Below are positions 1 through 64,000 of a DNA stretch of 64,000 bases, piece after piece. Under the pieces are notes generated by a model. The model had not been told where the DNA came from. It saw only the letters and a list, made by a program, of their open reading frames with translations, and did not search any database. The position numbers and the translations under genes were made by a program. Position 1 is the first letter of the stretch. Each line of letters starts with the position of its first letter. The DNA is from Brachionus koreanus (taxonomy: Eukaryota; Rotifera; Eurotatoria; Ploima; Brachionidae). The stretch spans positions 2,636,929 through 2,700,928 of the forward strand of contig PJRA01000412.1 of assembly GCA_016987375.1 (NCBI GenBank). The letters are read 5' to 3'.

Positions 1-1978
1 TATTTTATTAATGATTTTTATTAAAAATAAATAAATATAATTTAATTGATAATAAAAAATTAATTGTAAAACAAATTGTATAAGTAGTAGTAACTTTGTC
101 TTTAATGCAAAAATTTTTTGAGTAAATGTATGCATCTATTAATTTATTTTTAAGCACTTATCTACAATGTATTTAATAAAAATATTTAAAGCAAACTGAC
201 TTAAATGATCTAAAGTATATCATTTATGTACACGCAAGCCACAAAAAACATAATCAACAAATACAAATCCACCATTCGGCAAATATTTAGAAAAGTCCAC
301 AAAAAATATTTATTTGTATTCGGATTAGATTTAAGATTATTCTATTATTTCAATTTTGGATTTTTTTTTAATTATATTTGAGCATTTTTAAGATTATTTA
401 GACAAAAAAATTTAAGTTTAGCTAGAATAGAAGATTAAAGTTAGATTTTATTTTGTACAAAAAATAAACACTTAGTCTTGTTCGATCATTTAGACTAGTA
501 TAATTGAGATTATTTAGTTGAATATTTGAGACTGCCTTAAATATAAACAAAATAAATGATAATTTTAAATAATTTAAAGTATTCTAAATAAATATTCATC
601 TAAGGTGTGCTTAGATTTACTTATTAGCAAAAAGAAAAACGTTTAATTAAAAGAAAGAGAAACACAAATAGAATGCAGTATGGACAATAGGAATTTTGGC
701 CCGATATTTTATCGGTCGTCTCTACAAAAGTTCTTGACAAACTAAAACTTGTTCAGCGTGTTCGTCTTTTTTTAAATTAATTCTTTAAACGTTTCAACTT
801 AGCATGATCTTGAATTTTTTTTCTAGATTAAAAGCTCTTGGAGCAAAATTTCAAGTGCAATTTATTAAAGGCATTTTTCTAAAATGTTCAAATTATCAAA
901 AACTAAAAATACATATTTAAAAAAAGTGTCTTAAAAAAAATAAAACAAAAAATTTTTTTTTTCAAATTTAAGTGAATTTCTCTGATTTTTTATGCATCTA
1001 AATTCAACTCCGAAAAATATTGGTTAATACACAAAGAGTGAAGTTTCCTTTTGGCATTTATAATCAAGTTCAAGTGATGTTTAATCCCGTTTGCAATTAG
1101 TAATCTTAATCAAATAATGGCTTAGGGATTAATAGAATAGCCATAAGAGTCCAATAATTTATAATGAACAAAAAAATATTTTTGTCTTTAATATTCTGTC
1201 AAATAGAGTTTTAATGCTAGAGCAAACTCAAATCAATCTAATTGTTACTACTAAGATTTACAATTTTAATTTTTGACCAAAAGATAGTCTTTTATCTCAA
1301 ACTTAGAAATAAAAACTCTCTATAAGTAACCAAGACTCTATTGTTGTGACATGACGCCGGTTTGTATTTGATTTAAATCGATTAATTCAATTTCTTTATG
1401 CAGAGTTTTAATTAAAAACGAAAGCTTATTAAAAAATTTGTTTTTCTTTTTTTTTTTTTGAGCCTCAAGTAATTGAGTTGTATTAAGGAAAATACTCGAA
1501 AGTAAGCAAAAGCAAAAAATTAATTAAGGGTCAGTAAATTTTAGAATAATTTAGAATTTCTGAATAAGTAAATAAACAAACTGTAACTGATTTGAAATTT
1601 TCTATAAAAATAATTTAACCTAAATTTTATAATGATAGAATTTGCTTTTCACCTGTTTTCGAAATTAGTGTGTTTGTCTATAGGCTTAAGAGTAATCGTA
1701 GCCTGTTCAATGCCTATAGGTAAGACTTTTACAAAAATTTAATCTAAATAGATCGATACGTTGGCCTCATGTCATTTAATTTTAATTTTCACTAATCACT
1801 TATTTATATCTTTTTTAGAAGCTGTTTTGATCAATAAACATTATTATCGAACTTTTCGAGCATTCAAGCTAACACAATACAATTGGTAGCAAAAGCGATG
1901 GAATTTTTTTCCCAATCAAACTAATGAAACAAATAAAAATACTGATCAAAGTAATAGAATCATTTGTTTGGCGTAATA
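1..1978. other. AT-rich upstream region, no supported gene
   Basis: No long open frame and no recognisable domain are visible. Two weak candidate exons lie at 1632-1719 (ATG, hydrophobic residues, donor gtaaga) and 1819-1885 (acceptor ttttttag, donor gtagca). They join to each other in frame, but joining them to the receptor exon at 1958/1979 creates a stop codon, so I do not include them in the receptor. If the receptor has a large extracellular domain, it must lie before position 1 or in exons I cannot see. Confidence 0.5.
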
Positions 1979-4900
1979 ATGGATGATCTAAAACAATTCT
2001 ACTTGCTTGAATACGAAATTAAGCGTTTACAACCAACTATCGCAATCATCACGATTCTCTTAAGTTCTTTGGGAATTTTTTTATCAATTTTATTTTTTGT
2101 TTTCAACATAAAAAATCGAAATTTTCGGTAAATATTTTAATTCAATAATTCACTTGCTTTTAAATTTTAAATTTGGCCTCAGATAACTTAAATGAAACTT
2201 TTTGAAAATTTAGCCATTTTTTCATGCATTATATTTTATTAAAAGAAAAAAAGAGAAAATTTTTATTCTTAACAAGAGTGAAAAATTTGGAGAATTTGAT
2301 GCAAATTTTCATTTTCTTACATAAATTAATTAAAAAAAATTTTTGTTGTTCATGTTTTCGTTTATTTTTACTGATATTTAGACAATTCTGAGAAATTTTT
2401 AGTTTGAATTGGAATATTTTTGCTGAATGCATTCAAATATTCAATATCACTGTGGCAAGTTCAATATAAGATCATTGAGAAATGTACTTTATCCTTCAAG
2501 CTACTATTGTTTCTCCTTGAGTGGTTCATTTCAACTGCTCATAAAATTTTAACCTCATTTTCAACCAAGATCCCAGAATGGCACTCTTCTGAGGTTTTTG
2601 CAAGTATTTGTTTACTCTTAAGAATTAATTTTAAATAAAATCTTGATATTTTTGTCTGCTTCGAAATGCACGATAATCTATAGCTTCAATTTAAAAAAAA
2701 TTAATTAATTTTTTTTTCAGTTCATTTGATTTCATAGTTCATTTATAGCTTTTTTTTAAGAAAACTTAAATTTTTTCATGTGACTTAAAAATAACACTTT
2801 AATTTTTTAATTAAATAATTTAAAACTATATCGGCATATTACTTTTAAAATAAAAATTTAAAAGATTCAATTTTTTGTCATTGAAAAGTATTTGTTTATT
2901 TCAAAAGCATGGCACAGTATTTTTTCATCTGAATTAGCAATATTTTGTGATAAATTTAGCCTCAAGGTTTAATAGTATATCAAATGATGTTTAAAATGCA
3001 AATAATTTAACTCAATCTAAATCAAAACGATTTTTTTGGGCTGCAGAATTATGGCCATTTGAAAACGAACATGTCAAAATCCTTAAAAATTTAGAGAAAA
3101 AACAAGTTGAATAATACACATTATTTAAGAGAGAATATTTGAAAATTTATTTTTTTTAAAAAAATATTTTCAGCTTAATTGATAATAATATAATAATAAT
3201 AATAAGCTATGATGTGCACAGCACATGGAATGGGCTTTAGCCTAATCATAATAGCCTTTTTAAATCTGTTTTATCAATTTTGCTTTTAAAATCATTTAAA
3301 GTTTTAGCATAAATAATTTCATTGTCCAAACCATTCCAAACATTACCACCCTGTTGCTAAAGAAGTTGAACCGAGCTTCGCAATTTTTAACCAATTTTTT
3401 TTCCATCGCTAAGTCATGCCGTCTTAGAGCAGGTCTTAGAGTGCCACTTGAATTGTTCTTGAAAACCAATGGAACATGCCAGTTCACTTTGTCAAGCCCT
3501 TTGACAATTTTAAACATCTCAATTAGATCTCCTCTTACCCGTCTTGTTTCTAAGCTTGTTAGATTTGTTAGATAATTGATTAAAATCTAAATTTATCAAT
3601 TTATCCAAATCAAATCCACATCCTTTTATTACTTTTTGTTTTTTTATTAAATTAGCTTAGGTTGTATAATTTCAGGAAATTTTCCAAATCGTATTTTTAC
3701 TTGTTTTATTTTAAAAAAAGCAAAAAAAAAATTACAGGCCCTAACTTATTTAGATAATTCAAATTAAGTTCAATAATCAATGTGTTTTTTTACTGATTTT
3801 ATTTATTTTTTATCTGAAAAATTAAAAAATAAGATATAATTAAATAATGCGTAAATTTATTCTCTATTGATATTTGTGAATTTTTTTTTATAAATTTGAT
3901 TTTGAATAAAGCTAATAAGTGTAATTTTTTTGTTAAAAATTCTTCTTTTATATCTAAATAGAGCAAGTGGTGACAATTTTTTAAATTAAATTTTAATCTC
4001 AATTTTTTTTTAAGTCTAATCAAAATGTCAAGTCCTAATATAAATAATATAATAAATATTAATTGTACATTGTTATACATATGCCCGATACTAAACAGTG
4101 TCAAAGGATTATATATTACAAATGAAATAATTGCCAATATAATGTGTCAGGTAAATTTTCAAAATTAGAATCTAGATTGAATATTTTTTATCCTAAATTT
4201 AGCTTAATACCTGGATAATTCCTCTAAGTTCGACAGCAGTTTACGCAGCAATGTTGGCTAAAGCATGGCGAATTTTCAAAATATTCGACACTTCGCCACA
4301 GAATAAAAAAATTGTTATCAAAGATATTCGACTTGTTATTTATATAATAATTATAATGCTTGTTGATTTGATAATACTGTCTGTATGGCAATTTTCGGAT
4401 TCGGTAAAATTAAGAGCTCGTTACGTTTATGAGGCCACGTCTCAACCTACACGATTGTTTGTTCCAATAAAACAAACAAAAAATTGGACAGACACTGAGC
4501 TGCCAAATAACGATATTTCGCTCATAAAAAATTTATCACATCAAACAAATCAGTTAAAATTAGTGTTTGAGTGCAATTCAAATCTCAATGAAGTATGGAT
4601 AACGATTTTGACTATGTATAAAATTATTCTACTGATGTACGGCATTTACTTGGCATGGATTATTCGAAATATCAATGTACCGTCAATGAACGACTCCAAA
4701 TATCTTCTATTAAGCACTTATACCATCATCATATGCGGACTTGGTTCTATGACTTTAATGCAGTTGCTAAAAGATTGGCCAGATGTTGTTCAAGCATTTT
4801 TCACTATTGGTATCATAATTTCTACATGTACAACACAATGCCTTCTTTTTATACCAAAGGTAATTTTCTTTAATAATTTTTTAAAGAGTAGCTTTATTAA

Positions 4901-7900
4901 AAAATTAAAAAAATATAATTATTTAATATTTAATATAAAAATATAAGCCCATAATATGTTACCAATACTTTGACAGACATTTTAAATAGATTTATATTTT
5001 TGACTTGACTTGGAGTTGATGGCTTACGACACTCTTTTGTCCGACACTCTCTTTCCTAATGCCAAATTGAATTAATTTTTATGATGTGAAATAGTTCATT
5101 AAATGATGTGAAATTTTTTAAAAAAAGTCCAGATCTGTATAGTCCGGTGTAAAGTTTTCCATTAAAACAAAAAAAAAACATTCAAGTGTTATATAAGCGA
5201 TAGGTTAAATACATATTGTGTCTTTATAATTTTTTTAATGACACTTTATGTGTCAATAATCACTTCGTTTTTTTAAAACATTTTTGTGTGAAAAAAACCC
5301 AGATTGTGATACTCAAGAAAAATTTGAAATTTTTAGAATTAAAAAAAAAATTCTAGATATATCAAATTTACGATTCTAATATTAATTTTTCCTCTAAAAA
5401 TTTCTAAAAGTATAATTAAAAAGAATTGATCGTAATAAATTTTGATTAAATTATTAATTTTGGAAAAAAGAAATATTTTTTAAATTTTGCGATTTTTTTT
5501 TGCGACCTTTTTTAAATTTATCAATTAAAAAATCAATAGATAGCTAATCTTGAAAATATAAACAATTATACCCCATAGTCTTTAGCCATCTATTCATTTA
5601 GATAAGGTAGTTTCATTCCTTTTTTGTATCATTTACGGCTTTTGATGTTAAAAAGCTCAATTGACCTTCTTTAACTCTGTCTTGGTTAGTAAAATGCCAT
5701 GGTCTAAGAAAATGAGCCATAAAAGATTATTATCAGAGAGAGAAAGATCTAGACTATATGCTGGATGAGAAAAAAGGTCGTTCTTCCAGTTATATGAGGT
5801 ATAATGTTCTCTTGAAGAAACAAACTTAGCTTTCAGTTTCAGTTCAGAAGGATATTTTTTTTTGAAGTGAAGCATACATTCCTCCAAACAAACAATATCA
5901 CCTTTTTATCAAAGCATCATATTTCCACGACTGGTTGAGCTGACTGATATGGATTCAACCATTGAAAATGGATTCACTTATAACCACAAATAAAGATTCC
6001 TCTAGAAGATCCCTCAAAAGCGCCAATCTAGAAGATTTTTAAGTAATTTCATACAAATTTTAATGAGTCGTTGAATATCAAAATCTGTAAAATCACAAGG
6101 AACAACTCTATTAAATTAAGGTCACGAGACATTGTCGATTGTGATGTATAAAGCTCATTTGATAATTGGCCAGTACTAAGCTTGGGACTCCTTTCAATTC
6201 TGTTAGAGAATTGTTGTTCTAGTTGAACTCATCTTTCTTTGAAGGATTATATGACCACTTTTAAATTTTCTAAACCAATCTTGTACCCTTCTTACTTTAA
6301 GCACATTTTCAACTTCCAACAAAGCATATTTCACGTCTGCTGTTGCCGATAGGATAGGAAATTTAGAATTACAAAGATGCTCAAGTCAAAAATATTCAAT
6401 CTTTTAAAAAGCGTATATTTATATTTCTAAACATAAATTTAACTTTTACTATTTTAATAAATTAGATAATCTTGATTTGAATTTAAAAATTAAATTAAAA
6501 TATTATTCATTTGCTTGCAGTTTAGATCATTTAGATTGAAGATTTTATCAACAAAAAAAAATTGTTTCGACACTAGTTAGATTGGAAAAAGTTGGTTTTC
6601 GAGATTTAAAAAAAAATTAATATTTATTAAATTATAAATCTATGGTAAAAGTTATGCTAAAATATATCTTATTTTATCAATAAATTATATCAGCTTATCT
6701 CTCAAAATTAGAAATAAACTGAGATAAATTAGGATTTGGTTGTTTTCTTTTATCGATCAAATTTTTAGTGTAAAAAAAAATAACCAAATTATTAAAGATT
6801 ATTTTATCTTCTTTTTAAGCTTTTTTTTCTATAAGTTGATGCTTTCTATACCTATATTTATCTTTATTAATTTAATTTTTCTAAGATACGCTTATGGTTT
6901 AAACGTAGAAATGACGATAGCTTCAAAATATCGTTGTCACAAATATTTCTGCAATCTTCGTCATCTTCATCATATTTCAATGATACAAGCACTAATCCTA
7001 ATGTGAAAAATGGAAAAAAATTGAGCCTCGAAGATGAATTGTGTGAACTTTTACAAGAAAATAGTCAGCTTAAAAATTTTCTGAAAGAAGTAAGGGATTT
7101 TTAATTGCTGAATGAATTAAACTAATAAACATGTTTGGTTTAGAAAGAGGACATTATTAAAATTTTACAAGATAAAATTCGAACCGCAAAAAAAAATTTG
7201 TCAAAATTGTATCAAGATAGTTATTGTGAGGAGAAAAAGAATGAAAATATGGATACAAATCTGCATCAAAATGAAGAGTCGGCACTCTATTTTAGTCCTT
7301 CGATAGATCAAAGTCAAACTTTTCAAACTCGTAATCCAATTTTAAATCCACTTGATTCAGGTTTTGAAATAAACTCTACTACTACAAGTACAGCTACAAC
7401 AACAAGTAGACCTATATAAAAAAATTTAAAGCTAGCATTAATTTATTTTTAAAGCTGATACATTCAGAACAAACGATTCAGGTTTAAAAGCTTTCAAAAG
7501 TTTAAATTTACTTTCTCCAGACACAGAAAAGTTGAGAAATGATTTAGATGAAGTTGAAGAACTGACAACAAGAGTTCGTGATTCAATATCATTAGACTTA
7601 TCAAATACCAGAAGATATTCACCATTATTGTATGAATATTACAGAAAACAAATCGATTTGGCAAAATCAATTCAGTGCACTTACAACATCCAATGTAATA
7701 CCCTTTTTGATGCGATGACTTTGATGAGAAAATGTTTAAAAGACTACTGCAAGACGGTTCATAATCCGGAATATTTGGCAATAGATGAAATAGATAAGCC
7801 TAATTCAAATCAGTATACATATGAAGATTTTTTAGCAAAAAATACTGACCCAAAGCTTGTAAGTCAGCCTATATATAAGATGGACATGAAAACTGACAAT

Positions 7901-8149
7901 CAAGAATTTAATGTGTATAGTTCAGTAAATAATTTAAGCAAAACATGTTTTTTGATCGGAAATTCTTTTAATCAGCATGCGAAGCATAACTATAATAAGC
8001 AAATTATAGAAGTTTGCACTCCAAGTACCGAATCAACACAAACCACTGCAGCACCTTCTTCTTCTACTTCAGCTATTTCCCTATCAAACGATGTGAAAAC
8101 AACTGAACCAGTTAATCCAAAAAAAGATAACAAACAAACTTATGTATAA
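1979..8149 (+). CDS. GABA-B-receptor-like class C GPCR (seven-helix core and C-tail)
   Basis: Six exons join in frame: 1979-2127, 4015-4150, 4203-4859, 6886-7089, 7144-7405 and 7455-8149, giving about 700 residues. The product is a metabotropic GABA-B-type receptor core expected in the plasma membrane and coupled to G proteins. All seven helices are visible: TM1 contains SSLGI and FNIKNRN, then KMSSPNINN leads into TM2, TM3 ends AMLAKAWRIFKI, TM5 is followed by WIIRNINVPSMNDSKY, and TM7 ends LLFIPK. These are family hallmarks. After TM7 comes a predicted coiled coil (EDELCELLQENSQLKNFL and following), as in GABA-B subunits that dimerise through the tail, then a long Ser/Thr/Asn-rich tail. The intron 7406-7454 is only 49 bp. 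The first exon may start at an acceptor before 1958, so the ATG at 1979 is provisional. No Venus-flytrap ligand domain is visible. A candidate AATAAA lies at 8225-8230. Confidence 0.85.
2128..4014. other. Large intron 1 of the GABA-B-like receptor
   Basis: This 1.9 kb intron separates the TM1 exon from the TM2 exon; the split codon CG|T restores Arg. It is AT-rich with a LINE remnant near its 3' part. A stretch at 2420-2640 has higher complexity and an open frame, but I recognise nothing in it. Confidence 0.6.
3178..3640 (-). mobile_element. Degenerate non-LTR retrotransposon (LINE) ORF2 3' end
   Basis: On the minus strand the translation reads LTSLETRRVRGDLIEMFKI, then KGLDKVNW, later NFFSNRVV, and after one frameshift NVWNGLDNEI and TLNDFKSKID before a stop near 3258. 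This is the typical C-terminal end of LINE reverse transcriptase proteins (RR-RGDLIE-FKI, then F-R-V-W-N-LP, then S-FK). It is followed by about 80 bp ending in a run of TTA triplets (TAA on the plus strand, 3182-3206), the usual kind of LINE tail. It is broken and 5' truncated. It lies antisense inside intron 1 of the receptor gene. Confidence 0.75.
4860..6885. other. Large intron of the GABA-B-like receptor hosting a mariner remnant
   Basis: This 2.0 kb intron follows the TM7 exon (donor gtaatt after the IPK codons) and precedes the C-tail exon (acceptor tttctaag). It contains the mariner remnant annotated separately. The rest is AT-rich; I see no other coding signal. Confidence 0.6.
5640..6370 (-). 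mobile_element. Decayed mariner-family transposase
   Basis: Read on the minus strand and allowing several frameshifts and stops, the order of motifs matches mariner transposases. RRVQDWFRKFKSG is the N-terminal helix-turn-helix region. RSPKLSTGQLSNEL and TSQSTMSRDL form the second helix-turn-helix. WLNPYQSAQP and FDKKVILFVW lie between the catalytic residues. FSHPAYSLDLSLSDNN corresponds to the hallmark HPPYSPDLAPSDYH. Stops and frameshifts between these blocks show it is inactive. I could not identify terminal inverted repeats with confidence. It sits antisense in an intron. Confidence 0.8.
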
Positions 8150-9380
8150 TGAATTTTTTATCCGACCGATATTTCTATTTATTCACTTTTATTAATTAGC
8201 TTATATATAAAATTTCAAGCATAAAATAAATTTTTGCTAAATATTTTAAAATTTTTTTTTAAAACCAAAACAAAATATAAAAATTTTAATTATTTAATAT
8301 TTTTTTAATTGGGATTGGAAGTTAATTTTTAACGAAAGATACATTGATATTTCAGACCAATTTTTAATTTATTTTTTGTCAAAATACTAGTAATACAATT
8401 AAGAAAAAAAAAGTATCTTTTTAGTATCGAAGTGAAATTTAAATTAAGTCAAAAGTAAAAAGTAATAAAGGAAATTAAGTTTTTTTGCACTTTCCTATCT
8501 ATCATTCTGACATTATTTAACTAAGTTGATAGATGTTTGATAATTAAAAGTTGGGAGCAAAATTTTAACTGAGAGCAGAATATTTTTACTTAAAAATTCC
8601 ATTTTCCTTGTTCTTTCTAAGGAGATATCATCAAAAAACCATTAAAAAGTAAATAATTTAGGTATTTTTTAGGTTTTTTGTTTTTTTGTTGTTACAAAAG
8701 CTATGTTCAGGATTCTTTTGAAGTTATGTTCGTGCATTTTGTGAAATCCTATCTTAAAATAATTAATTTTATTTTAATCTTGAAATTTTTACCATACCTT
8801 TGGAAATACTTGAAATCATGTTCCCAACTATGTCATAACTATCCCGGTTCTAGATTGGACTAAGTTATTTAAAATAAATAAAATTATCAATGAGATTTGA
8901 AAAAAATAAATATAGATTATATTTTAAGTAGTACCTGCATCTATTATCCTATAAAGATTAGATAAAACATTTTTTATTTATTGATAAATTAGAAATGTTC
9001 AAAAAATGCGAAATTTTTATGACTCATCTTAACAAATCATATATCATTATTAATTAAATAATTAGAGAAACATAAATATAATTTAATTGATAAAAATATG
9101 ACAAATTAAAAACTAAAAAAACAAAAAAAATTGAAAAATTTCTTAATTATTGCACAAAAAATTTAAAATTATTTTTATTTTGCCAATTTGATTTTAAAAT
9201 TTTACATTTTTTCAAATAAAAAATTAGTCGATTTAAAGTTAGTCGATTATTAAATCGATTATTGATAATCGATTGCCAAAACTAGTCAAAAAAGAAAAAC
9301 TAAGAATTTAGAAATAAGAATAGAAACAATTAATTAGAAACAATTGTAACAAAATAATAAAAAATCTTATAAACATAAGA
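8150..9380. other. Intergenic, 3' flank of the receptor gene
   Basis: AT-rich sequence with a candidate AATAAA polyadenylation signal at 8225-8230, about 75 bp after the receptor stop. No coding signal recognised. Confidence 0.5.
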
Positions 9381-9615
9381 AAGGTCAAATCTGAATCAAA
9401 TCTGATTCGAATTGCAAATACGTGGAATGAATCTATCAGTTTTCTGTTAATAAGATTCATCACCTCTCTCTCTCTTTTTGAGTTCAAAACGATGGAACGT
9501 TGACTCATTCTTTTCAGAAAATTGGAGTCCATATTATAAGAACCATTTTTAGAAAATTTAAAAAAAAAAGCTGCAGTTTATACTACTACTACAATATCTA
9601 CATCACAGTTTAGCA
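9380..9615 (+). mobile_element. Probable LINE 3'-end remnant
   Basis: The plus strand can be read as RIANTWNES followed later by SLSLFEFKT, which fits the W-N ... S-FK pattern of LINE ORF2 C-termini, though very degenerate. Support comes from its 3' flank: aagctgcagttta near 9570 followed by tacta and tacaa runs resembles the 3' flank of the better LINE copy at about 10638-10670. A (CT)n run lies at 9461-9474. Confidence 0.4.
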
Positions 9616-9638
9616 ATATATTATTTGGATATTTACAT

Positions 9639-10139
9639 ATGGCAAGAATTTTTTCTTTTTAACATTTTTTAATAAAAATTTTAGTAAAAAAAGCCCAAAC
9701 AAAAAAGGATTTATATTTAGTACTTTTCTATGCATCACATGACTAAAAATTATGCTCTAAAATTTAAAAAATTAAGTAAAACTTGAACAGATTCATTGAT
9801 TAATTATTTCCTTTATTAATTTAAAATCAAAAAACAAAATCAATAAAAATGATTAAAATACATTAACTTTTATCGTTTAAAAACTTGAAAAAATTGGTTC
9901 GATTTTAGTCCTAAAATTTGTTCCCAAAAATCCCAAAAAATGATAAAAATGGGTAAAAGATATTTCATTATTTTAGAAAAGATAAACAGAAAATCCATCA
10001 AATGATTGAGTATTCTAAGATAATGCATATTGAATTTTATATTTTTTTGATTTTTAATAAATAAATCCTTTTTTTGTTTGGGCTTTTTTTACTCAAATTT
10101 TTATCAAAAAATGTTAAAGAGAAAAAAAAACTTGACATA
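9639..10139. mobile_element. Tc1/mariner-type MITE with long terminal inverted repeats
   Basis: The left end (about 9639-9713) and the reverse complement of the right end (about 10064-10139) match over some 70-75 bp with few differences. The shared core is gtaaaaaaagcccaaacaaa. The outer ends read TA-TGGCAAG and CTTGACA-TA, so the element is flanked by TA as expected for Tc1/mariner target duplications. The roughly 350 bp interior has no transposase frame, so it is non-autonomous. It lies between two LINE fragments. Confidence 0.7.
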
Positions 10140-10189
10140 AAGCTTAAGCATATAGAATTTTAGGTTTAATTAAAAAAGCAATTAATATC

Positions 10190-10690
10190 CTTTCAGCAAG
10201 ATTATCAGATTATTGTATTGTTCAATGGTAAAAACTCAGTTTGAATAAGTATGCCCTTATTTGGAAAAGACATAAATGAGCTTGAGAAATTTCAATATAA
10301 CAAAATTGGTTTCAAAAGTATGTGATTTTGATTATCTAACTACTTGAGTTTAAGAAGATTAAGAGGCGATCTAGTTCAGATGTAAAATTGGTAAACAATT
10401 ATTAAATAATTAAATTTAATAAAGAAATCAATTACAGTCTTCACACAAAATCTGGTTGCCGAAGATATTAATTTAGGATAAATTGCTATTGTCTATTTTA
10501 GTAAATAGCTGGAATAAACTGCCGCAAAATGTGGTAAAAGCAAAGAATCTCAATAGTTTCAAAGCGAAACTTTATGGTTGGATTGTGAAACAAAAAGAAG
10601 CGACTGCCATTGCTCTTTAGGGCTATGCTAAGATAACCTCTAAGCTGCAGTTTACTAAACTAGTATTACAAATGTATATTAATATTTTTT
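10190..10690 (+). mobile_element. Degenerate LINE ORF2 3' end
   Basis: Fragments in order are KYALIWKRH, NELEKFQYNK, LSLRRLRGDLVQM, then an in-frame block from about 10498 to the stop at 10618-10620 reading VNSWNKLPQNVVKAKNLNSF and ending KEATAIAL. This is the standard C-terminal organisation of LINE reverse transcriptase proteins. Internal stops and frameshifts show it is dead. A short 3' tail with aagctgcagtttac follows and is shared with the fragment near 9570. Confidence 0.8.
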
Positions 10691-10804
10691 TTTCATTGAT
10701 TAATACACATAGTGGTTAAATATATTAATTTTTAATTTTTTTAAACTAATTTTATTTAAAATAAAAAGGATTTACATTTAATTATTTTGATTTTTAAAAT
10801 TAAT

Positions 10805-12389
10805 TTATTGAAGCGAATTAAGCTTTTCCATAACTCGTTGCTGATGAGTACTTCGAACTTTTTTCAAATCTTCAGCATACTTAATTTCATTTATCAGTTC
10901 AAGCTTTTGCTTTTCAAGTTTATCTTTTTGATCATTTATTTGCTTTGTTTGTTCAATAAGTTCGAATAATTCTCTTCTTAATTGCTGATTTTCCATTTTA
11001 ATTTTATAAGTATTTTCGCTTAAACATTCGCGTGCTTCTCGGTTAGCCACTTTGACAATGGCTGCTATACGATTATCAGCTTCTCTTTTATGCTCAGTTT
11101 TTTCTTTTATAAATTCAGCTCTTAGTTCACTAATGATTTTTGTTTGCTCTCGTCGAGCCTCAACTATATCCTTTTCCAGTTGTTCAATTTCTTCTAATTG
11201 TTTCTGCTTTAATTCTTTATACTCTGACATTTCCTCTATTTCACCCTTAACTTTGTTTAGCATGTTTTGCTTTTGTATCAAGTTGTTCTGAAGAGCTATA
11301 TTTTTTGTTAAAAATAATCATTTAGCTTATATAGAATTAGAACCGTCAATACCTAGCTTTTTTTCTTCGTAATCTTTAATAATTTGTTCTCTTTGAACTT
11401 TTAACTTTTCAATTTCCTCTTTATTGTGATCAGTTAAAGTAATGATGGAATTTTGACGCATGTTTGCTTTTTTGGCCATAAAATTCAGATATTCATGCTT
11501 TAAAACAAAAATAAAATTAGAATGATGGAAAAGTTTGACAATTAACAAAAATCTTTGCTCTCAAAGATTTAAATCTTTTAAAATAATAAAGAACATCTAT
11601 CCAAATTAAAGTCTATTAATATCTAGCAAAATTACTTCAGTTTAATTTCACTTATAAAACAACAAAAAAAAACTTAAATAAAATTTTCCTATTCATACCA
11701 AAAATTGATTGGTTTTTCATAAGAAATTTGAAAATAAAAAAAAAAAAGTCGATTTTCCAGAATGTAAAGTATCATATATATCATATAATTATCTCAATGC
11801 TTTGGTGTTCTCCTTTTTTTAACCTGATTAAATTTAATCTAGATTGTTTATTTTGACAAATTTACAATATTTTGCAAAAAATTTTGTAAAACATAATAAA
11901 AATAGAAACACCTTTTTAAAAATATTTTCAAAAAATTCACTAATATTCAAAAAATTGTAACCCAGAGGGTCTTTATTTTTTATCTTAAAAAAAATCACAT
12001 CATCAAAACATATTTTGAATAATTGATTTACTTTTAATCTAAAATTTAAAACAATAAAAACCTACACTTTCTTCACTAATTCTTTGGGCTTCTTGTTCCA
12101 ACCATTCATTCTCATCTTTTCTAACAAACAAACAAAAATTATCTTATCTACTCAATATTTTCAATTTATAAATTTACAGGCTTTGAACTCGATATTTTAC
12201 TTCGTCAAGTTCTTTAGTAACTGATTCCAATCTAAATTTAAAAAGCTAAAGAAAAATTTCAATAAAGAAAAATTATTCTTACTCATTGACAAGTTGTGTA
12301 TCTTGATCTATATCACGATCTTCTCCTTTATCTTTTTTCTTTGACTCGCTTTTTTTTTTGCCTTTTTTATCACCTTTTTTAGGAGGCAT
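10805..12389 (-). CDS. DUF4515 coiled-coil protein, CCDC166-like
   Basis: Five exons join in frame: 12389-12283, 12231-12178, 12120-12066, 11497-11353 and 11295-10805, giving 283 residues. The start is an ATG followed by a Lys-rich segment (MPPKKGDKKGKKK), like the basic N-terminus of CCDC166. The remainder is almost entirely heptad-type coiled coil. Blocks such as EYKELKQKQLEEI, EFIKEKTEHKREADNRI and ENQQLRRELFELI align by pattern with the DUF4515 family (CCDC166, BBOF1 and relatives), several of which act at basal bodies or cilia; the ciliary role here is inference. The length fits a short family member. A candidate AATAAA (tttatt on plus) lies at 10751-10756, about 50 bp after the stop. 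The long intron 11498-12065 has no recognised content. Confidence 0.75.
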
Positions 12390-12635
12390 TTTTAATTTAG
12401 CTTAAATCAAAATATTACTTTTACAAGGCAAATCACAAAAATATTAATTAAATCATATTCCTTAGCAACAATTCATTAGATTAATTCTTAGAATATATAG
12501 AAGCATTAGCTTTCTAGAACATTTTGTTAAGCTTATATTGTCAGAAAGATTTTAAACAAAGTCCTCAAAAAATTTAGTTTTTTTTATCATTCAATGATTA
12601 AAATTATAACGAAACAAAAGATGAGAAATTTTTCA

Positions 12636-13185
12636 AAGTAGAACCTTGGAATAATGAAAAAATTGGGCCGAAAATTTAATATTCGTTGTATCGAAATTTC
12701 TTAACACTAGAAGCACCAAAATTTTTAAATCCTCATATCTTTTGAATGAATTCTTCAAATAAATATATCTTTTTTGAATTATGAAGATTTTGAAATTTTC
12801 TTTAAAAAATTATATTACTTTATAAAATTATTTTAGTTTGTTTATAAAATATTTATGAATTAAAAAAAAACTGAAAAAATGCTTGGTGCTTCTAGGTGTT
12901 AAATCAAAATTTAATTTGAAAAGATCAGGAAGGAATAATAAAAAAGTAGTCTTTAGTTAATTTTTTTTTAAATAAAATAAATGAAAGAAAATTTGATTTT
13001 TTTTATTCGGTCCGATGAGATTTTGTTCGAAATAATGAACTACATTTTATTTAGAAGCAAGTATAGTTGAAATTTTAGAAGGATTGACATTCAATTCTTT
13101 AGCTACTTCTGAAGTGTTTTTTTGGTTCCATGCGTTTTTTTTTATAATATCAATTTTGGTTTCAAGAGTAAAAGTTTTTCTTTTT
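12636..13185 (-). mobile_element. pogo/Tigger-like DNA transposon remnant
   Basis: On the minus strand 13182-13064 encodes TFTLETKIDIIKKNAWNQK, then TSEVAKELNVNPSKISTIL, ending in a stop. This is the CENP-B/Psq-type helix-turn-helix at the N-terminus of pogo/Tigger transposases. The other end at about 12636 reads agtagaaccttgg with ttcgttgtatcg nearby, and 13006-13045 carries cggtccgatgag and ttcgaaataatgaac. These resemble terminal sequences of Tigger-type elements. The catalytic domain is missing, so this is a deletion derivative. Boundaries are approximate. Confidence 0.55.
12701..12902. mobile_element. TTAA-flanked MITE, piggyBac-like, nested in the pogo remnant
   Basis: The element is flanked by TTAA at 12701-12704 and 12899-12902. 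The left terminal sequence is CACTAGAAGCACCA and the reverse complement of the right is CACCTAGAAGCACCA, identical apart from one inserted base. Internal length is about 194 bp with no coding frame. TTAA target duplications and short CAC/CCC-TAGAA-like ends are typical of piggyBac-type elements; the assignment is inference from these ends. Confidence 0.65.
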
Positions 13186-14095
13186 ATTTATATTTTTATT
13201 ATTCCATTTTTGTTAAACTGTTAAAAAAACCTTCAAAAAATAAAGAATAGAATTTTTAAATACAATTAAATACTTCCCTTCGAGTAAAAAAAAAAGTGAG
13301 ATACAAGTTTTTAGAATTTTTTACGATTTTAATTTTCTCTTGGATTTGAAAAAAAATTCGAGTTAACTTTTGTTTTATTTAACATTAATTTGAAAATAAT
13401 TTTTTTTTTATTCCTATCAATCAATTTTTAATTGTAATAAATAAAATAACAAATAAATTTTTCAGTTTTCATTTTTTTTTAAAAAAATATAATTATGTTA
13501 CCATGATTCAAAGCGACAAAAGAATTTTTCAAATAAATTCAAAATTCACTACTGAAAATTATACACTTGTAAAATCAATCATTGAAAAATTAAATTGAAT
13601 ATTTACAGTCATTCACGATTGTTCAGACTTCGGCAGAATAGCTAAAAAAATAAGCCAATTTTTTTTTATTTATTTTGATATAAAAGTCTGAGTTAAGTGT
13701 GAAATGATTCCAAAATATAAAAGATAATCGTAATTTTTTGATTTAAGTGATAAAATTAAGAACTGTTTAATTCAATTTAATTTTGTAAAACTTTATTGTT
13801 AAAATCAAAAAAAAGTGATGACAGTTTTTAGGGTCAATAATTTAAAAATTTTAAAAAATTGAAAATAAAAACTAAAATTAATATAAAAAATCAGATAAAT
13901 TTGGCGTAACTTTAGATAAAATTTGTAATAAATTGATTATAAAATAAATAAAATATAGATCAGCAATAATTTGGTTAAAATGATTTAAGCCAAATATTGC
14001 TTGACGCCGTTAGGTTTTAATTTTGCTGTAATCCACTGTTGAGGACAAAAACAAATAAAAATTAACAAAAATTTTTGGTTTAAATAATTAAGCTA

Positions 14096-17000
14096 CTATA
14101 AACTAGTTGAATTGTTTATATTTGAATTAACGTTTTTCGAAGGCTCAATTATTATTGTTGGTATTGAGCTTTGAGAAGTATTTGCATTTTTCTCCATAAG
14201 TGGAACATAAGCCTCCTCGTTAATATGCTTATCTATTACAGAAGTCCGCGCCCTATCGACACTTGGCTTCTTTCTTTTTATTAATGACTCACGTTCACCA
14301 GCTAGCTGTTTATCACTGTTAACCAATTCTTGCCAAATATGAGTTCGTGATAGTTCTGTTGATATGTTGATTGAATCTTGTTTAAACTATTTTTTTTATA
14401 AAAACGAATGATTCATCATTATTTTTAATAGCTAAAAATCTTACAATTTGTTTGCTGTTTTGACTCTCGAGATCATCGCTGCCTTTTCCATCCTCTTTGG
14501 AACGTTTGGTCACTTCAGGCATGATATCATCCAGATAAGACAATTCTTTCTGGGTGAATATATAGTCCATTATTTTTCTTATTCCTACTAAGCCCAAAAC
14601 CTGATAAACGATAAAAATCAAAATTATTCAAAATATGCTATTTTAAATAAATGAATATTTTACCATCACAGGAAACAGAATGCTTATTTTTTTATTCATT
14701 TTAATAACAAAAAGTAAGACCAAACAACCAATTTGGAAGAAAGTAAAAAAATGCACTCTCCAAGTGCGAACATGTCTCAAAAATATCAAATCTGGCTGGT
14801 GTTTTTCGGGCATGAAAAATATGAATATACGTTGCATTAATTGTATTCCATTTAATGATGAAATGCCCATGTATAAAAATATTCCGTACAAAACAGGCAT
14901 TGGAATTCTCTGAAGATAAAAACAATTGAATAAATTTCTAAATTAATTGAACAATTTTATTACTCTAAGTATAGTCGAAAGAAATACAGATGAACCAATT
15001 AAGATGAAAACTACCGTACCGGTCAATCGCTGCTCTACTACGCCAAGAAATCTAAAAGAAAACATTTTTATTCATTTATTAAAAGGAAATAAAAAAAAAT
15101 CTTTTAATTTTGTATATTTTAAAAGCTTAATAGATTATTTTATTTTGTTATTTGAAAAAAATTAAAATTTAGATTCAATTTCAAAGTATTCAAAACAAAA
15201 AAGTCATCTGAGAAATTTTTTTATTTTAAATTATAAAATTTTATATGAAATTTTAAAGAATTTAGTTTATTTTTGTAATATTTTTTTTCATTTAAAACTC
15301 GAAAGTCCGAAGAATTTCTATGCTCTTTATTTAAAAATTTAAACTTGAATTTTACCTCTAAAAAATGGACCATTAAAAACGATATCACAGAACTTTTCTT
15401 TACACTTATTTGGTTAAATTTATTAAAAATTGAATTCTAATTTAAAACAAAGTTTTTATCTTTGACAGTTATCAATTGAATTTTCTTTAAATTAATGTAA
15501 TTTTGGGAAAATTAAAGAAAGCAGCTTTTTCTTAAAAAAACAAGGGAAAATAAATTAAAATGTTAGTTCAGTCAGCATTTTAGAAAACCAATTTAATATA
15601 CAGCCTAAGACGCTGAAGCATTACCAAAAAACAAGTCTAATTATACATCAAATGTAAACATTGAAAAAAATTATTCAAAAAAAAACTTTTTTTTTTGAAG
15701 TAAAAAACACTGAGACAAGTGGCAAAATTTACGTATTTGATAACGAACATTCAATACATCCGGTCGAACAAGAGTCACTGAGCTTGTTTCAACAAATGTG
15801 CAAAATATTAAAAAATTTAGTGTCACAAGTAGAAAAAAGATTTTTTTTTATCTTTATGCATTTTTTTATTTGTTGTAAAATTTGGGTTTTTTTCTAACTA
15901 AATTTCTTCTAAAAAATAAAGTTTTAAAAACAGCTCAAATAAACTAAAAATAAACTTTAAATCCCCAAAAAATTTTATTGCTTTTTAATAAATTTGATAA
16001 TTTTTGTTAAATCTCATTCAAGTGTTATCTTATTCATATCAACCAGCTCTTTCAAATGTTAAATGAGCCAAGTTATATACATTAAGATATTAGAGTGTTG
16101 AAATTTCAAAGAAATAACATAAAAATAATTTATATTTTTTAAACAGTAAAAAGTAAATTAGCCCAAATTTAATCAAACTTACTTTGGCTTTTCACCAGGA
16201 GCACTAGCTTCAGATTCTTTTTTTAAACTTAGTACATGATTAATTGATAAAACAGTTGCGGCCACAAACCAAGGAATTCTTGAAAAATTATATTATTAGT
16301 ATTTTTTAAATAAATATAATTAATATAATAAATTATTAACCCTAGTAATGAGTTGATTCCAATTGCTATACCGACTATAAGTAAATCCAAATGATATCCA
16401 GCTCCTTTCTTAATAAAAAAAAATGTTCAAAATAACTCATTTAGATAAATATTTTAAATTACTTTGAGCTTGTTTTCTTTTCTGTTAACAATTACTGCGG
16501 TAATATGCTGATCCATAAATATTAGAATAGTTGCTAAAAGTGCAGGGATTATTGCTGCTACAGATAGCCAAAGTTTGTCCTTATTACGCTCTATGGGGTT
16601 AATAAACCAGCCCCTTGTTGGAATTGTTGTCTGAATTATTAAATATTGAATATTTTTGTAAAGTTTGTTTTTATAGATTATTTACTTCGAACTTTAATGG
16701 AACCATTAGTTTAGGGGTGTCAAAGCCAAGATAGACATCAAGCAAAACTGCCACAACTATGGTGATAACAACACCGAAATCTGCTATTTTTGATCTTAAG
16801 AATGAGGGAAAAAACGGACTTGTTCTGAATGTTCTAAGTCCCATGGCAAGTATAAATGTAAAAAGATAGAGGAAAACTGACACGAAGAAAATATCCGGTG
16901 AATATGTGCACTCTCTGTGATATTCATAGTACGAGCCCAAAGCTTCGCATTGCTCTTTGGTCAGTATATCCATGTCATGAACTGATTCGTTAAGCAAATT

Positions 17001-20000
17001 TATGCATCTACCACAAGTGTTATTTTGCAGAATTTCTTCGAAATAAACATTCGGATTGTTGGAAAATTGGTATGATTCTCGTATGCCAAACAGCTTAGCA
17101 ACTGATTCTTTGATGAAAATTAAAGCTATCAGCGTTGCAAAGCTTTCCTCTTGACAAAAAATTCAAGTTATTAATTAATGATTTAAACTTAGAAATTGAA
17201 TTTTGCTTAATACCAGTAAATCTTGTTATATATTTCACCAAAGCACTGCAGTCTGTTATTACTATTGTAGTCAATATCACGAATGTCCATAAACCAACAT
17301 AAGCTCTAAAACCCATATAATCAATGCCATTATCTCTTAAAAAAAATGTTTCATAATTGACATATATTTGAAATGAATCTCAAAAAAAAAATTTTCAATT
17401 AATAAATTTATAGAAACGTAGTAAAATTTATTGTGAAAATTTAATCAAATCAAGTTAAAAAGTAAATTTAAAATAAGTAAACTGTTCCTTCAAATTTTTC
17501 AAAAAGTCCTGGAAGTTTTGTATTGCAAAACTATCAAATTTCGTCTGACTAAACACTGATTTTGGAATTAGTTTTAAATTGAAATTTACTGTGATCTAAA
17601 ATTCGTTTTGAAAAATGTATCGGCTGATGCAAAGTTCTAAATTTGAAGATAAAATCTTTGCACCAACTGATTAATTTTGCATTAAGAAATTTAGACTTTA
17701 GCAAAATATCCATGATTTGGCAAATAACTTAAATCCTAGAAATTAAATTTTATTCAATGATTTCATGTTTAATTGATTCATTTAATTTGCATTTTTTCCC
17801 ATTTTTTTATGCTTTGTAAAATTTATTCTATCCTTAATAAAAGCTTTTTTTTCTAAAATAATTAAAAGTGAACACCCATTTGGAAATCATTTTAATCATT
17901 TTTTTTTACAAAATAAAAATTACTTTGAAAACTGGTTTAGAATTGTCTCAAATACAAGAACTGGTCCAGTGCTACCAAGTATAGTCATTGGCTGACCAGA
18001 AAAGACACTATAAAGTATTCCACAAATGGCGCCAGATAGTAAACTTTCAATAGCAGACTTAAGAAAAAATAATTGTCTAGTAATATTTCTTGATAAAAAT
18101 TTTTGATGCTAAATTTACCATATTTTGATCAGTGGCAGAGCCGAGCAGACCTCCAAAAGTAATTATTGGAGCCAAGCAAGCAAAATACATAAACATTATT
18201 GATGACAAGCACTGAAAATTAAGACCATCTTTAAAATCGCTCAAAAACCATGGATATTTTCTTTTTATGTCATCAATCAAGCCACCACAGAATCTGCCAG
18301 TAAATTCTAGACCAGGCCCCATGTCATGAGGCTGAGCCTCTTCATCATTTTTTTTAAAACCGTTCGTAACTGATCCATTTATTTTGGTCACTTCGGCCAA
18401 TTTTTCCAACCTTTCTTGCTAAAAAAATTTAATTGTATTTTTTGTTAATTTTAGATTTTAATTAAAATTAAAAAAAAAAGACCATTTTAAAAAAACTTTT
18501 GAACACTTTTTAATAAAATTAATTAATTAATAATTATTACTTTTAATGGAAGCTTATTTGGTGGGTCTAGTCGAATGCTTGGATCCCATTCGCCTGGTGG
18601 TAAAACGGTCACTTGATCCAAAAACACATCAAATGCGTTCAAAATATCATGCTTGCTTTTGGCTTTATAAGCCACATCGTGAAATATCTTTAAAAAATGA
18701 ATAGAATTTTTTTTGATTGATAAAAAATATTTTATATTTAGGTCTAAAATTTACTTCGTCACTCATAATTGTGGCTATGGAGCGTCCAATTTCGTGATAT
18801 CGCTGCAAATTGCCCTTTGGACCGAGTATGATAAACAAAAATCGAGTGGGCACCGGTACCTCAGTAAAATCACCGAGTATAACCGCTTTGGACAATCTAA
18901 CAAAAGCGGTAAATTGATAGTCCAAAAAGTCCACTTCCCCGACCAATACATTCGAGGCTTCAGCACCAAGTGGGATTTTTCTCATAAAATGTTGATTCAT
19001 CTAAATAAATTTTTTTTTAGATTTCAAAAGTATTCTTTTAATTCAACATCAGCATGCCAGTGATATTTCTGTTGTATAATTTTGGAAAGTCATGCATCTC
19101 TTACATCAAGGATGAGTCACACTCAAAAGATGGTTTCATGCCAAAGACAATATTCTTTTTTTCATTTTAAATTTAAAAAAACTTAATCAAGCTATCTTAG
19201 TACCTTATGTGTGCTGACATTAGACGCAATGGATACATTTGAACCAATTTGAGTCAAAAAATCCTTTCAATTTTACAACAGAAAATAAATATTTGTGTTT
19301 AGAAAAAAAATAATGTATGCCTAATTTGCCCTATGCTTAATTTAAATTTAAAATTTACTTTGGCCTTCGAGTCAATTTTGCTAATGCGAGCCGAAGAGCC
19401 GCCAAGTTCAAAAATGGGCTGTGTTGGTGATTGCTTCAGATTGGCCGAGCTGGTGTTCGAACCAAGAAATGCCGAGGAAGGATTTTGCGGCAAACTGCCC
19501 AAGTCAATGTGCGAGGCTTTCTTGCCCATATCAGCTAGGGATTTTATAAGCGGAAAAGGCTTTTTTTCACCAGTGTTTATCTGCTTTTGAAATTCTTTTT
19601 CATGCTGATGGACATGCTTCAGTAGCAACGCATTTCGCACCGCTTCTTTATGATCTTCATTCAAGAAACGATGTTTAACCACAGAGTCCATGATGCCATC
19701 TGAAAAAAAAAATTTTTTCAAACAATATTTTTTTTATTTTTATCAATAAAATTATTAAAAAATTAAAAATCAGTCATTTTAAATACCGATAATTGTTGGC
19801 AAATCTTCACCAGGAAAGTCTAGTAAGATGGCTCCATTTAGCAAACAACTTCTTAGCTCGAAAAGAGAATGAAGAGAAAGAGTGGCTACATGTGGTTTGG
19901 ACCAGCGGCCTCCATTTTCTACTTCTTCTTCAAATTTTAGCCATCTGGCCGCCTCACGCCACTCCATGTTCTCTTGTAGCTCATCCATTTCGCAAAACAG

Positions 20001-20102
20001 ATGATGAGGTTTGTGCTCTTCGTCTGGCTCATTTTCCCCAATGGAAAATTTGACCGCATCAGACTCGTCAATTATCGGATTAGAAGGCTTAAAATTACTC
20101 AT
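14096..20102 (-). CDS. Na+-coupled bicarbonate transporter, SLC4 family, copy A
   Basis: Sixteen exons join in frame to 1,080 residues: 20102-19787, 19699-19359, 19263-19204, 19000-18755, 18687-18541, 18418-18119, 18057-17924, 17335-17214, 17149-16686, 16630-16463, 16408-16341, 16278-16183, 15051-14964, 14909-14664, 14600-14445 and 14386-14096. It has the cytoplasmic band-3-type N-domain ([20 protein letters not shown], then [13 protein letters not shown]) and the anion-exchanger membrane domain. NBC-type marks include [65 protein letters not shown] and [14 protein letters not shown]. These place it with Na+/HCO3- cotransporters rather than Cl-/HCO3- exchangers; role: plasma-membrane bicarbonate uptake and pH control. 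The loop after TM5 has sequons NNT and NES. The last residues are STSL, a class I PDZ-binding pattern like that of vertebrate NBCn1 (ETSL). Exon 3 (60 nt) is the least certain. Confidence 0.9.
15052..16182. other. Long intron of SLC4 copy A with an antisense coding-like pocket
   Basis: The intron is 1.1 kb. At about 15694-15827 on the plus strand an open stretch has higher GC and protein-like composition ([20 protein letters not shown]). It is bounded by an acceptor-like ttgaag and a donor-like gtagaa. I do not recognise the peptide; it may be a gene fragment or a nested exon. The rest is AT-rich. Confidence 0.4.
17336..17923. other. Intron of SLC4 copy A
   Basis: A 588 bp AT-rich intron splitting a Lys codon (AA|A) between the QFS and DNGIDYMG segments. 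The split position is shared with copy B. Nothing else recognised. Confidence 0.6.
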
Positions 20103-23100
20103 TTTTGCTCTATTAATTAATCATCAAAATCTTATACTTTTAAAACCTTAATAAATCATTTTATTTGAATAGGACGAAAGAGTTTGAATAAAAAAAATAC
20201 TAGCTGTTGATTTTTTAAAAGCTAATATTCATGTGATTGTGTGTAAATTAATTATCTAAAATTTAATAATTAACTAAAAAATGATATAATTCAATCATAA
20301 TAAAATAGGCTGACACAATAAAAAATAATTTATTGAATTAAAGCTTTAAAAAAAAAAGAGAAAAAAAAGAAAAACAAAATGACAAAAAATAAAATAGAAA
20401 TTTATTTTTTGTTTTAAATGCATTTTAATTTTTTAAAACGCGCACTCGTTTGATTGTTTCTCTTGATAAATGGCTAATAGTAGTCGAGATGTGGCGTTCT
20501 CTGACGAAAAATTTTGTTTTAAAAAAAAATCTTAAGATAACACAAACTAAATTTATCATTGATAATTGCACTTGACTCAATTTTTTGACAGTTTAAAATA
20601 AAATAAATAAATAAATCTCAAGTAAATCAAAACAGTAGTAGATTCTAGCTAAATTTTCTTGCATAATTATTGCTAGTATGCTACACGAGCTTATCACATT
20701 GCAAGTAGTTGAGTTATGAATTTTACAATAACAAAATTTTATCACTATTTTTAAAATTAAAAAAATCAATGTTATTTGAACACATGTTTTATTCAACAGA
20801 ACAAAATGCCATTTAATCTAACTGTTTACGCCCCAGAGCTGCATTCTATCTAAATTAATTACGGCATCATCAGCACGTAATGCAAAAATGTAAGAAAATT
20901 CCGGCCCTTTTTTTTTGTTTCAAAAACAGATAACTAACTAACTAACAGACACCGAATAATTTTCAGACATCCTTAAAATTAATTTCTTTCAGTTAGCTTA
21001 GGATCATAATTTATGTACTAGCATACAATTATCTAGACAAAAATATATACAAAAAAGTTCTTCCTCTAGATTCAATGAAATGGCATTTAATATGTTTATT
21101 TAGGAAACTATTGATTATTTTTCCCAATTGGTTTGGTTTGCTTGCTTTCGATCAGTTCACTAAATTGTTTTGTGTAAATCAATTTTTCTCAGTGAGTGAG
21201 GCTCTATCAAAAGTGATTATGATTTTATTGATTTTCAAAAAAAAATAAATTAAAGTAAAATTTAAATAAATTAAGAAAAAAGATTAAGTAAACCTGGTGC
21301 TTATTATAGTATTAGAAAATCTCTTTTAAGCGTGCTTAAAATGGTGAAAAGTGAACTTTTTTTATTAAAATTATAAAATATCAATATATCTAAAATAGTT
21401 GGTTTTATTTTGAATAATTTAATATGGTATAGAGTAATTGCAGCGTTGTTTAGCTAAGAATAAACTCAACAAAAAACAAAAATAACTAACAGATATTATA
21501 GCTTGATTTTTTCTTTTTGTTTGATAGCTTTGTATTCGTGATTGTATATTCTAAATTTTAATTATGATAATAAAATCTATGCTCAAAACCAATTTTATAT
21601 GAATGTTAAAAATAAAAAATTTAAAACTAAATAAATCTTTAAAAGCATTTCTCCGAAAACATTTAACATTATTTAATCTTTTTTTTTTAATTTAAAAAAA
21701 TTCAATTTTCACTATTGTAAAATTTATTGCTTCGCTCACCTTTTATCATTCTAAACATAGCTTTGATTTGATATCAAAATATATTTCAAATCCTAAATCG
21801 AAATAAAAAAGTGTTCACATTTCTCGAACAAGCCTTTGATAAAGTGTTTTTGAACAAGTAAAATTTTACTATTTATCAAAGTAAACATTTGAAAAAATAT
21901 CTTTATTGAAGACAATTTGCGTCAAGTATTACTAATTTTATAAAAAACGCATGAGTAAATGCATGCTTTTGTAAAACAAATTGACAATCTTAAGAGTCTC
22001 AGTCTAAATGACCATAAATTACTTATTTGTTTTTATCAATAGTAAAGTAATCTAAAAGAAAAATTAAATTTTGTTACCAAGAGCAACTGAGATTATTTAT
22101 TTGTTAGGTGTAAATTTTAGTGAATTTCTAGGAGATACAAACAAACAAAAATTTGCTTTAAATTACATTTACCTTTTCAAATTAATCTAATTTTTTCTAA
22201 AATTAATCAAGTCTTGGAATTTAAGCTTCTTAGGAATAAATGAATTTTTTGTCTCAAGTCACATTTTCATAAAATGAACATTTGATTAAATAATTTTCAT
22301 GAAAAATGTCGGAAATATTTTTTTTTGAAGACTTAAATTAATAGTTTAATTAAACTTATTGAAAAATAAAAATCTACTTGAATAAAGACGCTTAAACTAT
22401 TTTAAATAGACTGATAAATCTAAAATTATTTTAAGATTAGATTTTTATGTGCACAGTTTACAGCTCTTAGTTTGACACAATACAAGGCTTCGAGCGTGGT
22501 TTATGTAATTGTTATTATTGTTGAAAAAAAAAAGCAAGCATGAAACGCAATGGAGAGGAAGCTCCTAATTATTGTTGCATAATTTAAAAATTTTTAAAAT
22601 AAAATATTTATACTTCAAATACTCCAAACAAAATTAAAAAAAATCGATTAATAAACTCACTCTTAAATTAGTTATTATTTTTCCAATAAAAATTATCTAC
22701 GAAAAAACACAATTTATCTTCATCTTGAAATAAATTTTTAACATTTAAATGACTCAGAGCTCAATTAATTTGCGATCTAAAATTATTTACAACTAAATAT
22801 GAGAAATATTTAAATTCTTGAATTTTAGCTGTGAAATTTGCTTATATTTTATTTTAAAATTTTAAAATTAAACAAAAATCTTTGAAATTATATAGCTAAA
22901 ACTTATCAACTATTTAGATTTTGTTCTAAAAACGGTCTAAAAAAAAGTTGCAACTAATGATTGGTAATCAAATTTTTTAATTTAAAAATTAATTTTAGGC
23001 GTTTTTTTTTGTTGTTGTTAATCATAATCAAAAGCAAAATTTTTACATTTTTATGCCATTAACCAAATACATGGCAACTTCGTACCAATCGCGTAACGCC

Positions 23101-23731
23101 AACCTATTGCAAAATTTCTATTTTGATTCATTTTTTTTTAATTTAAACAACATAAATCTTTATGATTTTGCTTGAAAAAAATATACGAAACAACGCTGTT
23201 AAATCAAGTATGTGCAGGAAATTTGATTAAATTTGCTAGAAAAAACTAAAAATTGGTGCAAATAACGCTCTATTAAAATTATTCTCTAAAACTTGTAGGA
23301 AATATATTTCTGTTTAATATTTAAATACTTGAAAAAAATAAATAAAATTTTAATCTAAGATTTAAAAATGAGAATGAAATTTATTTTTATTTATTAAGAA
23401 TGAAAAAGAGAGAGAGCTAGAAACATGCCATCAATTGAAACAAAAAAAAGAAAAATAAATAAACTTAAATACGAGCCATTATTTGAATAGAAAACATAAC
23501 TATTTGTATTTACATAAAAAAAAATAAAAAAGGTTTTTTATTAAGTCAATTTTCTTTAAAATTCAATTAAATTTCTTTATTCTGAAAAAGAAAAAAATTG
23601 CATAATAAAATCGATTTTAACAAAAGCTCTCTTGCAAGTTTTATATACATTCCAATCTTTTAAATGAGCCTTGACTTTTCCATTGAATTGAAACCGAGTA
23701 GGCCAAATTTGCTGATATTCAGAAAAAAATT
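20103..23731. other. Spacer between the tandem SLC4 copies
   Basis: 3.6 kb of AT-rich DNA that should contain the copy A promoter and the copy B 3' end. A short (AACT)n run lies at about 20931-20946. A tttatt (AATAAA on minus) at 23576-23581 is a possible copy B polyadenylation signal. No open frame or transposon motif recognised. Confidence 0.5.
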
Positions 23732-26700
23732 CTAAGCATCTGTGTCTACAACAACTATTTGTGGCGGCGGAGGGCGGTTCTTGTTCGAGCCAACAATGTT
23801 TTTCAACAAAAAAGGCTCCTTTATTTTTTCTTTAACACTAACACGTGTTCCATATTTGTCTAAAGTGTATAAATCATTTTTAGAATTTCTTTTGGCATCT
23901 AGCATCACTTTGTCGATTTCACATTTTGACTTCTTTTTTGACTCTAGCACTTGATCTAAATAGTAAAGTTCTTTTTGAGTAAAAACATAGTCTAGCAGTT
24001 GGCGTATTCCAACCAACGCAAGTACCATAACAGGAAATAATATGCTAATGGTTTTGTTTGTCTTTATCAAAAATAGGACTATTAGACACAAAATTTGAAT
24101 TAGTGTAAACGTGTGAACTTTGTATGTGCGGACAAATCTGAGAAATGGATAGTCCGGCTGATGCTTTTCGGGCATCAAGATTATCATAAGTCTTTGCATA
24201 AACTGCATGCCATTAAGCGAAGCTATACCCATGTATAAAAATATTCCATATAGAACTGGCATCGGAATTCTCTTTAAAATAAAATTCAAGTAGTTTTATG
24301 TTAACATATTCAAATAGTTCAAATACTTGTAGATATTTTGCCAAAAAAACTGATGATCCGATCAGAGCAAAGACTACTACACCAGTCAAGCGCTGTTCTA
24401 TAACACCCAAGAACCTTTAATATTTTCAAATATTTTCAAATTTTTTTTTTTTAATTTTTTTACTTGGGCTTTTCACCCGGAACACTTGAATCGGACTCTT
24501 TACGCAAACTATTGATATTGTTAATTGATAAAACAGTTGCAGCAACAAACCAAGGTATGCTTTACGAAAAGATGCATTTTATTCAAATTTATATGATTTC
24601 TTTTTTATTATTTTACCCTAATAGAGAGTTAATGACAATGGTAATTGCAATAATGAGCAAGTCTAAATGATAGCCAAATGATTTCTAAAAAAAATTTAAT
24701 TAGAGATTTTTTATTTATTCATTTATTTGTTTATTTATCTTTATTTGATTCCAATAAGTCTCAACAAAGTGATCAACTATTAGATAAAATTTCAAATGAA
24801 TCAAATATTTTGTAAGATAAGAGCCTTTGCAACATACATTACTGATAAATAAAATTAAATTGGTCTTGAAAAAAATTGAAAAATTTTCCAAGTTTTAAAA
24901 GAACTGTTCAGTCTATTTTGCTTATTGTGAAAATAAAGTATGTTTGAATTATCGTTTTGTTTCTAAGACTTATCAAAAGCCTAGTAGATAAATTAGTTTA
25001 TTAGATTTAGTAGATTTTTTCGTATTTATTTCATAGCAATAATTCATTCTGTTCACTAGATGTTTTTTGAATTTATAGCTAAAAAAATTGCGTTGATTAG
25101 ATCATATTTTTTTGTCCATGATCACAGTCTTTCAATTAGCAAAGCATTTACAAATCAATGTTGAACTTTATTCTATCCTTAATGATGTTTAGCTTGAAAC
25201 AAATTTTAAATAAAAATCAAATTATAAACTTTGAAATTGTTAACATAACCTTTTGGTTTCATTTTAAAAATCTAAAGCGAAACAATACTAGAAAAAAAAG
25301 CTAAAAATCTACTTGATAATAACAAAAAACTACTCTAATTTAAAACAAGAAGAAAATAGATTTTAAAACAACTCTATATAATAATAATATTTATTTGCAA
25401 AGCAAATTAGTTCAACAAATTTTTACTTATTACCCATTATTAGTTAAAATTCTTGAAAGCTATATTTTTTGCTTTTGTTTTCTAAATAAATTATTTAAAT
25501 TTTTAAAGTTTAAATAAGAACGATCTGCCGATTTTTTTCAAAATAAATATTTTAAATTGAGCTTTAAAATTTTCAAAAGTCTTACGATAGCAATTTTACA
25601 TTTAATTTGATATGCTTATCGTGAGAATTTTTTTGATTTTAATTAATCATAAAAGTTATAAATATAGAATAGGCTCAAAAATCATCTTAGATACTTTTAG
25701 TTTATGCTCTTTTCTGTTCATTATTACGGCTGTAATATGCTGGTCCATAAAAATTAGAATTGAAGATAGCATAGCAGGTACACTGGCCATTAAAATCAAC
25801 CATTTTTTATGGTTAACGCGCTCCAAAGGATATATAAACCAGCCTCGATTTGAAATAGTTGTCTGTCATTTTAATTATTAATTATTTAGATTAATCAAAA
25901 AAAATCTTTTTTCTATTTTTTACCTCAAACTTAAGAGGAACTGCCAATTTTGGTGTATTTAAATTCAAATAACTATCTAATAGAACATTAATTAAAATTG
26001 TAAAAATGACTCCAAAATCACTGATTTTTGTTCGAATCTAAAAATTTTTATCTATCAAGGGCTAAATAAAATGATGAAAGTTGTTACAGATGATGGAAAA
26101 AAGCTTGTAAACTTGAAACTTTTGAAACTCATTGCCATCAAAAATGTTGAGATGAATAAAAATACAGAAAAAAAGAACACATCAGGTACATAATTGCAAT
26201 TAGCTAATGTCTTGTTAATTTCACACTTAAAAATAAAAATTAAAAAAATTGATTCAATTTTAGTTTTGATTTACTTGAGTAAGATTGGTTTCAGTTGAAT
26301 TTCTACATTTGCTACAAATTAAATAATTTTGCAAATATGTCACCGGATTGTTTGAATATTTATATGATTTATTTATTTTTATCAATTGCATTATTGACTC
26401 TTGAATGAAAATGAAAGCAATCAAAGCAGCAAAGCTTTCCTCTATTGATTTTGATTTTAAATAAGCACTTTCCAGAAGTTTATTCATAAAAATTACCAGT
26501 GAATCTAGTTATATATTTTACGAAGGCACTTATGTCAAAGCAAACAATTAGTATGAGAAAAAAAGCCATCCATAAGCCGACCCAAGCACGAAAGCCCATG
26601 TAGTCTATTTCGTATTGTCTTCAATTAAAAATTTGAAATAAAAATTTTCTTCTTAAACTAAATTTAAGCCTACTTGCAAACATTGTTTAAAATTTTTTCT

Positions 26701-28548
26701 AAAATTTAAAAAAAAATCTAAAAATTTTTTGTTTTATTTGAGTTAGACAAGTTTACCGAAGACAAGTACAGGTCCAGTACTTCCCAAAATACTGAGAGGT
26801 TGGCCTGAAAACAAACTAAACAAAATGCCACATATTGCACCGGACACTAAGCTTTCAATGGCTGACTAAAACAATTAATTTTTGATTAAATGGATTGAAA
26901 TTTAAATCTAAAAAATTACCATATTGTTATCAGTTGCCGCACCCAAAAGTCCTAGAGTTAATTTTTGAAAATTATTTTGAAAAATTGATCTTGATTTATA
27001 AATAATTACCTCCAAATGTTATAATCGGTGCTAAACAAGCAAAATACATGAACATAATTGATGACAAACACTGAATATTAAGTCCATCTCTAAAATCACT
27101 TGCATACCATGGTATCTTGCGTTTCAAATCATCTATTAGTCCGCCACAAAATCTTAATTATTTTCATGTAATAGAGAATGCATTATTTGCTTAATTTAAA
27201 TTTACTTTCCGGTAAATTTGAGCTCTGATCCAACTTCATTTATTTTTATTTCCGCAACTTCGGGATTCAATTCTGAGGATTCATTTATTTTGTTAATTTG
27301 AGCAATTCTCTCTAAGCGTTCTTCTTTAATGGGAGTCTTTTCTGGTGGTTCTAGCCTCATATTTGGATCCCATTCACCAGGCGGTATCACCGTAAGCTGA
27401 TCTAAAAATTGATCAAAACCTTTGAGCAATTGAACTTTACTCTTTGATGAATAGGCAACTTCAAGAAAAATCTAAATTTTCAGATTAAATTTTAAGAAAA
27501 ATTTAAATTAATAAATAAAGTACTTCATCGCTCATCAAGGTAGCCATAGATCTTCCCATTTCACGGTACCGTTCTATATTTCCCTTGGGACCTAGGAGTA
27601 TGAACAAAAAGCGTGTGGGGACAGACACTTCAGTTAGGTCTCCGAGCATTGCTGATTTTGAAAGACGAATAAAAATAGAGAATTGATAGTCAAGTAAATC
27701 CACTTCTCCCACTAGAACATTTGCAGCTTCGCTTTCTTCGGGAATTTTTCTCAAAAAAGATTGATTGGCTTTGAATGCATGTCTACTTGAATTAGACATT
27801 GAGGATGATGAACCAAATTGACTTGACATGTCCTTATTTAAAAATTAAATCTTTGTTAAAAACAAAGCATTTAATTTACCTTTGGCTTTGAATCATTTTT
27901 TTTTATTTTGGCCTCTGAATCGTCAAAAATAAAAATATCCGAGTTTTTTTTTTCACTATTTTGATTAATTGATGCCAATTTAGTTCCATTTGAGCTTGAA
28001 TGCGATTTATTTTCAGCTTAGAAGTTTTTATAGAAAAAAGAAAAAATCTAAAAAATTATTTACTTACAATGACTTTCATGCATTATTTTTGTAAAATCAC
28101 TTATTGATTTAACTATTGAAAAAGTTTTCTTTTCACCCAAATCGAGCTGTTTTTTGTAGTCTTTTTCATGTTGATGCACATGCTTGGCTAGCAAAATTGA
28201 TTTGACATGCTCAAAATCGGATTCTTTTAAAACATTTGCCTGGACCAAAAACATTAACACTTTGTCTTAAATGAGAAAATTTTGAAATAATTTTAAAGAC
28301 AAAAATTATAGAAAAATTTATTAACCAATTATAGTTATCATATTGTTTCCGGAAATATCAAAAAATATCGGATTAGATGACAAACATTTTCTTAATTCGA
28401 ATAAAGCATGCAATGATAGAGTAGCTACATGGGGTTTGGACCATCGACCACCTTGTTCCACATCTTCTTCAAATTTGAGCCATCTAGCCACCTCTTTCCA
28501 TTCCGAGTTGTGAAATTCATTAACTTCACAGAATATGTGCTTTGACAT
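23732..28548 (-). CDS. Na+-coupled bicarbonate transporter, SLC4 family, copy B
   Basis: Eighteen exons join in frame to 980 residues: 28548-28326, 28265-28068, 28016-27880, 27832-27524, 27471-27206, 27152-27010, 26951-26920, 26865-26757, 26698-26674, 26618-26497, 26441-26275, 26225-26088, 26037-25924, 25862-25695, 24684-24617, 24559-24464, 24414-24327 and 24271-23732. Domain order and NBC-type marks match copy A ([73 protein letters not shown]). The N-terminus is about 30 residues shorter. The extracellular loop is shorter and has three sequons (NST, NLT, NKT). The C-tail is unrelated to copy A and ends DTDA, with a PPPP run before it. It has a 25-nt microexon (26674-26698), and its last 540 nt are one exon where copy A has three. 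A tandem paralog in the same orientation, upstream in transcription order. Confidence 0.9.
24685..25694. other. Long intron of SLC4 copy B
   Basis: A 1.0 kb AT-rich intron between the HKLK and KSFGYHLD segments, the same position as a 54-bp intron in copy A. Nothing else recognised in it. Confidence 0.6.
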
Positions 28549-31500
28549 AGCTTAGCTTTGCACTAATTCTTTTTCTATAATAACCTTATTCGGTTAGAAA
28601 TGAGAAAAAAAATATTGCGTACTTTATACTTTGAAGATTGGCAAACTAATAAATTTCTAAAAAAGAATGCAATTATTCAAGTAAATGCTGAAAAGCTTAT
28701 AATCTTGATAATATTTTCGACTATTAGATTCTTAATTATATAAAGAATAAATCAGTTCACTAGCAATTGATTATATCTAAAAGTATTAAATTTTTGTTTT
28801 ATGCAATCGATTTAGAATCGATTTTTTAGTAAGACATGGAATAAATGTTGTATAAATGATAGCTGATGATTTTACTGTTACAGATTTGCAAATTCTCAGG
28901 GAAGCTCTCAATTTAAAAAATCACAGTGCCTTCTTAGCATGCAATTTTTTTGTTTCATTTAAATAAAAGATATATTTTGCTAAAAAAAATCTAAATAAAC
29001 ATAAATTATTTTTTGCTCAAATAAAATTTTTAAATTTAAACAAATTAAAATCAATACTTTATCAAATGATACTCTTTAATTAAACAAAACTCTGATTTAT
29101 GGAGATATCAAACAAGATAAAAGAAATGGATGTTTGTATCCGCTCTAGCTCGAAAATTAAATTAATAGAAAAATCAATTAATTTTATTAGATTTTTTTGC
29201 TTTTCTATAGGGACGCAAGTCTTGGATGGGGTGCTTTCAGAAATATATTCTAATCTAAAAACATGTCGTATGATTCAGTTTATAAATAAAAAATTTACAT
29301 AACACCAATTAAGAAAGAAATTTAACTTATGATGCCAGCTTTGTAGTATTTTTAAATAATTACTTTTTTTGAATAACAAATTTTTTTTTTATGATTTATT
29401 ATTTTTATAAATAGAATAATTAAATCTGTTATTTGGCTCTTTGGCATTAATTGCCGCTGGATTTGAACAAAAAATTTTAGAATAAAAAGAAAAATATGAA
29501 AATTTTAGAAAATAGTCGAAAAAAAAGTTCAAAAATGACTCGAAGTAATAAATTGTGCCCCGACGCTCAGCCTAGAAAATGCCAAAATTTCAACTAAAAC
29601 TAATTGCATTGATTATTATAGTTTTTTGTTGTTTATTAATAAAGAATAATGCATAGAAATTTTCAAACAAATGCAATCATCTGTCATTTTTTAACCTTAA
29701 AAACTTTTACATAGATTAGAAAAATCAATTCGGATTAGTTAAAATCATGTTGTAAAAATTTTTAAACGATACTTAAAATTTGATTAAATATATTAGTCTT
29801 AAGAGATCTCAAAGTTTTTTATAATATTTTTAAAAAGGAAAAAAATGTAGTTTCGCTAATTCTAAATTTTAAAGCCTATTTAAAATATTCTCAATTATTG
29901 CTTCATTATTTAATTATCAGCAATAAAATCATGAAATACAGTCACACACTCTATTATAGTGTTTTTATTTAGACTGAAGTCTTTTCATCAGACTTTGAGA
30001 TTTCAATTTAATAAAACTCGATAATTAAAAAGCTAACTGGCAAAATTTTCTAGTTTTAAAAAAGAACCCAAAAATCATATGTAAATAACTGTTTTTTTTT
30101 TAATTGAAAACAAAAAATGAAATAATTAATCTTTAAGGAAGAATAATAATTTTTTCTAAATTAAAATCACTATGAAATAAACATGAAATACAGATACCCT
30201 GAAACGATATACTTTATAAATTCATTTTTGCTAACTTTATAATTAAAAATACTTGTTTTGCCTGACTTTTTATAATATCCTAAATATATTTGAAATTCTG
30301 AAATTTTAAAATAAAAATTTTCTTGGTCTCTTTTATTCTTTTAATTAAATTGGAAACATAGCTAAATGAGTTAAATTAAAAATAAATAGAATTGAGCAGT
30401 TCTTCCTATAATTAAGGTTTCTTTTATTTTTATTCAAATTTAATTTCTGTTTAGGAAATTTAATTTTTTTCTTATTCTTGGGCAATTATTGATTATTATA
30501 ATTATACGGGTAATATTGTTTACTTAGATCAGAAATTTTTTTAAATTTATTACATCAAATTAAAAAAAGAGAAATCATCATCTTTTAATTAAATGAAAAA
30601 TAATTTTTTAAACATGCATTTATTGTTATTACACTTAGTTAATTTTTGATCAATTTTTATCTAAAAAATTATGGTCTAGAAATTTTTTGTCATCAATGCA
30701 AATGATAATTAATATATACATTATAATAAAATCTATTTTTGTTCAATATTTGAATAAATGCACATTTTTGGTTTATTGACCAAACTAATTAACTCTAATT
30801 TAAATTTAATTAAGTCTCTTATTTTGAACCAATTTTTATAAAGCTATTGCTATCTAATTTAATAAAAAGAATAAACCACCTTAGTATTTTTATAATTCAG
30901 AACATTTTTATTATTAAGGAATCAACAGATTTCAATCACAATAACTTTTAATTTGACATTAACTCTGAAAATATTTTCTCAAAAATAATAGTAATCAATA
31001 CGATAAACAATTTTAATTTTTTAAATTACTTGCTAATGTTTTAAGAATTATATGGCATATATAATTTTTTGTGCTTTTTTTTTAATATTTTTGACATCAA
31101 TAAGTTATTTATGATTAAAATGTTAAAATATCTTCTAATAAAGCAAATATACGAACAAATTGATCAAAATGGAACTTTGGCTTGAACGTTATGATACAAT
31201 GATGAAGCATGAAAAAGATGTTTAAGTTTTTTCTCACAAAAAACAAATAATTACGCTTCATATAATAAATTTAATTGCTATGTAAGCATTTTGAAACCTA
31301 TTCCTTCTTTAACAATATATGTTATAATTTAAATATATTTAAAAAATTAATTTAAATTTTAAGTAAAAGATGGATAATTTTTAAATTAACGAAAAATAAT
31401 TTAATAAAATATTGAATATAAAATTTAATTTTTCAAATATTTTAAAAGCTATTTTTTTTTATATATATTTTTCAATTAATTAAAACAAATCGATTTTTTA

Positions 31501-31881
31501 AGAATGCTTGAAAACGAATTCAATCATCCTCAAAAATAAACTAATAGAAAAAGGTTCTTGAAAATGCCGACGTTAAGATAAAATTTCAAGATTTCCCTAA
31601 ACACTCAAAAAACTTCTTATATTTGATAATGTTAATTTTATCAAATGATCTAAGAATAGCGATGATTTATTTAAAACAAACAATGCAAGCTAATTAATCT
31701 TTAATTTCTCCGATTTCAATTATGATAAAATCAAAAAGATAATATATTTTTGTTTATAAAAATTAGTCTTTCAAATATTAAATTTGCTTTCATCATCTAT
31801 TTATTAATTAAAAAAGATTTTTAATTATCGGAAAATTATGTTTTAAATTTAAATTTTTAAATTAAATCAAAAGTAATGAAT
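28549..31881. other. Intergenic between SLC4 copy B and the aminopeptidase gene
   Basis: 3.3 kb, AT-rich. It should contain the copy B promoter and the aminopeptidase 3' end; tttatt at 31800-31805 gives AATAAA on the minus strand about 77 bp after the aminopeptidase stop. No coding or repeat signal recognised. Confidence 0.5.
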
Positions 31882-34800
31882 TTAAGCACTCAAAAAATTT
31901 TTTAATTTTTGCTCATCTCTTTCCAACCAAGCTTGATTAACTTGGATGCTTTCAAGTCCTTGCTGAATGCTTCGCTGTGCAGCTGGCACTGGATGAGCCT
32001 TGAAAAATGCATCTACATCTTGGTAGTCTTTATGAGTGGCAAAATTTTCGGTAACAGTCTAAAAAGAATTCATTTAATTTTTCATATAAATAAATTTATT
32101 TTTCTAAAATTCACCTTGCACAAACGAGTGATTAAAAATCCTGATGAATATCTTTCATAAATGGTATTCCAATTTTCTTTGACAAATTGCCAAGTCAAAT
32201 CGGAAGACAATTTTGTGGATGTATTCGAACAAACTGCACAAATAACAGTCACTGAATCTTGTGATCTGACTGATGGCTATTTAGATTAAGAAAAATTTTT
32301 TAATTTTTAAAAATAAGAAATAAAAAAAAAACTAACAGATAGAGCAAAATTAAGGACTTTTTTGATCAAAGTCTCGGATCTAACCGATCCTAGAGAAGTG
32401 GCTATTCTCATTTTTTCCTCCTGTAAATCAGATCTATTGTGTAAATCAATTAGTCTGTCCAAAAGAGCCTCTTGACTGTCATACAACGCAGACGAATAGA
32501 CGGCCGATCTAAGATCAGCTGGGACCAATTTTCCATTAAAATGAGCCTCAAGTCTTCGTTTAGCTTCTTCGATTGTTTCACGATCACCATTAATTCCCAG
32601 AGTGCGCAGGACAGTTGCGCGACACATACCTTGTAGACCGCTCTCGCCTGGAATCGGGTCCCATCCGAGTTTTTTCGAAATTGGCTTCAACAATTTGACA
32701 ACAAAAGCTTGAAATTGTGGCTGAAAGTCAGTATTGAGCAATGTGTGTGACAAGCTCATTAAATTGGAAATAAGATCACGCCAAACAGTTACATTTTCTT
32801 CGGTTGAATAGCCCTCCAAAAATTTAAGAACATCAGCAGCAGACAATAGACCAGCTTGAGACAAAGCAAACACATCGCTCTGAAGACCAAGTCTATCAGT
32901 TGGATGTAAAGTTTGTTCGCGAATAACATTTGAAAGTTTAAGTAAAAGTTCTGGTGAATAATTAGATCGATAAATTCCAATAGTGTTCTTATTCAATTTA
33001 ATCCATTCATCAGAAGCCAATACACCTAGATTTACTTCATCTGTTCTATTCTCGAGCACAATTTCTTTATGAATATTTGGATATGATGATTTTGTTACAA
33101 TTGTAATTGGTACTTTCCATAAAAAGTTTTCTTGTTCGGCCGGTTTAGCTCCATTTGAGAAAAATCGTTCTTGACTAAGCTTCAAAACAGTTTCGCCATT
33201 TGAATTGACCAAGTGTGAAATGTTGATGTAAGGATAGCCAGTTTGACTAGTCCATAATTGCATAAGTTCATTGACCGGCTTTTTGGAGGCTTCGGTCAAC
33301 GCTTCCCACAAGTCTTCAGTAACAGCGTTTCTGTATTTGAACTTTTCCAAATAGTTGTGCAAACCAGTTCGGAATGCATCATCGCCAATGTAGCTGTGCA
33401 ACATACGGATAGCAGTAGCACCTTTGCTGTAAGAAATGGCATCAAAAATTTCATCAACTTCGGATGGAGGTCCAACTGGCACTTCAATCGGATGACTATT
33501 CTTCAAACTGTCCAATTCGAGAGCTCTGCAATAGTCGCTGTTTACAAAATGCGTCCAAATGTCAAGCTCAGGCAAACAGTGATCTACGCATAAATACTCA
33601 ATCCACGAAGCAAAGCCTTCGTTCAGCCATAAGTGAGTCCACCATTCCATAGTAACTATATTTCCGAACCATTGATGTGCTAGCTCATGTCCTACCACAA
33701 TGGCTACAGTTTGTTTGGACATTAAAGAAGAATTTTTCGGATCTACCAGCAATGCTGTTTCTCTATAAGTAACCAGACCCCAGTTTTCCATTGCACCTTT
33801 TTAAAAAAAAAAAATTAAATTAATTATTTAATTTTTTAAGCACAAATCTTGGCATCGATTCATTACCTGCAGCAAAATCGGCTATGGCTATTAAATCAAG
33901 CTTTGGCAATGGATAGCTTATTCGAAAATAGTCCGTATAAAATGGAAGGGTTTTAACAGCAACCTGATTTTTTAAAAATAAAAATTTTAATTCTTTTTTT
34001 TTGGCTTAATTTCAAAAATTTAATTAAAGAAAAAAACGAATCGATTCAAGATTTTTTTTCTATAAAATCAAAAATACCGAAAATTATCATTGAATTTTTT
34101 TTTATTCTATAAAGAACATTATTTTATTTTACAATAAAATAAACAAAATTTTTGATAATTTTTTTAAATGGCATTTTTGTTTTAATATTTGTCCTAGACT
34201 CACCAAAGCTTAAATGAGTTACAGCAATCATGTCCAATTTGGGCAAGTTAAATTTAATGCCAAAAAAATCAGCATAAAATGGCAAGCATTTACAAGCTAT
34301 CTGTTTTTTTCTTAATTAAATTATTTTTTTTTTTGGAAAAAAAAGTTTACCTCAAGGGCAAATCTACCAAGTTCTTGTTTACCCAAAGGGGTGTACACTC
34401 GGATAAGGACTCCATTTCTATCTTTATCCTCAATGTAGTCATATTCACCCACAACAAAAGCCAAAAGGTAAGTTGACATAATTGGAGTTCGATCAAATCT
34501 GAATCGCTTTAAGTTTTGGCTTCCTTCAACTCGATTGGCATCGAGCAGAGGCATGTTAGACAGGACTGTTTTGTTCTCTTCGGCAATTATTGTCACATCA
34601 AATGTAGCTTTTAGAGCTGGCTCGTCCCAACATGGCAGAGCTCGTCTAGCATCAGCAGCCTCGAATTGTGTCGTAGCTGCATATCTTTCTTCACCCGATG
34701 GATGAACATATTTACTTCTATAGAAGCCTTTGAGTTTATCATTTAAAATGCCTGTGTAGGAAATGTGAAGTCGTCCTGTTCCAAGTGGCAACGCTTGTGG

Positions 34801-35419
34801 AAAGGTAATGGTGCCTAGTTCATTTTGATCGTCTAATTTAACGCTTGAACTTGTCATCTTTGTGCCATTCGAGGTCTCGAATACTGCTTCTTTGAAGGAC
34901 AGTTCTGCACTGTTCAACAAGACAGTGTTAGTTTCTGAATTAACCTAAAATTTAAAAAAAATTAATTTTCATCCAAAAACAAAATAAGCATGTTTTTACT
35001 TTGACATCGATGACAACTTGACCATTGAATGTAAAATTTTTAAAATCAGGCTGAAGCTCTAAAGCGTAATTGACCGGAAGAACGCTTTTTGGCAAACGAA
35101 CAAATTCAGTAGTGTTCATTTTGGAAGAATTATTTTCTGAATAAATATTTCTGTTTTTTTTTTAATTGAAAAATTTTAAAATAAATTTTTTGAAATTTTT
35201 TTACCTAAAATTTAAACTTTTGCATATTAAATTCGATTTAGGAAAGACATTGTCCCGAACCAAAACCTGAGAGCGCTCAATTGAGCCAAGTCTGCTATTT
35301 GTCAGTATTTTGTAGCTTTGTATTGAGCTACGAGAATAATTTTTGGTCTTCTGAATAACAGACTTGCTTAATAAATTCCTAAAAGATAGCACCTTATTTG
35401 AGCCAAGTAGTTTTAACAT
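31882..35419 (-). CDS. NPEPPS: Puromycin-sensitive aminopeptidase (M1 family) with a mutually exclusive exon pair
   Basis: Exons: 35419-35205, 35150-35000, 34944-34351, one of 34300-34204 or 33963-33867, 33796-32337, 32276-32115 and 32058-31882; 951 residues with either alternative. It is a zinc metallo-aminopeptidase that trims N-terminal residues from peptides. The substrate motif GAMEN is at residues 353-357. The zinc site HELAH is at 389-393 with Glu412, the correct HEXXH-X18-E spacing. DAISYSKGA carries the catalytic Tyr. The C-terminal ERAP1-like helical domain is complete to the [18 protein letters not shown] region. Homology to cytosolic PSA starts around [10 protein letters not shown]; the roughly 80 residues before it are basic and nearly free of acidic residues until SIERSQ, like a mitochondrial presequence or the extra N-terminus of mammalian PSA. 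Translation could start at 35419 or at the internal Met in exon 2. Confidence 0.95.
33867..33963 (-). other. Alternative exon 4b (canonical) of the aminopeptidase
   Basis: 97 nt, enters in phase 0 (acceptor aaatcag) and leaves in phase 1 (donor gtaatg). It encodes [19 protein letters not shown] then IAIADFAA, the form expected for PSA, and the split Gly codon joins it to AMENW in the next exon. See exon 4a for its twin. Confidence 0.85.
34204..34300 (-). other. Alternative exon 4a (divergent) of the aminopeptidase
   Basis: 97 nt, with the same length and phases as exon 4b (acceptor aaaacag, donor gtgagt). It encodes [19 protein letters not shown] then IAVTHLSF. By hand count 16 of 32 residues equal exon 4b. 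The frame is open with intact splice sites, so it looks maintained. Including both exons would shift the frame (2 x 97 nt), and the intron before 4a is only 50 bp. It replaces the ADFAA segment directly before GAMEN with THLSF. Confidence 0.8.
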
Positions 35420-38400
35420 TTTGTTTAAATTTTAAATTGTTCGATTTGTTGAACAGCATGTGTTTGGCTCATTTAGAATCAAATATAAGTTCCGAATTAA
35501 ATGCAAAAGTTATTTGGTTTTTTGTCACTTTTTCTTTCAAGTTAAGCTAAAAGTATTCAAAAAGCGTTTTAAAATAGAAAATGATAAGACCCGTTCCTAA
35601 ATATTTATTTTTGAACACTTAATCTTCAAATGGCTGCATATCAAATAACAAAAAAGTCAAGTATAAATCATATGCGTCAAATTTATCAACTAGCATATAC
35701 ATTTCTATAGTTATACTTTAATTAAATGATTATATCACGTGATTTATTTAACATGAAGCAAGATGTTAATGTCGTTTTGAATTGACAAAATTTTGAATAA
35801 AAAATTGATTAATTTTATTTAAATACTTTTACTATTTAATTAGTAATTTTTGTTTGTTTGTAGGTCTAAGCTAAATAAGTATTTTTTTTTTATATTTTTT
35901 AAAATCCATTTGAATAAGAATAAAAAATAGATAGAATAGATTTTTTAATTTTTTAAAAAATAGGGTTTCGTTTAAAATTGAATTGAATTAGCATTGTGGA
36001 CACCTGCTTTAAAAAAATAATTTATATTGATTTAAATTAATATTGACATAGTGTGTCTCAAATAAAAATATTTTATTGACAAAGTAATAATTCAAATCAA
36101 AAGATAACTCATTTTTTCAGTACAAATTTTTGAAATAGAATAAAAAGTTCATTTTTTTAATCAAATTTTGGTCTTATATATTCAATGAATCTGAGTTCGT
36201 TTAATCGAATTAGCTGATTCATTATCTATTAAAGAAGCTGTAAAAGCTTAATTTTTTTTTCAAGATTACCTGTTTTATTTGTGGGCCAAGATTTAAACTG
36301 TTTATTTCAAGTAATTTAAACAAATCGATAGATGATGATTGATAAGTTTTTAATTAACTTGCAAAAATGTTTTTTTTTTTGAAGGCTTTTTTCTACTTGG
36401 TAACTTGATATTAAGCAGAAATTATTTTATATAACTTCTCTTTTTTTTTTTAATTAAAAATCAATTAAAGACAAAGATGCTAGCAGAAGAAATAAGTATT
36501 AAATTCTCTAAAAATAACATTTTTAAATCTTAGGTCAAAAGTTTTGTCTGAAAAAAGTAGTAGAAGTCTTCCCAAGCCATAGAAATTTTGCTAAATCTAG
36601 TTTTTTTTTAGAAGCTTAATAAATCTAATTTTGTTGAAATTTTTTTTATTAATTTATTAAATGAAATAAAATTTGATTAACTGAAAAATTAATCGCTCTG
36701 GACAGCATATCAATTGAGGAATAGAAAAAAATTTATCCAAAAGCTAGTTTAAAATCAAAAATTAAATCCGATTTATTTTGATTATCTTAAAACAATTGCT
36801 ACAAAATATTTCTTATGCAAAAAATTTATCCTCAAGTAAAAATTGATCTATTCAAGCCTATAAATAGGCATAATTTTTGATTGAGCATTCATTAATGCAT
36901 TTTAGGTTGTTTTCTAATCAAATTGATAGCAGAATTTTTTCATCTGCTCATGCAAATAATTATTTTCATTGTTGTTTGTTCAAGAGGTTCTCACAAAATA
37001 TGGACACAATTTTCTTTTTAAGAATTTTCTTGTTTTTTTTTTGCTTGCCTTTTTAAACTTGAGACTATTAACAACATAACTATTAGATTTGATTTCTCAA
37101 TCAAAATGATTTTAAGACTCCAATTTCATATTTTATTAATTAAAATTTGAAAAAAAAAATTTTTTTAATTTTTTTTTTAAGTAAAAAAACGTAAATATTA
37201 TACCAAAAAATTTTTATATCTAATCTATTTTTATTTTACCATTTAGCTCAACAATTTCAATTGAGAGTCATTAAGCTTTTATAGAATTTTTAGTTCATTT
37301 TTTTTAATGATACTTACTACGAATAGACCTATTTAAATTTAAGGACTCAATCAATTTAAATTTTATTTTTTTTTAATAATTTGAAACAAAAATTGCTAAT
37401 TAGTTAGACAAAATTTGAAATAAAATCAAACTAGAAATATGGTTAGAAATTAGCATTAAGTTATTGTCCAACATGTTCAACATTGATGTGATTTCTTTTT
37501 AAATGAAACTGATTTTATATATTTGCGCACTTGACTTAATTTTACAAGAGTTTTCATTCAAGTCAGATTTGTTTGCTCATAAATGATTAATGATGTTGGA
37601 AAGATCTGTCAATCAATCAATTACGGTTCTGTTTATAAATCATTCGGGTTAAAAATCCTTATCCTTTGTGAATACAGATAATTTAGGCTTTGCTTAATCG
37701 GTTTACTCATTGTTTTCAAAGTGTCCCTAATCTCCGCTTGTTTTTTTTTTTTTTAATTCAGGTAAATTTAAAAAAAATTCAAATAATCATCAAGTTACAA
37801 GATTTCAATAAAGCATTGAGCAAGGGCTTAAAATCTCGGTAAACTAGCATAATAAAAAAAAATAGTAAACCTTATGAGAAAGAGATATTTAAAAATGATT
37901 TCTATCTCGGTCTAAAAATGCAAAATTAGCATAATAAAAACGCGTTTAAAAAAAAAATCGAGGCTAATTTTTTTCAAATTTTAAAATTGTTTCGCTTAGT
38001 TAAATTCAAACGCTGCAAAATATGTTCACATATATCACTTAGTTTAGATTCGCAGCGTGGTCTTTTACCAATTATGGACTTAATATTCATAAGGCTTTTA
38101 AATTGCACGATCAAATTTCACTATTTGAATTATGGCAAATACATAATTTAAGATTTTTGATTTTTTTTTGTAATTAAAGTTGTTTTATTTATGTTTTTCA
38201 TCAAAATTTCTATCAATAAATAAATAGCCTGGTCAAATCTTTAAGCAAATAGTTGCTTTTTATGTTCAATGAGCTTTTGTTGTTCGATTGTCTTAAATAG
38301 TGTTATATGCTGCGAACTAGAAGAAAAACACATAAGACGTACGTGTGTGCTTGTAAAGCCAGTCTTGGCCCGAATCTAAAGGAAGTACGGACCAGAGCGA

Positions 38401-41400
38401 GGTGTGAGCTCTTAATCAATTTAAAATAGGCCAAATTATCTTCGTATTTCAACGCCACAGGAAGGTTGCTTTATCATTAATATTCAGATCTATTTTCCAA
38501 GACACAAGATCTTAAGTTGATTTGTTCAAAAAAGGATCAATAGATTTTTTCTAAAGAAATAGAATGCCCTAGTCATTCTACTATAAAATTAGAAGCTTAA
38601 TTTCAAGCATTTATTTATAAAAACAGAAAAAAATCAACTCGGATTGAGTTATTTTTCAAGGTTTTTCTATGTAAATTTAATTTATTTTTACCTTTAATGT
38701 TGATCATAAAATACATTTAGAACAACAAAAACAACAAACTGGCAATTAAAGTTGTTTCTTAGCATTCGAAGAATGGATTAGGAAAAGTTTGTTTTTTTTT
38801 GTTCTTTTTTCTATTTTCATCTCAAGCATCAGGTGCTTCTGTTTAAATTTGTATCAATTTTAGAGTAATTTATCTTCCAAAACATTCATCATTCGGGCCC
38901 AATAAAGCTGTCTAGATCAAAATTTTTCAATTATTAGATTTAAGTGTTGATAAAATCAGCCAGTGTTCATAATTTTACGAGCTTTTACTTTTGACTGAAT
39001 ATAATTATACATATTTTTCTAAAACAAAAAAGATCTTAAAATAATTAAAATTTTATTTTCATAAAAAAAAAATTGTTATGAACCACCTTGACAGTTTGGA
39101 GTGATCTAAGTTCTTTTATTTTTTTTTAAACTAGGAGTTACATTTAATAAACGATTTTGTGTTGATAAAATCAGCGAATTTTACCAGTGCTATCGGCTAA
39201 ATTTGATTTTCTAGATTAAAAAGAAATTTAAGTAAAGTAAACGCTGATTTAAAAAAAATGATATCAGAATGAGCTATTGATTAAAATTTCTTTAATAATT
39301 TTATTTTAATTAACAAAAAAAAAGTAAAAATTTTAGCTTATTGTACTAAATTAAGAGCAAAAGAAGGAATTTAATATTTAGTTATCTAAATGATATTAAT
39401 TATTTAATTTGTCATAAAATTGATGTAAATATTTTAAGATTTAAGTCGGAAATATGCCGAGTGCATAAAATTATACTCAGAAAAACAAGTTAATTTTTTC
39501 CGAGCTCATAAATTTTATATGCCCGATAAGCTGAGATAAAAGCTATTACGTAAGCTAAGATAACATTAGTTTATTCAACTTAAAGCACACTAAACACAGA
39601 GTAATGAAGATACATAATTGAAGATAGAGTCTTTTAGAATGGGTTTTTTTACTACATAGTAAAAAATATTTGAAAAACTTAAATTTATGATAAAGCTAGC
39701 CAATTTAAATTACAAAAATAAAAGCCACTCGAACCGATTGTAGATAAGATAATCGATAGTTTTCAATCTAATAAACAAAATTGGCTAGTACTAAAGATTA
39801 AAGATGCAAAATTTAATTTATTTCTAGCAAGCAAATTTTTCTGGGTTATTTTGAGCATTAGATCGATAGCCGAATCGCAGCACTATGCCATTTATTGAAC
39901 AAAACTATGATATGCATGTTTTTAATTGTTTTATAAGTTAATCGTTAATTTGCAGTGAAAGATTATAAATCATTTAGGTAAATGATTTAAAACTGGCAAT
40001 ATAAATCATTAGATGAGTTCGAGCTGTTCGCTGGGGATGCCAATTTCGATTTAGATACAAATCCCTATTCATAGAGCTTAGTTTAATTCAATTTTTCAAA
40101 GTCATATTTTTTAGAATTAATTTCCAAAAGAGCTCTCTCAATAAAAGCATATATTGAATCAAAATAAATCAATCAATCGCTCAATATAGCCCCATCGATT
40201 AATTTTTAATATCGGATAGTGAGTCTATTTTTGGCTCGGGATAAAAAAAAATTTTGCCTCAAAAAAAATTTCTCTCAATTTTTTAAAATTATCAAATAGA
40301 CTTGTTTTGATCATTGTCTTATTTATGTTTCCAATAGTTACTTTTATTTCCTAAGAGATAATATTTTTCATATCAAAAATTAAGTTGTATTTTTTTTTTA
40401 GCGAAAAATAATTTTTTTTTTCATGTCTCATAGAAATTTTTCAAACAAAAACATGGGTCCAAATCTATTTGTTTTTTATTATTAGCAAATTTTTTTGGAA
40501 ACTTGAGGAAAAAAATTAATAAATTTTGATTAACTTTTTTAGAATTTTTTTTTATTTAAATTTAGTGCCTTTGTTTATCTAAAATCTATCTATTTATAAA
40601 GACAACATGCTGAAATAATGGAATATTTTTTATTTAGTTCAAAGTAGCACAATTGAATAACTTTGAGTTAATATTGCAGACACTCCTTGGACAAGTATTT
40701 TCATAGCAATGCGCTTTTAAAGAAGCATAGAAAGGTGTCTAAATTTAGGAGTGGGCATTCATTCGACCACCTGAATATTGCGCAGACCAAATTTATTTGA
40801 ATAAATTTATTTTTTTAATTTAGAAAAAAAAATTAATATTAAAATTAAGAATAGGAAGACCAGCGAGGGCTTCAGTTATAATTACAATTTAATATTCAAG
40901 AGCATAATTTTTGTGACAAAAAATTTCGAAAAAAAAACTGAGCCCAGAAGCCATTACGAGCTTTTGAAATAAATTGAAAAATTTTAAGATTTGTAATTCG
41001 GAAATATGTGTTTATTGACATAAATAAACAATTTAAACTTGTAAGAATTTATCATTTAGCCAAGTCTAAAAAACCTTAGTAAATGGGACGAATAGATTTT
41101 TAAATCCGTTCCTCAAGCTCTAAACGCTAATTTAAAACTATTTTGTTTTTATGCCTATCCTATAAACACGCATTATGAGCTCGGATTAACTTTCTTGTTT
41201 ATAATGCCGAGATTAGAGCGGTGTAAAATTTGGCAAAATTAAATTACAATTTGCTTTTGGATAAAGCTTATTTGAGTTACATTTTTTTCTTTGAGTATAT
41301 TTTGGCCAAATTTGATTGACATTTAAATACAATAGTAAACAATTTAAACTCTTTACAAGAGGAAATAAATGACAAGCATAATACATTCAATTAAGGCCTA

Positions 41401-44400
41401 GTTCAACAACTACTTGATTGTGTATTTGGTAATTTTTTTTGTGCCGAATCCGACCCGGCAAATTAAAATAAGTTTTGGTTTTTAATATTTTTTTATACCC
41501 TTTTTTAAACTCTAAGTTTATTTTATTATTGCTTAAATAGGTTAATTTAAAGCCGATTCTCTTCTTGTTTTATTTTGCTCGTTTGTGCTCAGAGTTAAAT
41601 TTTTATTTGACAAAAAAAAAATTAAAATATTTCTTTTTTTTTTTTTTTATGGATTTGAGACCGATTTTTCAACTCTTAAATAAAATAAAATCGGATTAGC
41701 TTTTTAGTCTCTGACTCAATAAGAAAATAGCTCTCAGAGCTATGACTTTTAACAAGATTATCTTTAATTTTGCGTAATAATAGGAAAATTAAAATACGAC
41801 GGTAACTAACCGATTTTTCACGAAATGCAATAATTAGTCAGCAAAATGAAAAAAATAAAAAATAAATAAAATTAATTTTTAAAGTGAAAATTGCCCAAAG
41901 GTTTCATTCTAAAGTTTGCATGTCTGGCTTAAACTCCATTTAATTTTTGCTCATTAGAGCCGACGGCGTTAACAAGAGCGTAAAATTTGTGACATATTTT
42001 TAATTTATTTTACAAAAGTTGTAAATGTTGGTGAAAGTTATATATGAAATTATAATTTCTTATCTATATTGATTATTAGTTGGTTCAGATTGGGTCAATA
42101 TTTGTTTCCTCAAGTAATTAGAAGAAAAATCTGGCCGTCATGCATTATTAAATACGAGCTAATTGCTAATAAATCACTTTACGGCAAATTGGAGGAATTT
42201 TGCGAAATTTCGATCAATAAATTGTGCAAAGCCAAGTGAAGCATACAAGAAATTTAGAAAATATTTTAGGTTAGTAAGTGACACAGAGCCAATTTGATAA
42301 TCTTTTTTGGCATTAAAACAAGATAAAATTTGAACCGGTTCTCAAGTAGAAACTATTTAGCCTTTGGTCTAAATTAGAAAGAAAAACTTTTTCTTTTATT
42401 TTAATATACAAATTGTCCAAGATAGAATTCTGGTTAAAATTTCAATAGCTAATTTTGTTTTTTAAATTTCGTCTAGAAAAAGTCTAAACACTCTAAACTA
42501 AATAGGTTTTTGATTATTTTATTTGATTCTATAGTATGCCTGTTTGACTGGCAAGCACCGCTTTCAATTCTTTTTTTTTTTAAATCAAGAATAAAATTTA
42601 ATTAATTTGTAAAATTAATTTGCTTTTTAAAAATTTATTTTTAATTAATCAAAAAAAAAATTTAGAGCTCAATAAGCATTATCTATCTATTTCACGGCAA
42701 TCTCGTTTTCTCGTTAACTCTCACTCCCCTTAATTGAAATCATGCTACGAAAAAATCAATTACTTTTATTTATTTTTATAATATTTTTCTTGTTATTGGG
42801 TTCTGTTGATAAACAAATAAATATAGGTATAGATCAAATTTTAGTTGAGTTGAACTCGTTTTCTCGAGCTAAAACTTTCCCTCCAAAGAATTGAAATAAA
42901 CAGATTTTAGCTTAGCTCGGCTTTAAGATGGAATCATAATTTTTGCTTTTCAACAAAAAGTTTATCTTTAAAATCATAATAAATGATCGCTAGTATTTTG
43001 CTAATAGCATCTAAATTGCTTTAAACTTAATCTAAATAAGAATCCAAGGCGAGAAGTTGCGTAAGCAGTTAAAAGTCTAATAGTTCACTTGTTTACTAAA
43101 TCTCCCGGGAGCAACAGCTTTGTAACAATGTGAATATAAAATCACATTTAAACATTACCTTTTTTTTGTTGTTGCATACCTTCATACAATAAAAATTAAT
43201 CTATTTTGGCATAAGTTTCTTTGGTCTATTGTTAAATTGTGTTTGTTTATTAATCGAATTTGAAGAAAGAAATTTTGAGATGAAAAAGAAAAAAAAATTT
43301 GGACTCAGAATTTAATTATATGGTTAGCAAAGGATATGAATTAAAGGCTTTGAATAGTTCTAGTTTGGAAAAAAGCTAATATCGACTAAGCGATACCACC
43401 AGTTTTTAATTATCATTATGTTTAACCTTTTTCTTTTTTGTATTATGGGCTCTATTGCATTCATCTGCATAGTTGCCATGTTTTTTTCTTTTGTTATTCA
43501 TCTTATGATTAAACAATATTTATTATTTAATATTATTAATCATTCGCTTCTTAAGAGAGTATAAATCAAAATAAAAACTTTTCCTAAAATATTACAATTT
43601 ATTTTGTTGTTTCGTTTAAACTCCCACTGATTCTAGCTTGGTATCTTAACAATAGATGTTATTTTCGTAAGCAAACTCATTTAAGAAAGTATTTCAAGTG
43701 ATTCATTAACTTTTGAAAGTTCGTCAAAAATTTGCTAGCCCCCCTCCCAATTTAGTAACCATTTTTTTTTTTTTATAAAAATAAATTAAAAATTTGCAAT
43801 TTTTAAGTCTGGATTTTTCTTTGTGTGAATTATTTAGATTAAAAATGGTGTTATTTTTTAAGTCTTTTTTTATATAAATCGACCACTCGGAAATTTTTTT
43901 TCAAATAGTGTTGGTCAATTTTCTATAAGAAAAAAGCTTCTAATTCAAATTACAAATTAAATACTAAAAGACCAGTGGGAATTTTTATTCTAAGTGAAAA
44001 ATAAATAGATTGACACCGTAAATTATTGATTGGAATTTTTTTAATTTGTTTATCAGTGATTTTAAAGTTTATGGTTTAGTAATGGTTGGCTTACTGATAT
44101 TAATAAATATAATTAGTCTACGATTTCCGATATAACTCATAAGCCAGTGGGTCTTCCGATTTGTTAGATAAAGGTCTAGTTCGCTCAAGCGAATATAAAA
44201 TAGGTGCTATTCATTAAATTGGATTTTCTCTAACTTTTTTGTTTGATTTAATATTTTTACAAGATATAGAGAAAAAAATCATTTTTACAAAGCAATTTAA
44301 ACCAGGCAATTTAGTTTACAAAAGTTTCCTCTAAATTAAACAAAGCTTCAAAGTCATTAGATTTGAATTTTAAAAAATAAATATCTATTTTAAATAAATT

Positions 44401-46774
44401 ATTTTTTTCTAGTCAAAATAAAAAATAATTATGGTTCTTGAATATATAAAAAAATATTTTTCTTGTTTCTTTTTTTTTTATTTTGGATTTTTCCGTCTTA
44501 TTTAAATATTTAACTTGAAAATCAGGTCTAAAAAATATAACGAGTTAAATTAAAATTGAATTCTAAGTCAAATTGAAAACCCGAACTAAGGGACTAGATT
44601 TTTTTATAATCAAATATTTGAAAAATAATAAAAAATTCAATTCGATTTTCAATTTTGTGTATTGGGATGTTAGTGGACTATTTTGAAATTTTTTGAATAT
44701 ATTTAAGGTAATTTAAAACCGAGAAAATATTAATTTTAAGTCTAAATTTAAAGTTCCTATTATCGTTAATTAAAGTAATGAAACATAAGTGATTAAAATT
44801 TCCTAAAAAAAAATTTTATTTCCTCAAAAATAGGTGCACATAAATAAAAGTATATCATTTCATTAGCAACTAGGATTTTTTTTTCATTAAAGCTCTCCGA
44901 CTTTTTGAGGTTATTTAAAATTTAAAATCCGTAGTTGTGCTAATACTATTAAATTAAGATTTTTGCGTTTTTTTTTATAATACAGAATTAATTACAAAAC
45001 CTTTTAAGAATTTTGAATCAATCATTAGATTTGTTGATTATGCCTATTTGAGATTTAGTTTTAAATATTCAGAATTCAATTCAAAATTAAGTAAATAAAC
45101 CGGGATTATTTAAAATTTGAAAAAGATATTGGCTTTAGAAGGAAAATTACTAGTTATTTTCTTCACATTTTATTCGGATGGTTAACACTTAATGCAAGTT
45201 AAGAAATGTAGACTTAATCGAAAGCTGAAATTTAAAAATATCACAGTTTTACCTTTTTAAATTTAACTTTAGAAGCTTGTTAAGAAAATTTTTGGATTGT
45301 GAAATTCTAATATTTTTTTTTATTTTAAAAATTTTACAAAAGCCAAACATAATTTAAAATTTCTATTCCAGATTTTTAATTTATTATTTTACACTTATAG
45401 CTAAACTCTTATTATCAAGTCAATTAAAATTAAACAATTTTTAAAAATCAAATAAATTAATAAAGAAAAATTTTTATTCCAAGTTATATTTTGAAATTAT
45501 TTTTTCATTTTAACACTAGAATTAAAAGCTAAGAGCATCGAGCATTTTTCTTATGATTCAATTTTTGAGTATGATCATTTTAATTTGATCTTAGACTTCA
45601 GTTTGTCTTCATAATTTTGATGAAAGATTGATTTATTAATCACTGTTAAAAATTTAGTAAAAATCAAATCGATTATTTTGATGCTTATTGAATTAAATAT
45701 ATAAAATATTTATCAAGTATTATTACATAGTCATAGACTAATTGGTACTAATTGAATAGATAAATAAATAAAATATTTTTATATTATTTAGACTAGAGAA
45801 AAATTTTCTAAAATATTTAAAATCAATTCAATTCAAATAAATAAATTAAACATTTTTTTCTCAAGAAAAATTTGATATAGTATAACCTTCTTTCATGTAT
45901 TCAATTTTTTCAATATTATATTTTGCTCAAGTCTATTAGTAAGTCTATTATTTCACAATTTAAAATCAAAATAGTAGCAAAAATACTTATTGACATTTAT
46001 TAGAAAGACTTTAAAATTAACTTAAATATTTCATACTTTAATTTTCATCTAAATTTCGGCTCTAATTTTTAGTTTGATTTTAATTTCTGAGATTTTTTTT
46101 CTTTTTATAAAATTTTTCTTCATTTTTTTTAAATAAAAAAATAATATTCTAAATATATGAATGAACGTTTATCCATGATTTAATTTTAGGTTTGGTGAAA
46201 TTTGCTACAATAGAACAAAACAAAACAAAATGAAATTTTTTGAAGAGGGTTCAATTTAAAATTGGTTCTGTAAATGCAACATGGTGCATTATCAATGTTT
46301 GCATTTCCACGAAAAATCATAAAAGCTCTGTAAATGATGAGAGTTTATGCTATTAATTTTACACCATGTTACATTTACAGTGACGATTCTAGGCGTCTAT
46401 AAAAATCTATGTTTTGTTCTGTTCTGGTTGGTAGTAAAAATTCTAATAATCTAATTTTACTTAATTATTTTTATTGATATCTAAAAATTAAAAAAGAAGA
46501 AATTTTTATCCAAAAATTTTATTTTTGCTATCTATTCAATTAAGACTCGTTATAAGAATATTTATAGAATTAAAAAGTATGAAAATTTTTTTCTATTTTT
46601 GTTTTAGATCGATAAAAATCTGACTCAAATCGGCCTAGAAACAACAAAAAAAAAAGAGAGAGAGCATCAATTCATTATTAATATGAATTAGAATAGAACA
46701 AAGAAAATCAAAAACCAATAAATCTTAAATAAGAAACAGTATTTTTAAATTAAAAGAGATTATTATTATTTAAA
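35420..46774. other. 11.3 kb gene-poor region upstream of the laminin-G receptor
   Basis: Very AT-rich with many homopolymer runs. I find no open frame with protein-like composition and no transposase or reverse transcriptase motif. It probably contains the divergent promoters of the aminopeptidase (minus) and the receptor (plus). A slightly GC-richer patch lies at about 38310-38420. An imperfect 19-bp inverted repeat lies at 46268-46380, and an acceptor-like tttttgttttag at about 46607 could end a 5' UTR intron. Confidence 0.45.
46268..46380. repeat. 19-bp inverted repeat about 0.4 kb upstream of the receptor ATG
   Basis: The left arm 46268-46286 reads ctgtaaatgcaacatggtg. The right arm 46362-46380 is its reverse complement with one mismatch. 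The spacer of about 75 bp holds a third ctgtaaatg at about 46328. It could be a small MITE or a transcribed hairpin. The spacer does not pair obviously, so a microRNA precursor is unlikely. Confidence 0.6.
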
Positions 46775-49700
46775 ATGAAGCTATATAAATATCAACGGTT
46801 TTTGCTCGTATTAATTATTTTGTACAATAGTGATGGTTTGTACTACGACGGCGAAACAACATACTCGATATATCCACGTTTAGATCTGCAAATATGTGCC
46901 AATAGCAGTCTAAGCTTTGACTTTAGTTTATCACTGTCCAATTTGAAGAATAGCTCGTACAGCAGCAATCCGAGTATAGGCCAATACTCGGCTCGCATAT
47001 TGCTCTATTCCGAACAACAAATCCAAATAAGCACTGTGTCAAACTCAAAAAAACTGATAAATAGCTATTTTTTGATCAAATACCTGCCGCCAAATCGTTT
47101 GATAGTAAACGACTACTGGAACATAAACGATGTACAAGTGCAATTGCCCAGCGACTACGCTACCTCTTGGTTCAGGTTCGTGTACACACGAACGTCTAGC
47201 AAAGTGGACATAAATTTGTATAAATTTGAGTCAAGTGAAAGCTCGGCCAACAATCGAATACCATCCATTCGACTAATAGCCATTTTTGGCAAGCAAATCA
47301 TACACTCAAATTTTGTTCTCGATGACTTTAAGAACGAACAAAACGAGCTGCTTGTCGACTCGAAACAAGTTACTTATTCTAAATTGTTCGTGGGCGGCGT
47401 GGGCGAAAATCCAAGCGAAAACAACTACGCTCTAAATCAGCTAAAACAATTGTCAAAATTTCACGGCTACATAATGAACTTGCAGTATACATCACAAGCT
47501 AGTCAATGTCCGTCAGAAATGTGCTCCAAACAGTCCATAGCTCAGAGACAATATGCCATATTTTCGCTGTCGCCATCCAAACAACTCAAGTCCAACATAC
47601 TGTCCGATTCGCTAATGATCGATGATATATGCGAATCGGATTTTCTAACACACGACATATGTCCCAAGGACTGTTCGTGTTTGAGCAATAATCTAATAGC
47701 GCCATTTTTTAATTGTGATTGTGCTGAGCCAAGTTTGCCAAAATCAAAATGCAACAATCTCAAAAAATCATTCACAATTAATTTCAATGACGAGAATTAC
47801 TTTGGTGCACACAATTTTGAGTATCCAATAATGCCATCATTTACCAAAATACAAGTAAATAATCAAGCAACTTATTTTGATAAGAATAAAGGTGTTCAAT
47901 TCAAAAATGCCATGTCACACATTAGCTTGGCGCCAAGTGTCGAACTGTCCGAATCGGACTCTTGTTTTTGGAACATTGAAGATTGTGTAAATGGATTTAG
48001 TCAACATTTAGTAATGTACATTGACAGATTGGACGATAGCAAACACAAATTAAAAGTAGTTCTGTTTCAAAATGGCCAAACGGACATGTCAAAGTTTGTG
48101 GCCTTTGTTTACAAGAGCCGAATTCACTTTTCTCTATTTGAACAAGTCGAGTCGCAGGAATGGATAGTGAGCAGTTTTGCACTCGATCGATTCAAGCATT
48201 TAAATCGCGAGCTAAAAGTGACTGTTACTTGGCTGCGCGACAAATACATGTCGTTGCACATAGACGGCTTTCTAATTGACATGACGACTAAGCCGTCGTC
48301 GCCGCCAGTCAATCAGGACGTGTATCTTTCGTTGAACACTCTGAACCGCTTTTACTACGAATTCGGCGTGCATCTAGTCCAGCCAGACTCGACCAAAAAC
48401 ACCGGCTACACTCTATCTAGTCATCAGTTCACAATTAGATCATTCAGTCGCGAATATTTCAACGAACCGGACTCACTCGACTCGAAAATAATAGTTTCGT
48501 CGCCGTTGCCTAGCGAAATAATACGCATAGACAACACACAGCGAGTCATGTACAAGATAGACAGTCCGTTAACAAGTGTTAGCTCGGAAACGATTGAACT
48601 TTCGTTTAGAACAAGTCAATCGGACGGTGTGGTGTTCTACATTCGCAATAATCCGCTAATTACTTATTTTGAGCTGGTTCGCGGTCAGCCCGTAATTGTA
48701 ATTGACACGCGAGTTAAAAATTTCTATCTGAGACCTCAAACAGCGCCGCTCAATGACAATCAATGGCACGAGATTAAGCTACATCGTGACAGACAATTGA
48801 TTAGCATAAATATAGACAGCCAGTATCATGACATGTGCGAAATAGTTCAAGTAAATCATCAAATATTGACCGGTGGCTATGTTTATTTGGGTCTGGCCGA
48901 TCCGAACAACATTAATTTAAGCGATAAGAAGACATTTGTGGGTGAAATGGTGCGTGGCAAAGTGACCATAAACAACGTACAACAAAAAGTTGTACAACAG
49001 CCGTACTATTGGCCTAGTGTGCCGGCTCAGCTGCACACTACAAATCAAACGGTTAGCATAGACACGTCGCAAATAACCCAAGACGGCAAAATGATAAACA
49101 TAGTCATAAATGTGTACGGACCGCCAGGTCTAATGGTAAATGCGGGCCAAAAAACCGAGACCGAAACTGAAACGCATTTGATCTATTTGGACTCATTGCC
49201 CGATACCAGATACATTTCGGTCGGTTCATATGACACCGAAATAGACTTTAGAGTCAGAGGCACAACCAGACTTGACTCGTTTATGATCAAATTTCAGACA
49301 AGACAAACATGTGGTCAACTTGTTTTGTTGATTGACGATTCGCGCAATTACGTTGGCATTGAGATATTTGACGGCTTTCTCTATTCGTCGACAAGCATCA
49401 ATGGTGTCAATCAACGACATCAAATAAGTCGCATTAGAGTAGACGACGGTCGCATCTATCAAATAAACATACAACAAGAACAACAAAAAGTAATGTGTTG
49501 GCTGGAATCGGACGATGCGTACAAACAAGCCATATACTATTCGACATCAGCATCAAGTCATCAAAGTGTGATAGTAAATACAGTGCGTGTGGGAGGTCAA
49601 GACGGTAGCACGTACGGCTTTTCTAGTCAATTGGGATTTGTTGGTTGCTTGGGCGCAGTTATATTCAATCAACGCGATGTCATTGATTATCAAATAGTGC

Positions 49701-52700
49701 CAAGTGAGAGACGACAAAGTTGTCAACAAGTAATACATCATGAGCCAGTTACTGTGTCGCCTGCTCAGCCAGTAACGAGCACGCCTCCGCCACCACCTGC
49801 TCCCGTGTCACTCGGCTACATTAGTTTCACTAGTTCAGCCGACATTCTTGTCTACAATTATTTTTACGATCACGAAAGACCCCTATTCGAAGACATTAGT
49901 TTCATATTTAGAACAGTTGAATCAAATGGCATTTTATTTAGTGCTCATAACAACGAAGACAATCATAATCAAATGCTTATTGGTGCCTATGTGAGACAAG
50001 GCCTAGTGCATGTAGTATACAAAAATTACACGTATACACAAGAGTTGTATTTTAATAGTACTATTGTCGACGATGGTAATTTGTATCGACTTAATTTACG
50101 TCGCAATTCGAACGGTCACGGATTTATTCAATTGCAAAGCTATGTGGGAGTAACGGCACTTGAGTTTTACACTCAACCAGGTCAAATAAAATTCTCCAAA
50201 ATAACAATTGGCGGCGCCGACGACTGGTCGAGAATAAAATTTTTTGGCACCAAATCAGACTTTGTCGGATGTATAATCGATTTGTTTCAGGTGAATGGAA
50301 ATAGTGTTATTAAGCCGGCCGATATACCCCAAGAGAGATACAACTGCAATGTTGAAAGACCAGTGGTGACAACTACGTCTAGACCGGAACCAGAATGGCC
50401 TACTTGTTTGTCCGATCAGTACACAATCAGCTTTGCTAGTGTGGAAGACGCTTTCATTTACAATCATGAGACAATTGTGTGCGAACATGTTGAAATACCG
50501 TTTAGGACAACTCAATCGAAAGGCATAATTTACTCGCATGCTTCAACTGATGCCTCCAATTACATACTTGTCTATTTGAGAAATGGTTATGTAAATATAA
50601 TTGTCAAAGACAATGGCGGCGAGCGTAATATTGAATTGACTGGTTCTAGAGTTGATGATGGTCTAGCTCACAAATTGGACATAGAATGCGAATCAACTGG
50701 CTATTTAATTGCCTATTTGGATCAAAGAAGACAAAGCTCTAGTCGCATTGAACTATACTCCTCTATCAAACTAAACACATACACTCTGGGCTACTATAAC
50801 ACTCAAATCTTGTCTTCTCGCTATTCCAGATATGAACACTTTAACGGATGTATGCAACAAGTTTATTTGAATAGAAAATGTTTGGTTTTAAGAATGAATT
50901 TTGATGCTAGCCGATACAGATGCAGAGTTGAGTCGACTACGACAACTAGTCGGGCGCCCAGCACGACACATAAACAACAAACATGTGTCAATGAATGTCA
51001 GGGACAAAAAGAGTGCTCGTTTGAGACTAGTAGTAGAGGTTTTGTTATATTCAATGGTTATGAAGCAGGCGCGCGACCGTCACATCACGATTCAATTAAA
51101 TTCAGCTTTAAGGTCACACATGAAAAAAGTCAAGCTCAAGACTTGCTCTCTGTTTATCATAGTGAAAAATCGATTAGAGTTTATTTGACGGCTAATGGAG
51201 AATTGTATCTAAATTTGGCTGCAAGTGATAGGAAAAAAATTGGACAATACTCGGGGCTTAACGACGGCATGTGGCACAAAATTTCTATTGAGAAACAGGC
51301 ACAAAGTTTGCTATTTAGTGTTGACGGCATGCAAACTGTCGAGAGACTAGTCTCTGAATTAGACTTGTTTGGCTCGGGTAGTTTGTATTTTGGTGCATCG
51401 CATCGTCAAGAAGCAGCAAATTTGCACGGATATATGAAAAATGTTTTTGTTAAATTTTCTGGCGTTGAATATGACATATTGGCTGCGGCTAGAGATATAC
51501 GCTTGCCTGGTGTGGCTTGTCATGGTCATGTTACACTCAAAAACATTGTCGAAAAGTCAAGCTCAAGTAAGTCTATTTTTGAAAATGAATAAATTTATTT
51601 TTTTTTTAAATTTAAAAATTTTCAATATTTTTTATTCAAAATAATTAAATTTCAGAACTTGAGTAAAAAAGACAAAGTTAATTTTTTTTCAACTTTTTGT
51701 TTAAGAGTTTTAAATGCGTAATTAGATTGAATTGATTTTTTTTTTAAAACTTAAAGGCTCTTGTAATTGCAATTCAATTTTTGAAAATATTATTATTTAA
51801 ATTAAGAATTTGAGATCTTAGCTATCGCTCTTAAACTCTAAAAAAAAACTTTTTACTTAGAAGAAAACAGAATTTTAATTAACAATAAAAAGTAAAATTA
51901 ATCATGCTTTTAAAACATGATTAAATGATCCAATCTTTGCTAGTTTAGGTTTTTTGTTGATTTCCTTTTTGCGCACAGCGCTAATTAAAGTTAAATTTAT
52001 ATTTATGCCTATATGTAATTATTCAGTTTTAATTCTATTTTATAAGCTAACTAGCCCAATGGTTACATAAAAAATTAAGGGAAATAAAAAACATAATTTC
52101 TAACAAAATAGAAAAACTCAATACTAATTTATTTAGAAATAAATCTTATTTAATAGAGCTTATTGTTTAATTTAATATCACTCTTTAAAACATTTTAGTC
52201 TGTAAAGCACTTGCTTTTGAATAGACTGAATCAACCTAAGCATCTGTCACAACAAGACCAGAATAAAAAATTACTTCAAATTTGTTTTTTTCATTCTTAT
52301 ATTCTCAATGTCTTAAAAGCTTTGTATAAAAATTGTTAAAATTTACAAAAAAAAAAAAAAAAATTTCTTAAATCTTTTGTAACTCTTTTAAAAAAGCTTC
52401 CATATTTTGAATTTAAAAAATGTTAAAAAAATCGTTGTTTAAAAGTCCAAGTCTTACAAGCTAAAGTCGGAAGAAAGTTATAATTTTGACGCACAGAGAA
52501 TTTTTTTCTTTTACACTCAAAATCTTGAGAGATTTTTTCGACCCTTTGTGTTAACTTTTCTCTTTACTTTTAATTCAATGAAAAAAAGGATATTTTTTTA
52601 CCAAAAATTAATAAATTTTTATTTTTTTTTAGTTTTAAATTTCTCATTGAAAAAACAAATTTCAAAAATTTATGTAATTATTTCTTTTAAAGACTTACTT

Positions 52701-55700
52701 TGCATTTGCAAGCTTCTTTTTTCTCAGTTTCTAATTACAAAAAAAATTAACTAAATTCAATTTTACCATCTAAAAAAATCTAAATTTTATTCTTTTAAGA
52801 TAAAAAGATTTACTCATTTAGAAATTGATAGATTTTCTAGAAAACTTTATGGTTTATAAAAGTATTTTGCCAAGCTTAATTGAAATTAAAAAAAAATAGT
52901 TTTATTATAACATGCCAATCTATCTGACCTAGTCTAATTTTATGGTCGTATCATCATAATATCCATATAAAATGATCAGTTTATTATCAAACACTATCAA
53001 ATTTACAATTGAAATACGCTAAACTAGATTTGATTATTAAAGTTACCAACAAAAGATAGTTAACCAAAATTTGAAATCTAGTATTTATTTCAACGCTAAA
53101 CACTAAATAAAGATAAAATCTTATTAGGTACATTTAAAAACTTCAATTAAAAAATGGTCTTAACTAAAAACATATCTACAAAACAACTGAATATTATTTT
53201 CAAATTAATATATTTCTAAATGGTTTATAATCAAATATATGTCTATTCAAAAGATAGACTAGAAAATAATTAATTTTAATTTTAATCAACGAAGCATTTT
53301 AAAAATAATTTATCTAATTAAAGTGTTGTGGCGGTTCCGAGGTTCCAACTCTGGTCAAATAAATTTTGTACCGTATTTATCACAATCAAGAGAGTCCAAT
53401 TTGAATCTTCAATTTAACACAAGTCAACCACATGGGGTTATAATGTGCTCTAGAGACGATAATTATGCTTTGAAAGCTGAGCTAAACAATCAAATGCTGA
53501 TGATTTCCATTAGTGATCTTAGATCACGGCAAATAGTGAAATCAGCGTATTGCCAAAAGCGATCGTTGAGTGACAATAAATGGCACAAAATTCACATAGG
53601 CAAAAAATCAAGATCTCAAATAGTTTTCTCTTGTGATGATTCAACGCAATCAACTCTACAATACGAAATAGACATACCTTTTATAAATAGCAATAAAGGT
53701 GTCGTATTTGCATCCGATTGTGTTTCTAATCGTGGTTCAAAATTTCAAGGTGAACTTAGCCAAATTGTTTACACACATGATTCAATGACCTATCTATTCA
53801 ACGATTTACAATACACTGAAGATCCCAGGTTTACATATGAAAATTATGTTGAATTCAGTCCTCAGATAACAAGTGAAATTCACTCTGATCCAAAGCCTAT
53901 ATTTTTTCGATCTGGCCAAAGTTCGGCTAGACTAGATCGTTGGGATGATTCAAAATTGGGTCGAATTGCTTTTGAATTCAAGACAGAAATGGCCGATGAG
54001 AACGGTATTTTGTTCTCTACAGAATTGGCGAATAATTTCTATGCCATCTTGATCAAAGACGGATATTTAGAAGCAATATTAAGTCCTCATCGAGTTCCCT
54101 ATGCTGATTCGTCAAGCAAAATTTCCTCCTACGATAGATATCAAAGACTGTTTTCTAAGACTAAAATAAATGACGGATTATGGCACAAATTAGAATTTAT
54201 GATGCTTGGAGATCAAATGGCCTCACTAATTCTAGACGATGATCATTCTAGCAAAGTTCGTTTTCCATACATGTACTGGACTGAAGAGTCATCTCTAACA
54301 TTTGGTTCAACATCTAAATTCAGAAAATTTGAACTACCTAGCTTTCGTGGATGCCTTAGAAATGTAGTTATCAATAATCGATTGGTTAATTGGCTATCGA
54401 CCGGCTTGTTAGAAAATATTGAAGTCGGTTGTCATGGCAACCGATATGAATTATTGAATCAAGACCATCAGCCAGAAGTTTCAAGCCTTAACTTGGACTC
54501 AGATGGTTGTGTTCGCTATGCGCCACGAACAAGCTCTAGTCAGGAGAGCATTGAGTTTTATTTCAAGACAGGAGGTGACCAGCATGTAATTTTGGACTCG
54601 CAAAGTGCCGATTTTGTTATTCATACTCAAGGACCTAGTGTAGTCATTAGGTCAAGGGATGACTCGAGTATGGCAGTTGTTGCTGAACGTGGCGTCTATT
54701 TCAACGATCTTAATTGGCACAAAATTCGCTTAGATAAACAAGACAATAGAATAACACTTGAATTAGACTCTAAGTATAAAGGAGAGTTCGTTTTGGCTAA
54801 ACGAACTAGTTATTTGAGTCCGATTGTGTTCGGATGTTCGAAATCTAACAACTTAAGACTAAATAGATTAAAAAATTTCGCTGGAGCTTTTAAGCAAATT
54901 CAGCATACGTCTCAAAGTAGGAGTGTTGATTTAGTTGAACAATTGAATGCAGGCGATGCTGATTTACAGATAGATGGACAAGTATTTTGGGTTAATAGTG
55001 CTCACACAGGCTCTTATGAAAATTCTGACAATTCGGTCACACTCAAAGACTCTTCATTTTTTCAACTTGATAATTTAAGATTTGATAAAAATTCTAACAT
55101 TTCATTTATGTTTAAAACAAATGAAGAAAATGGTCTTTTGGCATTGATCGATTCGGCAAACCAAATGAACCATATTTCAGTAGAACTCTCGTCTGGCTTA
55201 GTTAATTTTATGGTTCATACAGGTCAAAAAACTCATCGGGCTCTGTGCCAAACAAACAAATTAAATGACAAAAAATGGCATCATGTGTCAATTAAACGAG
55301 ATGGCTTGTATTCTGGCTCCTCTTTAGCATTTTCTTGTGATAATATGGTTCATCGAATTCAAATAAATGATCAATTTTCATCAATAGTTCAGTTTAGAAG
55401 TGGAAATTTAAGTTCTGCTTCATCACTGCCGGCTAATTTGTGGAATAAAAAATTCTCCGGTTGTATTCAAAGCTTGAGAACAAATGAGCAATTGATCAAT
55501 ATTTATGAACGAACAAGCAGTGATTCTCGTAAAACACTTAACAATCAATGTTCAGGACCCACAGGCTTGTGTCAAAAAGGTAATGTTTTTAATTCATTAA
55601 AGTAATTTGCTCAAAATAGATCAGAACGAAGAAAAAACTATCAGACTTGTTTATAAGTTACAGTTTTGAGTAGCAAAAATTTAAGTCAACGTTATGACTT

Positions 55701-58700
55701 GAGCTGTTGAATTTTTTTTTAAAGCTTCTGTCAAAAATACGGAAAATAAAAAATCTTTTTAGAAAAACAAGTCCATAGGAAAATAATAATAAATTCAATT
55801 TAGAAGCAAAAAAATTAGGGAATAGAAAAAATTTTTAACTCATTGACTTGACTTGACCTAAAACTTGTAATTTATAAACAAGTCTAAAAAATATCCAAAT
55901 TTTTTTTTTATGTTAAAATGTTAAAATTAAATTGAATCAGAAATAAGAAAAAAATTATTTTATTTGTATAATCATGGACAAATACTAACATATACATTTT
56001 AATTTTTTTATTGTTTTTTATTTTTAAATATCAATTTCTAAATTATTCGAATTTATTTCGTCAGCACTGCGATAACTGCACACCATTCAAAAAGTATTTT
56101 TACTTCTATTTTAGTTCAATACCCATGTATGATAAAATAACTTTATTTCTCAAGTTTACCGATATCAGGCACTAATAAAAATATTTAAACTACGAAAAAT
56201 AAGCATATCATTATTTTTTATTAAGATCTTTCTTTTGTATAAATTCATTAATTATTAATTGTAGTATCAGACACTCTAATTTTTAAAAAATTTTGAAATT
56301 TGAACCAAGATAAAATAAATTAATCAAATGAAGAAAATTTTTCAAAGAATTGTAAGCAAATTTTTCAGCTTTATTTAAAAAGAAAATTCATTAATACTAA
56401 TTAAATCTGACCGAAGCTATTAGACTCAAAGTTAAAATGTCTGACTAAAACTTATGATTTGGGACATTATCATTTAAAATTGATGTTAAAATTTTTGGTA
56501 ATTGTAATTTAAACAGCAGATTCCTTAAAAAACACTATTATTCAAGTGACATCAAGTTAATGACTTTATTATTTATTAAGAATTTCTTTTTGCTTTAATA
56601 AAATTATAGTATTTAACTTAATATCAATTTAATGCAGTCGATCTTTGGTAGCTTGGAATTTTGGAATATTCAAACAGATTCCAATTTCTCTTTGCTGTCC
56701 AGGTTAAAATATGGGATAAAATAGCTTTATTCCGTCTATAATGCCCATGTTCATAATTTTGCATAAAATTTAATTTCAATTATTCTACATTAGTTTTTAA
56801 CAAAAACAAACAAAATCTTTATTTAAGTATTGCTCAGTAATCATGAGCTAATTATTAATAAAAAATTCAAATTGAATTATGTAGACAAATTTAATATTTT
56901 TTCTGGAAATCAATAAAAATTTTTTAAAACAAAGATGCTTAGTTTTTAAAATTTATTTCATAAAATTTTATTTACATCTGATTAAATTCAAATTTTAAAT
57001 TTTTAAAAAAAAAGTCTAAAAAACCTTCTAGTTTAAAAGAAAACTTAGCTCTAGAAAGCCCGGCTGAAAAAAACTTCAAATAAAGCTATTAAACATTTTC
57101 TTTGAAAATCTATATTTTTTCTAAAAACTGACAAAAATTCAATGATCAATTGTTTTATAACAATTTTTAAAAATTTAATTTTTTATATTATGAATTTTTT
57201 TTGGCTATTTTTATTTAAAAAAAATTAAATAAATAAGTCAATTTAGTGTTGTATTCTTTAGTCTGATACTTTTGTTTTTCCTTACTTCGGAATTTCGAAT
57301 TTTCACAATTAAACTTTTTGACATTAAAAGTCATATGAGTTGCATTATCTGGGCTTGACTTTAGTTTTTTACTTTTAAAAAAATTTGTCTTTACAATATT
57401 AAAATAAAAAACAAATCAAATCTTTTATTAAATTTAAGTAATTTAAGTTATAGAATTTTCTTCTATTTATTTCTATAGAGAATTTACAAGACAAAAAATA
57501 ATTTAAATCCAATCTTGAGACTTTCGATTGAATAAACAGAATTTTTTTACATTTTAATCACTGATCAATTTAATCAATTAGTTGGATCAAGTGAATAAAC
57601 AGGATTATGTGGTCCCAAATTTTTAATTTAAAAAAAAAATTAAATTTTATTTTATTTTATTTTTAAATAAAAAGGAAACTGTAACAACTATGCTGAATGT
57701 GTCGAAGGTTTTAGTGAATGGAGATGCAACTGTGAGACTACATCTTACACAGGACAGAGATGCGATCAGCCAGCCTCAACTTTGTCCTTTAACGGATCTC
57801 ACACAGTCGAATTTGTGCTGAAAGAGCCGACGCATAGTTCTGTCGAGCGTATATCGCTCAGATTTCGCACCGGTCTAAGAAACGGTGTTTTATTTTCCTT
57901 AAAAAAATCGAAAAACGAGCCGTCCATGGTGTTGTCTGTCGAAGACGGTCGTCTCAAATGCGTCTATGATCGAAAAGACAACGATAAAGTGGTATACTTG
58001 GGAGATGTTCATTCATTTAACAATAACAAGTGGCACACAGTTTATTTGACACGAACAGGTTCAAATATAAAGCTCCAGCTAACCGACAATCAAGGTCTTA
58101 ACTATGAAACAAACGACTTCTTGGGAGACGAGTTCAATCTAATAGATTATTCACACGTCATTATCGGAGGAGCTAGGAGTCCTAGTCTGGTCCAAGAGCA
58201 TCCCAATTTTATCGGTTGGATACAAAACTTGAATTTCAACGGCAATGACTTGTTTCACAGCTATTTGAATTCGCGTTTACCGCCCTGGTCGTACAGCATA
58301 GACGGATATGCTGATCCAGGCGAAAATTCCATTCTACTTCATCATCAAATAACGATCACATCCGAATGTGTTATCACATTGCCGAGAACTCATTCAACAG
58401 ACAAATTCAGCATACATCTATTCTTCAAGACTGTTGATGAGAACGGTGTAATATTGTTTCGTAGGGGCAAACAATTTCGCTTTATGGCTTTGGAAATAAG
58501 GTCAGGCAAACTCAGATTTGTGTTCGATTTGGGCGCCGGTGTCAAAGAAATAGTCTCAAGTCAAATTCTAAACGATCGAAATTGGCACGAAGTGCGCATT
58601 CAACGATTCGACAGAGAGAAATTCTCTCTCAAAATCGACGACTATCGAGAATCGTTCGCCGACATCGGCACAAACAATCCAGGTTTGTCCGAGCTCGAAT

Positions 58701-61396
58701 CGTTCACCATTGGCGGACTGGTGCCCGGTCACCAAAAATTCGAAGCACACGTATTGACCACCAAGGGCTTTACTGGATGCTTGGCATCCATTGAAATAAA
58801 TAGCGACGCGGCTGATTTGTATTCGAATAGACTGAATATGTGTCCGAGTGTACAGCATGGTTGTGTTGATTTGGCGTGTTCGAGCGACACGTGTTCAAAC
58901 AACGGACAGTGTAGTGTTCAGAATGGTCAAGTGTCGTGTGATTGTGCAATGACGTCATACACTGGTGCTTTTTGCCGCGACAACTCGGCCTACTTCTTTT
59001 TTGGCAAGACTAGTCAAGAGTGTGGTCTAATAAAACACGTTCTAGCGCCCGCTCTAACAAATCAAGAGACCGATAGACTGGCGTTCGGCTTTACCACGTT
59101 GGACACTGAGGCACTGCTGGTGCGCGTCGAAGGCGACTCCCAATACATTGACATACGTCTGCTAAACGGCTATTTGACAATTGTTATCAATTTGAACAAT
59201 CAAGAGGAACTATTTGTCTACTCGACTTTGGAAGACAAAAAGTTCAACGACAACACTTATCATGTGGTTCAATTTGTTAGAGAAAAGAGTCTAATTTTGT
59301 TTCAAGTGGACAATTTTGAACAAATGAGATTTAGTCTACAATCGGCTGCAACAAACACAAATTGTGTGTTTAAAACTCAACGATTTGTTTACATCGGCTC
59401 AGTGGACATAACAGCTAGCAAAAATCCGGACTGTTTCTATGGCATAATAACTGGCGTTTATTTCAATCAAATCTATGTTCTAAACGAAGGCAGCAAGTAC
59501 GGCGAGGTGGAAATTGTGGACCATCGCTACATAGTCATTGATATAGCCGATGTGAATCGAAATCGAACAAAACCCCTATTGCCCGATTTGACATGTCCAC
59601 TTGGCTATTCGAAAGAGATAGACGTTTGCATATTTAGCATTTGTCCACTAAATTCGGATCAAATAGCCGATACGTGTTCGTGCTATCAGGGCTATCACGA
59701 AATGGGCAATGTGTGCATCAAGCGAAACGAGACTAGTCCGGCAGGGGTGGTCGGCTCGTCGGCCAAACTAATACCGGCCAAGACAGGCTCGTGGGAGACG
59801 CCCATCGGTCTCATACTGGGCATCATATCGGGCATTGCGCTGGCCCTGCTCGCCGCAGGAATCGGCGCCCGTAAATGCTCCGATGGCTTGTGTGTGCCAG
59901 CTGCGCGAGCCAAAGCGCCCGCCACTACCACTGCCAGCAAAGTCGCCTCCATGTTCTCGAGCACCACTAACACTACCAATCAATCATATGAGATGAACCC
60001 TGCTGGTCGAGAACAAGTGCCGCTAATGCACACAAACAATGAGTCAAAATTTTCAAAACAAGAAGAATTCATGGCCAAGGACACGCTTGACATGGGCTAC
60101 AATTATTTTCCGCAACCGCAGCCAGTTGTCACGCAATCGGTCAATGAAACAATGGAGATGTATGAACAGACTATGGGAGGTGTTGGCGGCACAGCAACAA
60201 CAGTCACCACGTACGGACCCACAATTGCTTACAATTCGGGTTCGATGAACCATACTGCGCACCATGCGTCGCAACGGGACCTTGCCATGAGTTCAATGTT
60301 TTTTGCACAAAACAACGATTATGAACTAAGCAATGTAAACTGTGTTACCATGACTCCGAATGGTAAATACGCTATTATCGGTCAATCGTCAGGTGCACCG
60401 CAAATATGGGACACGCTTTCTGGTCAATTGGTTAGATCGATGATTGGCAGTGGCAATAATTGTAGTTGTTTGAGTTTGGCCTGTAATGGGTCACTGCTGG
60501 TCGGTTTGTCAAATGAGGGACCGGCAATTGACTCGCCAATACAGAGTGTGCACATATGGGAAGTGCAAACTGGCAAGCCAATTCAAATGTCGCATCAAAT
60601 TAAATGCTGTGTATTCGAGCTAAGTCAAGACACTAATTCGATTTATATGGCTGGCAATCAGCGCTTTGGCCGAGGCATTAGTGTCGGTATATTGGACCTG
60701 GTCACTTTTGAGCTAACCAAAGAGGTTAAATCCGATCCGACATTGTCTCTAGGCGACAACCCGGAGTCGATTGTGATAACACCTGACGAAAGACATGCCA
60801 TAGTCGGATGCAGATACGCATCGGGTACCAATTTTGTAGTTTTTGATTTGACTAAAGCGTCCGAAATCGGACAAACAAAAAGCATTGCATTCGATGCTGA
60901 TCCAAAGTGCATAGGTGTATTGAACAATGGCGAAGTTATAACAGGCACTAGGGGCGGTCATTTAATACAATGGAACATTCACACATGTCAAATAACCACG
61001 ACCTATGTAGATCTAAGCGACAATACGGCTCATTTGGGACCCATAAATCAAATAAGCATATCGGCCGATAAAGAGCATCTTGTTAGTGGAAGCAGTGATG
61101 CGACTGTTAAAGTATGGAACACAATAAATAAGAGTTTGGTCACTGTGCTAAATGGACACCGTGGCGAAGTGACATGTGTTTCAATATCGAATAACGACCT
61201 CATTGTGTCCGGATCGACTGACCAAACAGTTGCTTTGTGGAGACTGTTTGGCGGCAATCAAATATCAAGCATGCCTGTTGCTATGAATTTAATTGAAGTT
61301 AATATGGCCAAACACAACAAGACAATAGTTGCTATCGGTGAAAAAGACGGAGAGCAGCAGTTGTTAATGTTAAGAGTTATCAATGTACAACGATAA
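46775..61396 (+). CDS. Giant laminin-G/EGF receptor (neurexin/axotactin-like) with an intracellular WD40 propeller
   Basis: Three exons join in frame: 46775-51566, 53324-55579 and 57675-61396; 3,589 residues. The start has a signal peptide (FLLVLIILYNSDG). About 14 laminin-G-like domains follow at roughly 25-240, 340-560, 590-735, 810-970, 1012-1175, 1210-1370, 1410-1570, 1605-1750, 1800-1950, 1985-2130, 2155-2320, 2386-2540, 2570-2730 and 2790-2950. Many end with the FxGC/FNGC motif (FVGCLGAVIFN, FVGCIIDLF, FRGCLRNVVI, FSGCIQSL, FTGCLASIEI). EGF domains lie at about 2340-2380 (split by intron 2) and 2746-2784. A Cys-rich stem, one transmembrane helix (3059-3081) and a Lys/Arg stop follow. 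The cytoplasmic 508 residues are a Ser/Thr/Gln-rich linker and a WD40 propeller (3236-3589). The ectodomain resembles neurexin/axotactin-type neuronal adhesion proteins; function is inferred from that. The propeller is not part of neurexins as I know them. Confidence 0.88.
51567..53323. other. Intron 1 of the laminin-G/WD40 receptor
   Basis: A 1.76 kb AT-rich intron (donor gtaagt; acceptor ctaattaaag). Phase 1: the codon A|TG encodes Met at the junction. No other features recognised. Confidence 0.75.
55580..57674. other. Intron 2 of the laminin-G/WD40 receptor
   Basis: A 2.1 kb AT-rich intron (donor gtaatg; acceptor aaataaaaag), phase 1. It splits an EGF domain: GLCQK lies before it, and NCNNYAECV with SYTGQRC after it. 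The EGF Cys pattern is complete only across this junction, which supports the model. Confidence 0.8.
59801..59869 (+). other. Transmembrane helix of the receptor
   Basis: Encodes about 23 hydrophobic residues beginning PIGLILGIISGIALALLA, followed by the positively charged GARKC. It divides the laminin-G/EGF ectodomain from the cytoplasmic part in a single continuous frame. Confidence 0.9.
60332..61393 (+). other. WD40 beta-propeller region of the receptor
   Basis: About 354 residues with seven or eight WD-type units. Clear unit ends are SGAPQIWDT, SVHIWEVQTGK, TRGGHLIQWNI, SGSSDATVKVWNT and SGSTDQTVALWRL; the intervening units (SVGILDLVTFEL, NFVVFDLTKAS) are more divergent. The best repeats have the GH dipeptide (LNGHRGEVTCVSIS). 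The number of units is enough for one closed propeller, so it is not a fragment. It is in the same exon and frame as the membrane helix. Confidence 0.85.
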
Positions 61397-63239
61397 ATCG
61401 AGAATTGTTTATTTGAATAATTTTTTTTTATTTATTTATTTTTTTTGTCATATTTATTAAGATCTGAGTTTTATTTTAATTTTGCTTTGTGACAGTTTTT
61501 CTTTTTTTCTTTAAATTTATTTTCAAGCACTTTGAAATATTAACAGTTGATCTAAATCTCTGGTTAATATGCTAATTGTTTGTGCCAATATAGTCTACTT
61601 CTATTGAAACATTTCTAATTTTAGTTTGATAGAGTCATTTTAAATTGAAAATATTTCATTAATACTTTTACAACGAATATTGCACGAAATTAAGAGTTGA
61701 AAAATGAAATGCAAGAACTTGAAAAGTTAAGTTGTTTAATTATTTATTTATTAAATCTCCAAATAACGCTTTTGTAATCTAAAATTAGAAGAATTTTACT
61801 CATAATTTTGATTGCTACATTAAAAATTTTAAATTTTAAACAATTTGTTTAAAATTTTTTTAGACTAGAATGTTTTTGAATATTTATTTTTTTTTAAATA
61901 AAAATTTTAAAAGTTAAAAAAAAAAATTTTTTATTCAAGACTTAATTTCATATTCGCCGGTCTTTTTTAGGGTCTCAAATTTTGACCGCCCACAAAATAT
62001 ATTTTTTGAGAAAATGTTTACTTGTGTTTTCTATTTTATTATTTTGTTGCTCTAACAATTGCCAAATTTATTTAATCAATTCCAAAAATCATCAGTTTAT
62101 TGCTCAAAAATTTATTTCAAACTAATAATATTATAATTATTTAGTTTATTGTCTATTTTATTTAGTAAATATTAACAAAAAATTATAAAATTGAAAAAAA
62201 ATATTCAACAAAATTACAAATTTCTGTTTATCCTAAGGCTTTTTTTCTCTTAGTCATCTTACCACTATTAAATTTACTTATTGCCAAGTTATTTTTATTA
62301 AAATCAATATTTTTAATTTTTTGGTTAATTTTATTTAGTTAATCAAAGTCTAATTTTTTGATTTTGCAGTAGTTTTTCAAATTAAAGCCATTGTTGATCA
62401 ATGATTGGTTTTTTTTTTGTGTCATGACAAATAGACTAGAATTTTTACCCAATTTTTTTTTATGAGTTTAGCTCAGTTACTTAAAAAATCATGTTATAAC
62501 TAAATCTACTATGCACCATCAAAATTTGATCAATACAAAAAAAATTTGACAGAAAAATAATTTTTTTGAATATTAAAAATTCTTAACATAAAACGAAGTT
62601 TTTAAAAAGATAAATAAAATAAATAAGCAATAAACAAATAAAATTAAAAAAAAAAACATACCTAATTAAATTAATTATTTTTTTTAAATAAAATATAAAC
62701 AATAAAAATATTGGCTATAAAATAAATTCTAAAATATAGAGGTAATTAACAGCCTTAAAATATTTGATTCACTCGAATCAATTTTTTTTCAAAATGCGGA
62801 GAAAATCGAACCAAAAAATTTCCAAAGTAGTTGATTATGCTGTAATTACTATCGTTGCTTCAGTAAGATATTTTTTCTCTTGAATTTTCTTTAAAACTGA
62901 GTTACTTTCCAGTCATAACATTTTAATCTTTTACAAATAATAATTTTCTATTGATTTTTTTTTTTGATTTTATTAATTTTATTTAATTTCAAACAAATAA
63001 AGATAAAAAAACTGAAAAAAATAATATAATAAAAAAATACATGTAAATAATTCTGGACAGTACAGGAATGATGATTTATGATGATTAGGTTTTTTGCTGC
63101 AAATATCATGAAGGTCCATGTTGTTTTTTAAAAAGCTGCTGTAAATCACTTTTTTCTATATAAAGAATCAAAAAATATCGAAAACGATTTTAAAAATTTT
63201 AATTAGGAAAAAAAACATCGATTTTAGTATTAAAGTTAT
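61397..63239. other. Intergenic, convergent 3' ends
   Basis: AT-rich region between the receptor stop and the minus-strand gene at 63240. Most of it looks non-coding. A short ATG frame at 62794-62862 (MRRKSNQKISKVVDYAV and six more residues, then donor-like gtaaga) could be a first exon on the plus strand, but no partner exon is evident in the window. Confidence 0.4.
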
Positions 63240-63649
63240 CTATGCTATTAAATCAAATTCAAATTCTGACAAATCTGCACCAGCAATATCACTTAAATTC
63301 AACGAATCACTATCATTAATCTGATTAGAAGACGATTTTAAAATATTCCTCTTAAAATCATTTTCATTCTCCCAGTATCCTGTGTAAAGCGGGCCATAGA
63401 CAAAGTGCTTTATTGATCCAATAAAAACTTCACGATCAGTAAATCTGAGAAAGTCAGGATTTTCAACTGATTTTCTTCGAATAATCAAGTCATTGTTTTG
63501 ATCAAATTCAATGAAATCAAATTCATTAGTTAGTTCATCATTACAATATTCTTCCCAGGTACTTACATTTTTTCTTTTAAAATATTTGAGACAATATTGG
63601 TTTTTTGCTTTCCAAACTCGATACTCATCAATACTATTTGTATTGGTGT
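63240..63649 (-). CDS. Unrecognised protein, C-terminal exon (partial)
   Basis: An open frame of 135 residues plus stop follows an acceptor-like tttttag at 63650-63652, entering in phase 1 (two bases complete the split codon). Composition is protein-like, with a segment rich in aromatic and acidic residues (EYRVWKAKNQYCLKYFKRK, GSIKHFVYGPLYTGYWENE), and the end is Asp/Ser-rich (NDSDSLNLSDIAGADLSEF). I do not recognise the family. Upstream exons are in or beyond 63650-64000. The ATG-initiated frame from 63488 is a less likely reading, because coding continues upstream to the acceptor without a stop. Confidence 0.55.
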
Positions 63650-64000
63650 CTAAAAAGTAGAAAAATTACAAAAATCGCAAATTTCATTTTCAACTCAAAT
63701 AATTTAAATATGACGATGATCTAAATACTTTGAATGCATTTGATAAATCATAAAATTGATTATCTTGTAGCTAAAATCTATTTATTATTAAAAACTAGAT
63801 AGCCAGATGGGGGGATCTTTTTAACAAACTTCTTATTTGTTGAACAAGTTTCGTTGCTCTAACGGGTGATGCATAAGTAAATGTACAAAATTAAAAGCGA
63901 ATATCTGAAAAAATTAAAATGATATAAAGTTCTGTTTTTTTTCTGATGTAAAGAATTTATTTTTCAATAGAATTATGATTTTTAAATAATGAAAAAACTC
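63650..64000. other. Right edge of the window
   Basis: Non-coding AT-rich sequence, probably an intron of the minus-strand gene. A less AT-rich patch at 63855-63900 (acgggtgatgcataagtaa, preceded by TA) resembles the end of a mariner-type element, but its partner end is not in the window. Confidence 0.3.

Follow-up and report, generated by a model that had tools for sequence, protein, structure and literature searches.

The described receptors closest to the gene we report here are the neurexins. Alpha-neurexin (Nrxn1) has six LNS domains and three EGF modules arranged in LNS-EGF-LNS triplets, a single transmembrane (TM) helix, and a short tail with a 4.1-binding and a C-terminal PDZ-binding motif. 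Caspr/neurexin-IV also has a LamG-EGF ectodomain, which includes discoidin and fibrinogen-type domains, and a single TM helix. Neurexin-type receptors elsewhere depend on adaptors that they recruit. Among WD40 proteins, ODA16/DAW1, Rsa4/NLE1, TBL1XR1, Fbw7 and WDR41 are eight-bladed and soluble, and are not known to have a LamG domain or a TM helix. SCAP and PREB/Sec12 are membrane proteins of ER trafficking that have a cytosolic WD40 propeller and no adhesion ectodomain. In C. elegans, NRX-1, ITX-1, NLR-1 and BAM-2 are transmembrane proteins with LamG and EGF domains whose cytoplasmic tails are short, according to PMC12414531.

We analysed a window of 64,000 nucleotides of Brachionus koreanus DNA. 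Three of its coding exons, joined by phase-1 GT-AG introns, give a protein of 3,589 aa (Table 1). The third exon lies in a stop-free frame of 1,241 codons (57671-61396, forward strand), which goes from half an EGF module through a TM helix into a closed WD40 propeller, with the helix, the linker and the entire WD40 region all encoded by this one exon. The GC content of exon 3 is 36-68% by codon position, compared with about 20.5% in intron 2 and the 3' flank. Around the helix (59792-59911) it is 60-68% at the three codon positions, versus 36-51% in the remainder of the exon. Searching the window with Rfam gave no match.

Table 1. Coding exons of the receptor gene and features encoded by exon 3, in window coordinates.
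Feature	Position	Strand	Content or basis
Coding exon 1	46775..51566	+	Start codon, N-terminal hydrophobic segment, divergent LamG-like region, five Pfam LamG domains
Coding exon 2	53324..55579	+	Four Pfam LamG domains, then first part of an EGF module
Coding exon 3	57675..61396	+	EGF remainder, LamG, LamG, EGF, LamG, stem, TM, linker, WD40, stop
EGF2-like module, second part (to C2379)	57675..57763	+	Neurexin alignment; cysteine pattern by eye
LamG matching neurexin LNS4	57773..58324	+	
LamG matching neurexin LNS5	58340..58873	+	
EGF3-like module, residues about 2751-2783	58877..58975	+	Pfam EGF 20.2 bits (cut-off 21.5); neurexin alignment
LamG matching neurexin LNS6	58976..59521	+	Identity 29%
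Cys-rich membrane-proximal stem, residues 2990-3030	59594..59716	+	
Predicted transmembrane helix, about residues 3060-3081	59804..59869	+	Hydropathy; followed by motif ARKCxxGxC
Predicted cytoplasmic linker, residues 3082-3228	59870..60310	+	DFGY/DMGY-type motif
WD40 propeller, predicted eight-bladed, residues 3229-3589	60311..61393	+	Pfam, AlphaFold2 model, PDB matches

At least 12 LamG domains in the whole protein score over the Pfam cut-off, nine of them in exons 1 and 2, and the divergent LamG-like region near the N-terminus was recognised by eye. At E 0.1, Pfam gives LamG and EGF families only for the ectodomain. The best PDB match of the exon 3 ectodomain is neurexin-1-alpha, with which it is co-linear over residues 627-1225 (E 3e-105). 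The LNS domains match neurexin structurally, and the end of the ectodomain has the EGF2-LNS4-LNS5-EGF3-LNS6 order and fold of alpha-neurexin before a single TM helix. The plan as a whole is different, because the window protein has at least 12 LamG domains and two EGF modules instead of six LNS and three EGF, and a different stem. Its cytoplasmic part is about 500 residues long, contains a propeller and ends in INVQR, unlike the short 4.1- and PDZ-binding tail of alpha-neurexin. The tail also distinguishes the gene from Caspr/neurexin-IV and from the four C. elegans proteins.

An earlier note on this DNA, made from the sequence alone, had described a LamG/EGF receptor with a single helix and a WD40 propeller in one frame, a neurexin-like ectodomain, and a tail unlike that of neurexin or Caspr. 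The frame, the Pfam domains, the neurexin-1-alpha match and the length and content of the tail bear out all of this. The label "axotactin-like", considered by Pfam domains, found no support: no Kunitz domain is listed in the window ectodomain. A figure legend in PMC12414531 has AXO and a BPTI domain among its abbreviations. Nothing in the sequence analysis supports the label "neuronal" either.

Six of the cysteines in the stem are invariant in a 12-row alignment. The helix behind it is Gly/Ala-rich and strongly hydrophobic, with its hydropathy segment at residues 3062-3080. At the N-terminus there is a short hydrophobic run, outside the seven most hydrophobic segments of the protein, which we read by eye as a putative signal peptide. 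Hydropathy and this N-terminal run predict a type I topology, with a signal, one TM helix and a cytosolic WD40 part. At E 0.1, Pfam finds no family in the helix plus linker. The ARKCxxGxC motif behind the helix and the DFGY-like motif of the linker are present in most of 21 aligned relatives, an alignment made without P0005, P0017 and P0030, where the motif pattern is unmatched.

The tail has the WD40 repeat signature and was modelled by AlphaFold2 as a closed propeller of four-stranded blades (pLDDT 86.7, pTM 0.85). Its 30 strands, like the best PDB matches, point to eight blades, although the structure search itself gives the blade number eight for the designed Tako8 only. Identity to the five soluble propellers named above is 14-18% in the PDB alignments. 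The gene resembles SCAP and PREB/Sec12 in being predicted to join a membrane protein to a cytosolic WD40 propeller, a comparison made by description plus a weak Pfam SCAP propeller match in the window frame (36.9 bits, cut-off 100). Conservation is uneven around the propeller. Over 32 rows, with P0140 left out, the commonest residue has a mean frequency of 0.80, 0.81 and 0.82 in blades 1, 3 and 8, and of 0.65-0.70 in the remaining blades. In the 21 complete rows alone the values are 0.85, 0.86 and 0.83 for blades 1, 3 and 8 and 0.70-0.76 for the others, so the incomplete rows, ten of which have no blade 8, are not the cause of the pattern. Blades 8, 1 and 3 may form a conserved partner-binding sector, in which some of the conserved residues are structural, and the sector is a concrete target in looking for a first partner.

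We found no second copy of the WD40 tail in the B. koreanus genome among the best 79 of 164 candidates, and no donor for the WD40 part; the next match, and nearest other WD40 in this genome, has 47 bits. One separate gene (C28) is assigned as neurexin-type from the match of one exon to LNS2-LNS3-EGF2 of neurexin-1-alpha (E 1.8e-90), further LamG exons, and a short tail ending in EWFV that looks neurexin-like by eye (Pfam Syndecan 18.8 bits, under the cut-off of 25.2). Another gene (C4) has four LamG domains, an EGF module and a short tail ending in KKEWFL; our name Caspr-type comes from a segment that looks fibrinogen-like by eye, and Pfam at E 0.1 lists no fibrinogen domain in its frame. Since none is listed even there, the discoidin and fibrinogen-type domains of Caspr, which Pfam does not list in the window gene either, are a weak test for divergent forms. 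Because the neurexin-type and Caspr-type genes are separate, the window gene is a third, additional receptor, and we rejected the idea that it is the sole neurexin of the genome. A six-frame Syndecan search of the genome matched two syndecan-like frames only, and none in the window gene. Two syndecan-like genes with EFYA tails are at G000:C30:584287-584472 and G000:C5:395900-396037.

Among 5.8 billion proteins searched, there are at least 53 relatives of this family. The searches need shared five-residue words, by which the best 2,209 and the best 7,989 candidates were scored. Family members were 19 of 25 matches, 36 among the best 120 of 163, and 17 of 28 in a search of 799 candidates bounded in length (about 330-1,060 aa), with overlaps removed for the total of 53. 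In the length-bounded search the last member has 232 bits and the next match 69 bits. Species names are given for 29 of the 53, which come from 10 species that are all rotifers (Brachionus calyciflorus, B. plicatilis, Adineta steineri, A. ricciae, Rotaria sordida, R. magnacalcarata, Rotaria sp. Silwood1 and Silwood2) or acanthocephalans (Neoechinorhynchus agilis, Pomphorhynchus laevis), in a database that also holds other animals (a Nematostella APAF1 was among the matches) and in searches that had no positive control for distant orthologues. For the four species that we looked up, NCBI taxonomy gives Rotifera or Acanthocephala, in lineages without Syndermata. Rotifers and acanthocephalans together are the Syndermata.

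LamG and WD40 occur in single records of B. calyciflorus, B. plicatilis, Rotaria, Adineta and N. agilis, and several bdelloid species have more than one record of the receptor. The remaining 24 relatives are metagenome or read-archive proteins, and in 16 of them a single open frame has Pfam labels for both LamG and WD40. Since the LamG-TM-WD40 combination is present in distant rotifers and in thorny-headed worms, we take it to be a real, old receptor type and no artefact. Existing records are labelled hypothetical protein, unnamed protein product, neurexin-1a-like or WD40 repeat protein, and our literature searches, which covered titles and the starts of abstracts with most subscription journals outside their range, found no description of a LamG-TM-WD40 protein. 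The earlier note likewise named no described family of this kind. Not contained in that note are the separate neurexin-type and Caspr-type genes, the spread of the family over monogononts, bdelloids and acanthocephalans, and the stronger conservation of the propeller between classes. In one Rotaria sordida record (P0140, 545 aa), a TB2/DP1/HVA22 domain (Pfam 44 bits against a cut-off of 27.2) precedes the WD40 part, and there is no LamG ectodomain. This is either a head swap or a gene-model fusion, and with it the pairing with LamG is not absolute.

In the WD40 part, the window protein is 94% identical to P0040, 92% to B. plicatilis, 91% to B. calyciflorus, 55-56% to the bdelloid Adineta and 52% to the acanthocephalan Neoechinorhynchus. 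The linker is 81% identical to that of B. calyciflorus. We compared identities by region in a global alignment with 11 of the 53 relatives. Against four bdelloid or acanthocephalan rows (P0015, P0029, P0018, P0019), identity is 52-56% in the WD40 part, 41-57% in the helix region, 26-34% in the stem, 18-28% in the linker and 20-24% in the ectodomain, where the first 1,390 residues are unaligned in these rows and LamG identities are those of a forced global alignment. With BLAST, residues 605-1517 align to N. agilis at 21%. Between the classes, the propeller rather than the ectodomain is, by these alignments, the most conserved part, and the bdelloid and acanthocephalan relatives carry EGF arrays before the helix in place of the neurexin-like block. 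A WD40 tree of 33 rows (the window and 32 of the 53 relatives, midpoint rooted for drawing only) splits into 16 rows of monogonont type (100/100), three of which are the window and named Brachionus sequences, 14 of bdelloid type (100/99) and 3 of acanthocephalan type (100/100). Three such sets are the pattern that vertical descent would give.

We predict, with a probability of roughly 0.6, that the gene encodes a single-pass type I adhesion or matrix receptor of rotifers and acanthocephalans with a covalent cytoplasmic WD40 scaffold. The uninterrupted frame, the domain order, the recurrence in other species and the separate neurexin-type and Caspr-type genes are demonstrated at the level of sequence, and the propeller fold at the level of a model. 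Outside the cell there would be a long LamG array, which in monogonont forms ends in the neurexin-like EGF2-LNS4-LNS5-EGF3-LNS6 block, and the LamG heads would attach to matrix or to a partner cell. The flexibly tethered propeller would bind a fixed cytoplasmic partner through its conserved sector, and clustering of the receptor would gather this partner at the contact site. The covalent propeller would then do the job that neurexin and Caspr leave to recruited PDZ or 4.1 adaptors, and in this sense we infer the bypassing of recruited adaptors that the earlier note had suggested. Such a receptor would be neurexin-like outside and carry a WD40 scaffold inside. A protein-interaction hub has apparently been welded to a receptor and kept across rotifers and acanthocephalans, which makes a natural test of whether a covalent scaffold can replace adaptor recruitment, and it is possibly a molecular character common to all Syndermata. 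More tentatively, and at rather less than even odds, this could be a receptor class of Syndermata only, with an adhesion ectodomain fused to a permanent cytoplasmic WD40 hub. In this reading the hub would be under constraint while the outside could vary, and the protein might best be regarded as a WD40 scaffold anchored in the membrane whose adhesion heads can be exchanged. It may then act in a structure peculiar to the group. A role in the epidermis, where the receptor would perhaps anchor the syncytial layer with its intracytoplasmic lamina to the basal lamina, is our guess from the taxonomic range. The syncytial integument of rotifers does hold an intracytoplasmic lamina, according to PMC13403294.

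The main rival is that the propeller acts after release, when cleavage at the stem and within the membrane frees a WD40 fragment in a Notch-like manner. Neurexins are known to be shed and then cleaved within the membrane, the conserved Cys-rich stem adjoins the Gly/Ala-rich helix, and the long linker would let a free propeller act. However, the ARKCxxGxC motif right behind the helix would fit tethering to the membrane at least as well, and we consider release unlikely.

The gene could also be a neurexin orthologue that diverged and had its short tail swapped for a WD40 propeller. The co-linearity of exon 3 with neurexin-1-alpha and the name neurexin-1a-like on the B. plicatilis record of the family are in favor of this, but the same genome has the separate C28 gene with a short tail that is neurexin-like by eye, and the bdelloid and acanthocephalan relatives have their EGF arrays where the neurexin-like block would be. 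We find such an orthologue quite improbable.

We have similarly little belief that most of the product is a short-tailed LamG receptor or a soluble WD40 protein, the two being kept apart by alternative splicing or an internal promoter. The WD40 part of relatives does seem to hold introns, in several monogonont-type frames behind GHRGEV and in P. laevis at WDAQ/NGN, so the tail could in principle be spliced there. Only six of the 24 metagenome or read-archive frames reach the true C-terminus (P0018, P0036, P0040, P0133, P0137, P0139). The other 18 end early, 13 of them within about 35 residues past a GH-x-x-EV-type motif in blade 7 (once GHRGPV), and the motif pattern is unmatched in the other five. 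These 13 often finish in unrelated residues, which is what a genomic frame entering an intron would give. In P. laevis, P0089 ends within blade 1, and P0132, a separate record on another contig, starts at the next residues of the motif; the two are probably pieces of a single gene that the assembly split at an intron. P0018 (2,061 aa, on a 7,099-base contig) groups with P. laevis and continues across the P. laevis intron site, possibly because it derives from a transcript. Against separation as the usual outcome, a single exon of the window gene encodes the helix, the linker and the whole WD40 part, and the linker shows in-frame conservation.

We dismiss as very improbable that a frameshift, an assembly error or annotation joined two adjoining genes, one for a LamG receptor and the other for a cytosolic WD40 protein. 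The WD40 part of P. laevis does have a protein record of its own, but in the window one exon encodes both parts, LamG and WD40 are together in the records of five named taxa and in the 16 metagenome or read-archive frames, and the linker itself is conserved. We rejected a chimera of annotation or assembly because the same join is in the records of several species.

Returning to the receptor with a covalent scaffold, its intron 1 (51567-53323) is at the junction where B. calyciflorus P0001 and P0002 hold an extra segment of 90 residues, which is activin-receptor-like (PF01064 in precomputed labels). We found no convincing match to this segment in the window and none in a genome-wide search, run without a positive control, and it looks lost from the window gene.

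Other open frames in the window were recognised by eye. On the reverse strand, two frame blocks (18080-20120 and 23735-27844) resemble two copies of an SLC4-type bicarbonate transporter and have a motif in common between 18668-19000 and 27506-27844, and open frames at 32310-34944 resemble an M1 aminopeptidase, with the motifs GAMENWG and HELAHQWF. On the forward strand, an open frame at 4203-4943 resembles the transmembrane region of a GABA-B-type receptor.
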